The position numbers and the translations under genes are program-made. A stretch of DNA of 64,000 nucleotides from Novosphingobium piscinae (GTDB lineage: Bacteria; Pseudomonadota; Alphaproteobacteria; Sphingomonadales; Sphingomonadaceae): NCBI RefSeq assembly GCF_014230355.1, contig NZ_JACLAX010000011.1, positions 1-64,000 on the forward strand, in the 5' to 3' direction. Below are positions 1 to 64,000 of the stretch, piece after piece. Positions within the stretch are counted from its first letter, which is position 1. Each line of letters opens with the position of its first letter. A model generated the notes under the pieces. The model worked only from the letters and a program-made list of their open reading frames with translations, ran no database searches and was not told where the DNA came from.

Positions 1-750
1 GGCACCGGACGGGGCCAGCGACGCCGCGACCGGCACCGCTGCGGCGGGCGCCGGCGCCGCATTGGCCACGGCCGCCAGCACGTCGGCGCGGCGCACCCGC
101 CCGCGCGGCCCGCTGCCGGTCAGCTTGGCCAGATCCAGTTCATGCAGCGCGGCGAGGCGCCGCGCCACCGGAGTCGCCCTGACCGGCCCTTCGGGCGTGA
201 GCGGCAGCGGGCCGGCCAGCACCGGCGCAGCCGGTGCGCGCGCCGCCTGGTGCACGTCCTGCGCCGAAATGCGGCCATGGCGGCCCGAACCCGCGATCCC
301 GGCCAGATCGACCCCCAGCGCCTGCGCCTCGGCGAGGGCTGCGGGGCTGATCGCCAGCCCGGCCGGGACCGGCGGCGGGGCAGCCGGCGCTGCGCTCGGC
401 GGGGCCGGTGCGGCCGGGGGCGCGGTCCCGGCATCGGGATCGAAGCTGCTGTCCGAAGGCCGGAAGCCCGCGATCAGCGCGTCGATCTCGGCCGGGCTGG
501 CCTCGCCGCCATCCGACAGCACGGCCAGCAGCGCTCCGACCGGATAGGTCTCGCCGGGCTTGGCCAGGATGCGCACGAAGCGCCCATCGGCCTCGGCCTC
601 GACCTCGTTGGTGATCTTGTCGGTCTCGATCAGGGTCAGCACGGTGCCGCGGCTGAAGGGCGCGTTCTCGGCCACCATCCAGTCGGCGATCGTGCCTTCG
701 GCCATCTCGATGCCCCACTTGGGCATGGTGAACGCCTTGAGCTTGGCCAT
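1..750 (-). CDS. 2-oxoacid dehydrogenase E2 (dihydrolipoamide acyltransferase), partial
   Basis: This is the amino-terminal 250 codons of the E2 core of a TPP-dependent 2-oxoacid (pyruvate/acetoin type) dehydrogenase; the acyltransferase domain lies beyond the window edge. A lipoyl domain occupies about residues 1-80 with the lipoyl-lysine K45 in the motif ETDKITNEVEA. Ala/Pro-rich linkers follow, and then two peripheral subunit-binding domains, about residues 134-168 (ISPAALAEAQALGVDL then GSGRHGRI) and 192-226 (ATPVARRLAALHELDL then GSGPRGRV). Most E2 proteins of this type carry one such domain, so the duplication is notable. It lies 18 bases downstream of the E1-beta gene on the same strand, which fits an operon. 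Lipoyl attachment and E1/E3 docking are known family roles; the actual 2-oxoacid substrate cannot be read from this part. Confidence 0.93.
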   Translation of the reverse strand, partial: MAKLKAFTMPKWGIEMAEGTIADWMVAENAPFSRGTVLTLIETDKITNEVEAEADGRFVRILAKPGETYPVGALLAVLSDGGEASPAEIDALIAGFRPSDSSFDPDAGTAPPAAPAPPSAAPAAPPPVPAGLAISPAALAEAQALGVDLAGIAGSGRHGRISAQDVHQAARAPAAPVLAGPLPLTPEGPVRATPVARRLAALHELDLAKLTGSGPRGRVRRADVLAAVANAAPAPAAAVPVAASLAPSGA

Positions 751-767
751 GTGCCGTCCTCCCCGCG

Positions 768-1778
768 TCAGCGGAACGCGAGGGTGCGGCGGACGGCCCC
801 CTCGATCGTCTGCGGCGAGGGCAGCCAGGCCCGTTCGAGCCCGCGCGAGAACGGGATCGGCGCGTGCGGTCCGGTCAGCATGGCGGGCGGCGCCTTGAGG
901 CTGGTGAAGGCGCGCGCCGCGACCAGGGCGGCTACGTCGGCGGCCAGGCTGCAGCGCGGCGGGCTTTCGTCGACCACCACCAGCCGCCCGGTCTGTTCGA
1001 CCGAATCGAGGATCGCGTCCTCGTCCATCGGGCTGGTGGTGCGCAGGTCGAGCAGGTCGATCCCGATCCCTTCGGCGGCCAGCTTGTCGGCGGCCTTCTC
1101 GGCGAAGTTGACCATGCGCCCGCAGGCCACCACGGTGACGTCGCCGCCCTCGCGCACCATCCGCGCCTGGCCGAAGGGCACGCGGTGCTCGCCCTCGGGG
1201 ACCTCGCCCTTCACCCCGTAGAGCGCCTTGTGCTCGAAGAACATCACGGGATCGTCGCCGCGCAGCGCCTCGGTCAGCAGGCCCTTGGCGTCGGCCGGGG
1301 TGGTCGGCAGCACCACCTTGAGGCCGGGGATCGCCGTCAGCAGGGCATATACCGACTGGCTGTGCTGCGCCGCGGTCTGCATGCCCGCGCCGTAGACCAT
1401 GCGGACCACCGCCGGGCAGCGGGTCTTGCCGCCGAACATGTAGCGGAACTTGGCCATCTGGTTCCACAGCTGGTCCATGCTGACCCCGACAAAGTCGGCG
1501 AACATCAGCTCGGCCACCGGGCGCTTGCCGGCCAGGGCCGCGCCCGCCGCGGCGCCGATGATCGCGCTTTCCGAGATCGGGGTGTCGATCACCCGGTCGG
1601 GGCCGAACTTGGCCCACAACCCGGTGGAAGTCCCCCAGATCCCGCCGATCGCCTCGGGCCCGCCGGCCGTGCCGTTGCCGCCGACCACGTCCTCGCCCAG
1701 CAGCATGATGTCGCCGTCCCGCTCCATCTCGGCGTGGAGCGTGCTGAGGATCGCCTCGCGGATGTTCATGATCGCCAT
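768..1778 (-). CDS. 2-oxoacid dehydrogenase E1 component, beta subunit
   Basis: A 336-residue transketolase-like beta subunit (pyrimidine-binding plus C-terminal transketolase domains) that pairs with the alpha subunit encoded just upstream. The family opening is clear (MNIREAILSTLHAEMERD, then LLGEDV), as are the internal GDDPVMFFEHKALY and late VVVDE segments. I place the start at the ATG 13 bases after the E1-alpha stop, preceded by GGGAC; a second in-frame ATG three codons on is possible. Order E1-alpha, E1-beta, E2 is that of acetoin and pyruvate dehydrogenase operons. The placement among Rieske oxygenase and SDR genes suggests it handles a 2-oxoacid or acyloin made during degradation of the local substrate rather than central pyruvate; that is inference. 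Confidence 0.92.
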   Translation of the reverse strand: MAIMNIREAILSTLHAEMERDGDIMLLGEDVVGGNGTAGGPEAIGGIWGTSTGLWAKFGPDRVIDTPISESAIIGAAAGAALAGKRPVAELMFADFVGVSMDQLWNQMAKFRYMFGGKTRCPAVVRMVYGAGMQTAAQHSQSVYALLTAIPGLKVVLPTTPADAKGLLTEALRGDDPVMFFEHKALYGVKGEVPEGEHRVPFGQARMVREGGDVTVVACGRMVNFAEKAADKLAAEGIGIDLLDLRTTSPMDEDAILDSVEQTGRLVVVDESPPRCSLAADVAALVAARAFTSLKAPPAMLTGPHAPIPFSRGLERAWLPSPQTIEGAVRRTLAFR

Positions 1779-1791
1779 GGTCGCGGGTCCC

Positions 1792-2769
1792 TCAATAGTA
1801 TTCCACGTAGACATCGTCGGCGACGGTCGCCGGATCGGGATCGGCGGCGGCGCGCGCCGTGGCGACGGCCGCGTCGATCAGCGCCGCAACCTCGGCATCG
1901 ACCGCGTCGAGCTCGGCTGCGGTGAGTAGCCCGGCCCCGGTCACCCTGGCGCGGAAGCCTTTCAGGCAGTCGCGCTCCGCGCGGATGCGGTCGAGCTCGC
2001 CCGGGCCGCGGTAGCGCTGCGGGTCGCCCTCGAAGTGGCCGTAGAACCGCTCGGTATCGAGCTCGATCGCGGCCGGCCCGCCCCCGCCGCGGACATGCTC
2101 GAGCAGTTCGCGGAAGGCTTCATAGGTGGCGAAGAAGTCGCAGCCATCGGCGCGCCACACCTTCATCCCGAAGGCCTCGGCGCGGCTGGCGATGTCGCGC
2201 GCGGTGCCCACGGCATAGGCATCGCCGGTGTGCTCGGAATAGTGGTTGTTCTCGAAGACGAAGATCGCCGGGGCCTTCGTCACCACCGCCAGGTTCATCG
2301 CCTCGAAGGTGGTGCCCTGGTTGCAGGCGCCGTCGCCCGAGAAGGCCACGCCGACCCGGCCCCGGCCGTCGACCTTGGCGGCCAGCGCCGCCCCCACCGC
2401 CTGCGGCGCACCGCCGCCGACGATGCCGTTGGCGCCGAGCATGCCGACCGCGAGATCGGCGATGTGCATCGATCCGCCCCGGCCCTTGCAGAGCCCGTCG
2501 GCGCGGCCGTAGATCTCGAGCATCATGCCGGTCACATCGCAGCCCTTGGCGATGCAGTGGCCGTGCCCGCGGTGCGTCGAGACGATCTTGTCCTCGACCG
2601 TCAGCTGGTCGCAGATCGCCACGGCGACGGCTTCCTGCCCGGCGTAGAGATGGGTGAAGCCGCCGATCTCGCCGGTCTTGATCTCGTCGTGCAGGCGTTC
2701 CTCGAACGCGCGGATCGTGGCCATGCGCCGGTAGGCGCCGAGCAGCTGGTCATGGCCCAGTTGCAGCAT
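1792..2769 (-). CDS. 2-oxoacid dehydrogenase E1 component, alpha subunit
   Basis: A 325-residue TPP-binding alpha subunit. The thiamine diphosphate motif is intact: GDGACNQG, then EAMNLA, ending in ENN. The THRGHGHCIAKG segment and the GGSMH loop are typical of the acetoin/pyruvate E1-alpha family. The start ATG is preceded by AAAGGAA at good spacing; longer upstream reading frames run back into the neighbouring oxygenase gene and lack support. It begins 11 bases after that Rieske oxygenase gene ends and is followed 13 bases later by E1-beta, so the whole set from the SDR at 4891 down to E2 looks like one transcript. The enzyme would decarboxylate a 2-oxoacid (or cleave an acyloin) and pass the acyl group to E2 lipoate. 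Confidence 0.94.
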   Translation of the reverse strand: MLQLGHDQLLGAYRRMATIRAFEERLHDEIKTGEIGGFTHLYAGQEAVAVAICDQLTVEDKIVSTHRGHGHCIAKGCDVTGMMLEIYGRADGLCKGRGGSMHIADLAVGMLGANGIVGGGAPQAVGAALAAKVDGRGRVGVAFSGDGACNQGTTFEAMNLAVVTKAPAIFVFENNHYSEHTGDAYAVGTARDIASRAEAFGMKVWRADGCDFFATYEAFRELLEHVRGGGGPAAIELDTERFYGHFEGDPQRYRGPGELDRIRAERDCLKGFRARVTGAGLLTAAELDAVDAEVAALIDAAVATARAAADPDPATVADDVYVEYY

Positions 2770-2780
2770 CGCGGTTCCTT

Positions 2781-4130
2781 TCAGATGTCGTCCGGACCCT
2801 TGCCGCCGGGCCCATAGAGGTAATCGTCCAGCACCTTGTGGAAGTGCCGGATGCGCAGCTCCTGCTCGCCGATCCACAGGCCGGGGAAGCTGTCGGAGCG
2901 CATCCCCAGCTGGACGGTGGGCAGGTTGAAGGCGTCCTGGTCCAGCACCTGGCCGATGCTGCGGTCGCCGTGCTTGAAGCGCCGGTGCTTGACCCGCTCG
3001 GGCCAGGGCTCGCCCTCGGGCACCAGCTCGAACACCCAGACATCGTAGAGCATCTTGTTGGGATCGGTGGCGTGGGGCCGCTGGCGGAACATCAGGATGT
3101 CGTCGGCGTGGACGTTGAGCGCGACGTTGGGGAAGATCATGTAGTGATAGTCGTCGGTCAGCTGATCGTCGTTCAGCTCGGAATAGTCCTTGCCCTGGGC
3201 CTGGCCGTGCGCGCGCTTGAAGCGCTGCACGTCGCGCCGGATGTCGCTGACCCGGCCCTCGTAGTCGGCCGGGTCCATCCCGGCCTTGCGCATGATCTCG
3301 TCGATCGCCGGCGGAATCTGGCTGGGCATGGCAACCCGCGGCGAGATCGTGGCGAAGGGGATCAGGTAGCGGTTGTGCCGCTCGTAGCAGTCGATCTGGA
3401 CGTTGACGTCATCCAGGTACCACAGCAGCTGGGGGTGGATTCCCTGGACGTGGTAGGTCTCGTTGAAGGCATCGACCGACGCCTTCCAGTTGCAGTCCCA
3501 CTCCACGGTCACGTCGCGCACCCAGGCCATCCGCTCGGGGTGGTAGGGTTCGAGGTGGTCCTTGAGCGGCGCGATGAAATCGTCGAACGGCTCGACCGCG
3601 GGGTTGAGCGAGAACCACACGAAGCTGTTCCACTCGGTGCAGGGCAGGCTGGTCAGCGTCATGCCCGGGGGCCCGCCCTGGGGGAAGGTGCAGAGATCGG
3701 GCAGGCGCTCGATCTTGCCGTCGAGGCCATAGGTCCAGTGGTGGTACATGCAGCGGAATTCGGTGGCCTTGCCGATCCCCTCGGGGCGCAGGCGGTTGCC
3801 GCGGTGCAGGCAGACATTGGGGAAGCAGCGCAGCGAGCCATCGGCCTGGCGCACGATCAGCACCGATTCCTTGCCGATCTCGGTGCAGATGTAGTCACCC
3901 GGCTCGGGGATGTCGTCGGCCCGGCCGCCGAGCAGCCAGACCTTGGTCCAGACCCGCTCCCACTCCAGCTTCATGAACGCTTCGGAATAGTAGCGCTCGG
4001 CCGGGATCACCGCGGTGCCCAGCTCGGGATCGGGCGCCTTCTCGACCGGGGTGCGCCCGCCGGGCTGCGCGGGATCGACGCGGATCACGTCGACGACGCG
4101 CTTCACATCCATCCGCGCGGTATCCCACAT
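2781..4130 (-). CDS. Rieske non-haem iron oxygenase, alpha subunit (first of two)
   Basis: A 449-residue ring-hydroxylating oxygenase alpha subunit. The Rieske [2Fe-2S] ligands are visible as C107-x-H109 and C127-xx-H130. The catalytic iron site follows in NETYHVQGIH (E224, H227, H232), with the probable carboxylate ligand in the late DQDAFNLPTVQ segment. The start used here overlaps the upstream SDR stop (TGATG), which suggests translational coupling; ATG at 4112 is an alternative. No small subunit, ferredoxin or reductase gene is near, so electrons must come from proteins encoded elsewhere. Known relatives hydroxylate or demethylate aromatic, alicyclic or quaternary-ammonium substrates. The substrate here is unknown; CoA-ligase, SDR and receptor genes in the block suggest a hydrophobic cyclic compound. 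Confidence 0.92.
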   Translation of the reverse strand: MWDTARMDVKRVVDVIRVDPAQPGGRTPVEKAPDPELGTAVIPAERYYSEAFMKLEWERVWTKVWLLGGRADDIPEPGDYICTEIGKESVLIVRQADGSLRCFPNVCLHRGNRLRPEGIGKATEFRCMYHHWTYGLDGKIERLPDLCTFPQGGPPGMTLTSLPCTEWNSFVWFSLNPAVEPFDDFIAPLKDHLEPYHPERMAWVRDVTVEWDCNWKASVDAFNETYHVQGIHPQLLWYLDDVNVQIDCYERHNRYLIPFATISPRVAMPSQIPPAIDEIMRKAGMDPADYEGRVSDIRRDVQRFKRAHGQAQGKDYSELNDDQLTDDYHYMIFPNVALNVHADDILMFRQRPHATDPNKMLYDVWVFELVPEGEPWPERVKHRRFKHGDRSIGQVLDQDAFNLPTVQLGMRSDSFPGLWIGEQELRIRHFHKVLDDYLYGPGGKGPDDI

Positions 4131-4891
4131 CAGAAGTGCGTCCGGTTGGTGAAGCCGCCATCGACCACGAGGTGCGAGCCGTTGCACCAGCTGGCAGCCT
4201 CGCTGGCGAGAAACACGATCGCCCGCGCCACCTCCTCGGGACGGCCGAGCCGGCCGGAGGGCTGCTGGCGCAGCTGGGCAAGGTAGAACTTCTCCATCGT
4301 GCCCTTGATCATGTCCCAGTTGCCGCCCTCGAACTCGATCGGCCCGGGCGAGACGACGTTGACGCGGATCCCGTCCTTGCCGTGGGCCAGCGCCAGCTGC
4401 TTGCCGTAGGTGATCAGCGAGGCCTTCATCGCGTTGTAGGCCTGCGGCCCACCCATCGCCTCGAGCGCCGAGGTGCTCGCCACCAGCACGATCGCGCCGC
4501 GCTGCTGCTCGGTCATCGTCGGGATCACCGCCTCGATCGCGCGCACCACCCCCAGCACGCCGGTCTCGAAGGAATTGGTCCAGTACCGCTCGCTGCCGAT
4601 CCCGCCGGCCGCCGAGCTGAGCGGGATCAGCACGTCGACCCCCTCGAGCGCCTCGATCGCCCAGGCCAGCCAGTCCCTGTACTCGTCGGCCCGCTTGACG
4701 TTGACCGCCTTGCCGACAACCGTGGTGCCATAGCGCGACAGCGCTGCGACCGCGTCCTTGACCGAATCCTCGCCGCGCGCGCTCAGCGCGATGTCGCAGC
4801 CCTCGCGCGCCAGGATCTCGGCCACGGCATAGCCGATGCCCCGCGCGCCGCCGATCACGATCGCCTTCTTGCCCTGCAGCCCGAGATCCAT
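4130..4891 (-). CDS. SDR-family oxidoreductase
   Basis: A 253-residue classical short-chain dehydrogenase/reductase. The cofactor motif GGARGIG sits at about residues 14-20. The catalytic Ser is in VLVASTSALE and the YxxxK motif is YNAMK; the VNVVSPGPI segment is also conserved. The ATG is preceded by GGAAGGG. It is the first gene of the leftward operon SDR, Rieske oxygenase, E1-alpha, E1-beta, E2, and faces a TetR gene across a 264-base intergenic region that holds a palindromic operator-like element. A role in oxidising an alcohol or diol intermediate produced by the coupled oxygenase is plausible. Substrate and NAD/NADP preference are not assigned. Confidence 0.9.
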   Translation of the reverse strand: MDLGLQGKKAIVIGGARGIGYAVAEILAREGCDIALSARGEDSVKDAVAALSRYGTTVVGKAVNVKRADEYRDWLAWAIEALEGVDVLIPLSSAAGGIGSERYWTNSFETGVLGVVRAIEAVIPTMTEQQRGAIVLVASTSALEAMGGPQAYNAMKASLITYGKQLALAHGKDGIRVNVVSPGPIEFEGGNWDMIKGTMEKFYLAQLRQQPSGRLGRPEEVARAIVFLASEAASWCNGSHLVVDGGFTNRTHF

Positions 4892-5039
4892 GCCACGCCC
4901 TTCCGTTCGTTCACGCCTGATCGGACAAAGGGGCCCGGCGCGTCGGCCGCGCCGCCCGGCCCGGCCCTGTGGGTCCGGCCCGGCGCCTGATCCTTTCTCC
5001 CTGCCCGCCAATCTATTGCACGGCCCGAGGGTTGCAAAC

Positions 5040-5065
5040 AAAAAACATGCTTGCATGCTTTTTTT
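5040..5065. promoter_or_regulatory. Operator-like palindrome A (TetR regulon element)
   Basis: An AT-rich island in GC-rich DNA between the divergent SDR operon and the tetR gene. CATGC-TT-GCATG forms a perfect inverted repeat flanked by runs of A on the left and T on the right, giving a 24-bp near-palindrome (5040-5063, one mismatched pair). A related element occurs at the three other divergent promoter regions up to 18.4 kb. The adjacent TetR proteins are the natural candidates to bind it; this is inference. Confidence 0.6.
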
Positions 5066-5155
5066 CACTCGCGCATGCTGCTGGCGGGGCGGCCCGGCCG
5101 TCCCGCAGGGGAGAGGCCGGACACGGCCGCACGGACAGACGCCGAAAGGACAGAC

Positions 5156-5827
5156 ATGGCGCTCACGACCCGGCGGGCCCCGGTGCCCGACACGGCCCGC
5201 GACACGGCTCCCGCACCGCCCTCCGCAGTGCCGGGGCTGCAGACCCGCAAGAGCGCCGCCACCCGCGCCCGGCTGATCGAGGCGACGATCGCCTGCCTGG
5301 TCAAGTACGGCTATGCCAAGACCGTGACCCCGCTGGTCGCGGCCGAGGCGGGGCTGTCGCGCGGCGCCATGCTGCACCATTTCGCCAATGGCGATGCGCT
5401 GATCCGGGCGACCATCGTCGCGCTCCACGAACGCCGGCTCAACGCCTTCCGCCGCGCCTCCGAGGCCCATCCCGGCGATGTCCGCGCGATGGTCCGCGGC
5501 TATTGGCAGCAGTTGCAGAAGCCCGGCTTCATCGCCTTCCAGGAACTGGCCATGGCCGCGCGCACCGATGCCGGCCTGGCCGCGATCCTGCTGCCGCTGC
5601 AGGCCGAGTTCAGCGACCGGTTCAAGGCGCTGGCCGGCCAGCTCTATCCCGACTGGAGCCGCCAGCCCGCGCGGCTCGATCTGGCCATGGCGCTGTCGCA
5701 GACGCTGATGGAGGGCATGCGCATCGCCGACCTGACCGGCGCGGTCGATCCCGCCCAGATCGAGCCGCTGCTCGACTGTCTCGAGGCCAGCGTGATCGCC
5801 CTGCGCCCGGCGGGAGAGCCGGCATGA
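5156..5827 (+). CDS. TetR-family transcriptional regulator (paralogue 1)
   Basis: A 223-residue repressor-type protein. After a variable N-terminal 25 residues comes the TetR helix-turn-helix domain: RARLIEATIACLVKYGYA, then VAAEAGLSRGAMLHHF. The C-terminal ligand-binding part contains YWQQLQKPGFIAF. It is closely similar in both domains to the TetR at 10936, so the two are paralogues that may share operators or effectors. The ATG chosen follows GAAAGGA at seven bases; a longer frame back to 5051 would run through the palindromic operator and is not credible. The stop overlaps the next start (ATGA), so the regulator is co-transcribed with the CoA-transferase, DUF35 and thiolase-like genes. 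Effectors of such regulators in catabolic clusters are often CoA thioesters; that is only a suggestion here. Confidence 0.92.
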   Translation: MALTTRRAPVPDTARDTAPAPPSAVPGLQTRKSAATRARLIEATIACLVKYGYAKTVTPLVAAEAGLSRGAMLHHFANGDALIRATIVALHERRLNAFRRASEAHPGDVRAMVRGYWQQLQKPGFIAFQELAMAARTDAGLAAILLPLQAEFSDRFKALAGQLYPDWSRQPARLDLAMALSQTLMEGMRIADLTGAVDPAQIEPLLDCLEASVIALRPAGEPA

Positions 5828-7026
5828 GCGGCCAGGGCCAGGGCCCGCTGGCGGGGGTGCGCGTGCTCGACCTGACGAGCGTGCTGATGGGCCCCTATGC
5901 CACCCAGATCTTCGCCGACCTCGGCGCCGACGTGATCAAGATCGAGGGACCGGGGGGCGATACCACCCGGGCCATCCCGCCCGGCCCGGACCCCACCCGC
6001 GGGGCGATGTTCCTCAACGTCAACCGCGGCAAGCGCAGCCTCGCGCTCGACCTCAAGCGGCCCGAGGCGCGGGCCGTGGTGCTGCGGCTGGCCGAACAGG
6101 CCGACGTGTTCATCCATTCGATGCGCGCCCAGGCGATCGCCCGGCTCGGGCTCGACTATCCCGCGCTGCAGCAGGCCAATCCACGGATCGTCTATGCCAA
6201 TCTCTATGGCTATGGCCGCGAGGGGCCCTACCGCGACTATCCGGCCTATGACGATATCGTCCAGGCCGCCTCGGGGGTGGTCGATCTGCAGGCCCGCCTG
6301 TCCGGCGGCGAGCCGACCTATGTCGCCAATGTCATCGCCGACAAGGTCAGCGGGCTGACCGGCGCCTATGCGGTGATCGCCGCGCTGTTCGCGCGCGAGC
6401 GCAGCGGGCGCGGGCAGGAGGTGGAGGTGCCGATGTTCGAGACGATGGTGTCCTTCGCCGCGGTGGAACACCTGTGCGGATCGCTGTTCAGCCCGCCGCT
6501 CGGCCCGCCGGAGTACCCGCGCGCGACCTCGCCGGCGCGCCGGCCCTATCGCACCGCCGACGGCCATGTCGGGGTGATGATCTACAACGACAAGCAATGG
6601 CAGGCCTTCTTCCGCGAGCTGGGCGATCCTGACTGGTCGCGCGATCCGATGTTCGCCTCGCTGCGCAGCCGCACCGAGAACATCTCGGCCGTGCTGTCGC
6701 AAGTGGCGCAGGTGCTCGAGACGCGCGGCACGGCCGAGTGGATGGAGCTGTTCCGTCGCGCCGAGATCCCCGCCACCCCGATCGCCTCGCTGCAGCAATT
6801 GCTGCACGATCCGCACCTCGAGCAGACCGGGTTCTGGGCGGAGCGCGAGACCGAGCTGGGCACGCTACGCTTCCCCGGCATCCCCACCCGCTTTTCCGAC
6901 ACGCCGGGCGCGATCGGCGATCCCGGCCCGCGGCACGGGGCCGACAATGCGGCGGTGCTGGCCGAGGCCGGGTTCGGCGCCGACGAGATCGCCGCGCTGA
7001 CCGCCAGCGGAGCGGTGCTGGGATGA
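5824..7026 (+). CDS. Family III (CaiB/BaiF-type) CoA-transferase
   Basis: A 400-residue CoA-transferase of the CaiB/BaiF/formyl-CoA transferase class. The N-terminal LAGVRVLDLTSVLMGPYATQ and ADLGADVIKIEGPGGD segments are diagnostic. The probable catalytic aspartate is D143 in AYDDIVQAASG. The C-terminal part has the usual RTADGHVGVMIYNDKQW region. It starts inside the tetR stop codon and overlaps the following DUF35 gene by the same ATGA arrangement. The family moves CoA between carboxylic acids without ATP, so it would activate or recycle a carboxylate intermediate of the pathway. The CoA donor and acceptor cannot be deduced. Confidence 0.94.
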   Translation: MSGQGQGPLAGVRVLDLTSVLMGPYATQIFADLGADVIKIEGPGGDTTRAIPPGPDPTRGAMFLNVNRGKRSLALDLKRPEARAVVLRLAEQADVFIHSMRAQAIARLGLDYPALQQANPRIVYANLYGYGREGPYRDYPAYDDIVQAASGVVDLQARLSGGEPTYVANVIADKVSGLTGAYAVIAALFARERSGRGQEVEVPMFETMVSFAAVEHLCGSLFSPPLGPPEYPRATSPARRPYRTADGHVGVMIYNDKQWQAFFRELGDPDWSRDPMFASLRSRTENISAVLSQVAQVLETRGTAEWMELFRRAEIPATPIASLQQLLHDPHLEQTGFWAERETELGTLRFPGIPTRFSDTPGAIGDPGPRHGADNAAVLAEAGFGADEIAALTASGAVLG

Positions 7027-7385
7027 GCGGCGCGGCGCAGCACTGGGACGAGGCCCTGGTCGCGGGCCGGCTGTTGCTGCAGCGCCCGGTGGGCGGCGGG
7101 GCGGCAGTGTTCCCCCCGCGCGAGTGCGCCCCCGGCAACGGCGCCGCGCTCGAATGGTTCGAGGCCTCGGGCCGCGGCACGGTCTATAGCGTCACCTGGG
7201 TCCAGCGCCGCCCGCCCGAGGAGCCCTACAACGTCGTGCTGGTCGATCTGGCCGAGGGCGCGCGGCTGATGGGCCGGGTCGAGGGGGTGACCGAGACCAG
7301 CCTGCAGATCGGCATGGCGGTGCGCGCGCGGATCGCCGAAGGGCCGGTGATCGTGTTCGACCCCGCGGGCGAAGGGACCGTGTGA
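7023..7385 (+). CDS. DUF35/OB-fold acyl-CoA-associated protein
   Basis: A 120-residue DUF35-type protein. The OB-fold part is recognisable from GRGTVYSVTWVQRR and the late GRVEGVTETSLQIGMAVRARI region. The N-terminal zinc-ribbon cysteines seen in many members are absent: one Cys lies in the region and no CxxC pair. It sits between a CoA-transferase and a thiolase-like gene, overlapping both (ATGA upstream, TGATG downstream). Known DUF35 partners include the ChsH2 C-terminal domain, which forms the Ltp2 aldolase complex in steroid side-chain degradation. By analogy this protein is probably the small subunit of a complex with the next gene product. Confidence 0.85.
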   Translation: MSGAAQHWDEALVAGRLLLQRPVGGGAAVFPPRECAPGNGAALEWFEASGRGTVYSVTWVQRRPPEEPYNVVLVDLAEGARLMGRVEGVTETSLQIGMAVRARIAEGPVIVFDPAGEGTV

Positions 7386-8536
7386 TGGGTGACCGGTTTC
7401 CCCGCGGGCGCACCGCCGTGGCCGGCGCGGCCACCTTCGGCGTGGGCGAGGCGCCCGGCTTTTCCACCATCGAACTGGCCGCGCGCGCGGTGCAGGGCGC
7501 GCTGGCCGACGCCGGGATCGCGCTGCCCGAGGTCGACGGGCTGTTCATCGCCCTGCCCGACGATCTCTTCGCCGGGCTGTCGCTGGCGCAGCACCTCGGC
7601 ATCCATCCGCGCTTCACCGACAACAACCGGACCGGTGGGGCCTCGTTCATGAGCCATCTGGTCACCGCGGTGCTGATGCTCGACGCCGGCTATCTCGACT
7701 GCGCGGTGATCGCCTATGGCTCCAACCAGCGCTCAAGCGGCGGCAGGCTGGTCACCCCGGCGCGGGCGGACCGCTGGGACGCGCCCTATGCGCCGCTCTA
7801 TCCGCTGTCCTACTATGCCCTTGCCGCCGCGCGCCACATGCACCAGTTCGGCACCACGCGCGAACAGCTGGCCGAGGTGGCCGTGGCCGCGCGGCGCTGG
7901 GCCGATACCAACCCGGAAGCCTTCGCCAAGGGGCCGCTGACGGTCGAGGACGTGCTGGCCTCACGGATGATCTCCACGCCCATCGCGGCGCGCGACTGCT
8001 GCCTCGTCACCGACGGCGCCGCCGCGCTGGTGCTGGTCCGCACCGACCGCGCGCGCGATTGCCCGCGGCCGCCGGTTCCGGTGCTCGGCGCAGCAGCCGC
8101 CACCTGGTACAACTCGCTGACCCAGGCCGGCGATGTGACCGTGACCGCCGCCGCCGAAAGCGGCCCGCGCGCCATGGCCATGGCCGGGGTCACCCCCGGC
8201 GAGATCGACGTGGTCCAGCTCTACGATGCCTTCACCATCAACACCGTCCTGTTCCTCGAGGACCTCGGCTTCTGCGCCAAGGGCGAAGGCGGCGCCTTCG
8301 TCAGCGGCGGCCGCATCGCCCCGGGCGGGGCGCTGCCGGTGAACACCAACGGCGGCGGCCTCTCGTGCTGCCACCCGGGCATGTACGGCCTGTTCGCCAT
8401 GGTCGAGGCGGTGCGCCAGCTGCGCGGCGAGGCGGCGAACCAGATTGCCGGGGCGGAGCTGGCCCTGGCGCACGGCAACGGCGGGACGCTGTCGGCGCAG
8501 GCGACGGTAATCTTCGGGGGTGCGGGGACGGTGTAG
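7385..8536 (+). CDS. Thiolase-superfamily protein, SCP2/Ltp2-like, lacking the nucleophilic Cys
   Basis: A 383-residue thiolase-fold protein of the SCP2-thiolase/lipid-transfer branch. The late VVQLYDAFTINTVLFLEDLGF and GGGLSCCHPGMYG segments are typical of that branch. The position of the thiolase nucleophilic cysteine reads NNRTGGASFMSHL, so Cys is replaced by Gly (about residue 85) and ordinary thiolysis is unlikely. Members without that Cys that pair with DUF35 proteins, such as Ltp2, act as retro-aldol lyases releasing a ketone and a shorter acyl-CoA; the Tyr residues in LYDAF and PGMYG are candidates for the catalytic tyrosines. It is the last gene of the tetR/CoA-transferase/DUF35 operon. 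The aldolase role is inference. Confidence 0.87.
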   Translation: MGDRFPRGRTAVAGAATFGVGEAPGFSTIELAARAVQGALADAGIALPEVDGLFIALPDDLFAGLSLAQHLGIHPRFTDNNRTGGASFMSHLVTAVLMLDAGYLDCAVIAYGSNQRSSGGRLVTPARADRWDAPYAPLYPLSYYALAAARHMHQFGTTREQLAEVAVAARRWADTNPEAFAKGPLTVEDVLASRMISTPIAARDCCLVTDGAAALVLVRTDRARDCPRPPVPVLGAAAATWYNSLTQAGDVTVTAAAESGPRAMAMAGVTPGEIDVVQLYDAFTINTVLFLEDLGFCAKGEGGAFVSGGRIAPGGALPVNTNGGGLSCCHPGMYGLFAMVEAVRQLRGEAANQIAGAELALAHGNGGTLSAQATVIFGGAGTV

Positions 8537-8610
8537 GAGGTGGATGGCGGGAGCGGGTGAGGACGTTGGGCTAGGGCCGCAAGGCAATATGGTCAGACAT
8601 ACCCAAACGT

Positions 8611-8634
8611 CGCTCAGGCTGAGCTTGTCGAAGC
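8611..8634 (+). repeat. REP-like element, copy 1
   Basis: CGCTCAGGCTGAGC followed by TTGTCGAAGC. It contains the short palindrome GCTCAGgCTGAGC and is repeated in inverted orientation at 8721-8745 with only two or three differences. This sequence type recurs in intergenic DNA of sphingomonad genomes (general knowledge). Confidence 0.65.
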
Positions 8635-8720
8635 CCACGCGCGGTGGATGAGCTTGGTGTTCGCAGCCTTTCCCTCGTGATGCACGGTTGCGCGCGTGTG
8701 GGGCCGATGTCAGCGCGTGG

Positions 8721-8745
8721 CCTTCGACAGGCTCAGGCTGAGCGG
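8721..8745 (-). repeat. REP-like element, copy 2 (inverted)
   Basis: CCTTCGACAGGCTCAGG then CTGAGCGG, the inverse complement of copy 1 apart from single-base differences. The two copies are about 110 bp apart and form a BIME-like inverted pair between convergent genes, where such elements often sit. Confidence 0.65.
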
Positions 8746-9050
8746 GTCTTGTGCGATTTGACCTTTTTTCGTCTCACGTCCGATCCCAAGCGGAAATGAT
8801 CATTGAGCCTGATCCACCCCGCCTCTTTCCTGTCATCCCGGTCGTGCCTGCCCTGACGTCGGGCAACGGCCCTGAGCATCGCCCCCCTCAAAGAGACCGA
8901 GCACAGGTCCGCCCGAGGCAGCCCCGCCCTTTCCTACACCGCCCCGCGCTGCCATGCTCCGCCCGGCTCTTTTCCATCGTGAGATTTCCGGACGCGCCGC
9001 GAACTTCTTTGCGGTCGCGATACGCGTGACCTTGGCGAAGTTCGCCGGGA

Positions 9051-10688
9051 TCACACCCCCTGCAGCTCGGCGATCAGGCTGTCGCGCAGGCGGAATTTCT
9101 GGATCTTCGAGGTCGACATCGGCCACTCCGTGACCATGCGGACGTGGCGCGGAACCTTGAAGCTGGCGAGCTTGCCCTTGCAGTGCGCGATCAGCTCGGC
9201 CTCGCTCACCACGGCGCCCTCGGCCAGCTCGACGAAGGCGGCCGGCACCTCGGCGTAACGCGGATCCGGCAGGCCGACCACCTGGGCCAGCTTTACCGCG
9301 GGATGGCTCTGCAGCATGGCCTCGATCTCGGCCGCGGCAACGTTCTCGCCGCCGACCTTGAGCATGTCCTTGGTCCGGCCATGGAACATGATGTTGCCAC
9401 CCTCGTCGATCGAGCCGATGTCGCCGGTGTGGAACCAGCCGTCGCGCAGCGCCTCGGCGGTCTTCTCGGGGGCGTTGTGGTAGCCCTTGAGCATGTTGGG
9501 ACCGCGCAGCAGGATTTCCCCGCGTTCGCCGGTGGACAGGTCCCGCCCGGTCTCGGGATCGACGATCCGCACCTCCCACTCGTCCAGCGGGAAGCCGCAG
9601 CGTTCGGTCCGCACCGCATAGCTGTCGGTCAGCCGGCTGGTCGAGACCGTGCCCGCCGCCTCGGTCATGCCATAGGTGCCGACCTGGATGGTGTGCGGCA
9701 TCGCCTCGGCCACGGCATGCTTGATCCACTCGGGCTGGACCGCGAAGTTCGAGTTCATCACGCGCAGCTTGGACAGGTCGGTCTGGCGGAAGCTGGGGTG
9801 ATTGATCAGGTCCTGCATGATCGTGACGAAGCTGGGATAGGCCACGGTGGCGCCCTCGCGCCCCAGCATCTCGAGCGCCACGCCCGGATCGAAGTGCGGC
9901 ACGGTCATGTAGCAGCCGCCCAGGTCGAGGATCATGATCATCGGCAGGATGCCGGCAATGTGGAAGATCGGCAGCGGCGACCAGACCTTGTCCGCGCTGG
10001 TGCAGGCATAGCGGATGCCAAGGTTGCGGCTGTTGCCCACCTGGCCGCGGTGCGAGATCAGCGCACCCTTGGGGTTCGAGGTGGTCCCCGAGGTGTAGAG
10101 GATCATCGCCGTGTCCTGCGGATCGACCGCGGCGATGCGCGCGTCGAGCGTCGCCTCGGGCACCGCCGCGCCCGCGGCCAGCACCGCCTCATGCTGCAGC
10201 ATGGCGGACGGGCAGGCCGGATCGAGCGAGACAATGCTGCGCAGCATCGGCGCCTCGGCCAAGACCAACCGCCCTCCCGGCGCCGACCCGGATAGCGTCG
10301 GAAGGGCGGCCGCGACCCGCTCGCCGTAGTCGAGCGAATCGGTCATCCGGCCGGCGGTGAGCAGCACGACCAGATCGGCGTCGCGCACCACGTAGGCCAG
10401 TTCGTGTACCTGGTAGCGGGCATTGATCGGCACGGCGACCGCCCCGGCCATGGCGATGCCGCAGAACGCCTCGATGAATTCGGGGCAGGTCGGCATCAGC
10501 AGGCCGACATGTTCGCCGGGTTGGACCCCCAGCGCGATCAGCGCGCGGGCCCAGCGGCGCGCCGCTTCGTCAAGGTCGCGATAGGTCAGCCGGCGATCGG
10601 GGAACAGGATCGCCTCGCGCGTGGCAAAGCGCTGGGCCGAGGCCCGAATCATGGCTCCGATGGTATAGCTCTGTGCGGCCTGTTCCAT
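9051..10688 (-). CDS. AMP-forming acyl-CoA ligase
   Basis: A 545-residue member of the adenylate-forming ANL superfamily. Core motifs are intact: the P-loop YTSGTTSNPKG (residues 198-208), YGMTE (339-343), WFHTGD (418-423), the hinge region GRTKDMLKVGGENVAAAEIE, and the C-terminal lysine in STSKIQK (K528), though the usual Gly before it is Ser. It would activate a carboxylic acid to its CoA thioester with ATP. It is transcribed leftward from a promoter region shared with the second tetR gene, which holds operator-like element B. The neighbouring CoA-transferase and thiolase-like genes suggest the substrate is a side-chain or ring-opened acid of the local pathway. Confidence 0.94.
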   Translation of the reverse strand: MEQAAQSYTIGAMIRASAQRFATREAILFPDRRLTYRDLDEAARRWARALIALGVQPGEHVGLLMPTCPEFIEAFCGIAMAGAVAVPINARYQVHELAYVVRDADLVVLLTAGRMTDSLDYGERVAAALPTLSGSAPGGRLVLAEAPMLRSIVSLDPACPSAMLQHEAVLAAGAAVPEATLDARIAAVDPQDTAMILYTSGTTSNPKGALISHRGQVGNSRNLGIRYACTSADKVWSPLPIFHIAGILPMIMILDLGGCYMTVPHFDPGVALEMLGREGATVAYPSFVTIMQDLINHPSFRQTDLSKLRVMNSNFAVQPEWIKHAVAEAMPHTIQVGTYGMTEAAGTVSTSRLTDSYAVRTERCGFPLDEWEVRIVDPETGRDLSTGERGEILLRGPNMLKGYHNAPEKTAEALRDGWFHTGDIGSIDEGGNIMFHGRTKDMLKVGGENVAAAEIEAMLQSHPAVKLAQVVGLPDPRYAEVPAAFVELAEGAVVSEAELIAHCKGKLASFKVPRHVRMVTEWPMSTSKIQKFRLRDSLIAELQGV

Positions 10689-10775
10689 TCATCCCCTTGC
10701 CCGGCGGGCGCTTGCGGTCAGCCTGGCCGCAGCCGGCACCGTGATTGTTGACGCGAATCTAGCCCGAGCTGTTGC

Positions 10776-10800
10776 AAAAAACAATCATATCTGTCTTTTT
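10776..10800. promoter_or_regulatory. Operator-like element B
   Basis: An AT-rich island between the divergent CoA-ligase and tetR-2 genes: AAAAAACAATCATATCTG followed by TCTTTTT. ACA/TGT half-sites flanked by A and T runs give an imperfect 24-bp palindrome. It matches 15 of 19 positions of the inverse of element D and shares ACAATCA and CTGT with element C. Confidence 0.6.
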
Positions 10801-10935
10801 GTCAGACGCGGACCATGCCGCGGCGGCGGGCGCCGCATTCTTGCCCTGGCGCCCGCCTCCGCGCTATGGCGCGCCGACGGTCCCGGGCGCCAGCCCGCGG
10901 CGCCGCTGCCCGTCCACTCGATCAGGCGAACGCTT

Positions 10936-11646
10936 ATGGCTCTGTCCCGTACCCGGATTGCCCGCCCCGTCCGGCCCCCGCGCCCGGCCGGCGAGAAGGG
11001 TCCGCAGCTCCAGGCCGCGAAGGCCGCGCAGACCCGCGCCCGGCTGATCGAGGCGACGGTCCGCTGCCTGGTCAAGTACGGCTATGCCAACACCACCACG
11101 CCGAAGGTGGCCGAGGAGGCCGGACTGTCGCGCGGGGCGATGATGCACCACTTCGAGAACGGCACCTCGCTGATCAAGTCGACCATCGCCGAGCTCCACG
11201 AGAAGCGCTTGCGGGCCTTCCGCCGGGCGGCCGACAAGCCGGTTCACGAGGTCACCGATCTGGTCGAGACCTACTGGCGCCAGCTGCAGAAGCCGGCCTT
11301 CATCGCCTTCCACGAGCTGGCCGTGGCGGCGCGCACCGACACCGAGCTCGCCAGCATCCTCAAGCCGCTGCAGGACGAGTTCTCCGAGAAGTTCAACGCC
11401 CAGGCCGAGCAGCTCTTTCCCGAATGGGCCGCCGCGCCGGCCAATTTCGCCCTGGCGATGACCCTCTCGCAGACGATCCTCGAGGGCATGGCGATCAGCC
11501 TCCAGACCGGGGCGATGGACGAGGGCAAGGTCGAGCCGATGCTGCGCCATCTCGAGGGGCAGATCGCCGCACTCGCTCCGGCGGCGCCCGCGGCGGTTCA
11601 GGCCGCGGCGAAGCCCCAGCGGATGCCGCGCCGCAAGAGCTCGTAG
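10936..11646 (+). CDS. TetR-family transcriptional regulator (paralogue 2)
   Basis: A 236-residue TetR protein. The helix-turn-helix domain reads RARLIEATVRCLVKYGYAN, then VAEEAGLSRGAMMHHFENG. The ligand domain contains YWRQLQKPAFIAFHELAVAA. It is strongly similar over its whole length to the TetR at 5156, including the unusual LVKYGYA and QKPxFIAF segments, so the two arose by duplication. The ATG used has only a weak upstream AGGCG. Its last 49 bases overlap the convergent ThuA-like gene. It faces the CoA-ligase gene across operator-like element B and probably autoregulates. Whether both paralogues bind all five related elements in the block is open. Confidence 0.9.
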   Translation: MALSRTRIARPVRPPRPAGEKGPQLQAAKAAQTRARLIEATVRCLVKYGYANTTTPKVAEEAGLSRGAMMHHFENGTSLIKSTIAELHEKRLRAFRRAADKPVHEVTDLVETYWRQLQKPAFIAFHELAVAARTDTELASILKPLQDEFSEKFNAQAEQLFPEWAAAPANFALAMTLSQTILEGMAISLQTGAMDEGKVEPMLRHLEGQIAALAPAAPAAVQAAAKPQRMPRRKSS

Positions 11647-12326
11647 AACACCGGGTAGGCCCAGGCGCCGCGCTGCGGGTGCGGCCAGAAGGGCGCCAGC
11701 GGCTGCAGGTCATAATGGCCGCGGCAGTGGCCGAGGGTGAGGTAGAGAACGGCCCCGGCCCCGACCCGGCGCTGGTACAGCACCGGGACCTCGGCCTCGT
11801 CCCAGTGGCCGTCGCGGAACTCCGGGCAGGCGCCGGAGAAGGCGGTGTGCAGCAGCACCTCGAGATCGGCCCGGCGGTGCACGAGGTAAAGCTCGTCCTC
11901 GACCCGGAAGCTGCGCAGACCAGCGGTCAGCGGGTGATCGGCGCGGGTCACCTCGACCTTGAACGGCGCGATCGGCGGGTGGCCGGCGAACTGGCTGCCC
12001 AGCAGGTCCATGAAGGCCGGCGCCTCGTCGGGCGTGTCGCACAGGCCATCAGCGGCGAAGCGCAGCAGGGCATTGGTGCCGTGCAGCGCAAACCAGCGCC
12101 CGCCGCGCCGCAGGAAGGCCTCGAGCGCCGCGGTCTGCGCCGGATCGGGGATCACGTCGCAGGTGTAGGTGATGAGCAGATCGGCGGCGGCGATCGCCGC
12201 AAGGTCGGCATAGTCGGTGGACACCGTGGTGCGGATCCGCGCATCCTCGGCCAGCAGCTTGAGCAGTTCGAGCCGCGCGAAGTCGATATCGTGGTACTTG
12301 CCCGAGGCAACCAGATGGGCGCGCAT
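11598..12326 (-). CDS. ThuA-like domain protein
   Basis: A 242-residue protein of the ThuA/class-I glutamine-amidotransferase-like fold. The first strand and loop are HLVASGKYHDIDFARLELLKLL. The central RRGGRWFALHGTNALLRF resembles the ThuA glycine-rich strand, and the C-terminal half has the family-like QRRVGAGAVLYLTLGHCRGHYD. I start at the ATG that gives this canonical first strand, preceded by GGGACGGAAACG. Longer frames would need TTG or GTG starts that fall inside operator-like element C. ThuA-like proteins are often found in sugar and polyol catabolic clusters, but their chemistry is poorly known. Its 3' end overlaps the convergent tetR-2 gene by 49 bases. Confidence 0.82.
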   Translation of the reverse strand: MRAHLVASGKYHDIDFARLELLKLLAEDARIRTTVSTDYADLAAIAAADLLITYTCDVIPDPAQTAALEAFLRRGGRWFALHGTNALLRFAADGLCDTPDEAPAFMDLLGSQFAGHPPIAPFKVEVTRADHPLTAGLRSFRVEDELYLVHRRADLEVLLHTAFSGACPEFRDGHWDEAEVPVLYQRRVGAGAVLYLTLGHCRGHYDLQPLAPFWPHPQRGAWAYPVFYELLRRGIRWGFAAA

Positions 12327-12362
12327 CGTTTCCGTCCCGCAAGGCCGGGCGGACCCGACGAA

Positions 12363-12389
12363 CACAATCAAACCTGTTTGTCTTTTTTA
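12363..12389. promoter_or_regulatory. Operator-like element C
   Basis: AT-rich element between the divergent ThuA-like and SDR genes. CAAAC-CT-GTTTG is a perfect inverted repeat (12369-12380). It is followed by GTC and a run of six T, as in element B, and is preceded by ACAAT, so ACAATCAAACCTGT matches element B at 12 of 14 positions. Confidence 0.55.
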
Positions 12390-12463
12390 TTGCATCGGGC
12401 TCCCCGGTGAGGCAACTGGATTCGACGGATCGAGACGCCGATCGAACCGCAAGGGGAGTGCCT

Positions 12464-13384
12464 TTGAACGCGCCGGAGATGAAAGCACCGCGGATCTTCC
12501 GTCCCGAGCCGGGCGATCCGGGCCGCCCCGCCCGCGGGCTGAGCGACGAGGCCCTGGCGCGGCAGACCACCGTGTTCCGTGACGACCTGCTCGCCGGGCA
12601 CACGATCCTCATCTCGGGCGCGGGCAGCGGCATGGGCAAGGCCGCCGCCTTCCTGGCCGCCCGGCTGGGTGCCAATGTCGCGATCTGCGGGCGCGACAGC
12701 GCCAAGCTCGACGCCACCGCCACGCTCATCCACGAGCACTGCGGGCGCGAGGTGTTCTGCCAATCGACCAACATCCGCGACGCCGACGCGGTCGAGACGC
12801 TGATCGCGCGGGTCCACGACCGCTTCGGGGGGCTCGACACGCTGGTCAACAATGCCGGCGGCCAGTTCCCGCAGGACGCGATCGACTTCACCCGCAAGGG
12901 CTGGCTGGCGGTGATCGACACCAACCTCAACGGCACCTGGTGGATGATGCAGGAGGCCGCCCGGCGCTGGCGCGACACGGGCAAGCCGGGACACATCATC
13001 AACATCGTCGCCAACGTCGAGCGCGGCATGCCGCAGGCGGCGCACACCTGCGCGGCCCGGGCCGGGGTGATCTACCTGTCGAAGACGGTCGCCACCGAGT
13101 GGGCACCCTACAACATCCGGGTCAACTGCATCGGCCCCGGGGTCATCGAGACCGAAGGCTTCCGGATGTATCCGGAAGAAGCCCTCGCCCGGTTCCACCA
13201 GGCCAACCCGATGAAGATGCGCGGCAATGCCTGGGACGTGGCGGAGGCCATCGCCTACCTCGCTTCGCCCGCGGCGCGGTTCGTCAATGGCGACCTGATG
13301 ATCATCGACGGCGGGCAGGCCCAGTGGGGCGTGGTCTGGCCCGCCGGGATGCCGGACTACTTTGCCGACGACGGCGCCGGTTGA
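12464..13384 (+). CDS. SDR-family protein resembling 2,4-dienoyl-CoA reductase
   Basis: A 306-residue SDR protein with an N-terminal extension of about 40 residues. The cofactor motif SGAGSGMG lies at residues 51-58 and NNAG at about 129-132. The classical YxxxK is missing: the site reads THTCAARAG-like, with Thr and Arg in place of Tyr and Lys. Loss of the Tyr and the following WAPYNIRVNCIGPGVIETEG pattern recall 2,4-dienoyl-CoA reductases. The start is uncertain. A TTG sits eight bases after AAGGGGAG and is used here; the ATG at 12479 is the alternative. It is followed 44 bases later by another SDR gene in the same direction and would act on an unsaturated acyl-CoA of the pathway, by inference. 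Confidence 0.82.
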   Translation: MNAPEMKAPRIFRPEPGDPGRPARGLSDEALARQTTVFRDDLLAGHTILISGAGSGMGKAAAFLAARLGANVAICGRDSAKLDATATLIHEHCGREVFCQSTNIRDADAVETLIARVHDRFGGLDTLVNNAGGQFPQDAIDFTRKGWLAVIDTNLNGTWWMMQEAARRWRDTGKPGHIINIVANVERGMPQAAHTCAARAGVIYLSKTVATEWAPYNIRVNCIGPGVIETEGFRMYPEEALARFHQANPMKMRGNAWDVAEAIAYLASPAARFVNGDLMIIDGGQAQWGVVWPAGMPDYFADDGAG

Positions 13385-13428
13385 ACGGGCGCGCAGAACC
13401 AACCACACCAACGAGGATGGAGACGGAT

Positions 13429-14187
13429 ATGGGCCGGGTATCGGGCAAGGTGGCGCTGGTCACAGGCGGCGGATCGGGGCTCGGTGCGGCCGACTGCGCC
13501 GCGCTCGCCCGCGAGGGCGCGACCGTGGTCGTCACCGACGTCAACCTTGCGGCAGCCCAGGCCGTGGCCGAGCGGATCGGCGGCGGTGCGATCGCGCTGG
13601 CCCACGATGTCGCCAGCGAGGACCAGTGGATCGCCGTCCTGGCCGAAGTGGAAGCGCGGTTCGGCCGTCTCGACGTGCTGGTCAACAATGCCGGCGTGGT
13701 GCTCAGCGCCGACGTCGAGGACACGTCGCTCGACCGGTTCCGCTGGGTCAACGGCATCATGATCGATGGCGTGTTCCTGGGCATGAAGCATGCCATCCCG
13801 CTGATGAACAAGGGCGATGGCGGCTCGATCATCAACATGTCGTCGGTCGGCGCGCTGCTCGGCTATCCGATCTTCTTCGCCTATTCCGCGGCGAAGGGCG
13901 CGGTCCGCTCGATGACAAAGTCGGTTGCGGTGATGGCCCAGGTCAAGGGCTACAAGATCCGCTGCAACTCGGTGCATCCCGGGGCGATCGAGACGCCGAT
14001 GGTACAGGAGGCCGAAGGCCGTATCGGCCAGCCGAAGGAGATCCCCGCCGGGGTCCTGCCCTATGGCACGCCCGGCCACCCCGACGACGTGGCGGCGCTG
14101 GTCGTGTTCCTCGCCTCGGACGAATCCCGCTTCATCACCGGCGCCGAACTGGTGATCGACAACGGAGTGACCATCCGCCCGTTCTGA
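13429..14187 (+). CDS. SDR-family oxidoreductase
   Basis: A 252-residue classical SDR. It has TGGGSGLG (cofactor), NNAG, the catalytic Ser in NMSSVGALLGY, and YSAAK. It begins with MGRVSGKVALV after GGAGACGGAT; an ATG four codons earlier lies too close to its ribosome-binding site. The closest general pattern is of 3-alpha-(or 17-beta-)hydroxysteroid and cyclohexanol-type dehydrogenases, but this cannot be narrowed from sequence alone. It is the second gene of a two-gene SDR operon and converges on the second Rieske oxygenase gene with a strong hairpin between them. Confidence 0.9.
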   Translation: MGRVSGKVALVTGGGSGLGAADCAALAREGATVVVTDVNLAAAQAVAERIGGGAIALAHDVASEDQWIAVLAEVEARFGRLDVLVNNAGVVLSADVEDTSLDRFRWVNGIMIDGVFLGMKHAIPLMNKGDGGSIINMSSVGALLGYPIFFAYSAAKGAVRSMTKSVAVMAQVKGYKIRCNSVHPGAIETPMVQEAEGRIGQPKEIPAGVLPYGTPGHPDDVAALVVFLASDESRFITGAELVIDNGVTIRPF

Positions 14188-14240
14188 CCCCATTGTTCCG
14201 AGCCGCTCGGGTCGCACCACGGCGCCGCCGGAACGGGAAA

Positions 14241-14270
14241 GGGGAGGTGGACCAGCCGGTCCGCCTCCCC
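14241..14270. terminator. Hairpin between convergent genes
   Basis: GGGGAGGTGGACC pairs with GGTCCGCCTCCCC around the loop AGCC: 13 base pairs including one G-U. No T-run follows. It lies between the SDR stop and the end of the convergent Rieske gene and probably serves both as a terminator. Confidence 0.6.
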
Positions 14271-14305
14271 TGGACCCATCAGCACGAAAGCGCCGGGTGG
14301 TGCGC

Positions 14306-15655
14306 TCAGCCGGACGCCATCAGGCGGTCGAGCTCGGCGTGGAAGTGACGCAGGCGCCCTTCCTGCTCGCTCCACAGCGGTCCCTTGAAGCCGCGCGAGT
14401 GGGCGCCCTTCTGGACCACTGGCAGCAGTTCGCTGTCCTGGTCGAGCACCTCGCCCAGGCAAGGCGGCTCGCCCAGGCGGGTATGGATCACCTCGGGCCG
14501 GGTGCGGCCCGAAAGATCGACATCCTCGGCCAGGCCCATCCAGGCCGGGGCCGAATAGCCGGGCGCGTCGACGTGGCGGTAGAGGATGCAGGTATCGTAG
14601 GTGAACTGGTTCGGATCGGTCGGGTGCGGCAGGAAGCGGTGCAGGAACACCGCCTCGGGATGGCAGCCGATCTGGACGTTGGGAAAGATCGAATAGACGA
14701 CCGAATCCGAAAGCTGGCTGTCGCTGAAGCGCTCGTAGCGCAGTCCGAGCTCCACCCCGCGCTGGCGCTTGGCCTGCTGCAGCGCGGCGCGGGTGTCCCG
14801 CGCGGTGCCGGTGAAGGTGGCCGGGTCGATCCCCGCATCGCGCAGCATGAACTGGATCCCGGGGTTGACCGATTCCTGGTCGGGGAAGCGCGGGCTCGGC
14901 TGGGCGAAGGGCACGAACTGGCGGCTCAGCCCGCCGGGCCAGAGGTCGATCTGGGTGCGATCGTCCATCAGCCCCTGGGTCTGCGGATGGACCGCGTGGA
15001 GGTGGTAGATCTCGGCGAAGGCATCGACTCCGCCCTTCCAGTTCGCCCCCCAGTCCGACCGCCGGTGCTGGACGACGTACATCTGGTCGATCTCGTAGAG
15101 CTCGAGCTGCGGCAGGATCGGCGCCAGAAATTCGCGCAGCGGCTTGATCGCCGGGTCCATCGCCACGAAGACCAGACCAGCCGCCACCTCGCAGCGCACC
15201 GAGCTGAGATCGGTGCCATGGCACAGCACCTCGGGCCGGAAGGTGTCCCGGTCGGTCACCTCCTGGTTGCGGCCGTCGAGCCCGAACTTCCAGCTGTGGA
15301 ACGGGCAGGTGAAACGGTCGAGCGAGCCGAAATCGGTCGTGACCAGCTGGCTGCCGCGATGCGGGCAGACGTTGTAGTGGGCGTGGATCGTCCCGTCTTC
15401 GCCGCGGACGACGATGAAGCTTTCCGGGCCGATGTCGAAGGTCATGAAGTCGCCCGGTTCGGGAATGTCCGACAGCGGGCCGGCCAGCAGCCAGCTCCGC
15501 GCGAACACGCGGTCCCACTCGGCCCGGGCATAGGCAGGATCGGTGTAGCGGTCAGGGTCGGGCCGGCCGGTGCCGTTGTCGATGCGCGGGGCGCGGGCGT
15601 TGAAGGGGTGGGGGGCTCCGGTGTGGATGTTCCACAGGTCGAACTCGGTTTTCAT
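14306..15655 (-). CDS. Rieske non-haem iron oxygenase, alpha subunit (second of two)
   Basis: A 449-residue oxygenase alpha subunit, the same length as the one at 2781 but clearly diverged. Rieske ligands are C97-x-H99 and C117-xx-H120 in CPHRGSQLVTTDFG and CPFHSWKFGLDG. The iron site is DAFAEIYHLHAVH (E215, H218, H223), with a late DQDSELLPVVQ segment supplying the probable carboxylate. The ATG follows GCGGAG. The gene lies just downstream of a TonB receptor gene on the same strand, so uptake and first attack may be coupled. As with the first oxygenase, no reductase or ferredoxin gene is in the window. Confidence 0.92.
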   Translation of the reverse strand: MKTEFDLWNIHTGAPHPFNARAPRIDNGTGRPDPDRYTDPAYARAEWDRVFARSWLLAGPLSDIPEPGDFMTFDIGPESFIVVRGEDGTIHAHYNVCPHRGSQLVTTDFGSLDRFTCPFHSWKFGLDGRNQEVTDRDTFRPEVLCHGTDLSSVRCEVAAGLVFVAMDPAIKPLREFLAPILPQLELYEIDQMYVVQHRRSDWGANWKGGVDAFAEIYHLHAVHPQTQGLMDDRTQIDLWPGGLSRQFVPFAQPSPRFPDQESVNPGIQFMLRDAGIDPATFTGTARDTRAALQQAKRQRGVELGLRYERFSDSQLSDSVVYSIFPNVQIGCHPEAVFLHRFLPHPTDPNQFTYDTCILYRHVDAPGYSAPAWMGLAEDVDLSGRTRPEVIHTRLGEPPCLGEVLDQDSELLPVVQKGAHSRGFKGPLWSEQEGRLRHFHAELDRLMASG

Positions 15656-15732
15656 CGCAACTCCGCTGTCAGGGACGGCCGCACCCGGAGGCGCGGCCGT
15701 CGGCATGTGGCAATGTCCCCCCCGGAACGGGC

Positions 15733-18231
15733 TCAGGGTCCGCGGAAGCGCACACCCAGTTCCAGCCCGTAGTAGCGCGGCGCCCCGAAGTTCGAGTTGA
15801 GCCAGAGGCCCGCGACGTTCTGCGAGGCGATGCGATAGCGCTGGTCGGTCAGGTTCCGGCCGAGCACGCGGAGGTAGTACTGGTCGTCCGCCTGGGCGAT
15901 GGTGAGCGAGGCGTTGACCAGGGTCCGCGCGTTGAGGAAGGTGTTGCCCAGCGGATCGTCGATCGCCTGGGTGTTGAGGTTGCGGCTGGTGTGCGCCGCC
16001 GAGGCGTTGGCGACGAACTTGTAGTTCGCGGTGATCGGGGTCTCGTAGGTGCCGTCGATCGTCCACTGCCAGCGCGGCGCGCGGTCGAGCGGCGCGGTGG
16101 CAAGGTTGTAGCCCGCGGTCGGTGCGGTGTAGCTGTCGTAGCCCGAGTCCTGGAAGCCCAGCACGCCGCGCAGGGTGAAGCCCTTGAACAGCCGCGCCGT
16201 GGCCTCGCCCTCGATGCCCTTCACCGTGGCGCTCGCCGCGTTGACGAAGATCGTCACCTGGTTGGGCTGGCCGTTGACCACCAGCGGCACGTTCAGCTGC
16301 TTCTGGAGATCCTTGTACTTCACGTAGAAGCCGGTGAGGTTGAAGCGCAGGCGGCGGTCGAGCAGCTCGGTCTTGATGCCCGCCTCGAAGCTGTCGGCAG
16401 TCTCCGGTCGGGTGGCCCGCGCCGCGGCGCGGAAGGCGTTGAGATCGCTGCCGAAGGCTGCGAAGCCGCCGATCTGGTCGTTGAACCCGCCGCTCTTGAA
16501 ACCGCGCGAATAGGTCGCATAGGCGAAGAGGTCGGGCGTCGCCTGCCAGCCGAGGCTGGCGCGCCAGGTCGCCCGCCGGGCCCGGTCATCGACCTGGACC
16601 ACGCCGGCCGGGAACTTGAACACGCTGGCATCGAGCGCCTCGTTGATCCGGATCGACGGATCGAAGCCGCCGCGCAGCGCGGGGATGAACACCTGCTGGC
16701 GACCGAACCACTCCTTGTTTTCCCAGGTGTAGCGGCTGCCGAGGGTGAGCGTCAGCTCGGGCGTGATCTTGTAGGTGCCTTCGGCGAAGACCGCGCGCGA
16801 GCGGGATTTCTGGGCGTTGCAGAGGATGTAGGGGGTGTCGTTCCAGTTGCCGAAGGGCAGCGGGCCGGAGGTCAGGTCAAGGAAGCCGAGGATCTGCGCC
16901 ACGCAGAAGTCCACGGTCTCGCGCTGGTAAAAGGCCCCGACCACGGCATCGAACGGACCGTTGAAGTTGGTGGCGAAGCGCAGTTCCTGCTGGAAGGTGT
17001 TGCGGTTGTCGTCACGCGTGGCGTCGAAGAACGACAGCGGCTGGCCATCGGCGGCGATCGGCGCCGCGCCGGCATAGGAGTTGGGGATGCGCGAGCGCTG
17101 CTTGCGCCAGCCGGTGACCGAGGTCAGCCGGCCGAAGTCGAAGTCGATATCGCCGTTGAGGTAGAACCCGTCGACCGAGATGCGCTGGCCATCGGCCATC
17201 CGGATGAGGCCGTCCTGGCGATAGGTCACGGCCGCATTGTCAAGCGGATCGCTGCTGTTGGGATTGGGCCGGATCGCCCCGACCAGGTTGGTGAGGAACG
17301 GGTTGCTGCCGGTGTAGAGCGAATTCTCGTTGACCGAGGGGACGGTCTGCGAGCGATCGCGGAGCCATTCGTACTGGGCCAGCAGCTGGATCCGGTCGTT
17401 CGGCTCCCACAGCAGCTTGGCGCGGAAGTTGGCGACGTCCTTGCCCCCGGCACTGTTGCCGTCGAGGCAGCCGGAGCGGCCGTTGAACTTGTTGGGCACG
17501 AACCCGGTCACCGGGCCATAGCAGGCGCCGTTGCGGTAGAAGCCATTGGACTTCTCGAGCCCGCCGACGAAGCGCAGGGCCAGGGTGTCGCCCAGCGGCA
17601 CGTTGAGCGCGCTCTGGTAGCGCTGCGTGCCGAAGCTGCCGACCTCGACCCGGCCATCGACCCCGACCACGCCGAGCTCGGGGCGCTTGGTCCGCACGGT
17701 GACCGCGCCGCCGGTGGTGTTCTTGCCGAACAGGGTGCCCTGCGGGCCGCGCAGCACTTCGACCTGCGAGACGTCGAACACGTCAAGCAGCTGGGTCTGC
17801 ACCGAGGGGACCACGAAATCGTCGACCAGCACCGCAACCGGGGGCTCGAAATAGACGATGATCGAGGTCTGGCCGACGCCGCGCATGGCGAACGAGGCGG
17901 CGTTGAAGTTGGTGATGGTGTTGGCCGAGAAGTTCGGCACGAAGGCCGCCAGATCGCCCAGATCGCGCGGGCTGGCCTGGCGGATCAGCCGGCTGTCGAC
18001 GGCGGAAACCGCGATCGGGGTCGACTGGAGATTGGAGTCGCGCCGCGTCGCGGTCACGACGATGTCGTTGAGGCGATCCTGATCGTCAGCCGCAGCGCCA
18101 TCCTGAGCCGCCGCGTCCTGGGCATCGGCCACTGTGGCAGCGAGTGCGGAGGTCGGCAGAAAGGCGGGGGCAAGGGCCGATGCAACCAGGGCGCAAGCAG
18201 CGGTCGACCGCCGCAGATAACTGCTCATCAT
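15733..18231 (-). CDS. TonB-dependent outer-membrane receptor
   Basis: An 832-residue receptor. A cleavable signal peptide of about 35 residues (ending near SALAATVADA) precedes the TonB-box-like segment LNDIVVTATRRD. The plug domain has RGVGQT and VEVLRGPQGTLFGKNTTGGAV. The long beta-barrel ends YYGLELGVRFRGP, without the usual terminal Phe. The start is one of two adjacent ATG codons after GAGGAG. It probably imports the hydrophobic growth substrate of the block. The second Rieske oxygenase gene follows on the same strand. Its promoter region, shared with the SnoaL-like gene, contains operator-like elements D and E. Confidence 0.95.
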   Translation of the reverse strand: MMSSYLRRSTAACALVASALAPAFLPTSALAATVADAQDAAAQDGAAADDQDRLNDIVVTATRRDSNLQSTPIAVSAVDSRLIRQASPRDLGDLAAFVPNFSANTITNFNAASFAMRGVGQTSIIVYFEPPVAVLVDDFVVPSVQTQLLDVFDVSQVEVLRGPQGTLFGKNTTGGAVTVRTKRPELGVVGVDGRVEVGSFGTQRYQSALNVPLGDTLALRFVGGLEKSNGFYRNGACYGPVTGFVPNKFNGRSGCLDGNSAGGKDVANFRAKLLWEPNDRIQLLAQYEWLRDRSQTVPSVNENSLYTGSNPFLTNLVGAIRPNPNSSDPLDNAAVTYRQDGLIRMADGQRISVDGFYLNGDIDFDFGRLTSVTGWRKQRSRIPNSYAGAAPIAADGQPLSFFDATRDDNRNTFQQELRFATNFNGPFDAVVGAFYQRETVDFCVAQILGFLDLTSGPLPFGNWNDTPYILCNAQKSRSRAVFAEGTYKITPELTLTLGSRYTWENKEWFGRQQVFIPALRGGFDPSIRINEALDASVFKFPAGVVQVDDRARRATWRASLGWQATPDLFAYATYSRGFKSGGFNDQIGGFAAFGSDLNAFRAAARATRPETADSFEAGIKTELLDRRLRFNLTGFYVKYKDLQKQLNVPLVVNGQPNQVTIFVNAASATVKGIEGEATARLFKGFTLRGVLGFQDSGYDSYTAPTAGYNLATAPLDRAPRWQWTIDGTYETPITANYKFVANASAAHTSRNLNTQAIDDPLGNTFLNARTLVNASLTIAQADDQYYLRVLGRNLTDQRYRIASQNVAGLWLNSNFGAPRYYGLELGVRFRGP

Positions 18232-18300
18232 CCGTCTCTCCTCATTCCCCGCCATCATTGCGAGTTGCCTTAAGATTACCTGCGCGCAGACATTTTGCAA

Positions 18301-18319
18301 GCAGACATGTATGTTTTTT
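18301..18319. promoter_or_regulatory. Operator-like element D
   Basis: AT-rich box in the promoter region of the TonB receptor. ACAT-GT-ATGT is an inverted repeat followed by six T. Read on the minus strand it is AAAAAACATACATGTCTGC, which matches element A at 17 of 21 positions and element B at 15 of 19. Confidence 0.6.
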
Positions 18320-18390
18320 CGTGGCACCCCGGCCGCCCCGGCACACCCTGTCCGTGCGGGTGCTTGCGGCCCCCGGAAATCGGCGCCTGC

Positions 18391-18412
18391 CCATACATTC
18401 ATGATTGTTTTT
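18391..18412. promoter_or_regulatory. Operator-like element E
   Basis: Second box in the same intergenic region, about 80 bp from element D. Read on the minus strand it begins AAAAACAATCAT, identical over 12 bases to element B, then a TGT at the same spacing. Two boxes flanking a divergent promoter pair suit a dimeric repressor acting on both genes. Confidence 0.55.
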
Positions 18413-18478
18413 GGACAGCCTGTGCGTATCATCCGGGCGGCGGGGCCCGCAGAGGCCGCGAGCGGGAGAGCGGAACGG

Positions 18479-19051
18479 ATGGCGGAGGCACAGGCCGGGT
18501 TGCTGGCGCGAATCGAGCGTCTCGAGGCCGAATCACAGATCCGGCAGCTGATCGCGCGCTACAGCTTCTGCATCGATGATCGCCGCATCGCCGAGGTGCG
18601 CGACCTGTTCGCCGCGGACGCCATGCTGCGCTCGGACGACGGGGTCATGGAGGCCCACGGGGTCGACGCGATCATGGCCCAGTTCGAGGGACGCTTCGCC
18701 GCGCTCGGGCCCGGCCATCATGTGATGCATGACGTGCAGATCGATTTCGACGGGAGCGATCACGCCCGCGGCCGTGTCGCCGGCCATGCCGAGCTGTGGC
18801 GCAACGGCGCGATGATGGTCGCCGCGCTGCGCTATGCCGATCGCTATGTCCGCACCGCCGCGGGGTGGAAGTTTGCGGCGCGCAGCATCGGCTTCCTCTA
18901 TTACGTCCCGGTCAAGGCCTATCCGGGGATCCTTGGCCGGGCCGACCGCAACCACGCCTATGCCGCGCCACTGCCCGCCGACTTCCCCGAGCCGCTGCCG
19001 GACTGGATCGCCTACCACCAGGCGCGCCGGCCGCGCGCGGCACACGTCTGA
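18479..19051 (+). CDS. SnoaL-like (NTF2-fold) protein
   Basis: A 190-residue protein with the SnoaL/NTF2-like start (QIRQLIARYSFCIDDRRIAEVRDLF as two adjoining helices). Later come HHVMHDVQIDF, which carries the family His pair, and YADRYVRTAAGWKFAARSI. Relatives include isomerases, dehydratases and hydroxysteroid isomerase-like enzymes. The ATG follows GGGAGAGCGGAACGG. It opens a rightward operon with two ABM-type small genes and a haem/PQQ dehydrogenase. The role is likely isomerisation, dehydration or binding of a ring intermediate, but nothing in the sequence fixes the reaction. Confidence 0.87.
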   Translation: MAEAQAGLLARIERLEAESQIRQLIARYSFCIDDRRIAEVRDLFAADAMLRSDDGVMEAHGVDAIMAQFEGRFAALGPGHHVMHDVQIDFDGSDHARGRVAGHAELWRNGAMMVAALRYADRYVRTAAGWKFAARSIGFLYYVPVKAYPGILGRADRNHAYAAPLPADFPEPLPDWIAYHQARRPRAAHV

Positions 19052-19070
19052 GCCCCCCAGGAGAGACCCC

Positions 19071-19373
19071 ATGGCCTACAGTTTCCTGTCGCGCTTCCGC
19101 ATCGCCGCCGGCAAGGAGGAGGAGTTCGTCGCCCTCGCCCGGCAGATGGAGGCGCTGGCCGCCGACGAGCCGGGCACGCTCGGCTACCAGTTCTACCGCC
19201 TGGCCGAGCCGGGCATGTTCGCGGTCTACGAGCGTTTCGTCGACGAGGCGGCGGACCAGGCGCACATGGCCTATCCCCACAACCAGCCGCTGATCGAACG
19301 GATGATCGCCTGCATGGACGGCAGCTACGAACGCGAGCTGCTCTACGACCTGCCCGAGCCGGGCGCGGCCTGA
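19071..19373 (+). CDS. ABM-domain (antibiotic biosynthesis monooxygenase-like) protein
   Basis: A 100-residue ferredoxin-like dimeric alpha/beta-barrel protein. The pattern YSFLSRFRIAAGKEEEF, then EPGTLGYQFYRL and FAVYERFVDEAADQAHM, is that of the ABM superfamily. Members are cofactor-independent monooxygenases, quinol oxygenases or ligand-binding proteins. AGGAGAGA precedes the ATG. It is 19 bases downstream of the SnoaL-like gene and 23 bases upstream of a second, related small gene, so the two may form a pair acting on the same aromatic or quinoid intermediate. Confidence 0.85.
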   Translation: MAYSFLSRFRIAAGKEEEFVALARQMEALAADEPGTLGYQFYRLAEPGMFAVYERFVDEAADQAHMAYPHNQPLIERMIACMDGSYERELLYDLPEPGAA

Positions 19374-19396
19374 CCGGACCGATGGAGAGGAGCACA

Positions 19397-19693
19397 ATGA
19401 GCAAGAAGAGTTTCATCGCCCGCCTGCGCACCCGCCCCGAGACGCGCGAGCGCCTGATCGCCCTGCAGACCGAGCTCAAGGCGCTGGTGTTCGAGCACGA
19501 ACCCGACGCGCTGGTCTATGAGCTGTTCCAGTCGGAGGAGGACCCCGACCTGTTCGAATGCGTCGCGACCTTCCGCGATGCCGCGGCCTTCGACAAGCAC
19601 ATGACGATCGACTTCCACGACCGGCTGGTACCGCCGATCCTCGAATGCCTCGCCGAGGACATGTCGATCGCCTTCTACCGTTCGCTCGACTGA
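19397..19693 (+). CDS. Second ABM-like small protein
   Basis: A 98-residue protein of the same dimeric alpha/beta-barrel type as its upstream neighbour: SFIARLRTRPETRERL, then ALVYELFQSEEDPDLFECVATF. Identity to the neighbour is low, but the layout of strands and helices matches. An AGAGGAG ribosome-binding site precedes the ATG. Tandem ABM genes next to a SnoaL-like gene are typical of aromatic or polyketide-like catabolism. The specific reaction is not known. Confidence 0.8.
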   Translation: MSKKSFIARLRTRPETRERLIALQTELKALVFEHEPDALVYELFQSEEDPDLFECVATFRDAAAFDKHMTIDFHDRLVPPILECLAEDMSIAFYRSLD

Positions 19694-19708
19694 CCCGGGA
19701 CCCGCCGC

Positions 19709-21649
19709 ATGACCATGCCTTCCCTCATCCCCGCCCGGCTCAGCGAAGCCCGCCTCCCGCTGGCCCGCCGCCTGCTAGCGCTGTGCCTGCCCGCCCTGGC
19801 TGCCGGCGGGCTGGCCACCGCCTCGCTGCTCGGCGCCGCCCCGGCCAAGCGCATCGCCTCGACCGACGATCTGCAGAGCTTCGACACCCCGCGGATCGAT
19901 CCCGCCACCGCGCCGGGCCGGCCGCTGTTCGAGCAGCACTGCGCGATGTGCCACATGGGCGGCGTGGCCAAGGCGCCCTCGCCCGCGTTCCTCGCCATGG
20001 TGGCGCCGGATTCGATCGTCGCCGCGCTCACCGACGGGGTGATGCGCAACCAGGCCGCGATGCTCAGCCCGGCCGAAAAGATCCAGGTGGCCGAGTACAT
20101 CACCCGCACGCCCTATGCCGCCTACCGCCGCCCGGCGCCGCCGGCGCAGTGCAGCGCGGATCGCGCCGCGCTGGATCTGACCGACCCGCCCGCGGCGATC
20201 GGCTGGGGGCTCGACAACCGCCGCTTCGTCCCGGCCGCCACCGCGCAGCTGCCGGTGGCAGCCGTGCCGAAGCTCAAGCTCAAGTGGGCCTTCGCCTACC
20301 CGGCAGCCAACCGCGCGCGGTCACAGCCGACGCTGGCCTGGGGCACCCTGTTCGTCGGCAGCCAGGATGGCACGGTCTACGCGTTCGATCCGGACAGCGG
20401 CTGCACCCGCTGGACCACCCGGATCAGCGCCGAGGTGCGCACCGCGATCGTGGCCGACGCGGCGACCAAGCGGCTCTATTTCGGGGATCTGCTCGGCAAG
20501 GTCCACGCGCTCGACGCATTGACCGGCAGGGAGCTGTGGGCCGAGCGGATGAGCGATCATCCCGATGCCACGATCACCGGCACCCCCACGCTGGGCGGCG
20601 GGCTGCTCTATGTTCCGGTCTCCTCGCTCGAGGTGGTCCAGGCCGCGGACCCCGCCTATGCCTGCTGCACCTTCCGCGGCTCGGTCGTCGCGCTCGATCC
20701 GGCCACCGGCCGTGAAGTCTGGCGGGCCTGGACCGCGGGCGAGCCGCGGCCCCAGGGCAAGACCGCAGCCGGAACCGCGATCCTCGGACCGTCCGGCTCG
20801 CCGGTCTGGAACAGCCCGACCTTCGACGCCGCCTCGGGCCGGCTCTATTTCGGCAGCGGCGAGAACTATTCGAGCCCGGCCGATGGCAGCTCGGACGCGA
20901 TCTTCGCGCTCGAGGCCAAGACCGGACGGCTGCTTTGGCGGACCCAGCTGACCTCGCGCGATGCGTGGAACGTGGGCTGCATGGTCGGCAACGATTCCTG
21001 CCCGGTCGAGAACGGGCCGGACTACGACGTCGCCGCCAGCCCGCTGCTGATCACCGGCGACAACGGCCAGCCGGTGCTGGTCGCCGGGCAGAAGTCGGGA
21101 CAGGCCTGGGGGCTCGATCCCGCGACCGGGCAGATCCGCTGGCGCACGCGGCTTGGCCATGGCGGCACCCAGGGCGGCGTGCACTTCGGGATGGCCGCCG
21201 AGGGCGGGACGGTGTTCGTCCCGATCAACGACATGGCCGACACCGGCGACGCGCGCGTCTACGACGTCAAGCAACGCGGTGCCGGGCTCCACGCGCTCGA
21301 CGCCGCGACCGGCAAGGTCAAGTGGTTCGCCCGCGCGCCCGACGCGTGCCGCGGGATCAAGTTCTGCGATCCCGGGATCTCGGCGGCCGTGACGGCGATC
21401 CCCGGCGCGGTCTTCGCCGGCCACCTCGACGGCATGCTGCGCGCCTACGACAGCCGCTCCGGCCGGGTGTTGTGGCAGGTCGATACCAAGCGGCCAATGA
21501 CCACGATCGACGGGCGCACCACCAAGGGCGGCAGCATGAGCGGCCCCGGCGCCGCGGTGTGGAAGGGCAAGGTCGTCGTCAACTCGGGCTACGGCATGTA
21601 CAGCCACATGGCGGGCAACGCGCTGATGGTGTTCGAGCCGGCGCGCTGA
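19709..21649 (+). CDS. Secreted quinohaemoprotein dehydrogenase (cytochrome c plus PQQ propeller)
   Basis: A 646-residue periplasmic enzyme. An N-terminal hydrophobic segment (about 20-45) precedes a short cytochrome c domain with C78-xx-C81-H82 (CAMCH). The rest is a PQQ-type beta-propeller with repeated units such as GTVYAFDPDSG, GKVHALDALTGRELW and GSVVALDPATGREVW. Vicinal cysteines C319-C320 (YACCTF) match the disulfide ring that covers PQQ in quinoprotein alcohol dehydrogenases. The haem-first, propeller-second order is that of polyvinyl-alcohol dehydrogenase-type enzymes. It would oxidise an alcohol in the periplasm and pass electrons to the respiratory chain. It is the last gene of the SnoaL/ABM operon; the substrate is unassigned. 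Confidence 0.9.
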   Translation: MTMPSLIPARLSEARLPLARRLLALCLPALAAGGLATASLLGAAPAKRIASTDDLQSFDTPRIDPATAPGRPLFEQHCAMCHMGGVAKAPSPAFLAMVAPDSIVAALTDGVMRNQAAMLSPAEKIQVAEYITRTPYAAYRRPAPPAQCSADRAALDLTDPPAAIGWGLDNRRFVPAATAQLPVAAVPKLKLKWAFAYPAANRARSQPTLAWGTLFVGSQDGTVYAFDPDSGCTRWTTRISAEVRTAIVADAATKRLYFGDLLGKVHALDALTGRELWAERMSDHPDATITGTPTLGGGLLYVPVSSLEVVQAADPAYACCTFRGSVVALDPATGREVWRAWTAGEPRPQGKTAAGTAILGPSGSPVWNSPTFDAASGRLYFGSGENYSSPADGSSDAIFALEAKTGRLLWRTQLTSRDAWNVGCMVGNDSCPVENGPDYDVAASPLLITGDNGQPVLVAGQKSGQAWGLDPATGQIRWRTRLGHGGTQGGVHFGMAAEGGTVFVPINDMADTGDARVYDVKQRGAGLHALDAATGKVKWFARAPDACRGIKFCDPGISAAVTAIPGAVFAGHLDGMLRAYDSRSGRVLWQVDTKRPMTTIDGRTTKGGSMSGPGAAVWKGKVVVNSGYGMYSHMAGNALMVFEPAR

Positions 21650-21658
21650 GCGGCACGC

Positions 21659-21687
21659 CTCCCGGCGGATCGGTGATCCGCCGGGAG
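21659..21687. terminator. Strong hairpin between convergent genes
   Basis: CTCCCGGCGGATC pairs perfectly with GATCCGCCGGGAG across the loop GGT (13 bp). It lies between the quinohaemoprotein gene and the convergent GH1 gene. There is no T-run, as is usual in this GC-rich window. Confidence 0.7.
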
Positions 21688-21719
21688 CAGGGGCTCCCGA
21701 GACCGCCCCTAGATCGCCC

Positions 21720-23033
21720 CTAGACCGCGTTGCGCCGGGCGATCGCGCCGAGCACGGCCGCGCTCGGCTTGGCGGTGCGGGCGAAGGTGATCGGGTCGAA
21801 GCTGTGCAGCCCGAAGCGATACTTGTAGCCGAAGCCCCATTCGAAGTTGTCGACCAGCGACCAATGGCAATAGCCGCGCACCGGTACGCCATCGTCGATC
21901 GCGCGCTTGAGCTCGGCCAGCGCGGCGGGGATCAGCCACTGTCGCAGGCTGTCGTCATCGCTGTTGACGCCGTGCTCGGTGACATAGACCGGCAGCCGCG
22001 TCGCCTCCCAGGCATAGCGCACCGCGCCGGCCAGCGAACCCGGCCAGACCTCGGCCCCCGCGGTGTTGCGCCGGGCGTCGGCCGGGGGCGGCACCTCGCC
22101 GCGGGCGTCCCAGCGCTTGCGCTCGTAGTTCTGCACTCCGACGAAGTCGCAGGTCTGTGCAGCCAGACGCAGCCACTCGCCGTAGTAGCGCTCCCGCACG
22201 CGGTCGCGCAGCGAGCCCCGGCCGACCGCCTGGTCGTCGAGGATCGCGAGGCTCACCCCCACCGGCAGGTCGGGGCGGACCGCCTTGATCGCGGCCAGAC
22301 CGCGGCGATGGCCTTCCATCATGCCGGCGCGGTAGACCGGCACGTTCTCGACGTAGAGCGCCACCCCCGGGGCATAGCGCGCCACGCCCAGCTGGCGCGC
22401 CGCGGCCTCCTGCATCGCCTTGTCCCCGGCGACGAGCTCCGCCGGGAGGATCTCGCCGATCACGCCGGCCAGGTTGGGCTCGTTGAGCGTGAGCGCCAGC
22501 GCGATCCCCTCGGCGAGGTGGCGGGCGGCCCGATCGCAGAAGCGCGCGAACAGCCGGGGGGCCTCGGGATGGCTCCAGCCCCCCTGGGCGGCGAACCAGC
22601 GCGGCGTGGTGAAGTGGTTGAAGGTGACGATCGGCTGCAGCCCGCGCGCGCGGCAGCCGGCGATCATCGCCCTGTAGTGATCGAGCATGGCCAGCGAGAA
22701 GTGGCCCGGGTCGGGCTCGATCCGGGCCCACTCGAGGCTGAAGCGATAGGTGTTGAGCCCCAGCGCCTTGACCAGATCAAGATCGACCGGCCAGAGCGCG
22801 AAGCTGTTGGCGGCATCGCCCGAGCGGTCGGCAAAGAGCGTGCCCGGCAGGTTCTCGATCACCCACAGGTCGGCGTTGAGATTGTTGCCTTCGACCTGGT
22901 GCGCGGCGGTCGCGGCGCCCCACAGGAAACCCTCGGGAAAGTGCGGATCGGGCGCGGCACCAAGGGCCCGCGCGGCGGGCCCCAGAACCGCCGTGGCGGC
23001 CAGCGCGGCCAGGGTTGTACGGCGGTCAGGCAT
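21720..23033 (-). CDS. GH1 beta-glucosidase-like glycoside hydrolase, exported
   Basis: A 437-residue glycoside hydrolase family 1 enzyme. The acid/base Glu is E185 in TLNEPN and the nucleophile is E353 in YVTEHGVNS. FLWGAATAAHQVEG, YRFSLEWARIEP and the C-terminal YCHWSLVDNFEWGFGY complete the family signature. The N-terminus DRRTTLAALAATAVLGPA has a twin-arginine and a short hydrophobic stretch, so export, possibly by Tat, is likely. It is the last gene of the leftward set headed by the C-glycoside deglycosidase-like pair. It could remove O-linked glucose from glycosides that carry both O- and C-linked sugars; that link is inferred from context. Confidence 0.94.
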   Translation of the reverse strand: MPDRRTTLAALAATAVLGPAARALGAAPDPHFPEGFLWGAATAAHQVEGNNLNADLWVIENLPGTLFADRSGDAANSFALWPVDLDLVKALGLNTYRFSLEWARIEPDPGHFSLAMLDHYRAMIAGCRARGLQPIVTFNHFTTPRWFAAQGGWSHPEAPRLFARFCDRAARHLAEGIALALTLNEPNLAGVIGEILPAELVAGDKAMQEAAARQLGVARYAPGVALYVENVPVYRAGMMEGHRRGLAAIKAVRPDLPVGVSLAILDDQAVGRGSLRDRVRERYYGEWLRLAAQTCDFVGVQNYERKRWDARGEVPPPADARRNTAGAEVWPGSLAGAVRYAWEATRLPVYVTEHGVNSDDDSLRQWLIPAALAELKRAIDDGVPVRGYCHWSLVDNFEWGFGYKYRFGLHSFDPITFARTAKPSAAVLGAIARRNAV

Positions 23034-23119
23034 CAGGCGTGGTCTCCCGTTGGGGCTGATCGTGTCGCGCGGGGTGCGGTGGGCGGCCCCCGTGAGCCGC
23101 CCACCCTGCCTTATTGGAA

Positions 23120-24133
23120 TCAGAAGTCCAATCCAAAGTTCACCCCGATCTGGCGGACCGAGTTGAAGCCGTAGAGCTGGCCCAGGCCGACCTGGCCGGT
23201 CAGACGGTTGCTCGCTGGCAGCGCAATCCGCAGTTCGTTGGTGAACTGGCGGTAGCGCGTGTCCGAATAGTTGCGGTCGGCGCCATTGCTGTTGGTGTAG
23301 TCGGTATCGAAGTTCTGCTCGCGGTCGGCAGCCTTCCAGGCGGCGGTATTGCTGATCTCGACCCCCGAACCGGTGACATAGGCCAGGGTCGCCTGGACAC
23401 CCCCGCGCGAGACGTCGCGGAAGAACTGGCCGTTGCCGGCGATCAGCAGGTTGGTGGCGCTGGGAACGATGCCCAGCGCATCGTTGAGCGGCCTGGCCCC
23501 GGCCAGCGGGGAGAGGCTCGAATAGGGACGGTCGAAGTAGGTGGCGATGCCCTTCTCGCGGTTGTAGTCACCGATCACGTAGAGCGAGAGGGCCTCGCTC
23601 AGGTTGACCAGGTACTTGGCGCGCAGACCCCACTGCTCCTGGCCGAAATCGCCCGAGCCGCTGCCGATGAACTTCACCACCGGGTCCTGGGTCGAATTGA
23701 CCGCGTTGAGCCGCAGCGCCGAGTCTTCCGAGACGGGAATGTTGAGCGTGGCCTGGCCGACCAGTCCGAGGCCATTGTTCGGCGTGGTCGGACGATGCAC
23801 GCCCTCGACCTGCAGGTTGCCCTCGAAGGCGCCGATGCGCGGCCGGTTGGTGACGATGTTGAGCAGGCCTGCCGAGGCGTTCTTGCCGAACAGCATGCCC
23901 TGCGGGCCGCTCAGCACCTCGACCCGGGCGACGTCGTAGAACTGGCCGACCGCACCGCCGAGGATCGAGTTGGCGAGGTTCACCTCGTCCTGCTGGATGG
24001 CCACGCTCGATTCCAGCGTCTGCTGGAAGGCCAGCGTGCCCACGCCGCGGATCGTGAAGTTGTTCTCGCCGCTGACCTGCAGGCTCGGGGCCGCGGGGGC
24101 GCTCTGCGCGAGCGCCGGGGCAGCGGCCACCAC
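23120..24133 (-). pseudogene. TonB-dependent receptor remnant with in-frame deletions
   Basis: The reading frame stays open for 337 codons but is less than half the length of a normal receptor. Plug sequences SLQVSGENNFTIRGVGT and VARVEVLSGPQGMLFGKNASAG are intact. Before them the usual TonB box and first plug strands (roughly 50 residues) are missing, because a signal-peptide tail (VVAAAPALAQSAPAAP) joins the plug directly. Near the end, barrel sequence ELRIALPASNRLTGQVGL runs straight into a terminal segment RQIGVNFGLDF, so most of the barrel is deleted. The only possible start is a GTG with no good ribosome-binding site. A functional outer-membrane channel is not expected; the ancestor probably imported the glycoside used by this cluster. 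Confidence 0.8.
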
Positions 24134-24156
24134 GCGGCAGGCCGGCGCGGGTCCGG

Positions 24157-24561
24157 TCAGGCCATGACGATGGTGGCGTGGCGCGCGTCGCGGGCCACCG
24201 CCGACTGATGGGCTGGCGGGAAGTAGGGGTGGCGGTAGCCGATCGCGCTTTCGACCCAGTGGACCCCGGGGGCGAGGCCACCGGGCCGGGGCACGATCAC
24301 CGTCATGTATTCGCCCACGGCCAGCCGGGTCTCGGTGGCGGCGTCGAGCTCGGCCGGGGTATAGACCCGGCTGCCGATGCGGACGAGGTTGTGCGCCGCG
24401 GGATAGAGCACCCCGTCGACGGTGATGGTGACCCCCTCGATCAGGCTGAGCCGGGTGCCGCGGTAATTGGCCTGGCGCAGGCGCAGTTCGAACCCGGTGC
24501 GCTCCCCGACCGGCCCGACGTTGCGGAAGCCGGTGCTCTGGATATGGCTGCGCTCAAGCAT
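24157..24561 (-). CDS. C-glycoside deglycosidase-like beta subunit (DUF6379 type)
   Basis: A 134-residue beta-sandwich protein matching the beta subunit of C-glycoside deglycosidases. The recognisable segments are GFRNVGPVGERTGFELRLR, NYRGTRLSLIEGVTITVDG, the YTPAELDAATETRLAVGE region and VPRPGGLAPGVHWVE. In characterised systems (DgpB/CarC-type) this subunit completes the active site of a TIM-barrel alpha subunit, and the pair cleaves the C-C bond of 3-oxo-C-glycosides. The gene overlaps the upstream TIM-barrel gene by eight bases, as expected for subunits of one complex. Family recognition is from remembered motif patterns, not a search. Confidence 0.8.
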   Translation of the reverse strand: MLERSHIQSTGFRNVGPVGERTGFELRLRQANYRGTRLSLIEGVTITVDGVLYPAAHNLVRIGSRVYTPAELDAATETRLAVGEYMTVIVPRPGGLAPGVHWVESAIGYRHPYFPPAHQSAVARDARHATIVMA

Positions 24562-25456
24562 GCTGGGCCTCCCACTCGGCCTCGAGCCGACGGATCAGCG
24601 CGTGCTGGCGGCGCACCTGCTCGATCGCCACCCACGGATCGCGAACGCCCTCGTATTCGCTCGACAGGTAACCGGCGTAGCCGAGCGCCTTGAGCCGGGG
24701 CACAATCCGCTCCCATGGGATCTGGTGATCGTGCAGGTCCTCATCGACGTGATGGAACTTGGCCTGGATGAACGGGACATAGCGGATGATGTCGTCGAGA
24801 TGCTCGACCGGCACCTTGATGCCGTTGACCATGTCGGGGGCATCCTTGCGGATCGCCTCGATGTCGCCGCCGCCCCAGGCCGTCAGCGGGCGGTCCTGGA
24901 AGATGCCGGTATCGAGCATCAGCCCGAAGTTCCTGGTGCCGGTCCGCTCGATGAAAGCGATGTACCCCTCGGTCACCGGATGGTGGATCGGGGTCGGGGC
25001 GTGGATCTCGGGCAGGATGATGATGCCGAGCGCCTGCGCGAGGTCGAGGTTGCGCTCGACCGCCCCTTCCCAGATGGGGTCGGGCGTCAGATTGTAGTCG
25101 ATCACGCCGAACTTGGGACGGATGAACTTGAAGCCCAGCCGGTGCGCCAGCCTGAGGTCGAGCGCGATCTGCTCGGCCCCTTCGGCGACGGTCAGCTTGC
25201 GGTCGAGCTGGATCCGGGTGTCGACCCAGCAGGCAAAGTTGGTCGGCTCAAGCTGGTAGCGCTCGAGCTGGGCGAACCAGTGGTCGAGCCAGGCCGCCGG
25301 CGGCTCGGGATAGAGCGGCACGCTGGTTTCGCCGAGGATCTCGAGCCCGGTCGCACCGGTGTCGGCGACGTGATCGAACGCGTCGTCAAGCGTCATCACC
25401 GTGCCGAGGTCGTCGGTATAGCTGTACAGCGAAACGCCGTACCGAAAGCCGGTCAC
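24554..25456 (-). CDS. C-glycoside deglycosidase-like alpha subunit (sugar phosphate isomerase/epimerase fold)
   Basis: A 300-residue AP-endonuclease-2/xylose-isomerase-like TIM barrel. Probable metal ligands are E150 (ILPEIHAP), D182 (GLMLDTGIF), H235 (QAKFHHVDED) and E267 (YLSSEYEG), the E-D-H-E set of this superfamily. The GTG start is supported by AAGGAGAG. Alone it would be called a sugar isomerase. The overlapping beta-subunit gene makes a C-glycoside deglycosidase (DgpC/CarB-like alpha) much more likely: an enzyme that releases the aglycone from a 3-oxo-C-glucoside. No obvious glucoside 3-oxidase gene is adjacent. The divergent TetR at 25624 is the probable regulator through the inverted repeat upstream. 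Confidence 0.85.
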   Translation of the reverse strand: MTGFRYGVSLYSYTDDLGTVMTLDDAFDHVADTGATGLEILGETSVPLYPEPPAAWLDHWFAQLERYQLEPTNFACWVDTRIQLDRKLTVAEGAEQIALDLRLAHRLGFKFIRPKFGVIDYNLTPDPIWEGAVERNLDLAQALGIIILPEIHAPTPIHHPVTEGYIAFIERTGTRNFGLMLDTGIFQDRPLTAWGGGDIEAIRKDAPDMVNGIKVPVEHLDDIIRYVPFIQAKFHHVDEDLHDHQIPWERIVPRLKALGYAGYLSSEYEGVRDPWVAIEQVRRQHALIRRLEAEWEAQHA

Positions 25457-25492
25457 TGGCCCTCTCCTTGCTGGCTTGCCGTCGCCGGGCGC

Positions 25493-25538
25493 CTATTGAT
25501 CGTTGCTCATTAGACTCGTATTAATCGACGATCAATAG
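25493..25538. promoter_or_regulatory. Large inverted repeat, probable TetR operator
   Basis: CTATTGATCGT (25493-25503) is exactly repeated in inverse at 25528-25538 (ACGATCAATAG). A third half-site gives the tighter palindrome ATTAATCG-A-CGATCAAT (25520-25536). It fills the AT-rich middle of the region between the divergent deglycosidase and tetR genes, so it should control both. Confidence 0.7.
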
Positions 25539-25623
25539 ATTTCTGCGGCGGGGCGGCCCGGCTCCGCGCGGATCCGCCGGGGCGGGCTTGTCAGCCGCCA
25601 AGAACCGGGGCTAAGCCCTTGGC

Positions 25624-26244
25624 ATGACCACCAAGGCCACCGTCCGGGAACGCCGCGGGCAACCCTCGCACCGCGAGGATCTGCGCGGCGAGCTGCTCGC
25701 CGCGGCGGTCCGCTATGTCCTGCGCGAGGGGCATGAGAGCCTGTCGATGCGCCGCCTGGCCGAGGAGGTCGGGGTCTCGCCCGGGGCGCCCTACCACCAC
25801 TTTCCCGATCGCCGCGCGCTGCTGGTGGCCGTGGCGCTCGAAGGCTACCGGGCGATGTTCGCGCAGAACAGCGCCGGTGCGGACGCGGACGACGACCCGC
25901 GTGCCGCGCTGACCAGCGCCTTTCTCAACTTCATCCGCTTCGCGGCGGCCAACCCCACCCTGTTCACGCTGATGTACGAGAGCGAACTGGTCCGGCCGGT
26001 GCTGGCCCCGGAACTCGCCGAGGCCCAGGCGGAAGGCTATCAGCTGATGCGCCGGCTGATCGGCCGGATCGCCACCGGGATCAGCGATACCGAACGGGCG
26101 GTGCGGATCGCCACGATCTGGAGCGCGATCTTCGGCTATGCCTTGCAATGCAACCGCTCGATGCTGCGCGCCTATCCCGCCGAGCCGCCCCCGGACGAGC
26201 TTGCGCCCCAGGTGGTCCAGCAGGCGCTGCGCCTGCTGGCCTGA
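25624..26244 (+). CDS. TetR-family transcriptional regulator (third)
   Basis: A 206-residue TetR protein, unrelated in its C-terminal half to the two TetR paralogues at 5156 and 10936. The DNA-binding domain reads LLAAAVRYVLREGHESL, then RRLAEEVGVSPGAPYHHFPD. The C-terminal domain (FIRFAAANPTLFTLMYESEL, then IWSAIFGYALQ) resembles the WHG/TetR_C group. It is divergent from the C-glycoside deglycosidase-like genes, with a perfect 11-bp inverted repeat in the shared region. It probably represses that operon and itself until a glycoside or aglycone is present; that is inference. Confidence 0.92.
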   Translation: MTTKATVRERRGQPSHREDLRGELLAAAVRYVLREGHESLSMRRLAEEVGVSPGAPYHHFPDRRALLVAVALEGYRAMFAQNSAGADADDDPRAALTSAFLNFIRFAAANPTLFTLMYESELVRPVLAPELAEAQAEGYQLMRRLIGRIATGISDTERAVRIATIWSAIFGYALQCNRSMLRAYPAEPPPDELAPQVVQQALRLLA

Positions 26245-26268
26245 CCGCGCGCTGTCGCGGGCTTTTCT

Positions 26269-26282
26269 TGCAAGCGCTTTCA
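26269..26282. promoter_or_regulatory. LacI-type operator 1
   Basis: TGCAAGCGCTTTCA, with palindromic core AAGCGCTT, placed 58 bases before the alpha/beta hydrolase ATG. It is one of five similar sites between 26.2 and 37.3 kb and fits the known preference of LacI/GalR proteins for TGNAANCGNTTNCA-like palindromes. Confidence 0.72.
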
Positions 26283-26339
26283 GCTACAGTGGCGCCGAGC
26301 CGCCGGAATCGCTCCGGTCGGGCCGGTCAGGGAGAGTCC

Positions 26340-27302
26340 ATGCCACGCCACGCCCATTGTCCGCGCCCACGCCTGCGCCCCCTGGCGCGCCTGTCCCTGT
26401 CGGTTTTCGCCCTCCTCGCCCTGCCCGCCGCGGCCGCCGTGGCCGCGCCGGGCCCGGAGCTGCCGCTGTGGCCCGGCGTGGCGCCGGGCAGCGAAGACTG
26501 GACCCAGCCCGAGCAGGTCCTGGCCGACGGGGCCAACGGGCGCCGCGTGATCAACGTCTCGGTCCCGACCATGACGGTCTATCGCCCGGCGCGCGGCCGC
26601 GGCAACGGCACCGCGATCATCGTCGCCCCGGGCGGCGGCATGCGCGTGCTGGCGATCGACTCGGGCGGCACCCGCGTGGCCGAATGGCTCAGCGCGCGGG
26701 GCTTCACCGCCGTGCTGCTGAAGTACCGCATCCGCCAGCAGGACCCCGCCCGCGCCGCGGCGGTGCCCCGCCCCTCCCCCGACGCGCCCGAGCTGACCAT
26801 CGTCCGCGCCAATGCCGATCCGGCGCAGGACGATCCGGCGATGGCCTCGGTCTACCGGATGGCCGTGGCCGATGCGGCCCAGGCGATCCGGCTGGTGCGC
26901 GGCCATGCGCGGGACTGGCGCATCGATCCGGCCCGGGTCGGCATTCTCGGCTTCTCGGCCGGGGGCGGCGTGGCCGTGGGCACGGCGCTGGCCGAGCCCG
27001 GTCCGGGCTACCCCGCCTTCGTCGCCACACTGTTCGGTCCGGCCCTCGCCGACGTGACCGTGCCCGCCGCGGCGCCACCGCTGTTCATGGCGGTGCGGCA
27101 GGACCACTGGAACGTCACCCCGGGGCTCGTCGCGCTGTTCAGCACCTGGCGCGCGGCGCGCAAGCCGGCCGAGCTGCACGTCTACGACATGGCCAACGGG
27201 CAGATCGGCATGGCCCCGACCGGCACCCCGATCGACGGCTGGAAGGACCGCCTGCTCGAATGGCTTGCGCTGCGCGGTTTCGCCCCCCGGCCTAGGCGAT
27301 AA
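26340..27302 (+). CDS. Exported alpha/beta-hydrolase (carbohydrate-esterase-like), His replaced
   Basis: A 320-residue hydrolase with a signal peptide (hydrophobic core LSLSVFALLALPAAAAVAA). The oxyanion strand is IIVAPGGGMRVL and the nucleophile S206 lies in GFSAGGG, as in acetyl-xylan and feruloyl esterase-like (BD-FAE) enzymes. The expected C-terminal catalytic His (usually GGHG) is Gln: HVYDMANGQIGM, about Q288. The enzyme may therefore be slow, use another residue, or be inactive. CAGGGAGAG precedes the ATG. It stands directly downstream of LacI-type operator 1 and converges on the lacI-like gene. A role in removing acyl groups from an imported glycan or glycoside is plausible. Confidence 0.85.
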   Translation: MPRHAHCPRPRLRPLARLSLSVFALLALPAAAAVAAPGPELPLWPGVAPGSEDWTQPEQVLADGANGRRVINVSVPTMTVYRPARGRGNGTAIIVAPGGGMRVLAIDSGGTRVAEWLSARGFTAVLLKYRIRQQDPARAAAVPRPSPDAPELTIVRANADPAQDDPAMASVYRMAVADAAQAIRLVRGHARDWRIDPARVGILGFSAGGGVAVGTALAEPGPGYPAFVATLFGPALADVTVPAAAPPLFMAVRQDHWNVTPGLVALFSTWRAARKPAELHVYDMANGQIGMAPTGTPIDGWKDRLLEWLALRGFAPRPRR

Positions 27303-27323
27303 GGATCCGGACGATGACAGCCG

Positions 27324-27345
27324 GGCGCGGCAGGCCGGCCGCGCC
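27324..27345. terminator. Hairpin between convergent genes
   Basis: GGCGCGGC pairs with GCCGCGCC (8 bp, six-base loop) in the short gap between the hydrolase and the convergent lacI-type gene. Confidence 0.45.
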
Positions 27346-27353
27346 GCTCGGGG

Positions 27354-28355
27354 TCAGGCGCTCTCGCGCGCGATCAGGCGGAAGCCCACGTCGATCACGC
27401 TGGCCGGGACGGTCTCGCCGGCGTCGCGCTGGCGGATCGCGGCGATCGCCTCGCGGGCGATGCGCGCGCCGTCGATGTCCACCGTGGTGATCGTCGGACG
27501 CATGTCGCCGGCGATCGACGAATTGCCGAAGCCGACCACGGCGAGCTGGTCAGGCACGCGCAGCCCGGCGGCCTGGGCCTCGATGATCAGGCCCTGCGCG
27601 AGGTAATCCGAACCGCAAACCACCACGTCCGGCGCCGGATCCATGTGGCGCAGGTCGGCGAAGACCTTGCGCGCGTGGCCGAAGCGCGTGGGGATCGAGA
27701 CCGTGGCCTCGGTCACCGGCCCGCCTACCTGCACGGCCCATTCGGCGACGAACCCGTCCCGGCGCTGCATCGCGCGCGATCCCGGCGCCGTGACGATGTG
27801 CGGCCGGCGATAGCCGCGCGCGGCAAGGAACCGCGCGATGTCCCGGCCGACGTCGCGGTGGTGGAAGCCGATCGCCAGCCCGGGCGGGTGCTCGGGCAGG
27901 TCCCAGACCTGGATGAACAGCACCGGACTGCGCCGCACCAGGGCCTTGGTCTCCTCGTCGAGCGGACCGGTCGAGATGATCGCGTCGACCCGCCGGCTCA
28001 GCGCGGCGCGGATCATCTCGGCCTCGCGGCGCGGCAACAGCCCGGTCAGCCCCATCATCACGTTCAGTCCCGAGGCGGCGAGCTCGTTGACCATCGCCTC
28101 GATCGTGTCGTTGAAGATCGAATCGACCAGGTGGGGGATCAGCACGGCGACCATGCGCGACTTCGACGAGGCGAGCCCCCCGGCCATCAGGTTGGGGATA
28201 TAGCCGGTCGCCTCGATCGCGGCCTTGATCCGCTCGGCCGTCCGCGGCGCGACCACGTCGGGGTTGTTGATGTAGCGGCTGACCGTGGCCGAGGAGACCT
28301 CGGCATGGGCGGCGACATCGTCGAGCGTGGTGTTGCGGGCGGGAGCCTGGCTCAT
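27354..28355 (-). CDS. LacI-family transcriptional regulator
   Basis: A 333-residue LacI/GalR repressor. The N-terminal helix-turn-helix and hinge are textbook: TTLDDVAAHAEVSSATVSRY, then ATGYIPNLMAGGLASSKS. The periplasmic-binding-protein-like core ends with VVGFGNSSIAGDMRPTITTV. It sits between genes that carry LacI-type operators (TGCAAGCGCTT cores), so it is the obvious candidate to bind all five sites. Its effector is probably a sugar or sugar acid. The gene is leftward and 20 bases after the P450 gene, with which it may be co-transcribed. Confidence 0.95.
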   Translation of the reverse strand: MSQAPARNTTLDDVAAHAEVSSATVSRYINNPDVVAPRTAERIKAAIEATGYIPNLMAGGLASSKSRMVAVLIPHLVDSIFNDTIEAMVNELAASGLNVMMGLTGLLPRREAEMIRAALSRRVDAIISTGPLDEETKALVRRSPVLFIQVWDLPEHPPGLAIGFHHRDVGRDIARFLAARGYRRPHIVTAPGSRAMQRRDGFVAEWAVQVGGPVTEATVSIPTRFGHARKVFADLRHMDPAPDVVVCGSDYLAQGLIIEAQAAGLRVPDQLAVVGFGNSSIAGDMRPTITTVDIDGARIAREAIAAIRQRDAGETVPASVIDVGFRLIARESA

Positions 28356-28375
28356 CGCGGCAACACTAGCGCCGC

Positions 28376-29557
28376 TCAGCCGAAGCGCAACGGCACCTGC
28401 AACGGACCGATCTCGGGCCAGCGGCTCATGGTGATTTCGCCGGCCAGCGAGAAGCCGTCCGGCGTCGCGCGCATCAGCTCTTCCATCGCCACGCGCAGCT
28501 GCATCCGCCCGAGGTGCAGCCCCGGACAATTGTGGGGGCCGCGGCCGAAGGCCAGGCTCTCGGCGATGTTGGGGCGGTTGAGGATGAACCGGTCGCCCTC
28601 GGGAAAGACGCTCTCGTCGCGGTTGGCCGAACAGTAGAGCAAGGCGATCGGCTCGCCCTCGAGGATCGTGCGCCCGCCCAGCGTGACGTCGCGCGCGGGA
28701 GTGCGGGCAAAGCCGCGGTAAGGCGAATAGAGCCGCAGGAACTCCTCGATCGCGGCGGGCCACAGCGCGGGATCGTCGCGCAGCTGCTGCTGCAGCGCAG
28801 GGTGGCGGCACAGGTGCACGCAGATCGAGCCGATCATCACCAGCGGGGCGACAATGCCGACCAGCAGGACCTGCCGCACCGTGCCGACCACCATCTCCTC
28901 GGGCAGCGGGGCGCCCTCGTGCCGCGCGGCCAGCAGCGCGCTGGTCGGGTCGAGCGCGGGATCCTGGGGCGCCTCGCGCCGCATCCGGATCAGCTCGCGG
29001 GCCATCTCGTAGAGCCGCAGGCTGGTTTCCTTCATCCGTTCGGGATGGTTCATGTGCACCGCCAGGACGAAAGCCCGGCCCGCATCGTGCAGCGGATCGA
29101 GCAGGTGGCCCGGCATGCGCATCCATTCGCCGAAGATGTGGACCGGCAGATGGCTCGAAAACTCGCGGCAGATGTCGCCCCCGCCGCGCGCGACCAGCGG
29201 CGCGAGCAGGCGCTGCGCCAGCCGGCGCGCGGCCGGGGCGAAGCTTTCCGAGCGCTCCTGCGACAGCAGTGGATTGAGCGCCTTGCGATAGGGGGTGTGC
29301 TCGGGCGGATCGAGATGCAGCGGAGGACGGCGGCCGGTGAAAGCCACCTTGGGCACGACGTTCTGGCGCGAGGTGAGAAAGGTGGCCGAATCGGTCGCCG
29401 CGCGCTTGACGTCCTCGTAGCGCGCCAGGGCCCAGAACCCGCCGAGCGCCCCGGTGTGCGCCACCGGGCATTCCGCCCGCAGGCGGCTGAACTCGCGGTG
29501 GGCGCTGTCGAAATCCTCCGGGGTTTCCGGATCGAAGTCTTGGGTCGGCGCGGACAT
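28376..29557 (-). CDS. Cytochrome P450 with atypical I-helix
   Basis: A 393-residue soluble bacterial P450. The haem ligand is C344 in FGRGPHNCPG, and ExxR is E272-R275 (EEFLR). The I-helix segment LLVGIVAPLVMIGS (about 231-244) lacks the usual acid-alcohol pair: Val-Ala-Pro stands where (Asp/Glu)-Thr is expected. Such changes alter proton delivery and are seen in P450s that use peroxide or have special chemistry. No ferredoxin or reductase gene is near. LacI-type operator 2 lies 32 bases upstream of the ATG, so it belongs to the LacI module. A sugar-linked monooxygenation, such as removal of methyl groups from methylated sugars, is one possibility, not demonstrated. Confidence 0.92.
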   Translation of the reverse strand: MSAPTQDFDPETPEDFDSAHREFSRLRAECPVAHTGALGGFWALARYEDVKRAATDSATFLTSRQNVVPKVAFTGRRPPLHLDPPEHTPYRKALNPLLSQERSESFAPAARRLAQRLLAPLVARGGGDICREFSSHLPVHIFGEWMRMPGHLLDPLHDAGRAFVLAVHMNHPERMKETSLRLYEMARELIRMRREAPQDPALDPTSALLAARHEGAPLPEEMVVGTVRQVLLVGIVAPLVMIGSICVHLCRHPALQQQLRDDPALWPAAIEEFLRLYSPYRGFARTPARDVTLGGRTILEGEPIALLYCSANRDESVFPEGDRFILNRPNIAESLAFGRGPHNCPGLHLGRMQLRVAMEELMRATPDGFSLAGEITMSRWPEIGPLQVPLRFG

Positions 29558-29588
29558 GCCGGCCGGGATAGAACCGCACGGGCCGTCA

Positions 29589-29602
29589 TGCAAGCGCTTG
29601 CT
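29589..29602. promoter_or_regulatory. LacI-type operator 2
   Basis: GCAAGCGCTTGC is a perfect 12-bp palindrome (29590-29601), the best of the five sites. It lies just upstream of the P450 start, in the region shared with the divergent MFS operon. Confidence 0.78.
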
Positions 29603-29735
29603 CACGATGGCGCCGGGGCGGTTCGGGCCCGTGACGGCCGTCCCGGCGGCCGGTAGCTCCACAGACAGCGGGATAACCGCCCACCCCCCCGGATCAATCG
29701 GAACCGCTGCGGGGAAATCGGTCGACGCCGCCTTA

Positions 29736-29749
29736 TGCAAGCGCTAACA
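29736..29749. promoter_or_regulatory. LacI-type operator 3
   Basis: TGCAAGCGCTAACA, 17 bases before the MFS transporter ATG, so bound protein would block initiation. With operator 2 about 147 bp away, a looped repression complex across the divergent promoters is conceivable. Confidence 0.68.
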
Positions 29750-29765
29750 CAGGGCCGGGACCGGG

Positions 29766-31073
29766 ATGGAGCCGAATCAGGGCGTGCAGCAGACCATCGA
29801 GCAAGTCATCGGCCGAAAGGTCATACGGCGGCTGGTGCTGCCCTGCATCCTGTTCACCCTGATGGGCTCGATCGACCGCACCAACGTGGGCTTCGCGGCG
29901 CTGCAGATGAACACCGATCTCGGGCTCTCGGCCACGGCTTACGGGTTCGGCGCGGGGATCCTGTTCGTCGGCTATGTGCTGGCCAAGTATCCCAGCGTGC
30001 GGCTCTACGAGACGATCGGGTTTCGCCGCTGGCTGGCGACGATCACCCTTGCCTGGGGGCTGGCCGCCTGCCTGCTGGCGCTGATCCAGACCCAGGGCCA
30101 GCTTTACCTGCTGCGGGTGCTGATCGGCTTCGCCGAGGGCGGGCTGTCGTCCGGGCTGATGCTCTATCTCGGGCACTGGGCGCCGGAGCGCTGGCGGGCC
30201 ACGATCCTGGCCGTGCCGATCATGTCGATCAACGTCTCGCAAGTGATCGGCGGGCCGCTCTCGGGCCTGCTGCTCGACATGGACAACCCGCTCGGCATCG
30301 CCGGCTGGCGCTTCATGTTCCTGGTCGAGGCCCTGCCCGCGGTGGCGCTGGCGGTCTTCGCCTGGTGCTACTTCCCCGACCGCCCGGCCGATGCCGCCTG
30401 GCTCGACGCGGCCGAGCGGCAATGGCTGCGCGATCATGTCCATGCCGAACGGCGCAAGGCGCCCGGCGGGGACGGGTCGGGCCGGTGGGAGGCGCTGCGC
30501 AGCCGCAGCGGATGGCTCTGCGCGCTGATCTGGTTCTGCATCCTGGCCAGCAACTACGGCGTCATGTTCTGGCTGCCGACGATCGTGAAGGGTCTGTCTG
30601 GCCTGACCGCGACCCAGACCGGCCTGATCGTCGCATTGCCCAATGCCGCGGCTGCGGTAGGGCTGCTGATCAACGCACGCCATTCGGACCGGACCGGCGA
30701 GCGCTTCCTGCACATTGCCCTGCCCGCGCTGGTCGGCGGCTTCGGCCTGCTCGGCGCGCTGCTGCTCGGCCCGGGGCCGGGCGGGTTGGCCCTGCTGATC
30801 CTCGGCGGCGCCTGCACCGGCTGCACCGTCGCCGCGTTCTGGGCGGTCCCGACCCGGATCCTGCGCCCCGAGGCGCTGGCGATGGGCGTGGTCATGATCA
30901 ACATGCTCGGCTCCTTCGCCGGGGCGCTGATCCCGCCGGCGATGGGTGCGCTGCGCGAGGCCAGCGGGTCTTACCTGCCGCCCACCCTGCTCATCACCGG
31001 GATCGCCTGCCTGCTGGCGACGCTGTGTCTGATCACCCGGGCACAGATCGCCCGCAGCGGGGCAACCCCATGA
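29766..31073 (+). CDS. MFS transporter, anion:cation symporter-like (ACS)
   Basis: A 435-residue 12-helix transporter. The N-terminal RRLVLPCILFTLMGSIDRTN followed by VGFAALQMN is diagnostic for the ACS group, which carries sugar acids, tartrate, hydroxyphenylacetate and similar anions; GFAEGGLSSGLMLYLGHW is also conserved. It heads a four-gene chain whose members overlap by ATGA or GTGA, so they must be translated together. LacI-type operator 3 precedes the start. It likely imports the carbohydrate-derived acid processed by the LacI module. Confidence 0.92.
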   Translation: MEPNQGVQQTIEQVIGRKVIRRLVLPCILFTLMGSIDRTNVGFAALQMNTDLGLSATAYGFGAGILFVGYVLAKYPSVRLYETIGFRRWLATITLAWGLAACLLALIQTQGQLYLLRVLIGFAEGGLSSGLMLYLGHWAPERWRATILAVPIMSINVSQVIGGPLSGLLLDMDNPLGIAGWRFMFLVEALPAVALAVFAWCYFPDRPADAAWLDAAERQWLRDHVHAERRKAPGGDGSGRWEALRSRSGWLCALIWFCILASNYGVMFWLPTIVKGLSGLTATQTGLIVALPNAAAAVGLLINARHSDRTGERFLHIALPALVGGFGLLGALLLGPGPGGLALLILGGACTGCTVAAFWAVPTRILRPEALAMGVVMINMLGSFAGALIPPAMGALREASGSYLPPTLLITGIACLLATLCLITRAQIARSGATP

Positions 31074-32263
31074 CCCTGCGCGGCCTCCTCCTCCCCCGCG
31101 CTGCCACGCCCGCCCGCCGCCCGGGCAGCGGCGTGGTGCTGGCGCTTGCCGGGCTGGCCGCGCTCGGTTCGCTGGCGACCCAGCTGGTCGTCCCGGCCCT
31201 GCCGCCGATCGCCCACGCCTTCGCCGCCAGCCCGGCCGCGGTGCAAAAGGTGATCGGGGTCTATCTGCTGGGGTTGGCGATCGGCCAGTTCGTCGCCGGC
31301 CCGCTCAGCGACCGCGCCGGGCGTCGTCCGGTGCTGCTCGGTGGCCTGGCCCTGTTCGTCTGCGGCAGCCTCGCCGCAGCACTGGCCCCGGCCCTGCCGC
31401 TGCTGCTCGCGGCGCGGCTGGTACAGGCGCTGGGCGGGGCCTGCGGGATCGTCGTCGCGCGGGTCATGGTGGGCGACCTGTTCCCACCAGACGAGGTCGC
31501 CGCCCGGCAGGCCACGCTGATGTCGGTGGTCCTCATCTCCCCCGCCGTCGCCCCGGTGATCGGCGGGCTGATCGCCGAGGCGGCCGGCTGGCGCGCGGTC
31601 TTCGGGCTGCTCACCCTGACCGGCGCGCTGGTCGCGCTCGCGGCGCTGGGCCGCCTCGGCGAGACCCGCCGCACCCCCGCCGCGCCCGGCCCCGGGCTGC
31701 TGGCGGCCTGGCGCGAGCTGGCCGGGCTGCCCCGCTTCACCGGCCATGCCCTGGCGATCGCCTGCGGCAGCGCGGCGCTCTATACCTTCCTCGCCGCGGC
31801 GCCGTTCCTGCTGGCGCGCGACCACGGGCTCGGCCCGCGCGACACCGGCCTGCTGCTGCTGCTGATCGCGGCCAGCAGCATCGTCGGCACGCGCTGCGTC
31901 CGCCGCCTCAACCGCACCGGCCGCGGCGCGGTGCGCGGCGCGGCCTGGGCGGCCGGGGGCGCCATGCTGCTGGTCGTCTTCGCTGTCGCCGGGTGGCACC
32001 AGCTGGCCGCCTTCGTCGGACCGATGGTGCTGATCGGCTTCGGCACCGGGGTCCTCGGCCCGACCGGAATCGCGCAGGTGATCGTCGCCCGCCCGGGGCT
32101 GGAGGGCACCGCCTCGAGCCTCGCCGGCGCAGGGCAGATGCTCGCCAGTGCCCTCGCCAGCAGCCTGATCGGCGCGGCCGACACCCTGCACCTCGGCACC
32201 GTGGTGCTGAGCCTTGCCGCCCTCGCCCTTGTCTTCGCCGCCTATGGACGCCGACCCGCATGA
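31070..32263 (+). CDS. MFS transporter, Bcr/CflA-like
   Basis: A 397-residue transporter of the drug-exporter (DHA1, Bcr/CflA) branch. Typical segments are ATQLVVPALPPIAHAF, VYLLGLAIGQFVAGPLSDR with the GRRPVLLGG loop, and MSVVLISPAVAPVIGG. It overlaps the ACS transporter by ATGA and the cytochrome gene by ATGA. Pairing an importer with an exporter suggests removal of a product or toxic intermediate. The exported compound is unknown. Confidence 0.9.
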   Translation: MTLRGLLLPRAATPARRPGSGVVLALAGLAALGSLATQLVVPALPPIAHAFAASPAAVQKVIGVYLLGLAIGQFVAGPLSDRAGRRPVLLGGLALFVCGSLAAALAPALPLLLAARLVQALGGACGIVVARVMVGDLFPPDEVAARQATLMSVVLISPAVAPVIGGLIAEAAGWRAVFGLLTLTGALVALAALGRLGETRRTPAAPGPGLLAAWRELAGLPRFTGHALAIACGSAALYTFLAAAPFLLARDHGLGPRDTGLLLLLIAASSIVGTRCVRRLNRTGRGAVRGAAWAAGGAMLLVVFAVAGWHQLAAFVGPMVLIGFGTGVLGPTGIAQVIVARPGLEGTASSLAGAGQMLASALASSLIGAADTLHLGTVVLSLAALALVFAAYGRRPA

Positions 32264-33768
32264 CCCTGCCCCGCCGCCTCCCCCTCCGTCTCGCCTGGCC
32301 CGCGCTGGGCGCCGCCGCGCTGGTGCTCGGTGCCGCGTCCCGTCCCGCTGCGGATGATCCCTGGTGGTCGCCGGGCGAGGGCCGGGTGTTTCCCGCCACG
32401 CTCGACTATCCCAATGCCCACGGGGTGATGCGCACCCTGCTCAGCGGCGGCCCGCTGCCGACCCGCGGCCATCCCTTCTTCGAGCCGATCGGGACCAACG
32501 GCCGCGCCTGCGTCACCTGTCACCAGCCGGCCGACGGGATGAGCCTGGCGGCCAGCACCGCCGCCGCGCGCTGGGAGCTGACCGGCGGCCGCGACCCGCT
32601 GTTCGCCGCGATCGACGGTTCGAACTGCCCGACCCTGCCGCAGGGCGAGCGGGCCTCGCATTCGCTGCTGCTCGAGCGCGGACTGTTCCGCATCCAGCGG
32701 CCCTGGCCGGTCCGGGAATGGCAGGGCCGTCCGGTCACGCCGGACTTCACGCTCGAGGTGGTGCGCGATCCCAACGGCTGCAATTCGGGGCCGCGCTACG
32801 GTCCGGCAGCCGGCAACGTCTCGGTCTATCGCCGCCCGCGCCCGGTCTCGAACTTCAAGTACCTGCTGGCGGTGGGCTTCGCCTACGATCCCAAGCAGGG
32901 CATCGCCCTGCCGCGCGATCCGCGCAGCGGCCAGATGCAGTCGGGCAACCTGATGGCCGACAACCGCGCCGGCAGCCTGTTCGAGCAGATGGCCGACGCC
33001 GCCACATCGCATCTGCAGTTGATGGGCCGGCTGACCCCGCAGCAGGAGGCGCGAATTCTCGATTTCGAAATGCGCCTGCACACGGCCCAGCAGATCAGCC
33101 ATGCCGGCGGTCCGCTCGACACGCTGGGCGCCGAAGGGGGCCCGGCCAAGCTGCGCGACAGCCAGCCCGGCGCGCTCGGCTCGATCGGTACGCCGGTGTG
33201 GAGCGAGTTCGCCGCCTGGGAGAAGATCCCCGCGGCCGAGGCGGCGAAGCTGTCGCCCGAGCAGCTCGCGTTCCGCCAATCGGTGGCGCGCGGCGCGCAG
33301 GTGTTCCGCAACAAGACCTTCCTGATCACCGACAGTTCGGGGATCAATGCCCCGGTCGGTTTCGGCAACCCGGTGCGCAACTCCTGCGTGTTCTGCCACA
33401 ACATGAGCCAGATGGGGAACGATGTCGCCCCGGGCCAGGTCGATCTCGGTACGACCACGCTGCCTTTCGCCGATCCCTGGCCAGACCTGCCGCTGTTCCG
33501 CATCACCTGCCGCGGCAAGCCCCACCCGTTCTACGGCCGGGTGTTCTACACCTATGATCCGGGCTTCGCGCTGACCACCGGGCGCTGCGCCGATGCCGGC
33601 AAGATCACCCTCCAGTCGATGCGCGGGCTCGCCGCCCGCGCGCCCTATTTCTCCAACGGCCTCGCCAGCGACCTGCGCGGCATCGTCGATTACTACGAGC
33701 GGCGCTACTCCATCGGCTATACCGAACAGGAGAAGCAGGACCTGGTCAACCTGATGAGCGTGCTGTGA
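32260..33768 (+). CDS. Exported dihaem cytochrome c (CcpA/MauG-like)
   Basis: A 502-residue protein with an N-terminal signal (hydrophobic core LAWPALGAAALVLGAA) and two haem c sites: C84-xx-C87-H88 (CVTCH) and C376-xx-C379-H380 (CVFCH). The arrangement and the late GLAARAPYFSNGLASDLRGI segment resemble the cytochrome c peroxidase/MauG superfamily, although it is longer than classical peroxidases (about 350 residues). It overlaps both neighbours (ATGA and GTGA). A periplasmic oxidation coupled to the transporters and the OmpA-like protein is likely; the substrate is unknown. Confidence 0.87.
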   Translation: MTLPRRLPLRLAWPALGAAALVLGAASRPAADDPWWSPGEGRVFPATLDYPNAHGVMRTLLSGGPLPTRGHPFFEPIGTNGRACVTCHQPADGMSLAASTAAARWELTGGRDPLFAAIDGSNCPTLPQGERASHSLLLERGLFRIQRPWPVREWQGRPVTPDFTLEVVRDPNGCNSGPRYGPAAGNVSVYRRPRPVSNFKYLLAVGFAYDPKQGIALPRDPRSGQMQSGNLMADNRAGSLFEQMADAATSHLQLMGRLTPQQEARILDFEMRLHTAQQISHAGGPLDTLGAEGGPAKLRDSQPGALGSIGTPVWSEFAAWEKIPAAEAAKLSPEQLAFRQSVARGAQVFRNKTFLITDSSGINAPVGFGNPVRNSCVFCHNMSQMGNDVAPGQVDLGTTTLPFADPWPDLPLFRITCRGKPHPFYGRVFYTYDPGFALTTGRCADAGKITLQSMRGLAARAPYFSNGLASDLRGIVDYYERRYSIGYTEQEKQDLVNLMSVL

Positions 33769-34535
33769 AGAGCCTGACCCTTGCCCTCGCCCTGCTGGCC
33801 CCCCTCTCAGCCGAGGCGGCCGAGACCGGCCGGCTGGTGCGCTTCGTCTCGTGCCCGGTCTACCGCGATGCCGACAGCGGCAAGAAGAGCGGCTGCTGGC
33901 TGGCCGACGCACGCGACAGCGGCGAGCGCTTCGACGTGAGCCTGTCACCCTACAAGCCCGACTGGAACCGCGCCGTACTGGTCGAAGGGCGCACCACCGG
34001 GCAACCGGCGACACCCTGCGGCAGCCCGGTGCTCGACCCGGTGCGGACCTCGGTGCTGGACGAGCCATGCCAGCGCCACATGCTCCCGGCCGAGGGCTTT
34101 CCGGGGCGGCGGTTCGTCCTGCCGCCGCGCAACCTTGCCCCGCTGTCGGTGCCGCGCAAGCCGGTCGAGGGCCCGTTCGGTCCCCGTACCTTCGCGCTGT
34201 TTTTCGAATTCGACCGCGCCTTCGTGGTCTACCAGTACAGCGATTTCCTGCTCGACCAGGCGGCCGCCTGGCTGGCCGCGGCGCGGCCGAAACGCGTGGT
34301 GGTCACCGGCTTCGCCGCGACCGCGCCCGAGACGGTTTCGGGCCGCCTGCTGGCCGAGCGGCCCGAGGTGGCGCAGGAGCGCGCCGCGATCACCGCCGAA
34401 TCGCTGCACCGCCTGCTGCCCGAGCTGGTGATCGAAACCCGCACCGAAACCGCGGCCACCCCGACCGACCTGCCCGATGCCGATGGCCTGCCGGGCCAAT
34501 CGCAGCGCCGGGTCGAGATCCGCGCCGAGTTCTAG
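33765..34535 (+). CDS. Exported OmpA-like-domain protein
   Basis: A 256-residue protein beginning at a GTG that overlaps the cytochrome stop. A short signal peptide (SLTLALALLAPLSAEA) is followed by a region with scattered Cys residues. The C-terminal half has OmpA-like features: FALFFEFDRAFVVYQYSDFLL, then KRVVVTGFAATA, and a final QSQRRVEIRAEF. Such domains bind peptidoglycan, so it may anchor the preceding cytochrome complex in the periplasm. It is the last gene of the four-gene chain. I do not recognise the N-terminal half. Confidence 0.78.
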   Translation: MKSLTLALALLAPLSAEAAETGRLVRFVSCPVYRDADSGKKSGCWLADARDSGERFDVSLSPYKPDWNRAVLVEGRTTGQPATPCGSPVLDPVRTSVLDEPCQRHMLPAEGFPGRRFVLPPRNLAPLSVPRKPVEGPFGPRTFALFFEFDRAFVVYQYSDFLLDQAAAWLAAARPKRVVVTGFAATAPETVSGRLLAERPEVAQERAAITAESLHRLLPELVIETRTETAATPTDLPDADGLPGQSQRRVEIRAEF

Positions 34536-34538
34536 GCT

Positions 34539-34626
34539 CGTTTCCCCTTACGGGGAAACGGCAGCCGCCCGCGCCCCGCCGGGCGGCACGGCACGGGGCC
34601 GGTCAAGGTTTCCTCGAGGAAACTTT
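34539..34626. terminator. Hairpin array between convergent genes
   Basis: Three hairpins lie in about 90 bases. CGTTTCCCC/GGGGAAACG has a TTAC loop (34539-34560). GCCGCCCG/CGGGCGGC spans 34564-34587. GTTTCCTCGAGGAAAC (34608-34623) is flanked by AA and TT. The spacing between the OmpA-like gene and the convergent hydrolase fits bidirectional termination. Confidence 0.6.
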
Positions 34627-34640
34627 CCGGCTGCCCGGCC

Positions 34641-35609
34641 TCATTTCAAAAGCGGGCGCGGCACCGACCAGTCAGGCACCTTGCACAGCCCGCAGTCCGG
34701 CCCCTTGAAGAACTGCCCGGCACGGGCATCGCCTTTCAGCGTATAGTCGAGCCAGCGCCGGGCGATCACGCCATAGAAACCCCCGTTCGGTGCGGTGCGG
34801 AACGTGCCGCCATGGCCGGTCGGGGCGTGGGCGAAGAACAGCGGGACATGGACGATCCGCGCCACGTCGTCGATCGCCTGCGGCCAGGCGATGTCGCCGG
34901 GACCGCCGATGATGTAGGCGATCGGGGCGTGGAGCCGGGCCAGCTCCTTCTTGCTGACCGACAGCGCAGAGAGCCCGTCGGCGCTGTTGTTGAACACGCC
35001 GGAGTTGAACAGCGCGGTGGCCTTGATCCGCGGGTCGGCCGAGATCCGGATCGCCTGGAGCCCGCCGCACGAATGGCCCATCACCGCCACGCGGGTGGGA
35101 TCGACCCGGCGGTACCACGGGCTGGCGGGATCGGCGTTCTGCCGCTCGAGCCAGTCCAGCCCGGCCAGGATCTGCGCCGGGCTGGTCGCGTCGGGGCCGC
35201 GCCGGGCGAGCTGGGCGGTGCGGTCGGCGTCGACCGGCGGCGGCTCGGTCATCCGCACCGGCGGCACCAGCGTCGGCTCGTCACGCGGGGGGCCAGGAAC
35301 GACGATGAAGTAGCCGTGGCTGGCCACCTCGCGCAGGAACTGGGCCGCCGAGAGGCTGTTGTCGCGGCAACCGCCATTGCCCCACAGCACGATCGGCAGC
35401 GGCTTGGCCGGCAGCTTGGCCGGGTGGTAGAAGGCATGATCGGGCATGGCCGGAAGATATTCGGCGACGGCCGGCATCGGCCCCGTGCCCGACGCCTCGC
35501 CGATGATGCCGAAGGGGCGCGGCGGCACCTTGGCGTCCTGCGCGCCAACCCCCGCGGCAGCGGCGCAAAGGGCAAGCCCGAGCAGGGCGATCGGCAGCGT
35601 GCGGGTCAT
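34641..35609 (-). CDS. Exported alpha/beta-hydrolase (chlorophyllase/cutinase-like fold)
   Basis: A 322-residue hydrolase with a signal peptide (LPIALLGLALCAAAAGVGAQ). The nucleophile S180 is in MGHSCGG and the catalytic His is probably H266 in PTGHGGTF; WGNGGCRDN near residue 80 supplies the oxyanion region. Unlike the hydrolase at 26340 its catalytic set looks complete. The pattern recalls PET-hydrolase/chlorophyllase-type dienelactone-hydrolase-like enzymes. LacI-type operator 4 is in the region shared with the divergent capA-like gene, linking it to the LacI module as an esterase for an imported substrate. Confidence 0.87.
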   Translation of the reverse strand: MTRTLPIALLGLALCAAAAGVGAQDAKVPPRPFGIIGEASGTGPMPAVAEYLPAMPDHAFYHPAKLPAKPLPIVLWGNGGCRDNSLSAAQFLREVASHGYFIVVPGPPRDEPTLVPPVRMTEPPPVDADRTAQLARRGPDATSPAQILAGLDWLERQNADPASPWYRRVDPTRVAVMGHSCGGLQAIRISADPRIKATALFNSGVFNNSADGLSALSVSKKELARLHAPIAYIIGGPGDIAWPQAIDDVARIVHVPLFFAHAPTGHGGTFRTAPNGGFYGVIARRWLDYTLKGDARAGQFFKGPDCGLCKVPDWSVPRPLLK

Positions 35610-35764
35610 GGCATGGTCTCCTTGTCGGGCAAGAACGCGCAGGGGCAGGCAAGACCGGGACGCGGGGTGGTTGCGACAGGCCTCGCCACGCGCCGCGCAG
35701 GGCCTGCACGCATGGTCCGCTCCTCATCCCCTGGTCCGCATGATTGCGATTCTCCAGAGCTTCA

Positions 35765-35778
35765 TGCAAGAGCTTACA
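35765..35778. promoter_or_regulatory. LacI-type operator 4
   Basis: TGCAAGAGCTTACA, a TGnAAGnnCTTnCA palindrome with one central change from the other sites. It lies between the divergent hydrolase and CapA-like genes, 44 bases before the latter. Confidence 0.6.
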
Positions 35779-35821
35779 TCGACAGGCAATGGCTATTTCC
35801 GGGCTCGGGGAGAAGGGCGAC

Positions 35822-36943
35822 ATGCGCATCAGTCTGGTCGGGGACGTGGCCCCGCGGCGCGCCGATCCGGCAAGCCTGTTCGCCGATACCGGCGCCGTGC
35901 TGCGCGCGGCCGACCTGTGCTTCGGGCAAATGGAATGCCCGGTCTCCAGCCGCGGCACCCAGGCGCCCCAGGCGCGGCTCGCCATGCGCACCGATCCGGG
36001 GGTGCCGGCGGTGCTGCGCGCGGCGGGGTTCGACGTGATGTCGGTGGCGGGCAATCATGTGCTCGACTTCGGCGTGCCCGCGCTCGAGGATACCTTGCGC
36101 CTGCTCCCGGCGGCGGGGATCGCGACCTGCGGGGCCGGGCCCAACCTGGCCGCAGCGCGCCAGCCGGCCTGGCTGGAGCACCACGGCCGGCGCGTGGCCG
36201 TGCTGGCCTACAGTTCGATCCTGCCCGCCGGCTATGCCGCCGACGCGGCCCGCCCTGGCTGCGCCCCGATGCGGGCACACACCGTCTACGAGCAGGTCGA
36301 ACCGGACCAGCCGGGCATGCTCCCGCGGATCCATACCTTCGCCGACCGCGCCGACCTGGCCGCGCTCGAGGCGGATGTGCGTGCGGCCCGGGCCCGGGCC
36401 GATACGGTGCTCGTGTCGCTGCACTGGGGTCTCCATTTCGTCCGCGCGAGCGTGGCCGACTACCAGCGCGAGGTGGCGGCCGCCGCGATCCGCGCCGGGG
36501 CCACGGCGGTGGTCGGGCACCATCCCCACCTGCTCAAGGGCGTCGAGTTCATCGCCGGCGCCCCGGTGTTCTACAGCCTCGGGAATTTCGCGATCGAGCA
36601 GCCGGCCGCTTTCGATGCGGCGATCGCCGAGCACGACTCGTTCCGCCATCTGCAGACCCTTGCCGCCGGGTGGCAGCCGCGCGGCCGCTATCAGGCCCCG
36701 CCCGAAACGCGGCACACGGTAATCGCCCATCTCGACCTGACGGGCGGGGCGCTGCGGGTCGTGCTGCAACCCTGCCGGATCGACGACGATTCGGTGCCGC
36801 GGCGGCTGGCGCGGGACGATCCCGCTCACGCCGAATGGCTGGCCTATCTGCGCGCGATCACCGCCGAGGCGGGGCTCAATGCCGTCTATGCCGAGCAGCC
36901 GGATGGCCTGGTGACCTGCGCCGCGGCCCTGACAGCCGGTTAG
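35822..36943 (+). CDS. CapA/PgsA-like metallophosphatase-fold protein
   Basis: A 373-residue protein of the CapA (poly-gamma-glutamate synthesis) family. MRISLVGDVAPRR opens the domain. VMSVAGNHVLDFG, VLVSLHWGLHF and VVGHHPHLLKGVEF supply the His, Asp and Asn residues expected to bind metals. No signal peptide is visible, whereas many CapA proteins have one, so it may act in the cytoplasm. GGGAGAAGGGCGAC precedes the ATG. The LacI-type operator upstream puts it in the sugar module. A role in hydrolysing a phosphate ester or gamma-linked amide is possible but unproven. Confidence 0.87.
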   Translation: MRISLVGDVAPRRADPASLFADTGAVLRAADLCFGQMECPVSSRGTQAPQARLAMRTDPGVPAVLRAAGFDVMSVAGNHVLDFGVPALEDTLRLLPAAGIATCGAGPNLAAARQPAWLEHHGRRVAVLAYSSILPAGYAADAARPGCAPMRAHTVYEQVEPDQPGMLPRIHTFADRADLAALEADVRAARARADTVLVSLHWGLHFVRASVADYQREVAAAAIRAGATAVVGHHPHLLKGVEFIAGAPVFYSLGNFAIEQPAAFDAAIAEHDSFRHLQTLAAGWQPRGRYQAPPETRHTVIAHLDLTGGALRVVLQPCRIDDDSVPRRLARDDPAHAEWLAYLRAITAEAGLNAVYAEQPDGLVTCAAALTAG

Positions 36944-37100
36944 GCGCGCCCCGGGCGCACTGCGCCCGCAGGCGCAGGAGCCCTGCTTGAAAGGGCTCGC
37001 ATCGGCTGCACAAGGCCATGGCGACGGCCCTGCAAAGCCCCTGCAAGTGGCCCTGCCGCGGCCCATGCCCGGTCGTGACCGCGAGATTTGCTATGGCGTA

Positions 37101-37124
37101 CAACTATTTTCTGGCAGATAGTTG
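37101..37124. promoter_or_regulatory. Inverted repeat upstream of TonB receptor
   Basis: CAACTAT and ATAGTTG are exact inverse arms, ten bases apart, in the AT-rich stretch 56 bases before the receptor ATG. It could be a regulator site or an mRNA leader hairpin. Confidence 0.45.
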
Positions 37125-37179
37125 CATACTTCCACTGAAATGCTAGCATGGCGGCAAAATACGGGAGGAGAGACCTGAG

Positions 37180-39969
37180 ATGATGCCCCATCGCGCCGTT
37201 CGTCGTCACCGCGTTTCTGCAAGCGCTTTCGTGCTGGCTGTCTGCGGGTTGGCCCAGGCCGCCGCGGCGCAGGAGGCCGCCCCCCCGGCTCCCCCCGGCC
37301 CCGCCGCTCCGGCCGAGGACGAGAGCGAGATCGTCGTGACCGGAACGATCATCCGCGGCGCGGCCCCGGTGGGCTCGTCGATCATCTCGGTCACCGCCAC
37401 CGACATCGAGAAGACCGGCCTGCTGACCACCAATGACATCCTGCGCTCGATCCCGCAGGTCTCGGGCATCGGCCTGGGCGAGGCGGCGACCAACACCTCG
37501 GCCAACAATGCCAACCTCAACATCAGCCGCGCCAACGCGCTCAACATCCGCGGGCTGGGGATCCAGGCCACGCTGACCCTGCTCAACGGCCGCCGTCTGC
37601 CGGTGGGCGGGTTCGGCGGACAGCTCTTCGACCCCAACTCGATCCCGGCCATCGCCCTCGCCCGGATCGACGTGGTGGCCGACGGCGCCTCGGCCACCTA
37701 CGGGTCGGACGCGGTCGCCGGGGTCGCCAACCTCGTGCTGCGCACCGATGTCGACAGGCTCGAGGTGCGCGCCCGCTATGGCGCGGCGGACGATTTCAGC
37801 AACACGACGCTGAGCGGCGTGTTCGGCCGCAAGTGGAGCACGGGCCGGGCGATGATCGCCGCCGAGTACGGCTGGAACGACCAACTGCTGCAATCCGACC
37901 GCGCGCCGTTCTTCCTGTGCGACCAGACCGGGGTCGGCGGGATCAACAACTGCGTGTTCGGCGGCGCACCGGGCAACATCGTCTACGGCACGACCCGCTT
38001 CGGCCTGCCCGCGGGCAGCGGGGTCGGCGTCACCCAAGCGCAGCTTTCGACCACGCCCAACCGGCTCCAGACCTCGCTGTTCCAGACAGTCATCCCGCAG
38101 AACAAGCGGCTCAACATCGTCGCCTCGCTGCGGCAGGACGTGAGCGAGCAACTGACCGCCTGGGCCGAGGGCTTCCTGTATCAGCGCAAGGGCCAGTTCT
38201 ACACCGGCTCGCCTGCGGTCAACGCGGTCTCCGTGCCGAATACCAACCCGGGCTTCGTGACCGTTGCCGGGCAAAGTGCCACGGCCCAGACGGTCGAATA
38301 CTCGGTCTACAACGACTGGAACGACGGGCGGCTTGCCTTTACCACCGAACGGGGTGTCCAGGCGGCCGGCGGCCTTGATCTCAAGCTCGGCGAAAACTGG
38401 ACCGCCAGCGCCTCGATCACCTACAACAACAACTATGCCCAGGTGTTCCGCACGGGCGAGATCAACACCCAGCAGTATGCCCTCGCGGTGCGCTGCACCG
38501 TCGCCGGGTTCTGTCTCAATCCTTATGGCTCGGGCGGTACCACGGCGAACCGGTCCGCGCTCGACCGGATCATGGGCTTCACCAACTTCCGCATCTGGTA
38601 CGACGCCACGATCGCCAATGCCCAGATCGGCGGGACCCTGGCGAGCATCGGCGGCGGCGACATCAAGCTCGCGGTCGGCGGGCAGTACATGAAGGAAACC
38701 CTCTACGCCTTCAACACCACCAATGCCGGCGCCCGTCCGGTCGACCTGCAGCAGATCATCCCGACGGCCGAGTTCGGCCAGAGCCGCAAGATCAAGTCCG
38801 CCTTCGCCGAGGTGATCGTGCCGCTGGTGGGCGCAGGCAATGCCATGCGCGGGGTCCAGGCGCTTGAGGCCAATCTTGCCGTACGCCACGACGACTATTC
38901 GGACTTCGGCCAGACCACCAATCCCAAGTTCGGCCTGAAGTGGGAGCCGATCGACGGGCTGGCGCTGCGCGGCAGCTATGGCACCTCGTTCCGCGCGCCG
39001 ACCCTGTCGGACAACGATCCCCGCTCGACCCCGTCGCTGGGCGCGAGCAACACCGCGGCCGGCGCCGGGCGCAACGTGCTGACCCTGCTGGGCGGCAATG
39101 CCGACGTCGGCCCGGAAACCGCCAGCACCTGGTCGTTCGGGATCGAACTGAAACCCAGCCTGATCCGGGGCTTCACCGCCTCGTTCAACTATTTCGGGAT
39201 CGACTACAAGAACGTGATCGACACGCTGGGCAACAGTGCCTCGGTGTTCTCGGACCCGGCGCTGGCCAGTTTCGTAACGCTGAGCACCGACCCGACCTTC
39301 GCCGCCCGGCTGGCCGACATCCAAAGCAAGATCAATGTCGGCTTCTACCAGCCGCCGACGCAGTTTGCCCTCTACACCAACGGCGGGACCACGCCGAACG
39401 TCTACGCGATTGTCGATGGACGGAAGCGCAACGTCGGGCGGATCAAGATGAACGGGCTCGATTTCTCGCTGGCCTACCAGTTCCCCACCGGTGATCTCGA
39501 CTGGACCCTCGGCGTGACCGGCACCCGCGTATTCAGCTACAAGCTCCAGGCGGTGCCCGGCGCGGCCCTGGTGGATCGGGTCAACAACGTGAACTTCCCG
39601 CTCAAGTTCAGGGCGCGGGGCCAGATCGGCTTCCAGGCCGGGGGCTGGTCGGTCAACTCCTTCTACAACTACACCAACGCCTACCGGGTCGTGTCCCTGC
39701 TCGGCAACAACCTGTTCAACCCGGCGATCGTGGCACCGGCCACGCAGAACGAGCGGGTGGCGGCGAACATGACGGTCGATGCGACGATCACCTATACCTT
39801 CGCGCAGGACAGCGGGCCGCTCCGCGACCTGTCGCTGTCGCTGGCCGCGCAGAACGTGTTCGACAAGGATCCGCCCTTCGCCCGCGTTTCGCAGAACCAG
39901 ATCTTCGATTCGGCCAACGCCAGCGTGCTCGGACGGATGGTCTCGCTCGAGCTGCGCAAGAAGTTCTGA
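37180..39969 (+). CDS. TonB-dependent outer-membrane receptor
   Basis: A 929-residue receptor of the large sphingomonad/Xanthomonas type. Signal peptide (SASAFVLAVCGLAQAAAAQ), TonB box ESEIVVTG, plug motifs LNIRGLGIQATLTLLNGRR and DVVADGASATYGSDAVAGV, and a barrel ending LELRKKF are all present. An ideal GGGAGGAGAG precedes the double ATG. Codons 13-17 (TCT GCA AGC GCT TTC) contain a LacI-type operator, and three of these codons are uncommon in this genome. Receptors of this size often take up oligosaccharides or glycosides, consistent with the LacI link. Confidence 0.95.
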   Translation: MMPHRAVRRHRVSASAFVLAVCGLAQAAAAQEAAPPAPPGPAAPAEDESEIVVTGTIIRGAAPVGSSIISVTATDIEKTGLLTTNDILRSIPQVSGIGLGEAATNTSANNANLNISRANALNIRGLGIQATLTLLNGRRLPVGGFGGQLFDPNSIPAIALARIDVVADGASATYGSDAVAGVANLVLRTDVDRLEVRARYGAADDFSNTTLSGVFGRKWSTGRAMIAAEYGWNDQLLQSDRAPFFLCDQTGVGGINNCVFGGAPGNIVYGTTRFGLPAGSGVGVTQAQLSTTPNRLQTSLFQTVIPQNKRLNIVASLRQDVSEQLTAWAEGFLYQRKGQFYTGSPAVNAVSVPNTNPGFVTVAGQSATAQTVEYSVYNDWNDGRLAFTTERGVQAAGGLDLKLGENWTASASITYNNNYAQVFRTGEINTQQYALAVRCTVAGFCLNPYGSGGTTANRSALDRIMGFTNFRIWYDATIANAQIGGTLASIGGGDIKLAVGGQYMKETLYAFNTTNAGARPVDLQQIIPTAEFGQSRKIKSAFAEVIVPLVGAGNAMRGVQALEANLAVRHDDYSDFGQTTNPKFGLKWEPIDGLALRGSYGTSFRAPTLSDNDPRSTPSLGASNTAAGAGRNVLTLLGGNADVGPETASTWSFGIELKPSLIRGFTASFNYFGIDYKNVIDTLGNSASVFSDPALASFVTLSTDPTFAARLADIQSKINVGFYQPPTQFALYTNGGTTPNVYAIVDGRKRNVGRIKMNGLDFSLAYQFPTGDLDWTLGVTGTRVFSYKLQAVPGAALVDRVNNVNFPLKFRARGQIGFQAGGWSVNSFYNYTNAYRVVSLLGNNLFNPAIVAPATQNERVAANMTVDATITYTFAQDSGPLRDLSLSLAAQNVFDKDPPFARVSQNQIFDSANASVLGRMVSLELRKKF
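37218..37231. promoter_or_regulatory. LacI-type operator 5, inside a coding sequence
   Basis: TGCAAGCGCTTTCG, matching operator 1 at 13 of 14 bases but lying in codons 13-17 of the TonB receptor. TCT, GCA and GCT are unusual choices in DNA that prefers C or G at third positions, which suggests selection for the site rather than chance. Binding would act as a roadblock to transcription. Confidence 0.55.
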
Positions 39970-39979
39970 GGCCCGGCGC

Positions 39980-40001
39980 GGTCCCGGGCCAGCCCGGGAC
40001 C
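39980..40001. terminator. Hairpin after TonB receptor
   Basis: GGTCCCGGGC pairs exactly with GCCCGGGACC (10 bp) ten bases after the receptor stop. The loop is only CA, so the top pairs would open in RNA. Confidence 0.6.
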
Positions 40002-40144
40002 GGCGCGCAGGCGGCGCCGCTTGCGGACCGCAACGCCCCGGCACAGCCCGCCCACGGCCCTCGCGGCATCTTGCCGAACCGGGGTCCGGCGTGCTTTGGC
40101 TGCCGGCGCCAGCGCGGCGGCACCGCGCGGCCGGGAGAACGAGG

Positions 40145-41524
40145 ATGTCCGCGATCATCGACAGCACCCTGGCGACCCTGGGCGATGTCCTGTCGGCGCA
40201 CGGACCGGCGGTCCAGGCGGATCACAGCTATACCCCGGGCGACTTCAGCGTGCACTTCTTCCTGCAGCTGGCGATCATCCTCGCCACCTGCCGGGTGGTC
40301 GGCTGGCTCGGGCGCCGGCTGCTCGGCCAGCCGCAGGTGGTGGGCGAAATGATCGCCGGAGTCCTGCTCGGCCCCTCGCTGCTCGGCCTGGTCTTCCCCG
40401 AGTTCCAGCTCGCGCTGTTTCCCAGGGAAACCCGCAATGTGCTTTACGCCGGCGCCCAGCTGGGCGTGGGGCTCTACATGTTCATCGTCGGGCTGACGCT
40501 GCGGCTCGACCATGTCCGCAGCAAGGCGCGCCACGCCGCAGCGGTCTCGGCGGCGGGAATCGCCGTGCCCTTCCTGCTCGCCTTTCTCGTCACGCCCTGG
40601 CTGCTGACCATGCCGGGGCTGTTTGCTGCCGGGATCAGCCGGACCGACGCGACGCTGTTCTTCGGCGCCTGCGTGGCGCTCACCGCCTTTCCCATGCTGG
40701 CGCGGATCATCAACGAGCGGGGGCTGGCGCACTCGTCGCTGGGGACGCTCTCGCTCACCGCCGGGGCCTTCGACGATGCCGCCTCGTGGTGCGTGCTCGC
40801 GCTGGTGCTGGCGACCTTCGGCGGCGGCCCGGGGGTCGCGGTCGTGGCGATCGGCGGCGCGCTGCTCTATGCCGGCTTCATGCTGACGGCCGGGCGGCGC
40901 CTGCTCGCCCCGCTCGGCCGGCTGGTCGAGGCGCGCGGCGAGATGAGCCAGAGCGTGCTGGCGATCACCCTCGCGCTGTTCTGCGCCTCGGCCTTCATCA
41001 TGGACGCGGTCGGGATCCACGCGATCTTCGGCGGCTTCCTGCTCGGCGCCTGCATGCCGCGCGGGCTGTTCGTGACCGAGCTCCAGCGCAAGGCCGAACC
41101 GCTCACCGTGGTCCTGCTGCTGCCGATGTTCTTCACCTATTCGGGGCTCAACACCCGGCTCGACATGGTCAATTCGCCCGCGCTGCTGGTGATGGCGCTG
41201 GCCATCCTGGCCATCTCGATCCTGGCCAAGTTCGGCGCCTGCTGGGCTGCAGCGCGGCTCTCGGGCGAGGACAACCGCACCGCGCTGGGGATCGGCGCGC
41301 TGATGAACGCGCGCGGGCTGATGGAGCTGATCATCATCAACATCGGCCTGCAGAAGGGGATCATCGGCCCCACCCTGTTCGCCATGCTGGTGCTGATGGC
41401 GATCGTCACGACGATGATGGCCGGCCCCCTGTTCGAACGGGTCTATGGCCGGCGCGCCCGCGCCGAGGGCGAACTGGGCGGACGCGACGACGCAGCGGGC
41501 AGGCTGTCAGCCGAGCCGGTCTGA
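40145..41524 (+). CDS. CPA2-family cation/proton antiporter (Kef/NapA-like)
   Basis: A 459-residue membrane protein with about 12-13 helices. QPQVVGEMIAGVLLGPSLLG is the family hallmark, and LTLSLTAGAFDDAASW-like residues near 235 include the paired Asp-Asp of CPA2 transport sites. No C-terminal TrkA domain is present. An N-terminal extension of about 35 residues precedes the first helix. It follows the TonB receptor by 175 bases with a hairpin between them, so it is probably a separate transcript. Cytoplasmic pH or monovalent-cation homeostasis is the expected role. Confidence 0.92.
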   Translation: MSAIIDSTLATLGDVLSAHGPAVQADHSYTPGDFSVHFFLQLAIILATCRVVGWLGRRLLGQPQVVGEMIAGVLLGPSLLGLVFPEFQLALFPRETRNVLYAGAQLGVGLYMFIVGLTLRLDHVRSKARHAAAVSAAGIAVPFLLAFLVTPWLLTMPGLFAAGISRTDATLFFGACVALTAFPMLARIINERGLAHSSLGTLSLTAGAFDDAASWCVLALVLATFGGGPGVAVVAIGGALLYAGFMLTAGRRLLAPLGRLVEARGEMSQSVLAITLALFCASAFIMDAVGIHAIFGGFLLGACMPRGLFVTELQRKAEPLTVVLLLPMFFTYSGLNTRLDMVNSPALLVMALAILAISILAKFGACWAAARLSGEDNRTALGIGALMNARGLMELIIINIGLQKGIIGPTLFAMLVLMAIVTTMMAGPLFERVYGRRARAEGELGGRDDAAGRLSAEPV

Positions 41525-42409
41525 GCCGTCGGTGCCGGCCAGCGCGGCGATGTGCTCGGGCCCGATGCCGCAGCACCCGCCGATGATCGTCGCCCCGGCG
41601 CTGCGCCAGGCGGCGGCGAAGGCGCGGTAACCGGCCGGGGTCAGATCGGTGCGGATCGGGTCGAGCCCGGCATTGGCCTCGGCATCGGCGGCCATCGGCG
41701 GGAAGGCATTGGCGTAGACCCCGATCGGCAGGGCATCGCCCAGCACGGCCCGCGCCGCTGCGACCGCCGCGCCCATCACCTCGGGCTGGCTGCAGTTGAA
41801 CAGCAGGGCGGCGGCGCCGAGCGCGCGGACTTCAGTCGCCGCGGCGGTCACGCTCTCGCCCGAACGCAGCCGCGCCGCCCCGGCGTGGAGCCCATCCTCG
41901 AGCGTGAAGCTGAGCCACAGCGGGCGTCCGGTCGGGGCAACCAGCTCGGCCACCAGCCGCGCCTCGGCGAGGGCCGAGAGGGTTTCGGCCTGCCAGTGAT
42001 CGACATGCGGGGCGAGCCCGGCAATCAGCACGGGCAGCACGGCGCGGGCCTGGGCCAGATCGATCAGGTCTGGCCGGTAGGAGCCGCCGACCGGGGGCAG
42101 CGATCCGGCGACCCGCACCGGGCGCCCGGCGTCATCGGCCACGGCCCGGGCGAGCTGCCCGGCCAGCGCGGCCAGTTCGGCCCCGCGCGCGGCGAAGCGC
42201 GCCGGGCCGAGATGGAAGGGCACCAAGGCATAGGAATTGGTGGTGATCACGTCGGCCCCGGCCGCGACATAGGCGCGGTGGACCGCGGTGACATAGTCCG
42301 GCCCTTCCAGCAGGGCCAGCGCCGACCATTCGGGCTGGCGGAACGGGGCGCCGCGACGCGCCAGCTCGCGGCCGGTGCCGCCATCGAGAATCAGCAGGGG
42401 TGCGGTCAT
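41507..42409 (-). CDS. Homocysteine S-methyltransferase family protein
   Basis: A 300-residue zinc-dependent methyltransferase TIM barrel. The start LLILDGGTGRELARRG is characteristic. The zinc-binding cysteines are the one in LLFNCSQPEVM and the pair in IIGGCCGIGPEHI. Characterised relatives (MmuM/YagD, BHMT) transfer methyl groups from S-methylmethionine or betaine to homocysteine. The 3' end overlaps the convergent antiporter gene by 18 bases. The gene stands apart from its neighbours; it lies 67 bases downstream of the LysR gene on the same strand. The methyl donor is unknown. Confidence 0.92.
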   Translation of the reverse strand: MTAPLLILDGGTGRELARRGAPFRQPEWSALALLEGPDYVTAVHRAYVAAGADVITTNSYALVPFHLGPARFAARGAELAALAGQLARAVADDAGRPVRVAGSLPPVGGSYRPDLIDLAQARAVLPVLIAGLAPHVDHWQAETLSALAEARLVAELVAPTGRPLWLSFTLEDGLHAGAARLRSGESVTAAATEVRALGAAALLFNCSQPEVMGAAVAAARAVLGDALPIGVYANAFPPMAADAEANAGLDPIRTDLTPAGYRAFAAAWRSAGATIIGGCCGIGPEHIAALAGTDGSDRLG

Positions 42410-42476
42410 GGTCGGTTCGGGGCCCAGAGTCGGTCGAGCCACGCCGATCCCACGAAGGGCAGGCGGCTGTCGAGCC

Positions 42477-43394
42477 TCAAGTGCCGTCGGCGGCGCGCTC
42501 GGCCGGGGGCAGCAGCACGCTGCGGCCCTCATGGACGATCTGGGCCAGCCAGTCGGTCAGGGCGCGGATCCGGGCCAGATTGCGCGTGTCCTGGTGCGTG
42601 ACGATCCAGAAGGTACGGACGATCCGGCTCTGCGGCAGCACCGGTACCAGCCCCGGATCGGCATCGCCGATGAAGCAGGGCAGCACGCCGAGCCCGGCGC
42701 CACCCGCGATCAGGCGATGCTGGGCATTGATGCTCGACGAGCGCAGCCGGGTGGTCAGCCCGGCGCGGATCTCGTCGAGATAGCGCAGTTCCGGCGCATA
42801 GATCAGGTCGGGGATGTAGCCGATCAGGCGGTGGCGCCCACCCAGATCGGCCGGAACCGCCGGGATCCCGGCCTGGGCAAGGTAGGCCGGGGTGGCATAG
42901 AGCCGCAGCGCGTAGTCGCTCAGCTTGCGGGCCACCAGCGGGCCGCTTTTGGGCCGCGACAGGGTGATCGCGACATCGGCTTCGCGCTTTGACAGGCTGA
43001 GGAAGCCACTGTTCGCCACCAGATCGAGCGTGAGCCCGGGATAGGCCGCGACAAAGGCGGCGAGCCGTTCGGCCAGGAACCAGCTGCCGAACCCCTCGGA
43101 CACGCTGATCCGCAAGGACCCGGCGATTGGGCTGCCGGGCTGGCGGCCGCCGGGCGGCTCGATCGCCGCAGCCGCGCTGGCCATCGCCTCGACCTTGGCC
43201 AGCAGCGCCTCGCCGGCCTCGGTCAGAACCTGGCCGCGCGGGGTCTGCTCGAACAGGCTGGCCCCCAGCTGGGCCTCGAGCCGGCGCAGGCGCCGCGCCG
43301 CAGTAGTCCCGTTGACGCCGAGCTGGCTGCCCGCGCGCGCGAGTTGCCCGGCCTGGGCGATGGCCAGGAACACCTGCAGATCGGTCCAGTTCAT
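42477..43394 (-). CDS. LysR-family transcriptional regulator
   Basis: A 305-residue LysR protein. The winged helix reads WTDLQVFLAIAQAGQLARAG, then GVNGTTAARRLRRLEAQLG; the co-inducer domain begins near SLRISVSEGFG. It is divergent from mmsA, and the 133-base shared region holds direct repeats that fit a LysR binding site, so it most probably controls the valine/isobutyrate operon. The ATG at 43394 has AGGGC close upstream; an ATG three codons earlier is possible. Confidence 0.93.
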   Translation of the reverse strand: MNWTDLQVFLAIAQAGQLARAGSQLGVNGTTAARRLRRLEAQLGASLFEQTPRGQVLTEAGEALLAKVEAMASAAAAIEPPGGRQPGSPIAGSLRISVSEGFGSWFLAERLAAFVAAYPGLTLDLVANSGFLSLSKREADVAITLSRPKSGPLVARKLSDYALRLYATPAYLAQAGIPAVPADLGGRHRLIGYIPDLIYAPELRYLDEIRAGLTTRLRSSSINAQHRLIAGGAGLGVLPCFIGDADPGLVPVLPQSRIVRTFWIVTHQDTRNLARIRALTDWLAQIVHEGRSVLLPPAERAADGT

Positions 43395-43401
43395 GCCCTG
43401 C

Positions 43402-43460
43402 ATATTTGCAACCCATGATCGAATTTTTGCGTGTTGTCTGCGAAATATTTGCGTCCCATG
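43402..43460. promoter_or_regulatory. Direct repeats in lysR-mmsA intergenic region
   Basis: ATATTTGCAACCCATG (43402-43417) recurs as ATATTTGCGTCCCATG (43445-43460), 14 of 16 bases, with a start-to-start distance of 43 bp. A weaker copy, AATTTTTGCGT, lies between. About four helical turns apart, they suit tetrameric LysR binding. Confidence 0.6.
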
Positions 43461-43527
43461 GCATGGCCCTCGCATCATCCCGGGACCAGCGACGGTCGCT
43501 GGCCGGGGCCCAACAGTGGAGAGCGCC

Positions 43528-45024
43528 ATGCGGTTCATCGATCATGTCCTGGCCAGCGGAGCCCCCGAGCCGGCCGCCCGCAAGGCGCCGGTGTTCGATC
43601 CGAACAGCGGCGCGATCCAGGCCGAGGTGGCCCTGGGGACCGCCGCCACGCTCGAGCGCGCCATTGCCGCGGCGCAGGCGGCCCAGCCGGCCTGGGCGGC
43701 GACCAACCCGCAGCGCCGCGCCCGCGTGATGTTCCGCTTCAAGGAACTGGTCGAGGCGCACATGGACGAGCTGGCGCACCTGCTCTCGTCCGAGCACGGC
43801 AAGGTGATCGCCGATTCGAAGGGGGACATCCAGCGCGGGCTCGAGGTGGTCGAGTTCGCCTGCGGCATCCCGCACGCGCTCAAGGGCGAATATACCCAGG
43901 GCGCCGGACCGGGCATCGACGTCTATTCGATGCGCCAGCCGATCGGGATCGGCGCCGGCATCACCCCGTTCAACTTTCCGGCCATGATCCCGCTGTGGAT
44001 GAGCGCGGTGGCGATCGCCTGCGGCAACGCCTTCATCATCAAGCCCAGCGAACGCGATCCTTCGGTCCCGGTGCGGCTGGCCGAGCTGTTCCTCGAGGCC
44101 GGCCTGCCCGCCGGGATCTGCCAGGTGGTCCAGGGCGACAAGGAGATGGTCGACGCGATCCTCGACCACCCGGCGATCGGCGCGGTCAGCTTCGTCGGCT
44201 CGAGCGACATCGCGCACTATGTCTACAACCGCGGCGTCGCGGCGGGCAAGCGCGTCCAGGCAATGGGCGGTGCCAAGAACCACGGCATCGTCATGCCCGA
44301 TGCCGATCTTGACCAGGTGGTCAACGACCTGGCCGGCGCGGCCTTCGGCTCGGCCGGGGAGCGCTGCATGGCCCTGCCGGTGGTGGTCCCGGTCGGCGAG
44401 GACACCGCCGAGCGGCTGCGCGCCAAGCTGATCCCGGCGATCCATGCCCTCAAGGTCGGCGTGTCGACCGATCCCGAGGCGCACTACGGCCCGGTCGTCA
44501 CCCAGGCCCACAAGGAGAAGATCGAGGGCTGGATCGCACGCTGCGCCGAGGAGGGTGGCGAGCTGGTGATCGACGGCCGCGGCTTCACCCTGCAGGGCCA
44601 CGAGAACGGCTTCTTCGTCGGCCCGACGCTGATCGACCACGTCACCCCGACGATGGACAGCTACCACAACGAGATCTTCGGCCCGGTGCTGCAAATCGTC
44701 CGGGCGAAGGATTTCGACGAGGCGCTGGCGCTGCCCAGCAAGCACCACTATGGCAACGGCGTGGCGATCTTCACGCGCAACGGCCATGCCGGGCGCGAGT
44801 TTGCCGCCCGGGTCAACGTGGGCATGGTCGGGATCAACGTGCCGATCCCCGTGCCGGTCGCCTATCACACCTTCGGGGGGTGGAAGCGGTCGGCCTTCGG
44901 GGACACCAACCAGCACGGTATGGAAGGCGTGAAGTTCTGGACCAAGGTCAAGACCGTGACCCAGCGCTGGCCGGACGGTTCGCCCGACGGCTCCAACGCC
45001 TTCGTCATTCCGACGATGGGTTGA
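43528..45024 (+). CDS. mmsA: Methylmalonate-semialdehyde dehydrogenase (acylating)
   Basis: A 498-residue CoA-dependent aldehyde dehydrogenase. Catalytic C280 lies in GSAGERCMA, the MmsA signature. ITPFNFPAMIPLWM and EIFGPVLQIVRA are also diagnostic for this branch. It converts methylmalonate semialdehyde to propionyl-CoA with NAD and CoA in valine (and thymine) breakdown. It is the first gene of a rightward set with an acyl-CoA dehydrogenase and mmsB, and is divergent from a LysR gene. Confidence 0.96.
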   Translation: MRFIDHVLASGAPEPAARKAPVFDPNSGAIQAEVALGTAATLERAIAAAQAAQPAWAATNPQRRARVMFRFKELVEAHMDELAHLLSSEHGKVIADSKGDIQRGLEVVEFACGIPHALKGEYTQGAGPGIDVYSMRQPIGIGAGITPFNFPAMIPLWMSAVAIACGNAFIIKPSERDPSVPVRLAELFLEAGLPAGICQVVQGDKEMVDAILDHPAIGAVSFVGSSDIAHYVYNRGVAAGKRVQAMGGAKNHGIVMPDADLDQVVNDLAGAAFGSAGERCMALPVVVPVGEDTAERLRAKLIPAIHALKVGVSTDPEAHYGPVVTQAHKEKIEGWIARCAEEGGELVIDGRGFTLQGHENGFFVGPTLIDHVTPTMDSYHNEIFGPVLQIVRAKDFDEALALPSKHHYGNGVAIFTRNGHAGREFAARVNVGMVGINVPIPVPVAYHTFGGWKRSAFGDTNQHGMEGVKFWTKVKTVTQRWPDGSPDGSNAFVIPTMG

Positions 45025-45121
45025 CCAGCCTGCTCGTGGCGAGCGGGTCGGGCGCGGGCCGGTCGGGTGCCGGCCGGGTGGGCGATAATCGCGCGACGTG
45101 GGCACAGATGGAGCAACAGGC

Positions 45122-46003
45122 ATGAACACGGTTGGGGTTATCGGAGCAGGACTGATGGGCGCGGGAATCGCCCAGATCGCGGCCCAGGCCGGGATGCGGG
45201 TGATCCTGTCCGACGTGTCGGAGGCCCAGGCGCGCAAGGGCCTGGACAAGATCGCCAGCGGGCTCGACCGCGCCGTGGCCAAGGGTGACCTGACCATCGA
45301 GGCGCGCGAGCGGACGGTCGGGCTGATCACCCCGGTCACCGGGGTCGAGGCCATGGCCGAGGCCGGGCTGGTGATCGAGGCGGCGACCGAGCGCGAGGAG
45401 ATCAAGCGCGCGATCTTCGCCGGCCTGGCCGATGTGCTGCGTCCGGAGGCGATCCTCGCCACCAACACCTCGTCGATCTCGATCACCCGGCTGGCCCAGA
45501 CCACCCCGGCGCCCGAGCGCTTCATCGGCATGCACTTCTTCAATCCGGTGCCGCGCATGGCGCTGCTCGAGATCATCCGCGGCATCGCCACCAGCGATGC
45601 CACCGTCGCCGCGGCGCGGGCCTTCGGCGAGGCGACGGGCAAGGTCGCCATCGTCGCCGCCGACCGCCCCGGCTTCGTGGTCAACCGCATCCTCTTGCCG
45701 CTGATCAACGAGGCCTGCTTCGCGGTCGAGGAGCGGCTCGCCTCGATCCCCGACATCGACGCCGGGATCAAGCTGGGGCTGGGTCATCCGATGGGTCCGC
45801 TGACCCTCGCCGACATGGTCGGGCTCGACACCCTGCTCGAAGTTCTGCTGGTGTTCCAGGCCGACTTCGGCGACCCCAAGTACCGCCCCGCCCCGATCCT
45901 GCGCAAGCTGGTCGAGGCCGGCTGGCTGGGCCGCAAGTCGGGCCGCGGCTTCTACGACTATTCGGGCGAGGTGCCGGTGCCGCTCTCGCTGGGCAACCTG
46001 TGA
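45122..46003 (+). CDS. 3-hydroxyacyl-CoA dehydrogenase (3-hydroxybutyryl-CoA dehydrogenase type)
   Basis: A 293-residue two-domain enzyme. [15 protein letters not shown] is the NAD site. [21 protein letters not shown] and [18 protein letters not shown] cover the catalytic His-Glu and C-terminal domain, and the chain ends [11 protein letters not shown]. It oxidises a 3-hydroxyacyl-CoA. The valine route itself does not need this step, because 3-hydroxyisobutyryl-CoA is hydrolysed to the free acid first. It may instead serve isoleucine or short-chain acyl-CoA degradation. It lies between mmsA and the acyl-CoA dehydrogenase gene. Confidence 0.94.
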
Positions 46004-46019
46004 GCGGGGGGGCACGCGC

Positions 46020-47162
46020 ATGACCGGCCAGTTCGCCCTCACCGAGGACCAGCTCGCGATCCAGGACATGGCGCGGCGCTTCACCGCCGATGCCATCACC
46101 CCCTTCGCCGCGCAGTGGGACGAGGATCACCATTTCCCGCGCGAGACGATCAAGACCGCGGCCGAGCTCGGCTTCGCGGCGATCTACGTCAGCGAGGCGT
46201 CGGGCGGCATCGGGCTTGGCCGGCTCGAGGCGGCGCTGATCATGGAGGCCATGGCCTACGGCTGCCCCACGACCAGCGCCTTCATCTCGATTCACAACAT
46301 GGCCGCCTGGATGATCGACACCTTCGGCGGCGATGAGCTGAAGGCGCGCTATCTCCCCGATCTGGTCACCATGGAGCGCTTCGCCTCCTATTGCCTGACC
46401 GAGCCGGGCTCGGGTTCGGATGCCGCGGCGCTGCGCACCACCGCGCGGCGCGACGGCGACGACTATGTGCTGAACGGCACCAAGCAGTTCATCTCGGGCG
46501 GCGGGGTCAACGACGTCTACGTGGTGATGGTCCGCACCGGCGAGGACGGCCCCAAGGGAATCTCGTGCGTGGTGGTCGACAAGGACACCCCCGGGGTCAG
46601 CTTCGGCGCGCCCGAGCGCAAGCTGGGGTGGAACGCCTCGCCCACGGCGCAGGTGATCTTCGACAATGCCCGGGTGCCGGTGGCCAACCGCGTCGGCGCC
46701 GAGGGCGACGGCTTCCGCTTCGCCATGGCCGGGCTCGACGGCGGGCGGCTCAATATCGGCGCCTGCTCGCTCGGCGGGGCGCAGCGCTGCCTCGACGAGG
46801 CGGTGGCCTACGTCAAGGACCGCCGCCAGTTCGGCAAGGCCGTGGCCGAGTTCCAGAACACCCAGTTCACCCTGGCCGACATGGCGACCGATCTCGAGGC
46901 GGCGCGCGCGCTGCTCTATCTCGCCGCGGCCAAGGTGAGCGACGGCGCGCCCGACAAGACCCGCTTCTCGGCCATGGCCAAGAAGCTGGCGACCGACACC
47001 GGCTCGGCCGTGGTCGACCGGGCGCTCCAGCTGTTCGGCGGCTACGGCTACCTCAGGGACTACCCGATCGAGCGGTTCTGGCGCGACCTGCGCGTGCACC
47101 GGATCCTCGAGGGCACCAACGAGGTCATGCGGATGATCGTCGGGCGCGACCTGCTGAAGTAA
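46020..47162 (+). CDS. Acyl-CoA dehydrogenase, probably isobutyryl-CoA dehydrogenase
   Basis: A 380-residue flavoprotein. The flavin segments are YCLTEPGSGSDAAALRT and FISGGGVNDVYVV. The probable catalytic base is E364 in LEGTNEVMR. The context with mmsA and mmsB and similarity in pattern to the ACAD8 branch suggest oxidation of isobutyryl-CoA to methacrylyl-CoA in valine breakdown. It begins 17 bases after the 3-hydroxyacyl-CoA dehydrogenase gene. An electron-transfer flavoprotein encoded elsewhere is required. Confidence 0.92.
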   Translation: MTGQFALTEDQLAIQDMARRFTADAITPFAAQWDEDHHFPRETIKTAAELGFAAIYVSEASGGIGLGRLEAALIMEAMAYGCPTTSAFISIHNMAAWMIDTFGGDELKARYLPDLVTMERFASYCLTEPGSGSDAAALRTTARRDGDDYVLNGTKQFISGGGVNDVYVVMVRTGEDGPKGISCVVVDKDTPGVSFGAPERKLGWNASPTAQVIFDNARVPVANRVGAEGDGFRFAMAGLDGGRLNIGACSLGGAQRCLDEAVAYVKDRRQFGKAVAEFQNTQFTLADMATDLEAARALLYLAAAKVSDGAPDKTRFSAMAKKLATDTGSAVVDRALQLFGGYGYLRDYPIERFWRDLRVHRILEGTNEVMRMIVGRDLLK

Positions 47163-47187
47163 CCCGCTTTTCCGGAGAGAGACTGCC

Positions 47188-48060
47188 ATGATCATCGCCT
47201 TCATCGGCCTCGGCAACATGGGCGGCGGCATGGCTGCCAACCTCGTCAAGGCCGGCCACACGGTCCGCGCCTTCGACCTGTCCGAAGCTGCGCTGGAGCG
47301 GGCGGCGGCGCACGGCTGCACCCCCTTCACGGCCGCACGCGAGGCGGTGGCCGGGGCCGAGGCGGTGGTCTCGATGCTGCCGAACGGGGCGATCGTCCGC
47401 GCGGTCTACACCGCCGACGTGTTCGGCCAGGTGCCCGCCGGGGCGCTGCTGCTCGACTGCTCGACGATCGACGTCGCCACGGCGCGCGAGGTGGCCGAGG
47501 CGGCCGCGGCGCAGGGCTACACCATGCTCGACGCCCCGGTCTCGGGCGGGATCGGCGGGGCCAATGCCGGGACGCTGACCTTCATGGTCGGCGGCACCGA
47601 CGACGGCTTCGTGCGGGCCGAACCGATCCTCAAGGCGATGGGCAAGGCGGTGATCCACGCCGGCGCGCCGGGCGCCGGACAGGCCGCCAAGATCTGCAAC
47701 AACATGATCCTCGGCGGGACCATGATCGTCACCTGCGAGGCCTTTGCCCTGGCCGAGAAGCTCGGGCTCGACCTCCAGACCTTCTACGACATCTCCTCGG
47801 TCTCCTCGGGCCAGTCGTGGTCGATGACCAGCTACTGCCCGGTCCCGGGGGTGGGTCCGCAGAGCCCGGCCGACAACGGCTACCAGGGCGGTTTCGCCGC
47901 CGGGCTGATGCTCAAGGACCTCAGGCTGGCGCTCGAGGCCGGGGCCGCCACCGGCGTGCCGCTGGCCATCGGCGGCCGCGCCGCCGAGCTGTTCGCCGCC
48001 TTCGCCGAACAGGGCCACGGCAACACCGACTTCAGCGGAATCATCGAGACCATGCGCTGA
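47188..48060 (+). CDS. mmsB: 3-hydroxyisobutyrate dehydrogenase
   Basis: A 290-residue beta-hydroxyacid dehydrogenase. The NAD motif is FIGLGNMGGGMAANL, the substrate loop DAPVSGGIGGANAGTL, and the catalytic lysine K168 is in GAGQAAKICNNM. The LQTFYDISSVSSGQSW and DNGYQGGFAAGLMLKDL segments are typical of 3-hydroxyisobutyrate rather than tartronate-semialdehyde enzymes. It supplies methylmalonate semialdehyde to MmsA. It is 25 bases after the acyl-CoA dehydrogenase gene, with GGAGAG upstream. Confidence 0.95.
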   Translation: MIIAFIGLGNMGGGMAANLVKAGHTVRAFDLSEAALERAAAHGCTPFTAAREAVAGAEAVVSMLPNGAIVRAVYTADVFGQVPAGALLLDCSTIDVATAREVAEAAAAQGYTMLDAPVSGGIGGANAGTLTFMVGGTDDGFVRAEPILKAMGKAVIHAGAPGAGQAAKICNNMILGGTMIVTCEAFALAEKLGLDLQTFYDISSVSSGQSWSMTSYCPVPGVGPQSPADNGYQGGFAAGLMLKDLRLALEAGAATGVPLAIGGRAAELFAAFAEQGHGNTDFSGIIETMR

Positions 48061-48142
48061 GCCCGCTGGGCGGGTGAGCCTGGCCGTGCCAGGATCGCCC
48101 CGGGCCCATCACGGCCCACCACGGCACAGGGGAGAGCGGGCG

Positions 48143-48916
48143 ATGACGGGGCGGGTTGCGGGCAAGCGCGCGTTGATCACCGGGGCGGCGCAGGGGCTGG
48201 GCGCGGCGATCGCCGCCATGCTCGCGCGCGAAGGGGCCCGCGTCGCGCTGGCCGACATCAACCGCGCGGGGGTCGAGGACCTGGCCGCCCGGCTGAACGC
48301 GGCCCAAGGCCCCGGCACCGCGGTGGCGCTGACGCTGGACGTGACCGACGCGGCCGCCTGGCCCGCCGCGATCGCCACCGCGGCCGAGGCGATGGGCGGG
48401 CTGTCGGTGCTGGTCAACAATGCCGGGATCGCCTCGCTCGGCACGATCGAGTCGGTCGATCCCCTGGTCTGGGACCGGACCATGGCGGTCAATGTCGACA
48501 GCGTGTTCCATGGCTGCCGGGCGGCGCTGCCGGTCATGCGGGACTGCGGCCCGGGTTCGATCGTCAACATCTCGTCGATTGCCGGGCTGATCGCCAGCCC
48601 GGCCTTTGCCGCCTACAACACCTCGAAGGCGGCAGTGTGGATGCTGACCAAGTCGATCGCGCTGCACTGTGCCCGCGAAGGCTATGACATCCGCTGCAAC
48701 TCGGTCCATCCCACCTTCGTGCGCACCCCGCTGATCGAGGAGCTCGGCCGCGGCACGCCGGAAGAGCGCGAGGCCAAACTGGCGCGGCAGATCCCGCTCG
48801 GCCGCCTCGGCGAGCCTGACGACGTGGCCTATGCCGTGCTCTACCTCGCCAGTGACGAGAGCCGGATGATGACCGGGGCCGAACTCAAGCTCGACGGGGG
48901 CATGTCGGCGATGTGA
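48143..48916 (+). CDS. SDR-family oxidoreductase
   Basis: A 257-residue classical SDR. ITGAAQGLG binds the cofactor; VLVNNAG, ISSIAG and YNTSK supply the catalytic residues; RCNSVHPTFVRTPL follows. It resembles the SDR at 13429 in its RCNSVHP region and TGAELKLDGG end. GGGGAGAGCGGGCG precedes the ATG. It is the last gene of the rightward valine set, 82 bases after mmsB, and may belong with it or be independent. The substrate is not assigned. Confidence 0.9.
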   Translation: MTGRVAGKRALITGAAQGLGAAIAAMLAREGARVALADINRAGVEDLAARLNAAQGPGTAVALTLDVTDAAAWPAAIATAAEAMGGLSVLVNNAGIASLGTIESVDPLVWDRTMAVNVDSVFHGCRAALPVMRDCGPGSIVNISSIAGLIASPAFAAYNTSKAAVWMLTKSIALHCAREGYDIRCNSVHPTFVRTPLIEELGRGTPEEREAKLARQIPLGRLGEPDDVAYAVLYLASDESRMMTGAELKLDGGMSAM

Positions 48917-48946
48917 GCGGGGTCCGGCCGCCGGGCCGCACAGGCT

Positions 48947-49693
48947 TCAGCGGGCGACCGTCATGCCCGGGTGATGCAGGTCAAGGCGGATGTGGAAGCG
49001 GTCCGAGCGATAGTGCGCGAAGGTGACGAGAAAGGGCACGTCATCGCGGTCGTAGACCGTCCGGCTGATCTTGAGCAGCGCCGAGCGCGGCTCCACCCCC
49101 AGCGCCTCGGCCAGCTGCGGATCGGCAAGCGTGGCGGCGATGGTCTGGTCGGCATGCTCGGCATGGTAGCCGGCCTCGTCGAGCAGGCGCAGGATCGGGC
49201 CCTTGACCAGCGTGGTCTGGGTTACGGCATCGGCCAGCTTGGCGGGAACGTAGGACACGACATAGCCCAGAGGCTCGCCATCGAGGCAGCGCACGCGCAC
49301 CGCGCGCAGCACCTCGGCGCCGGGCTCGAGATGCAGCATCCCCGCGACGGTCGGGCTCGCCGGCTCGAGCGCTACGTCGATGACATTGACCACGGTGCCG
49401 TGGCCCAGCGCCAGCAGCGAATCGACCGCCTGGTCGATGTCGGCCTCGATCGGCTTGGCCGGCGACTGGAAGGTGACCCGGGTGCCGAGCCGGCGCTTGC
49501 GTTCGACGAAGTGCTGCTGGGCCAGCTCGTTGAGGACGCGGCGCGCCGTGATGCGCGAGACCCCGTAGAGGGCCGAGAGCTCCTGCTCGGTCGGCAGGGT
49601 CGAGCCGTAGGGGCGCTCACCGCTGAGGATCTCGTCCCGCAACTGCAGGAAGATCTGGTGATAGAGCGGCATCGCCGCATCCCGATCGAGCAC
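48947..49693 (-). CDS. GntR-family regulator with UTRA domain (HutC subfamily)
   Basis: A 248-residue repressor. The winged-helix part is PLYHQIFLQLRDEILSGE, then STLPTEQELSALYGVSRITA and RRVLNELAQQHFVERK. The UTRA ligand domain runs from about residue 90 to the end, with EVLRAVRVRCLDGEPLGYVVSY. The GTG start is supported by AAGGGA nine bases upstream; ATG at 49672 is an alternative. It follows an MFS gene on the same strand and probably controls the cluster to its right, where AT-rich boxes recur at promoters. HutC-type effectors are often small metabolites of the regulated pathway. Confidence 0.92.
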   Translation of the reverse strand: MLDRDAAMPLYHQIFLQLRDEILSGERPYGSTLPTEQELSALYGVSRITARRVLNELAQQHFVERKRRLGTRVTFQSPAKPIEADIDQAVDSLLALGHGTVVNVIDVALEPASPTVAGMLHLEPGAEVLRAVRVRCLDGEPLGYVVSYVPAKLADAVTQTTLVKGPILRLLDEAGYHAEHADQTIAATLADPQLAEALGVEPRSALLKISRTVYDRDDVPFLVTFAHYRSDRFHIRLDLHHPGMTVAR

Positions 49694-49755
49694 CCCTGGT
49701 ATCCCTTGCTGGCTGGCGCCGTAGAGGCCGCGCAAGCTGGCCGTTCTGTTGAACG

Positions 49756-51096
49756 CTACACGCCCCGAGTCAAGCGATCAGCCGGGGCGGCCGCCGGTTC
49801 CCGCCAGTCGGGATAGGGGCCCATCAGCAGCAGCACGAGACTGCCGGCGACGAGGCAGACCATCCCGGCCTGCAGCGCCAGATCGTAGCGCCCGGTCACG
49901 TCGAACACGCGGCCGTAGACCACGGGGCCGATCCCGCCTCCGAAGGCGATCACCGTGTAGAAGCAGCCATAGATCGTGCCGTAGGCGCGGCGGCCGAAGT
50001 AGCGGGCGATCAGATAGGCCAGCAGGTCGAACTCGAACCCGGCGCCCAGCCCGAGGGTGACGACCGCGGCCGTGGCCGTGCTCGCGTCGATCGTGGGGCG
50101 CGCCAGCAGCCAGTTGCCGATCAACGGCGCGATCAGCACGACCACACCGCAGCCCGGCGCCCAGAAGCGGTCGAGCAACCAGCCGCCGATCACCCGGCCG
50201 GCGATCACCGACAGCCCGAAGCCGGCGGTGATCGCACCGATCTGGGGCAGCGCGAAGTGCTGCGTGCGCAGGATGTTCTCGAGATTGGGGGTCGGCGCAG
50301 TGAGCGCGAAGGCCATCAGCAGGAAGGCCAGGGCCATCACCCGGAAAGAGCGGTGGCGCAGCGCCTCGCGCAGGGTCAAGCCGGCCTCCTCGGCCGCGGC
50401 CGGCCCGGGCTGCGCTCCGCCCGGACGGGGCCCGGCCCGGCGGCGCTGGGCGCGCTCCCGGAACAGCAGCACCAGCACCGGCAGGCCGATGACGATCGGC
50501 AGCGCCCCGATCACGGCAAAGGCGGTCCGCCAGCCGTAGGCCCCGATCAGCCAGGCGGCGAAGGGCTTGATCAGGAAGCCGGTGATGCCGGTGCCGGTAC
50601 TCGCCACGCCCAGGGCCAGCCCGCGGTGCTTCTCGAACCAGCCGTTGACCGTATAGGTCCAGGTCGCGGTCAGCGTCCCCGCGCCCAGCGTCGACATCAC
50701 CACCCACTGGGCATAGTAGAGCCACAGGTTGCCGCCCGACAGCGCCAGGCTCATGTAGCACAGCCCGAACAGCACGGTGGAAACCAGCGCCACCGGCCGC
50801 GCCCCGTATCGGTCGACCGCCAGACCGGCGAGCGGCCCGGTCACCATCACCACCAGCGACTGGACCGTGATCGAGCCCATCAGCGCGGCGAAGGACCAGC
50901 CGAACTCCTTCTGCAGCTCGGGAGCGAACATCCCGATCGTGTAGAACGGCATCGGGCTCAGCCCCAGGCCCAACCCGATCATCGCGGCGACCACCACGAC
51001 CCAGCCGGCGCGGCTGTCGCGCAGGGGCAGGTGCGCGGGACCGGCATGGTCCTGCTGCTCGTCCCCGGTCGCTCCGCCGGCCGTGGATGATGGCAT
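49756..51096 (-). CDS. MFS transporter, oxalate/formate-antiporter-like
   Basis: A 446-residue MFS protein with twelve predicted helices. Early segments are PMPFYTIGMFAPELQKEFGW and TGPLAGLAVDRYGARPVALV, with GWFEKHRGLALGVASTGTG in the first half. The layout matches the monocarboxylate/oxalate-formate-type group that carries organic anions. AAGGAGCAGCG precedes the ATG. It is transcribed with the downstream GntR gene and diverges from a second MFS gene, with the AT-rich box G1 between them. Import of the cluster substrate is likely. Confidence 0.9.
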   Translation of the reverse strand: MPSSTAGGATGDEQQDHAGPAHLPLRDSRAGWVVVVAAMIGLGLGLSPMPFYTIGMFAPELQKEFGWSFAALMGSITVQSLVVMVTGPLAGLAVDRYGARPVALVSTVLFGLCYMSLALSGGNLWLYYAQWVVMSTLGAGTLTATWTYTVNGWFEKHRGLALGVASTGTGITGFLIKPFAAWLIGAYGWRTAFAVIGALPIVIGLPVLVLLFRERAQRRRAGPRPGGAQPGPAAAEEAGLTLREALRHRSFRVMALAFLLMAFALTAPTPNLENILRTQHFALPQIGAITAGFGLSVIAGRVIGGWLLDRFWAPGCGVVVLIAPLIGNWLLARPTIDASTATAAVVTLGLGAGFEFDLLAYLIARYFGRRAYGTIYGCFYTVIAFGGGIGPVVYGRVFDVTGRYDLALQAGMVCLVAGSLVLLLMGPYPDWREPAAAPADRLTRGV

Positions 51097-51180
51097 CGCT
51101 GCTCCTTCTGCCGCCACCGCGGCATCGCCGGCACGGCCGGCGCAAGGGACTGGACAAGGCCGCCGTGATGCCACAGTAAT

Positions 51181-51200
51181 GGTTATATGCCTATATCAAA
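51181..51200. promoter_or_regulatory. AT-rich box G1
   Basis: On the minus strand it reads TTTGATATAGGCATATAACC. The box at 61761-61780 has the same TTTGATAT and ATATAAC separated by the same four bases (15 of 20 identical). It lies between divergent MFS operons, next to the GntR regulator gene. Confidence 0.55.
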
Positions 51201-51478
51201 TGAGCCTGCACGGATCGCCGCGCTCCTCGCGCCGCCATCTGGCGACCATGGCGGCCCTGGGCGGCACCTTCACGGTCTATGGGCTCGACACCCCGGGATA
51301 TGGCGATCCGGCGCCGCTCGGTCCCGAGGCGGTGACAATTCCCGACTTCGCCTCAGCGCTCGCCCAAAGGCTGGCCGCGCCGCTGGCGGCGGGCCTGGCC
51401 GGGGCGCGGCGGCTCGACCGGCCCGATGATCTTGCCGCCACCGCCCGGCTGGTGGCCCGAACGGGGGAACGCCGATGA
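51200..51478 (+). pseudogene. Alpha/beta-hydrolase remnant
   Basis: A 92-codon open frame. Its first half matches the N-terminal part of an alpha/beta-hydrolase: LHGSPRSSRRHLATMAALGG, then FTVYGLDTPGYGDPAPL. Compare HASPGSSRQQVRLIEDFAG and VFAPDTPGNGDSEPI in the intact hydrolase at 54321. The nucleophile elbow and lid are absent; the tail (RLDRPDDLAATARLVART) could be the original C-terminus, so an in-frame internal deletion is likely. The ATG has no ribosome-binding site and overlaps box G1. The stop overlaps the start of the next MFS gene (ATGA), so the remnant may survive as a leader that couples translation. Confidence 0.65.
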
Positions 51479-52836
51479 TCGATGACACCGCCGGAGCCCG
51501 GCCGTGGCCAGCGCGGGGCTATGCCTGGTTCGTCCTGGCCCTGCTGACGCTGGCCTATGCCCTGGCGATCCTCGACCGTGTCTCGATCGCGCTGCTGATC
51601 GTCCCGCTGGAGCAGGCGCTGCATGTCAGCGACACCGAATTCGGCCTGCTGCAGGGCTTCGCCTTCAGCGTGGTCTACTCGGTGCTCGGGCTGCCGCTGG
51701 GACTGCTGGTCGACCGGCGCAAGCGCGCGCCGGTGCTGATCGCCGGGCTGGCGCTGTGGAGCCTGGCGACGATGGGCTGCTCGCTGGCGCGGTCGTTCCC
51801 CGAACTGTTCGCGGCGCGGATGCTGGTCGGGGTGGGCGAGGCCGCGCTGACCCCGGTGGCGACCTCGCTGATCGCCGACTTCTTTCCCCCCGGCGTCAGG
51901 CCGAAAGCCTATGGCATCTTCGTCACCGGCAGCACGCTCGGCACGGCCGCCGCGCTGACGCTGGGCGGAGCCTTCCTGAGCTGGTCCGATGCCCTGATCA
52001 CCGGGGTGCCGGCGCTGTTCGGGGGGATGCAGCCATGGCAGATCGTGTTCCTGCTGTGCGGTGCGCCCGGCGTGGTGCTGGCCGCGGTGCTGGCGCTGAC
52101 CCTGCGCGAACCGGCGCGGCAGGGGGGCGGCCCGCTGACCGAGGCGCTCAGCCTGCGCCCGCTGTTGGCGCTGTTCCGCGAGCGGCGGCGCGCCCTGGGG
52201 CTGCTGATGCTGGGCTCGGTGCTCAACCTGGTCTGCGTCTATGCCATCGTCGGCTGGTTTCCGGCACTGTTCATCCGCGCCCATGGCTGGACCGCGGCCC
52301 ACACCGGCAAGGTGCTGGGCCTGTCCAGTCTGCCGTTGTCGATCTTCGCGGCGGTCAACAGCGGCTGGGTGATCACCTGGCTGGCGCGGCGCGGCCATGC
52401 CGACGCGCCGGTGCTGGTGACGATGGGCTGCGCGCTGTCGATGGTGGTGTTCGGCACGGCCGCCTGCCTCGCGCCCAGCGCCGAATGGGCCCTGGGGTTC
52501 TACCTGATCAACGCCCTGTTCGTGAACTGGAACACCTCGGCGACCTACACCGGGCTGGCCCAGGTCACGCCCAACGCCCTGCGCGCGCAGGTCATGGCGC
52601 TGCAGACCATCGCCTCCGCCCTTGTCGCCCTCAGTGCGGGCAACTTCATCGTCGGCGTCCTGTCGGACCAGGTCTTCACAGCGCCCAACGGGATCGCCTG
52701 GTCGCTCGGCACGGTGTTCTTCGGCTGCGGCCTGCTCGCCACGCTGGTGCTGGCGGTGTGCCGCCCCGCCTTCCGGGCCCTGGCCGACCACACCTCCGGG
52801 GAGCCCGGCGCTGACGCCCACCCGGCCCGCGCCTGA
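51475..52836 (+). CDS. MFS transporter (spinster/ACS-like)
   Basis: A 453-residue transporter. YALAILDRVSIALLIVPLEQ, then GLLQGFAFSVVYSVLGLPLG, and GVGEAALTPVATSLIADFF are typical of the sphingomonad spinster/hexuronate-like MFS group found beside aromatic and terpenoid catabolic genes. The start overlaps the stop of the hydrolase remnant. It diverges from the MFS-GntR pair, so the cluster encodes two different carriers, perhaps one for substrate and one for a product or related compound. Confidence 0.9.
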   Translation: MIDDTAGARPWPARGYAWFVLALLTLAYALAILDRVSIALLIVPLEQALHVSDTEFGLLQGFAFSVVYSVLGLPLGLLVDRRKRAPVLIAGLALWSLATMGCSLARSFPELFAARMLVGVGEAALTPVATSLIADFFPPGVRPKAYGIFVTGSTLGTAAALTLGGAFLSWSDALITGVPALFGGMQPWQIVFLLCGAPGVVLAAVLALTLREPARQGGGPLTEALSLRPLLALFRERRRALGLLMLGSVLNLVCVYAIVGWFPALFIRAHGWTAAHTGKVLGLSSLPLSIFAAVNSGWVITWLARRGHADAPVLVTMGCALSMVVFGTAACLAPSAEWALGFYLINALFVNWNTSATYTGLAQVTPNALRAQVMALQTIASALVALSAGNFIVGVLSDQVFTAPNGIAWSLGTVFFGCGLLATLVLAVCRPAFRALADHTSGEPGADAHPARA

Positions 52837-52871
52837 GGCCGCGCTGCGCGTGCGGCTCGGCGCGGAAGCAT

Positions 52872-52897
52872 GGCGGCGGCCGGTCGGGGCCGCCGCC
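52872..52897. terminator. Hairpin between convergent genes
   Basis: GGCGGCGGCC pairs with GGCCGCCGCC (10 bp, six-base loop) between the MFS gene and the convergent 242-residue unknown gene. Confidence 0.6.
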
Positions 52898-52907
52898 TGC
52901 TGATCGC

Positions 52908-53636
52908 TCAGCGGGTCAGTTCGACCAGCTCGTACCAGGTCTGCATGTAACCGCCGACGCCGCCCTGGACGAAGATCGCGTCGTCGTCGGCGGTCACCCA
53001 GACGTCGTAGGGCGGGTGCGCCTTGCCATCGACCGAGATCATGTCGCCGGCATCGTCCGTGAACTGGTAGTGGTAGCAGTCGAAGGTCCCGGCCGGCACG
53101 GTCACGGTTTCCTGCCCGACATAGCCCAGATCGAGGCTCGTTTCGGCAATCAGCGGCGGGGTCGCGCCGCGGTGGTCGGGAGAGGGCAGAAAACAGCGAA
53201 ACTTGCGCTTGTGCACCCCCAGCGAACGGTCGATCTTGCGGGTGATGTAGGCATCGCCGGCGATCGGATGGGTGCCGAAGCCGTCGAAATCCCCGCCGAT
53301 CGGCATGCGCTGCGAGATCCGCCCGATCGAGGGGCCGTAGCTTTCGCATTCCACCGTGTCGGCGCCGATGATGAACAGCCCCGCCCCCATGAACCGGTCG
53401 CCCACGGTCAGCCGGACGAAGCAGTCCATCGGCCGGTCGTTCTCGTCGAGGCTGTAGACGATGTCGCGGTGCACGGTCGGCGCCGGCTCGTCGATCTCGC
53501 AGCGCGCGCGCAGGCTCTTCTTGCCATCGGTGTGGTGGGTGAAGGTGAACCATTCGCGGCCCCGCTCCTGCCCTTCGCGGCCCGGTTTGCGCGAGGTGTA
53601 GAGGATCTTGCCGCTGATCGTCCGGTGTTGCTGCAC
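52908..53636 (-). CDS. Unrecognised beta-rich protein
   Basis: A 242-residue protein with no signal peptide or membrane helix. GTG start with AGGGAGAACCACC upstream. The sequence alternates short strands and turns, for example WFTFTHHTDGKKSLRARCEI, FVRLTVGDRFMGAGLFIIG and a late VTVPAGTFDCYHYQFTDDAG. That last pattern resembles DUF3108/DUF6134-like and other lipocalin-type barrels that bind hydrophobic ligands, but I cannot assign a family. It is the last gene of a leftward set that runs from the VOC protein at 56055 through a hydrolase and a membrane protein. Ligand binding or isomerisation in the local pathway is a guess. Confidence 0.75.
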   Translation of the reverse strand: MQQHRTISGKILYTSRKPGREGQERGREWFTFTHHTDGKKSLRARCEIDEPAPTVHRDIVYSLDENDRPMDCFVRLTVGDRFMGAGLFIIGADTVECESYGPSIGRISQRMPIGGDFDGFGTHPIAGDAYITRKIDRSLGVHKRKFRCFLPSPDHRGATPPLIAETSLDLGYVGQETVTVPAGTFDCYHYQFTDDAGDMISVDGKAHPPYDVWVTADDDAIFVQGGVGGYMQTWYELVELTR

Positions 53637-53651
53637 GGTGGTTCTCCCTGT

Positions 53652-54317
53652 TCAGACTGGTGTCGCGAGGCCGAGCAGGCACGCGATGAGGACTAGCACC
53701 CAGAGGGTGATGACGGTGGGCTGGGTCACGGCGATCACCCCGCGGATCACCGCATCGCCCGCCGGGGTGGCACCATCCCGGCGCAGCGCGACGATCGCCG
53801 GGAACAGCGGCACCAGCTGGCGCCGCACCAGCAGGCCGATGGTCACGCAGCCGGCCAGCACCAGCAGCTTGAGCGACAGGAACAGCGGCAGGGCGATCGC
53901 CCCCGCGAGTCCCGCGACGCCCGCCCCGGTTAGCGCCGCGAGAACCCCATAGCGCACCGCGATGTCGAGCCGGCGCAGCCCGGCGCTGGCCGGGCCGTGA
54001 TGCAGGTGCACCGCCCAGGCGAGCGCCAGCCAGGCAAGGAACCCCGCCCAGACCAGGCCGAGCACGGCGGGCGGGCTGTCCACCCAGCCCTTCGCCACCG
54101 CCAGGCTGAAGCCGGTCGGGAAGGCGAGGATCAGCGTGGTGCGCGGCGCCATGTCGATGGTGTTGAGGATGGTCAGCGCCATCAGCCGTTCCGCCACGCT
54201 GCGGTTCGGGTCGACCAGGAAGCGCGCGCTGTAGAACGCGCCCAGATCGCCGCCGAGCCAGTAGATCGGCACCAGCAGGTGAAGCAGGGTCAGCAGGGCC
54301 AGCGCGGTGGCGGACAA
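53652..54317 (-). CDS. Multi-helix membrane protein (CopD/DUF2269-like)
   Basis: A 221-residue integral membrane protein with about six helices. The first helix LLTLLHLLVPIYWLGGDLGA carries the conserved His and Gly-Gly seen in CopD/HemJ/DUF2269-like proteins; NTIDMAPRTTLILAFPTG follows. The TTG start is supported by GGAGGG and lies three bases after the hydrolase stop. Function is unknown; haem binding or electron transfer is possible in that group. It separates the hydrolase from the unrecognised 242-residue protein in the same operon. Confidence 0.75.
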   Translation of the reverse strand: MSATALALLTLLHLLVPIYWLGGDLGAFYSARFLVDPNRSVAERLMALTILNTIDMAPRTTLILAFPTGFSLAVAKGWVDSPPAVLGLVWAGFLAWLALAWAVHLHHGPASAGLRRLDIAVRYGVLAALTGAGVAGLAGAIALPLFLSLKLLVLAGCVTIGLLVRRQLVPLFPAIVALRRDGATPAGDAVIRGVIAVTQPTVITLWVLVLIACLLGLATPV

Positions 54318-54320
54318 GGC

Positions 54321-55163
54321 TCAGCCCTCCGCCGCGAAGAAGGCGGCCATGGCGTCATGGCGCACGGCGCGGAACTCGGGCGCATCCAGCCGGGGCAGCG
54401 CGAGGAAGCGCCCGTTCGCGAGGAACGGCGCGGCATCGCGCGAGTGATCGAACAGCGGATCGTTGCTCGCCGCCATCACCAGGGTCGGGCAGCGCACCAG
54501 CGGCAGGCGCGGCGCGGGCTGCCACTTGAACGCGGCGCGATAGTTGAAGTGGTAGGTCTGCGCCCCCTTCATCACCTCGGTGACCCAGGCATGCAGGTCC
54601 TCGGCACTGCCCAGCCCGCCGTCGCGGCGCCCGGCGCGGGTGCGCTTGTACCAGGGAAAGAACAGGTACTGGTCGCGGCAGAACTGGAACAGCCGGATCA
54701 GGTAGGCGCCGTCGAGATCGGGCACGAACGGGTGGGCATAGTGGGTCAGGACATCGTCGAGCTCCGCGGCGCCCATCGCCGAAAGCCCGTCGAGCACCAG
54801 GTGGCTGACCCGCTCGGGGGCGAGGATCGCGAGCTCGGCGGCGAGCGAGGCGCCGGTGTGCGAACCGTAGAGCCGGACCCGCTCGAGCCCCAGCGCGTCA
54901 AGGAACTCCAGCACCGCCGCGGCCAGCCGCGGCATCTCCGGTTCGGCCAGCGCGATCGGCTCGCTGTCGCCATTGCCGGGCGTATCCGGGGCGAAGACCC
55001 GCGCCTCGCCGGCGAAATCCTCGATCAGGCGGACCTGCTGGCGCGACGATCCCGGCGAGGCGTGGACGATCACCAGCGGATCGCCGGTGGTCCCGGCCAT
55101 GCGGTAGTGGGTCTGGCCGTGGGACAGGTCGACGAAGCCGCGGCGGATCGGTGCGGCGGTCAT
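54321..55163 (-). CDS. Alpha/beta-hydrolase-fold protein with His at the nucleophile position
   Basis: A 280-residue alpha/beta-hydrolase. The oxyanion loop is HASPGSSRQ and the strand-order landmark is DTPGNGDSEP. The nucleophile elbow reads LYGSHTGASLAAELA: the residue expected to be Ser, Asp or Cys is His (H102 in G-S-H-T-G). The late CPTLVMAASNDPLF supplies the usual acid. Proteins with a GxHTG elbow recur in sphingomonads and may act as cofactor-free lyases or C-C cleaving enzymes rather than esterases; this is inference. The stop is followed at once by the membrane protein gene, and the start overlaps the end of the VOC gene. Confidence 0.87.
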   Translation of the reverse strand: MTAAPIRRGFVDLSHGQTHYRMAGTTGDPLVIVHASPGSSRQQVRLIEDFAGEARVFAPDTPGNGDSEPIALAEPEMPRLAAAVLEFLDALGLERVRLYGSHTGASLAAELAILAPERVSHLVLDGLSAMGAAELDDVLTHYAHPFVPDLDGAYLIRLFQFCRDQYLFFPWYKRTRAGRRDGGLGSAEDLHAWVTEVMKGAQTYHFNYRAAFKWQPAPRLPLVRCPTLVMAASNDPLFDHSRDAAPFLANGRFLALPRLDAPEFRAVRHDAMAAFFAAEG

Positions 55164-55164
55164 G

Positions 55165-56055
55165 TCAGAGCGTGCCCCCCTCGATCACCTCGAGCAGCGC
55201 CCCTTCCGGGGTGCGCAGCACGCCGGTGCGCCGCCCGCCATAGAGCGGACCCTCGCGCACGACCGGCGGGCTGGCCCAGTGCGGGTCCAGCCGGGCGAAA
55301 TCGGGATAGAGCATCGTCGTGATCGCCACGCCCGGCGGCAGCGCCCCGGGATGCGCCGGACGGGCCGTGGCCGCGGCGGGATACTGGTCCAGCTCGATGA
55401 ACACCTGATCGGCGCCGCGGACCGTGGTCAGGGCGACCTTCTCCCCCTCGGGCAGGCCGAAGGCGAGCGAGATCATCGAATAGTTGATCGCCACCGGATC
55501 GATCATCTCGAGCCCGAACAACGCGCGCCACCAGGCCATCGCCGCCGGCAGGTCGGGGCAGGCCAGCACCATGATGAACGGCCGGTCGATCAGCGAGCGC
55601 GGTTGCGGCAGGCCGGTGTCCGGGCCGGGCTGGTTGATCTGGGTGAGGTAGACCGTCTCCAGATCGGCGCCGCGCACCTGCATCGGCGTGACCGTGGCGA
55701 AACCGTCGAGCACCTTCGGCGGCCCGATCACCTCGAACGGGCTGGCCAGCATCCGTTCGTGCACGGCGTGGACATCGCTGACGCACAGTTCGATCGCGGC
55801 CCAGCCCCAGGTGCGGATCGGCCGATAGTTGGGCACCGGATCGCCGGCGACGAAGCGCAGGTAGACCGGCTCGCCCGAGGCGGGACCGAGCACGGCATAG
55901 CCCCGTCCGGCCGATGCCGGGGCACCCCAGGCCGCGGCCAGATCGTCCGGCACCTCGCCCGATTCGACCAGGCTGTAGTCCATCCAGGTGGTGTAGCGTT
56001 CGATCGCGGCGGCAAGGTCGGCGACAACGTGCGTGGCACACTTGAGCAGGGTCAT
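55165..56055 (-). CDS. VOC-superfamily (glyoxalase/extradiol dioxygenase-fold) protein
   Basis: A 296-residue protein with two vicinal-oxygen-chelate modules: KCATHVVADLAAAIERYTTW at the start, and PFIMVLACPDLPAAMAWW at about residue 160, with a late LRTPEGALLEVIEGG. The canonical extradiol His-His-Glu triad is not evident, so it may not be a ring-cleaving dioxygenase. It is the first gene of the leftward set VOC, hydrolase, membrane protein, unknown protein. The AT-rich boxes G2 lie 42-67 bases upstream of its ATG. Confidence 0.87.
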   Translation of the reverse strand: MTLLKCATHVVADLAAAIERYTTWMDYSLVESGEVPDDLAAAWGAPASAGRGYAVLGPASGEPVYLRFVAGDPVPNYRPIRTWGWAAIELCVSDVHAVHERMLASPFEVIGPPKVLDGFATVTPMQVRGADLETVYLTQINQPGPDTGLPQPRSLIDRPFIMVLACPDLPAAMAWWRALFGLEMIDPVAINYSMISLAFGLPEGEKVALTTVRGADQVFIELDQYPAAATARPAHPGALPPGVAITTMLYPDFARLDPHWASPPVVREGPLYGGRRTGVLRTPEGALLEVIEGGTL

Positions 56056-56093
56056 GTCAGGTCCCGGTTGCGCGGCCCATCCGGCACCGCATT

Positions 56094-56122
56094 GTTTGAT
56101 ATATCATTAGGTCATATAATGA
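56094..56122. promoter_or_regulatory. AT-rich boxes G2
   Basis: TGATATATCA (56097-56106) is a perfect palindrome, part of TTTGATAT. TCAT-ATA-ATGA (56112-56122) is a second one. The first half-site matches boxes G1 and G4; the partner ATATAA half-site is seven bases further away. Upstream of the VOC gene. Confidence 0.45.
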
Positions 56123-56132
56123 GCGCAAGGGC

Positions 56133-57518
56133 TTAATCCGCGGGGCGTCCGTTTCCCCCCATGATCCCGCTCGCGACCAGGCAGGCCAGGCTGTCCGCCG
56201 CACCGGGCAGGGCCATGACCGCGGCGCTCAGCCGGTCATGGCACGCCTCGAGCCCGGCGAAGGCCAGGCAGGCCCGCGCCTTGTCCTGTCGCTCGGCCTC
56301 GCCCAGTGGCCAGTCCGGCGAACCGAACTGGGCTGTGACGGTCTGCACCAGAACGCCGCCGGAGGTCAGGCGGGCCTCGGCCCGGGCCGGGACGAAGGCG
56401 GCCTGATCGGGATTGGCGTCGGGCACCACGCGGATGCGCTCGGCCAAGGCCAGGACCGCCGGGTCATCCAGCCGCTCGCGCGTGAAGTCTCCCAGCCCGA
56501 CCGTCCCGCGCAGCAGGGTGACCGCACCGAGATAGGCCAGGCACAGCCGGGCATAGCCGGGCTCCATCGCCGCCGTGGCGGGCCGGCCCACCAGCCGCGC
56601 GATGAGCGGCGGGGCGTGGTAATCCAGCCGGTCGAGCGCGCCCGCGGTCAGACCCTGGTCGCGCATCAGCCGCTGGATCGCGACGATCCCGCCATGGCCG
56701 GCGCGGCCGGTGGGGAACGGCTTCCAGCTGACCTCGGCGATGCGGCCCCCGCTGGCCAGCCGCGCCAGCGCCGGGGCCAGCGCCGCGCGGGTTTCCATCA
56801 GCGCGAAGTACCCGAAGGGTCCGTCGAACGGGCGGGTCACCCCGGGAATCCCCGCCACGGCCAGATCGACCGCGACCAGCGCGTTGCGGGCGGCATTGGC
56901 CACCTGGATCGGCAGGGCGGGCTTGCCTTCGACATGGGCCTGCATCGTTCCCGAAACCAGCGCGAGGGCATGGCCCATGGCATCGAGTGCGATCGCGCGC
57001 GGCAGCCGGCGCAGCCGCGCGATCGCCGCGACGCAGCCGAAGATCCCCGCGGTCGCCGGGCGGAAGAAGCGCAGCGCATCGGGGGCGGCGAGCCCCAGCG
57101 TGACCGCCACGTCGACTCCGGCAACCACCGCGGCCAGCAAGTCCTCGCCCGCCACCGGGCCGCCGCGCGCGGCTTCGGCGAGCAGGGCCGAGAGCACCGT
57201 GGCCATCGGGTGGAGCACGGCCGGCTCGTGGACGCAGTCGAACTCCTGGCCGTGGATCTGGAAGGCGTTGACGAACGCCGCCGAGGGGGCCGGCAGGGCC
57301 AGTCCGGGCCGGCCGAGCACCGGGGCCACGCCCCCCTCGCCCCAGCTCCGCGCCACGGCCAGCACGGCCTCGGCATGGGCGGCCTGGCGCCCGGCCACGC
57401 CCACCGCGAGCGAATCATGGACGAAGGCGAGGGTCCGCTCGCGATCGCGCGCGGGCAGGCGCGGCCAGGCCAGCGCCAGCGCATGATCGACCAGCACGTG
57501 GGCCGGATTGGGCTCCAT
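56133..57518 (-). CDS. MmgE/PrpD-family protein
   Basis: A 461-residue member of the MmgE/PrpD family, which includes 2-methylcitrate dehydratase and cis-aconitate decarboxylase. HDSLAVGVAGRQAAHAEAV, NAFQIHGQEFDCVHEPAVLH and MGHALALVSGTMQA lie in the helical domain; WKPFPTGRAGHGGIVAIQRL begins the lid domain and is strongly conserved. It probably dehydrates or decarboxylates a hydroxy-acid or beta-hydroxyketone intermediate. The ATG at 57518 is two bases from the SDR stop; a longer start at 57536 is possible. It is the last gene of the set HapK-like, SDR, MmgE/PrpD. Confidence 0.92.
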   Translation of the reverse strand: MEPNPAHVLVDHALALAWPRLPARDRERTLAFVHDSLAVGVAGRQAAHAEAVLAVARSWGEGGVAPVLGRPGLALPAPSAAFVNAFQIHGQEFDCVHEPAVLHPMATVLSALLAEAARGGPVAGEDLLAAVVAGVDVAVTLGLAAPDALRFFRPATAGIFGCVAAIARLRRLPRAIALDAMGHALALVSGTMQAHVEGKPALPIQVANAARNALVAVDLAVAGIPGVTRPFDGPFGYFALMETRAALAPALARLASGGRIAEVSWKPFPTGRAGHGGIVAIQRLMRDQGLTAGALDRLDYHAPPLIARLVGRPATAAMEPGYARLCLAYLGAVTLLRGTVGLGDFTRERLDDPAVLALAERIRVVPDANPDQAAFVPARAEARLTSGGVLVQTVTAQFGSPDWPLGEAERQDKARACLAFAGLEACHDRLSAAVMALPGAADSLACLVASGIMGGNGRPAD

Positions 57519-57519
57519 C

Positions 57520-58341
57520 TCAGTGTGGCTCTTCACCGCCCGACACGTTCATCGATTCGCCGGTGATGTAGATCGCCTCATCCGAGCAGAGGAAGGCCAC
57601 GGCAGCGGCCGTGTCGGACGGCAGGCCGGGTCGCCCCATCGGGATCCGCGCCGCCATCCGCGCCAGATATTCGTCGACGGTGACGCCCTGGACCGCGGCG
57701 AAATGCTCGTTCTGCCACTTGCCGAGCCCGGTGGTGACATGGTTCGGGCAGACGTTGTTGACGGTGATCCCGCGCGGCCCCAGCTCGATCGCTGCTGACC
57801 GCACCAGTCCGACCAGACCGTGTTTCGAGGCCGTATAGGCCTGAGCGTGGGGGAAGCCCGACTTGGCCGCCTGGCTGGCGATGTTGATGATGCGCCCGCC
57901 GCGCCCCTGGGCCACCATGATCTCGGCGGCGGCCTGGAGGCCATACCAGGCCCCCGTGAGGTTGACGTCGATCACCGCGCGCCAGTCGTCGGCGGAAACC
58001 TCGAGCAGCGGCTTCATGATGTAGCCGATGCCGGCATTGTTGACCCAGATGTCGAGCCCGCCGTGGGTGTCGCGGGCATGGGCGGCGAGCGCCCGCACCG
58101 CGACCGGATCGCGCACGTCGCAGACGAAGGTCGAACCGCCGTGCGGCAGAGCGGCGGCGATCGCCTGCATCTCGGCCGAGCCGCCAACCATGTCGCCCGG
58201 CGTGGCCGCATCGCGCGATCCGCCGATGTCCGCGATCACCACCGTGGCCCCTTCGGCGGCGAGCCGGTGGGCGATGCCCTCGCCCAGCCCCCCGGCCCGG
58301 CCCGAGCCGGTGACGACCGCGACCTTGCCGGCGAACCTCAC
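57520..58341 (-). CDS. SDR-family oxidoreductase
   Basis: A 273-residue SDR. The cofactor motif is extended, TGSGRAGGLGEG; WVNNAG, NIASQAAKSG and YTASK are intact, and SGGEEPH ends the chain. The GTG start overlaps the stop of the HapK-like gene (GTGA) and is preceded by GAGGAG. Co-translation with its neighbours indicates a step in the same pathway, most likely oxidation of a secondary alcohol. Substrate unknown. Confidence 0.9.
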   Translation of the reverse strand: MRFAGKVAVVTGSGRAGGLGEGIAHRLAAEGATVVIADIGGSRDAATPGDMVGGSAEMQAIAAALPHGGSTFVCDVRDPVAVRALAAHARDTHGGLDIWVNNAGIGYIMKPLLEVSADDWRAVIDVNLTGAWYGLQAAAEIMVAQGRGGRIINIASQAAKSGFPHAQAYTASKHGLVGLVRSAAIELGPRGITVNNVCPNHVTTGLGKWQNEHFAAVQGVTVDEYLARMAARIPMGRPGLPSDTAAAVAFLCSDEAIYITGESMNVSGGEEPH

Positions 58342-58646
58342 GCCACCAGCTCCTCGGCGGTGAGGAAGGTCACATCGACCATGCCGCCGAAGGCCGCGGC
58401 CACCTCCTGCATCGCCGGCTGGGCGATGTCGGCGAGAAACCGGTCCATGTCGCTGACCTCGATCAGCTCGACATATCCGAAGGGCGGAGAGCCTTCAGCT
58501 CCGAACAGGCCAGTGCAGCGAAAAACGCGAAAACCCGCAATCGAGGGCAGCGCCCTGACCGTGGGCAGGTCGACCGTCCGGGCCCAGGTTTCATAGGCTT
58601 CCACGGACGTGCCGGGCTTGAGGGTGAACGTGGCGATCAGATGCAT
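58338..58646 (-). CDS. HapK/RedY-like small protein
   Basis: A 102-residue protein of the dimeric alpha/beta-barrel type called REDY-like/HapK. HLIATFTLKPGTSVEAYETW, TVRALPSIAGFRVFR and VELIEVSDMDRFLADIAQPA are the defining segments. The names come from prodigiosin-type biosynthesis (RedY, HapK), where members act in pigment assembly. In sphingomonads such genes are common beside catabolic SDRs and their role is unknown. It is the first gene of a leftward operon and faces the methyltransferase gene across a 101-base region containing box G3. Confidence 0.85.
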   Translation of the reverse strand: MHLIATFTLKPGTSVEAYETWARTVDLPTVRALPSIAGFRVFRCTGLFGAEGSPPFGYVELIEVSDMDRFLADIAQPAMQEVAAAFGGMVDVTFLTAEELVA

Positions 58647-58719
58647 GGCCGATCCTCGCTGGTTGGTCGGTTGATCAGGATCAACGACATTCCTTGCCTC
58701 GATCCCAAGGTCAATATAC

Positions 58720-58736
58720 CTTATTTATATAACAAG
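58720..58736. promoter_or_regulatory. AT-rich box G3
   Basis: CTTATTTATATAACAAG, symmetrical around TATAT (CTT/AAG outer arms). It shares TTTATATAACA with box G4 and sits between the divergent HapK-like and methyltransferase genes. Confidence 0.5.
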
Positions 58737-58747
58737 TGAGGCTCCCA

Positions 58748-59980
58748 GTGACAGCACCTTCGAGCACCCCCGTCCCGAACCATCCTAGTGCCGAATATGA
58801 CGGCCCGCCGGACTATCGGGTGATTGGCCGACACGCGGTTTTCCCGGAGACCAGCCACGACGAGATCGAGCGGATCAACTTCCTCGCACAGATGAACCGG
58901 CACCTCGCCGCACGGGTCGTACCCGGGGTGCGAGCCGCCTACGAGAGCCGAGTGGCTCCCGCCTTCGAAGCGGCCAACGGGCGGCCGATCGGCCATCGCC
59001 ACGAGGCCCGCAAGGCGATGCTGGCCGATCCCGCGTTCCAGACCTGGTCGGCCCTGCGGCGCGCCACCATGGAGCAGCGCCAGCAGGCCGGGCGCTGGAC
59101 CGCGCTGCGCCAGTGCGAGACCCTGGCCGCGAAGGCCGCGGCGCTGACCGAGGGCGATCCGCGGCTCGAGCTGGACCCGTCCGTGGCGATTCCGCGCTAT
59201 GTTTCGGCGGTCGATCACCACTGCATGCCGGGCTCCTACCACACCGAATACTTCCCCGGCGACGTGACCAACGGCGCCAACTATGACCACGGCGGATTTG
59301 TCACCACCGGCGGCCTGCTGGGCAAATATGTCGATGGCGGCGGACAGGCCGTGGTCAAGTGGGTCCGCAAGCACCTCCCGGACTTCAAGCCCAGGAAGAT
59401 CCTCGAGATCGGGGGAACCGTGGGCCATTCCAGCCTGCCGCTGGCCCAGGCCTTCCCGGAGGCCGAGTTGACCGTGGTCGACCTCGGCACGCCGATGCTG
59501 CGCTATGGTCTGGCGCGCGCCAAGTCGCTGGGGGTGGACAATGTGCGCTTCGTCCAGGCCAGCGGCGAGGACCTGTCGCGCTTCGCCGACGGCAGCTTCG
59601 ACTGGGTGCAGACGACGATGTTCCTGCACGAGCTGTCGCTGCCGGCGCTGCGCAACATCCTGCGCGAATCGCGTCGCCTGGTGCGCGATGGCGGGATCGT
59701 GCTGCATGTCGAGCAGCCGCAGTACACGCCTGAGATGTCCTACTTCGAGCAGGCCATGCGCGACTGGGACGCCTTCTACAACGCCGAGCCGTTCTGGAGC
59801 CGCCTGCACGAGATGGACCTCGATGCCGAAATGGAGCGGGCCGGGTTCGAACGCAGCCGGATTATCCACGGTGCGGTGTTTGGCGTGGTCGATCGTGACC
59901 TGTTCCCCGACGCGCAGGAAGACGAGACCGAAGACTATGGCCGCAAGGCCGCATGGGAAGTGATCGGAGTGGTGGCATGA
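58748..59980 (+). CDS. SAM-dependent methyltransferase, class I
   Basis: A 410-residue protein. The C-terminal half is a class I methyltransferase: motif I ILEIGGTVGHSSL (about 218-230), the acidic end of strand 2 in LTVVDLGTPM, FDWVQTTMFLHEL (motif II region) and LVRDGGIVLHVEQP. The N-terminal 190 residues are helical and not recognised. GTG at 58748 follows GTGAGG and is preferred to the GTG at 58736, which has no ribosome-binding site. It opens a rightward operon with a 119-residue unknown gene and a flavin oxidoreductase gene. Methylation, or a methyltransferase-fold rearrangement, of a pathway intermediate is inferred. Confidence 0.87.
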   Translation: MTAPSSTPVPNHPSAEYDGPPDYRVIGRHAVFPETSHDEIERINFLAQMNRHLAARVVPGVRAAYESRVAPAFEAANGRPIGHRHEARKAMLADPAFQTWSALRRATMEQRQQAGRWTALRQCETLAAKAAALTEGDPRLELDPSVAIPRYVSAVDHHCMPGSYHTEYFPGDVTNGANYDHGGFVTTGGLLGKYVDGGGQAVVKWVRKHLPDFKPRKILEIGGTVGHSSLPLAQAFPEAELTVVDLGTPMLRYGLARAKSLGVDNVRFVQASGEDLSRFADGSFDWVQTTMFLHELSLPALRNILRESRRLVRDGGIVLHVEQPQYTPEMSYFEQAMRDWDAFYNAEPFWSRLHEMDLDAEMERAGFERSRIIHGAVFGVVDRDLFPDAQEDETEDYGRKAAWEVIGVVA

Positions 59981-60336
59981 GCTTCGCAGACGCACTCGCC
60001 GGGGCTGGCGCCAAGGCGGCCGGGAAGCGGCCCTACTTCCTCGAGCCGCAGGTCGAACGGGTCCTCGCCATCACCATGACGATCGCGCAGGAGCTGGCCG
60101 TGGCCCGTCAGCGGATCGACACGCTCGAGCGGCTGCTGCTCGCCAAGGGCGTGCTCGCTGCGGGCGAGATCGACGCCTTCGTGCCGGATGCGACCGCCAG
60201 CGCCGAACGGCAGATGTGGAACCAGGAGTACATCGCGCGCGTGCTGCGGATCGTGCAGCAGGAGAACGAGGCCGCGGTGCGTTTGGACGAATCGAGCTCG
60301 GGCGAACTGGCCGCCGAGCTGGCCGCGGAGGCCTGA
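59977..60336 (+). CDS. Unrecognised 119-residue helical protein
   Basis: A small, highly charged protein predicted to be almost all helix; VERVLAITMTIAQELAVARQ and the following RIDTLERLLLAKGVLAAGEI could form a short coiled coil. No Cys residues, signal peptide or membrane helix. It begins inside the methyltransferase stop (ATGA) and ends seven bases before the flavin oxidoreductase gene, so it is a tightly coupled part of that operon. It may be an accessory subunit of one of these enzymes. I recognise no family. Confidence 0.8.
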   Translation: MSFADALAGAGAKAAGKRPYFLEPQVERVLAITMTIAQELAVARQRIDTLERLLLAKGVLAAGEIDAFVPDATASAERQMWNQEYIARVLRIVQQENEAAVRLDESSSGELAAELAAEA

Positions 60337-60343
60337 GGCGGCC

Positions 60344-61765
60344 ATGAGCGAGGACAACGGCGCCGACCTGTTCGAATTCACCGTGCCGGTGCTGGTCGTC
60401 GGCGGCGGCGCGTGCGGTTGCATCGCCGCGCTCGCCGCCCGCGACGCCGGGGCCGAAGTGCTGCTGGTCGAACAGGACGAGCGGCCGATGGGTTCGACCG
60501 GGATGTCGCAGGGACTGGTCTGCGCCGCCGGCACCAGGGCTCAGGCCCGGCACGCGATCGTTGACAGTCCCGACGCGTTCTTCGCCGACATCATGGCCAA
60601 GACCAGGGGCTTGACCGATCCCGTGCTGGCCCGTGCGATCGCCGACCATTCCGGCCCCACCCTCGACTGGATGGCAGAGGCCCACGATCTGCCATGGGAG
60701 CTCGATACCGGCTTCCGCCCGGCCTATGGCAATTCCACCTTCCGGGTGCATGGCTGGCGCGGTCATGGCGGGCAGGACATGGTCGATCTGCTGCACGCCC
60801 GCCTCGCCGACGCCGGGGTCGACGTGCTGTTGCCGGCGCAGCTGGTGGATATCCACGCCGATTCCACCGGGCGGGTGCTGGGGGTCTCGCTCCAGCGACC
60901 CGATGGCGCGATCGAGCGGGTGGGGTGCCAGGCGCTGGTGCTCGCCTGTGGCGGCTTCGCCGCCAACCGCGCGCTGGTCGCCCGCTACATGCCTGAGATG
61001 GCCCAGGCCCGGAACAACGGCCACGAGGGCAGCCAGGGCACCGGGCTGTGGGTTGGCGAACGGCTGGGCGCGGCATTCGGCGACATGGGAGCCTACCAGG
61101 GCTATGCCATGCTGACCGATCCGCAGGGCATCAGCGTGCCCCCGGGCGTGCCGATCGCCGGCGGGATCCTCGTCAATGTCGAGGGCCGCCGCTTTACCGA
61201 CGAGCTCGCCGACATCGCCGGCATGGTCCACCCGGTCATGGCCCAACCCGGCGATCACGTCTGGGTGGTGTATGACCGGCGGATCGAATCCCTGGTCGAG
61301 TACATCCCGGAAATGCAGGCGCTGCTCGAACTGAATGCGGCACGTCAGGCCGATACGGTCGAGGCCCTTGCGGCCGCCATCGGCGTTCCGGCCGCGGCGC
61401 TGTCCGCCACCCTCGCCGAAGCGCACGCGGCCCAGGCCGCCGGCCGGTCCGACAGCTTCGGCCGAGCCTGGGGGGACGACCGGCCTCCGGTCGCCCCCTA
61501 CCGCGCGCTGAAGGTGATCGGCGCGATCTACCATACCCAGGGGGGCCTGCAGATCGATGGCGGCGCGCGCGTGGTGCGCCCCGATGGCACCCCCTTGCCC
61601 AACCTGTTCGCGGGCGGCGGGGCGGCGCGGTCGGTCTCGGGACCGGCGCACTGGGGCTACCTGCCGGCGATGGGTCTCTCGACCGCCGTCACCTTCGGCC
61701 GCCTCGCCGGGCTGGGGGCTGCCCAGGTCGTCGCCCCGGGCGAAAAGGCTTCCGCTCTGATTTGA
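60344..61765 (+). CDS. FAD-dependent oxidoreductase (fumarate reductase/3-ketosteroid-1-dehydrogenase-like)
   Basis: A 473-residue flavoprotein. The dinucleotide-binding motif VLVVGGGACGCIAAL is at about 17-30. GSTGMSQGLVCAAG, LACGGFAANRALVARYMPE and the C-terminal GGLQIDGGARVVRPDGTPL are typical of the fumarate reductase/urocanate reductase/ketosteroid dehydrogenase superfamily. These enzymes introduce or reduce an alpha,beta double bond beside a carbonyl. It is third in the methyltransferase operon. Its stop codon lies inside AT-rich box G4, which marks the next transcription start. Confidence 0.92.
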   Translation: MSEDNGADLFEFTVPVLVVGGGACGCIAALAARDAGAEVLLVEQDERPMGSTGMSQGLVCAAGTRAQARHAIVDSPDAFFADIMAKTRGLTDPVLARAIADHSGPTLDWMAEAHDLPWELDTGFRPAYGNSTFRVHGWRGHGGQDMVDLLHARLADAGVDVLLPAQLVDIHADSTGRVLGVSLQRPDGAIERVGCQALVLACGGFAANRALVARYMPEMAQARNNGHEGSQGTGLWVGERLGAAFGDMGAYQGYAMLTDPQGISVPPGVPIAGGILVNVEGRRFTDELADIAGMVHPVMAQPGDHVWVVYDRRIESLVEYIPEMQALLELNAARQADTVEALAAAIGVPAAALSATLAEAHAAQAAGRSDSFGRAWGDDRPPVAPYRALKVIGAIYHTQGGLQIDGGARVVRPDGTPLPNLFAGGGAARSVSGPAHWGYLPAMGLSTAVTFGRLAGLGAAQVVAPGEKASALI

Positions 61766-61780
61766 TATGTTTATATAACA
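61761..61780. promoter_or_regulatory. AT-rich box G4
   Basis: TTTGATATGTTTATATAACA, with ATGTT-TATAT-AACAT as a perfect 15-bp inverted repeat (61767-61781). It is identical to the inverse of box G1 in both half-sites and in spacing. It precedes the FAD-linked oxidase gene by 36 bases. Confidence 0.6.
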
Positions 61781-61816
61781 TTAAATGCCTGCCGCGCCTG
61801 CTCCGGGGACCTGACC

Positions 61817-63415
61817 ATGCCTGAATCCGTCGCCCTCGCCCGCCCCAACGATCTGGTCGGGCGCTTTGCCGCCATCGTCGGGGCCGACCATGTCCGCCAC
61901 GACGAGGCCAGTCTGGCCCTGTTCAGCGAGGACGTGTGGCGCCGCGCCGACCAGACCGCGGTGCTGATCGTCGCGCCGGGCTCGACCGCAGAGCTGGCGG
62001 CGGTGGTCAGGGCAGCGGCCGAGGCCGGGCTGTCGATCGCCCCGCGCGGCGCCGGGATGAGCTATACCAGCGGCTACGTGCCGGCCGACGACCACACCGT
62101 GGCGCTCGACACCCGGCGGCTCAACCGGGTCCTGGCGATCAGCCCCGAGGACATGACGGTGACGGTCGAGGCCGGCTGCACCTGGCTTGCGCTCAACGAG
62201 GCGCTCAAGCCGCTCGGGCTGCGCACGCCGTTCTGGGGGCCGATGTCGGGGATCTATTCCACCGTGGGGGCCGGGCTGTCCCAGCTCAACGCGATGTTCG
62301 GCGCCGGCCACTACGGCACCTCGAGCGAGAGCATGATCGCGCTGACCGTGATCCTGGCCGATGGGCGCATGCTCAAGACCGGCGCGCGCGGGCCTGATGG
62401 CGAGACCCCGTTCTACCGCCACTACGGCCCCGACCTCGCCGGGCTGTTCTGCGGCGATAGCGGCACGCTGGGGATCAAGGCCGAGATCACCCTGCGCCTG
62501 ATCCGCACGCCGGCCTTCGAGGACTCGGCCTCGTTCAGCTTCAAGACCGGCGAACTGATGCTCGAGGCGCTGGCCGAAATGGCGCGCGCGGGGATCGCCG
62601 CCGAGACCTGCGGCTTCGATCCGGGGCTGACCAAGGTGCGGATGAAGCGCATGTCGATGACCGCCGACGTCAAGGCGCTGGGGGCGGTGATCGCGAAGGA
62701 GAAGTCGCTCGGCAAAGGTCTCCTGGCCGCGGCCAAGATCGCGATCGGCGGGCGCAACTTCATCGAGGAGGACGAGTATCCGCTGCACATCACGGCCGAA
62801 GGCCGGTGCAAGGAGGCCGTTGCCGCCGACCTCGCCACCGCGCGCGAGATTGCGAGGCGGTTCGAGGGCGTGGAGATCGAGAACACCATCGCCAAGGTGA
62901 TCCGGGCCATGCCCTTCCCGGCGCCGAACTCGATCCTCGGGCCCGAGGGCGAGAGCTGGGTGCCGGTCCATGGCCACGCTTCGCTGTCCACCGCCCCCGC
63001 GATGTTCCGCGCGATCCGCGACTACTTCGACAGCATGCAGGCCGAGTTCGACCGGCTGGGCATCTACAACGGCTTCCTGTTCTCGAGCCTGTCGACCAAT
63101 GCGATCACGATCGAGCCGGTGTTCTTCTGGCCCGAGGGCTATCGCCCGATCCACGAGACCATGGTCGAACCGGCCCACCTGGCACGGCTCAAGCAGCTTG
63201 GCCCCCATCCCGAGGCGACCGCGCTGGTCACTGCGGCACGGGAGCAGGTCAAGGCGATCTGCCAGCGCTTCGGCGCGGCCCATTTCCAGATCGGCCGCGC
63301 CTATCCCTATCGCGAGAGCCGCGATGCGGCGTTCCGCAAGGTGCTCGACGCGGTCAAGCAGGTGGTCGATCCCCAGGGGCGGTTCAATCCGGGCGGGCTG
63401 GGCTTTCCGCAGTGA
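61817..63415 (+). CDS. FAD-linked oxidase (vanillyl-alcohol oxidase/4-cresol dehydrogenase-like)
   Basis: A 532-residue flavoprotein of the VAO/PCMH class. The FAD domain shows VLIVAPGSTAELAAVVRAAA, IAPRGAGMSYTSGYVP and FCGDSGTLGIKAEITLRLI. The C-terminal substrate domain ends VVDPQGRFNPGGLGF, as in 4-cresol dehydrogenase and glycolate or lactate oxidases of this class. It probably oxidises an alkylphenol, hydroxy acid or similar intermediate; the electron acceptor is not evident. The next gene overlaps its stop (GTGA). Confidence 0.92.
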   Translation: MPESVALARPNDLVGRFAAIVGADHVRHDEASLALFSEDVWRRADQTAVLIVAPGSTAELAAVVRAAAEAGLSIAPRGAGMSYTSGYVPADDHTVALDTRRLNRVLAISPEDMTVTVEAGCTWLALNEALKPLGLRTPFWGPMSGIYSTVGAGLSQLNAMFGAGHYGTSSESMIALTVILADGRMLKTGARGPDGETPFYRHYGPDLAGLFCGDSGTLGIKAEITLRLIRTPAFEDSASFSFKTGELMLEALAEMARAGIAAETCGFDPGLTKVRMKRMSMTADVKALGAVIAKEKSLGKGLLAAAKIAIGGRNFIEEDEYPLHITAEGRCKEAVAADLATAREIARRFEGVEIENTIAKVIRAMPFPAPNSILGPEGESWVPVHGHASLSTAPAMFRAIRDYFDSMQAEFDRLGIYNGFLFSSLSTNAITIEPVFFWPEGYRPIHETMVEPAHLARLKQLGPHPEATALVTAAREQVKAICQRFGAAHFQIGRAYPYRESRDAAFRKVLDAVKQVVDPQGRFNPGGLGFPQ

Positions 63416-64000
63416 GCGGAGCCGCCGTCCCGACCTACCGCGCGATCCGCCTCGACCGGGTCGCACCCAGCTTCCGCGAAGCCTGCGCGGTGGTCGACGT
63501 GCCGCTGGTCGCGCCAGGTCCGGGCGAGATCCAGGTCGCCAACCGGTGGTGCGGAATCAATGGAATCTTCGATACGCAGATGGCGCGCAACGCGGTTGAC
63601 TATGTGACGATCGCCTTGCCGAGCTTCACCGGCGTCGAGGCGATCGGCACGGTCACCGCGGTCGGGCCGGGTGTGCGCGGCTTCGCCGTCGGCGACGCGG
63701 CGATCACCACGCGCTTCACCGGCGGCTACCGCGAGGCCAATACCGGTCCGGCCCACCAGTTCGTCGCTGCCCCGGCGCTGGCTCCGGAATGGCTGGCGCT
63801 TGCCTCGACCGGGGTCTCGGCCATGGTGGCGCTCGAGCAGATCGCCGAGGCCCGCCAGGGTGAGACAGTGGCGATTTCTGCGGCGGCCGGTGGGCTCGGA
63901 CACCTGCTCGTCCAGCTCGCCGTGGGCAAGGGCTGCCGCGTGATCGGCGTGGCCGGAGGCGCTGAAAAGTGTGCTTTCGTCCGCTCGCTGGGGGCCGAAC
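63412..64000 (+). CDS. MDR-family NAD(P)H-dependent reductase (ZADH2/quinone-reductase-like), partial
   Basis: The first 196 codons of a medium-chain dehydrogenase/reductase; the gene continues past the window. The N-terminal domain has VPLVAPGPGEIQVANRWCGI and GVEAIGTVTAVGPGVRGFAVGD. The cofactor site is SAAAGGLGHLLVQLAVGKG, the AxxGGxG form of zinc-independent quinone or enone reductases. It starts with a GTG overlapping the previous stop, so it belongs to the G4-controlled transcript. A role in reducing an enone intermediate is likely. Confidence 0.88.
   Translation, partial: MSGAAVPTYRAIRLDRVAPSFREACAVVDVPLVAPGPGEIQVANRWCGINGIFDTQMARNAVDYVTIALPSFTGVEAIGTVTAVGPGVRGFAVGDAAITTRFTGGYREANTGPAHQFVAAPALAPEWLALASTGVSAMVALEQIAEARQGETVAISAAAGGLGHLLVQLAVGKGCRVIGVAGGAEKCAFVRSLGAE

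Follow-up and report, generated by a model that had tools for sequence, protein, structure and literature searches.

A putative C-glycoside deglycosidase-family pair with a glutamine/histidine metal site in Novosphingobium piscinae

Plant glycosides whose sugar is joined through a carbon–carbon bond withstand ordinary glycosidases. In the 64,000-nucleotide stretch of Novosphingobium piscinae DNA analyzed here (the window), we observe a gene cluster that encodes a predicted C-glycoside deglycosidase (CGD)-family pair. On the reverse strand lie the CGD alpha subunit (24554–25456; GTG start, 300 residues), the beta subunit (24157–24561; ATG start, 134 residues), a TonB-dependent receptor remnant (23120–24133), and a probably exported GH1 glycosidase (21720–23033). 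A TetR-family regulator (25624–26244, forward strand; PF00440) is divergent from alpha and is adjoined by an esterase-like gene (26337–27302, forward strand). The eight-base overlap between the two central genes noted in the original prediction is genuine, both ORFs being real with bases 24554–24561 in common, and the cluster does carry a TetR of its own. The closest named relatives of alpha belong to Novosphingobium, whose loci keep the order TetR-alpha-beta-receptor-esterase-GH1, in agreement with the sphingomonad-type origin that had been proposed. Of the 26 other loci examined, 20 have a TetR homologue no more than 10 kb from alpha. Rfam gave no match in the window at gathering scores.

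The GH1 enzyme matches PF00232 with 177.7 bits, and its N terminus carries two arginines and a hydrophobic stretch that, judged by eye, fit the export predicted for it. Its identity to the GH1 enzymes of corresponding Novosphingobium and Sphingomonas clusters is 75–79%, and to that of a Niveispirillum-like genome (G470) 62%. The receptor is broken, as the term remnant had implied: it aligns only with residues 86–390 of an intact 792-residue receptor, with a C-terminal motif recognized by eye after the aligned part. The beginning of the signal peptide and the greater part of the second half are missing, and about half of the length is gone. The esterase-like gene, 34% identical to the esterase within Novosphingobium clusters, is a possible cluster member; the orthologue of that esterase does not lie beside the window cluster. 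The cluster may be partly decayed. Taken further, the window copy would be a cluster turning into a pseudogene and no longer working, to which the damaged receptor, the missing esterase orthologue, the lack of a close undamaged counterpart of the receptor at any other site in the genome (36% at best), and the two other CGD pairs in the same genome would all be congenial. We consider this unlikely, since the alpha, beta, GH1, and TetR reading frames are full length and free of stops, the aligned catalytic residues are intact, and both operator-like dyads described below are present.

A profile search places alpha in PF01261, the xylose isomerase-like barrel superfamily, and we annotate it as a TIM-barrel protein and putative metal-dependent 3-keto-glucoside lyase. 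The eight distinct PDB sequences that match it at E ≤ 1 are all CGD alphas, led by 8qrz (E = 6.5e-104). A Foldseek search with alpha returned 8qrz at E = 2.6e-39 and only CGDs in rows 1–16, and in structure comparison 13 CGD entries have Z scores of 29.8–39.8, against 23.8 for the top non-CGD entry. NCBIfam holds no family for either alpha or beta at E ≤ 0.01.

The smaller protein, predicted to belong to DUF6379, falls within that family: it matches PF19906 (CGDB, DUF6379; C-glycoside deglycosidase beta subunit) with 107.6 bits (cut-off 27.6), residues 2–113 aligning to profile positions 1–112, and contains all three of the segments GFRNV, YRGTRLSLIE, and PGGLAPGxH. Rows 1–17 of a structure search with the beta model are likewise CGDs only. 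Among the 21 other loci that encode the Gln231/His235 site discussed below, 20 have beta after alpha and one (L038) has no beta, and two beta-alpha fusions occur in nature, namely 8qrz from Microbacterium testaceum and an Arthrobacter ORF (L056:8578–9867). Because the best match of alpha, 8qrz, is such a fusion, the window alpha and beta are probably partners. Membership in PF01261 and the loss of one CGD metal ligand could also be taken to make alpha an isomerase or epimerase of free sugars and the small protein an unrelated passenger. The separation in Z scores, the PF19906 match, the two fusions, and the recurrent gene order make this very improbable, and no free sugar isomerase fits alpha better than the CGDs do. 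On the alignment and structure scores we rejected both this reading of alpha and an AtOGE-type one. AtOGE, the Agrobacterium 3-keto-O-glucoside eliminase, resembles the window protein in its barrel fold and catalytic histidine and in the beta-elimination predicted here for the pair (PMC10628242), but it has no beta subunit and carries a histidine for the first glutamate ligand, whereas the window has both Glu150 and beta.

Alignment with solved CGDs places the AgCGD2 ligands Glu147, Asp179, Lys271, and Glu305 at Glu150, Asp182, Lys233, and Glu267 of alpha, and its catalytic residues 149 (His) and 307 (Glu) at His152 and Glu269; all six of these residues are invariant among the 42 alphas compared (42/42). 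The remaining AgCGD2 ligand, His269, falls on Gln231, with His235 four residues beyond and directly after strand 229–234 in the alpha model. The original metal set of E150, D182, H235, and E267 is thus correct in its numbering and in three of its ligand places, but His235 is ruled out as the aligned metal histidine because Gln231 takes that position. Glutamine occupies the 231 place in 28 of the 42 alphas, and Gln231 and His235 occur together in a branch of 26; 8qrz has the identical residue pair, and its metal site shares the whole Gln-Ala-Lys-Phe-His stretch with the window alpha. In PuCGD and MiCGD, changing the counterparts of AgCGD2 His269 to alanine lowered activity dramatically (PMC8563793), and we count the glutamine of the window sequence as a point against a CGD-type lyase. 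Histidine at this place is a common rather than a defining CGD trait, since 8QRZ, deposited as a CGD, also has glutamine. The name "C-glucosyl deglycosidase" for 8QRZ is that of its depositors, and our searches found neither activity data for members of the Gln231/His235 branch nor literature on 8QRZ or its relatives.

The M. testaceum enzyme (8QRZ, 8UN2) is 55–56% identical to the window proteins over alpha and 39% over beta, and it forms one 435-residue chain with beta first, whereas the window has two genes with alpha first. DfgA-DfgB (7BVS, 7DRE), which we take to be EuCGD of Eubacterium cellulosolvens, has a similarly short alpha (290 residues), a beta that starts with an IQSxGFRN motif, and the E, D, K, and E places and catalytic histidine in common with the window; it differs in its histidine at the metal position, its 35–37% identity, and its origin in a gut anaerobe. 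DgpB-DgpC (PuCGD/PuCGE), AgCGD2 (7DNM), and the Deinococcus aerius CGD (8QVC) are two-gene alpha/beta lyases with the same fold, and all match alpha, but their alphas are longer (337–354 residues) and have the histidine ligand. Intestinal CGDs are heterooctamers (PMC8563793). The Niveispirillum irakense locus (L033) has TetR, alpha (77%), beta (63%), and a TonB receptor in the order seen in the window; unlike in the window, the receptor there is full length, and the locus further encodes an MFS transporter, a flavin monooxygenase, and a GMC dehydrogenase with its Gluconate_2-dh3 protein.

Profile, sequence, and fold, together with gene order and a natural beta-alpha fusion, mark the window pair as a predicted CGD-family 3-keto-glucoside lyase; the family assignment of the original prediction therefore stands without its His235 ligand. 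The beta subunit and its Tyr39 are specifically required for C-glucoside cleavage in PuCGE (PMC10628242). Tyr33 of the window beta takes the place of this residue (an offset of six from the phmmer match to 7bvr_B), and tyrosine is found there in all 32 of 32 betas. The pair might nevertheless act mainly on flavonoid 3-keto-O-glucosides, with C–C cleavage weak or absent: PuCGE, a solved relative, cuts 3-keto-glucosides of either linkage, O or C, plant glycosides typically include only a small C-linked share (PMC10628242), GH1, esterase, and GH106 neighbours act on O-linked groups, and the metal site is altered. Such a preference is possible, yet we find it doubtful given that beta and its tyrosine are kept, that GH1 alone would hydrolyse simple O-glucosides, and that the closest solved enzyme was deposited as a C-glucosyl deglycosidase. 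Because a related CGD cleaves the O-linked substrates too, and glycosides with O-linked or mixed sugars would equally suit the neighbouring GH1, esterase, and rhamnosidase, we word the cluster's role in handling plant C-glycosides as putative.

We compared 27 loci of the window type within 10 kb around the pair, some of which end at contig ends. A 3-keto-disaccharide hydrolase homologue (PF06439) is present in 10 of the 27, and GH106 rhamnosidases and esterases neighbour the pair in relatives, the carboxylesterase of the G470 type belonging to PF00135. A GMC oxidoreductase is found in six loci, none of them named Novosphingobium, and is accompanied by Gluconate_2-dh3 in two of these six; the other 21, including every named Novosphingobium locus, are without GMC in this range, with some loci cut by contig ends. 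Novosphingobium sp. PP1Y carries a window-type cluster, its alpha (82%) being encoded on plasmid Mpl. Our literature search found no title on C-glycoside lyases of Novosphingobium.

The partner oxidases known for such lyases are DgpA (NAD-dependent, Gfo/Idh/MocA) or CarA/PurA (FAD oxidases) (PMC12724307, PMC11239390). Searches of the window with GMC, Gluconate_2-dh3, and Gfo/Idh queries gave no match and so revealed no oxidase of either type next to the pair, in line with the original reading. A quinoprotein with a PQQ propeller and a cytochrome c domain is encoded in the neighbourhood (19709–21649). We rejected it as the oxidase, as no match of it appears at any relative locus. Of the two options originally offered, a gene elsewhere or a new partner, the former is probable because another contig of the genome, C41, holds homologues of the oxidoreductases that stand beside the pair in some relatives. 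These homologues represent both GMC types (69% identical to the in-cluster GMC of N. irakense and 50% to that of G470) and lie beside the two further CGD pairs; N. aromaticivorans DSM 12444 carries a C41-type cluster. Encoded at C41:68607–70955 (GMC with Gluconate_2-dh3) and C41:91070–92689 (a single GMC), they are candidate oxidases that the window pair may use. Because every named Novosphingobium locus is without a GMC within 10 kb, the link is indirect in this genus. When the two C41 GMCs are compared with the PDB (E ≤ 1e-20 and 1e-10), none of the matching chains bears the name of a 3-oxidase for C-glycosides or glycosides, the best being a chloramphenicol-inactivating oxidoreductase and fructose dehydrogenase. 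A search for a counterpart of the N. irakense aglycone monooxygenase yielded only a 33% match in the genome, also on C41.

Between TetR and alpha we observe two operator-like dyads, at 25494–25512 and, 25 bases from the first, at 25519–25537. Alignment reveals imperfect dyads in all eight TetR-alpha gaps compared. Among perfect inverted repeats with arms of at least 7 bases, a long repeat spanning both dyads occurs only in the window and L032 (2/8 gaps); four gaps (L030, L031, L033, and L057) have none and two have different repeats. The dyad consensus was matched by 0 of 500 shuffles in each of the eight gaps, a result that excludes only an effect of base composition, as the consensus derives from the same eight sequences. 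In two gaps, the two best consensus sites are 55–60 bases apart. One more genomic site (C43:131052, two to three mismatches) lies near an ORF that by eye is amidohydrolase-like and is taken as chance. The genome search found no consensus site on C41, and co-regulation of a C41 oxidase by the window TetR is therefore without support.

The best explanation, to which we assign a probability of about 85%, is that the window pair is a CGD-type alpha/beta lyase served by an FAD enzyme encoded elsewhere. That enzyme would oxidize the glucosyl group of a plant polyphenol at C3, the GH1 glycosidase (in relatives also esterases and GH106 rhamnosidases) having first trimmed its decorations. The barrel subunit would bind the 3-keto sugar through a divalent metal while His152 removes the C2 proton, and beta-elimination would break the aglycone bond to give 2-hydroxy-3-keto-glucal and the free aglycone. 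Tyr33 of beta would help to keep the phenol as an anion, allowing the carbon to leave, and TetR would switch the operon at the double operator. We infer the activity of the pair, complex formation, substrate, metal, and operator binding from these comparisons. More speculatively, sphingomonads and their relatives may carry out the 3-keto step in the periplasm, with an exported, respiratory-chain-linked GMC and Gluconate_2-dh3 enzyme instead of a cytosolic oxidase, and import the 3-keto-glycoside to a separate Gln231/His235 lyase clade with its own TetR double operator, which would constitute a distinct branch of C-glycoside catabolism.

In the literature that we covered, the characterized CGD lyases are those of Firmicutes from the gut and Actinobacteria from soil. 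Our analysis places a well-defined CGD branch in Novosphingobium, Sphingomonas, Croceicoccus, Niveispirillum, and Azospirillum. Around many of these loci lie genes for a regulator, for receptors and transporters, and for trimming enzymes, and candidates for the partner oxidase can be named. With its Gln231/His235 site, this branch would allow one to test directly which ligands the reaction requires.

The alpha gene (25456 down to 24554, minus strand) has a GTG start, encodes 300 aa and overlaps by 8 bases the beta gene that follows it (24561 down to 24157, minus strand; 134 aa). In profile searches, beta matched PF19906, the family of C-glycoside deglycosidase (CGD) beta subunits, at 107.6 bits (cut-off 27.6), which places the small protein inside DUF6379 as originally predicted, and alpha belongs to PF01261; NCBIfam returned no family for either protein at E ≤ 0.01. 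A phmmer search of the PDB with alpha found eight distinct sequences at E ≤ 1, every one a CGD alpha subunit. The top match is 8qrz (E 6.5e-104), whose residues 141–429 match alpha and residues 2–133 match beta; in Foldseek, 8qrz and 8un2 both carry the name C-glucosyl deglycosidase, from Microbacterium testaceum. With a pLDDT of 89.7, the alpha model gives a Z score of 39.8 to 8qrz and at least 29.8 to 13 CGD entries, compared with 23.8 for the first non-CGD entry, so that no free sugar isomerase matches better than the CGDs. For the beta model (pLDDT 86.4), CGDs fill the first 17 places and all later matches have E above 0.01. We regard the CGD family assignment as good as certain. A second beta–alpha fusion, of 430 residues, is encoded on an Arthrobacter plasmid (E 1e-217 to 8qrz). 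Such natural fusions make a good, if indirect, case that the separate proteins of the window act as partners, with a predicted catalytic activity.

For AgCGD2, a solved CGD, PMC8563793 gives Glu147, Asp179, His269, Lys271 and Glu305 as metal ligands and His149 and Glu307 as catalytic residues. The aligned residues in alpha are E150, D182, Q231, K233 and E267, with H152 and E269 at the catalytic places. Three members of the E-D-H-E metal set first proposed (E150, D182 and E267) stand at aligned ligand places, but H235 does not; it lies four residues after Q231, which takes the place of His269. Across 42 alphas, a comparison that omits one with an in-frame stop (L057), E150, H152, D182, K233, E267 and E269 are invariant, and the 231/235 places are Gln-His in 26, His-Phe in 8, His-Tyr in 6 and Gln-Tyr in 2. 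In the topology of a midpoint-rooted FastTree phylogeny, the 26 Gln231/His235 sequences group as a single branch, with the two Gln-Tyr rows on another. The 8qrz sequence likewise carries Gln and His there. The altered metal ligand is therefore, as judged from the alignment, a branch-wide trait shared with a deposited CGD and not the mark of a single dead enzyme. In beta, Tyr33 occupies the place of Tyr39β of PuCGE (DgpB–DgpC), by the +6 offset of its match to 7bvr_B; all 32 betas compared have Tyr there.

Beyond beta lie a truncated TonB-dependent receptor gene (24133-23120, minus strand) and a GH1 gene (23033-21720, minus strand). Receptor residues 15–326 align with 86–390 of an intact 792-aa receptor at 45% identity, followed by a terminal stretch resembling the receptor C terminus; by eye, the first codons encode the end of a signal peptide and the start is absent. 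We found no close intact copy elsewhere in the genome, and the apparent truncation is either real or an assembly fault. A TetR gene (25624-26244, plus strand) diverges from alpha, and the gap between them holds two operator-like 19-base dyads (25494-25512 and 25519-25537). A pattern drawn from these same two sites occurs three times in the window, strands counted, against 0.04 expected, and at one place in the rest of the genome with up to three mismatches allowed. Alignment revealed paired imperfect dyads in 8 of 8 TetR–alpha gaps inspected; the two top-scoring sites were 24–26 bases apart in 6 of the 8, and a perfect-repeat search found the long repeat across both dyads in only 2. Adjoining the GH1 gene is a cytochrome c domain fused to a PQQ-type beta-propeller (19709-21649, plus strand). 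A GntR-like LacI regulator (27354-29579, minus strand) and a Bcr/CflA-type MFS transporter (29735-32263, plus strand) also occur; both listed frames far exceed their domains, so the true starts are probably internal.

In three Novosphingobium loci (L031, L032 and L058), the order is TetR, alpha, beta, receptor (792 aa), esterase and GH1. Niveispirillum irakense (L033) has TetR, alpha, beta and receptor, then a flavin monooxygenase, MFS, Gluconate_2-dh3 and GMC. L034–L036 and G470, a Niveispirillum-like genome, carry GH106, receptor, alpha, beta, GH1, MFS and GMC. We counted neighbors within 10 kb of alpha (BLAST matches above 60 bits over more than half of the query) in 27 loci including the window, which scores by construction since its genes are among the queries; contig ends cut some loci. 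The window-type TetR occurred in 21, the receptor in 19, GH1 in 11, a PF06439-type hydrolase in 10, GH106 in 9, MFS in 8, GMC in 6 (without L025, which has fragments only), an esterase in 6 (excluding the G470-type carboxylesterase), and Gluconate_2-dh3 and the flavin monooxygenase in 2 each. PhyH-type dioxygenase, aldose epimerase and PF06439-type hydrolase genes lie close to the pair in L024, L040 and L060, with an FMN dehydrogenase and Gfo/Idh nearby in L024 and L060, not L040.

None of the GMC, Gluconate_2-dh3 or Gfo/Idh oxidase queries matches the window, in keeping with the first remark that the 3-oxo-sugar oxidase is not adjacent, and in the named Novosphingobium loci no GMC lies within 10 kb of alpha. 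The genome holds three PF19906 genes, the window's and two on contig C41, where an oxidase/CGD region spans 67 to 93.5 kb. It begins with an MFS gene, GMC plus Gluconate_2-dh3 (68607-70955), a receptor, an alpha/beta hydrolase, a monooxygenase-like gene (75857), a LysR gene and a transporter, which lead to one CGD pair (82479-83967); a TIM protein, Gfo/Idh/MocA, MFS and esterase separate it from a second (89562-90973), followed by a single GMC (91070-92689) and another TIM protein (MFS, receptor, LysR and transporter named by eye or BLAST). With the in-cluster GMC of N. irakense the first GMC shares 69% identity, and with that of Sphingomonas L044 74%; the second matches the G470 enzyme at 50% identity along 535 residues. 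These matches are consistent with the suggestion that the oxidase may lie elsewhere in the genome. The closest solved relatives of the two GMCs are fructose dehydrogenase and a chloramphenicol-inactivating oxidoreductase, respectively. By homology, the C41 GMCs are the best candidates to supply the window pair in trans; two further GMC plus Gluconate_2-dh3 sets on contig C5 (near 23–38 kb), candidate glucoside 3-dehydrogenases, mean that C41 is not the sole possible source. A layout much like that of C41 appears on pNL2 of N. aromaticivorans DSM 12444, where two TIM plus DUF6379 pairs (5986-7420 and 9603-11001) occur together with a GMC oxidoreductase and a further TIM protein.

Alpha relatives at E ≤ 1e-20 occur in 3 of 298 genomes sampled from the family and 2 of 385 from the class, own genome included in each. 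The best class-sample match, G470 (77%), comes from a different family, and alphas of named Niveispirillum and Azospirillum loci (76–77%) branch near Novosphingobium sequences, which suggests spread by horizontal transfer. A public-genome scan returned 26 loci: Novosphingobium (10; 62–83%), Niveispirillum, Azospirillum or strain AAP38 (5; 76–77%), Sphingomonas (3; 59–63%) and rumen Bacteroidales (8; 36–38%). In the rumen MAGs (L048–L055), the CGD pairs have His and Phe at the 231/235 places, and of the cluster queries none gave a match except those for alpha and beta and, in L049, one esterase. Plasmid matches number 19 records, the closest from N. humi (83%), Novosphingobium sp. PP1Y (82%) and Croceicoccus (68%). 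The alpha gene on an N. humi KACC 19094 plasmid (L057:12001-12900) has one early in-frame stop; another N. humi record matches at full length (83%). In a Novosphingobium MAG (L038:2273-3175), alpha diverges past residue 280 and we found no beta ahead of the receptor, which points to a deletion or to a faulty MAG.

Following the chemistry described in PMC8563793 and PMC10628242, C3 of the sugar would first be oxidized; the metal would bind the 3-keto sugar, His would act as base at C2, and beta-elimination would follow, with hydration and then reduction by other enzymes. The C41 Gluconate_2-dh3 protein begins with NRREFMG, judged by eye to be typical of exported proteins, and for this reason we offer a model in which GMC plus Gluconate_2-dh3 may carry out the C3 oxidation in the periplasm. 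In PuCGE, according to PMC10628242, changing Tyr39β to Phe abolished nearly all C-glucoside cleavage and lowered O-glucoside cleavage 2.4-fold. We put the odds that the natural substrates are C-glycosides rather than O-glycosides at about two to one.
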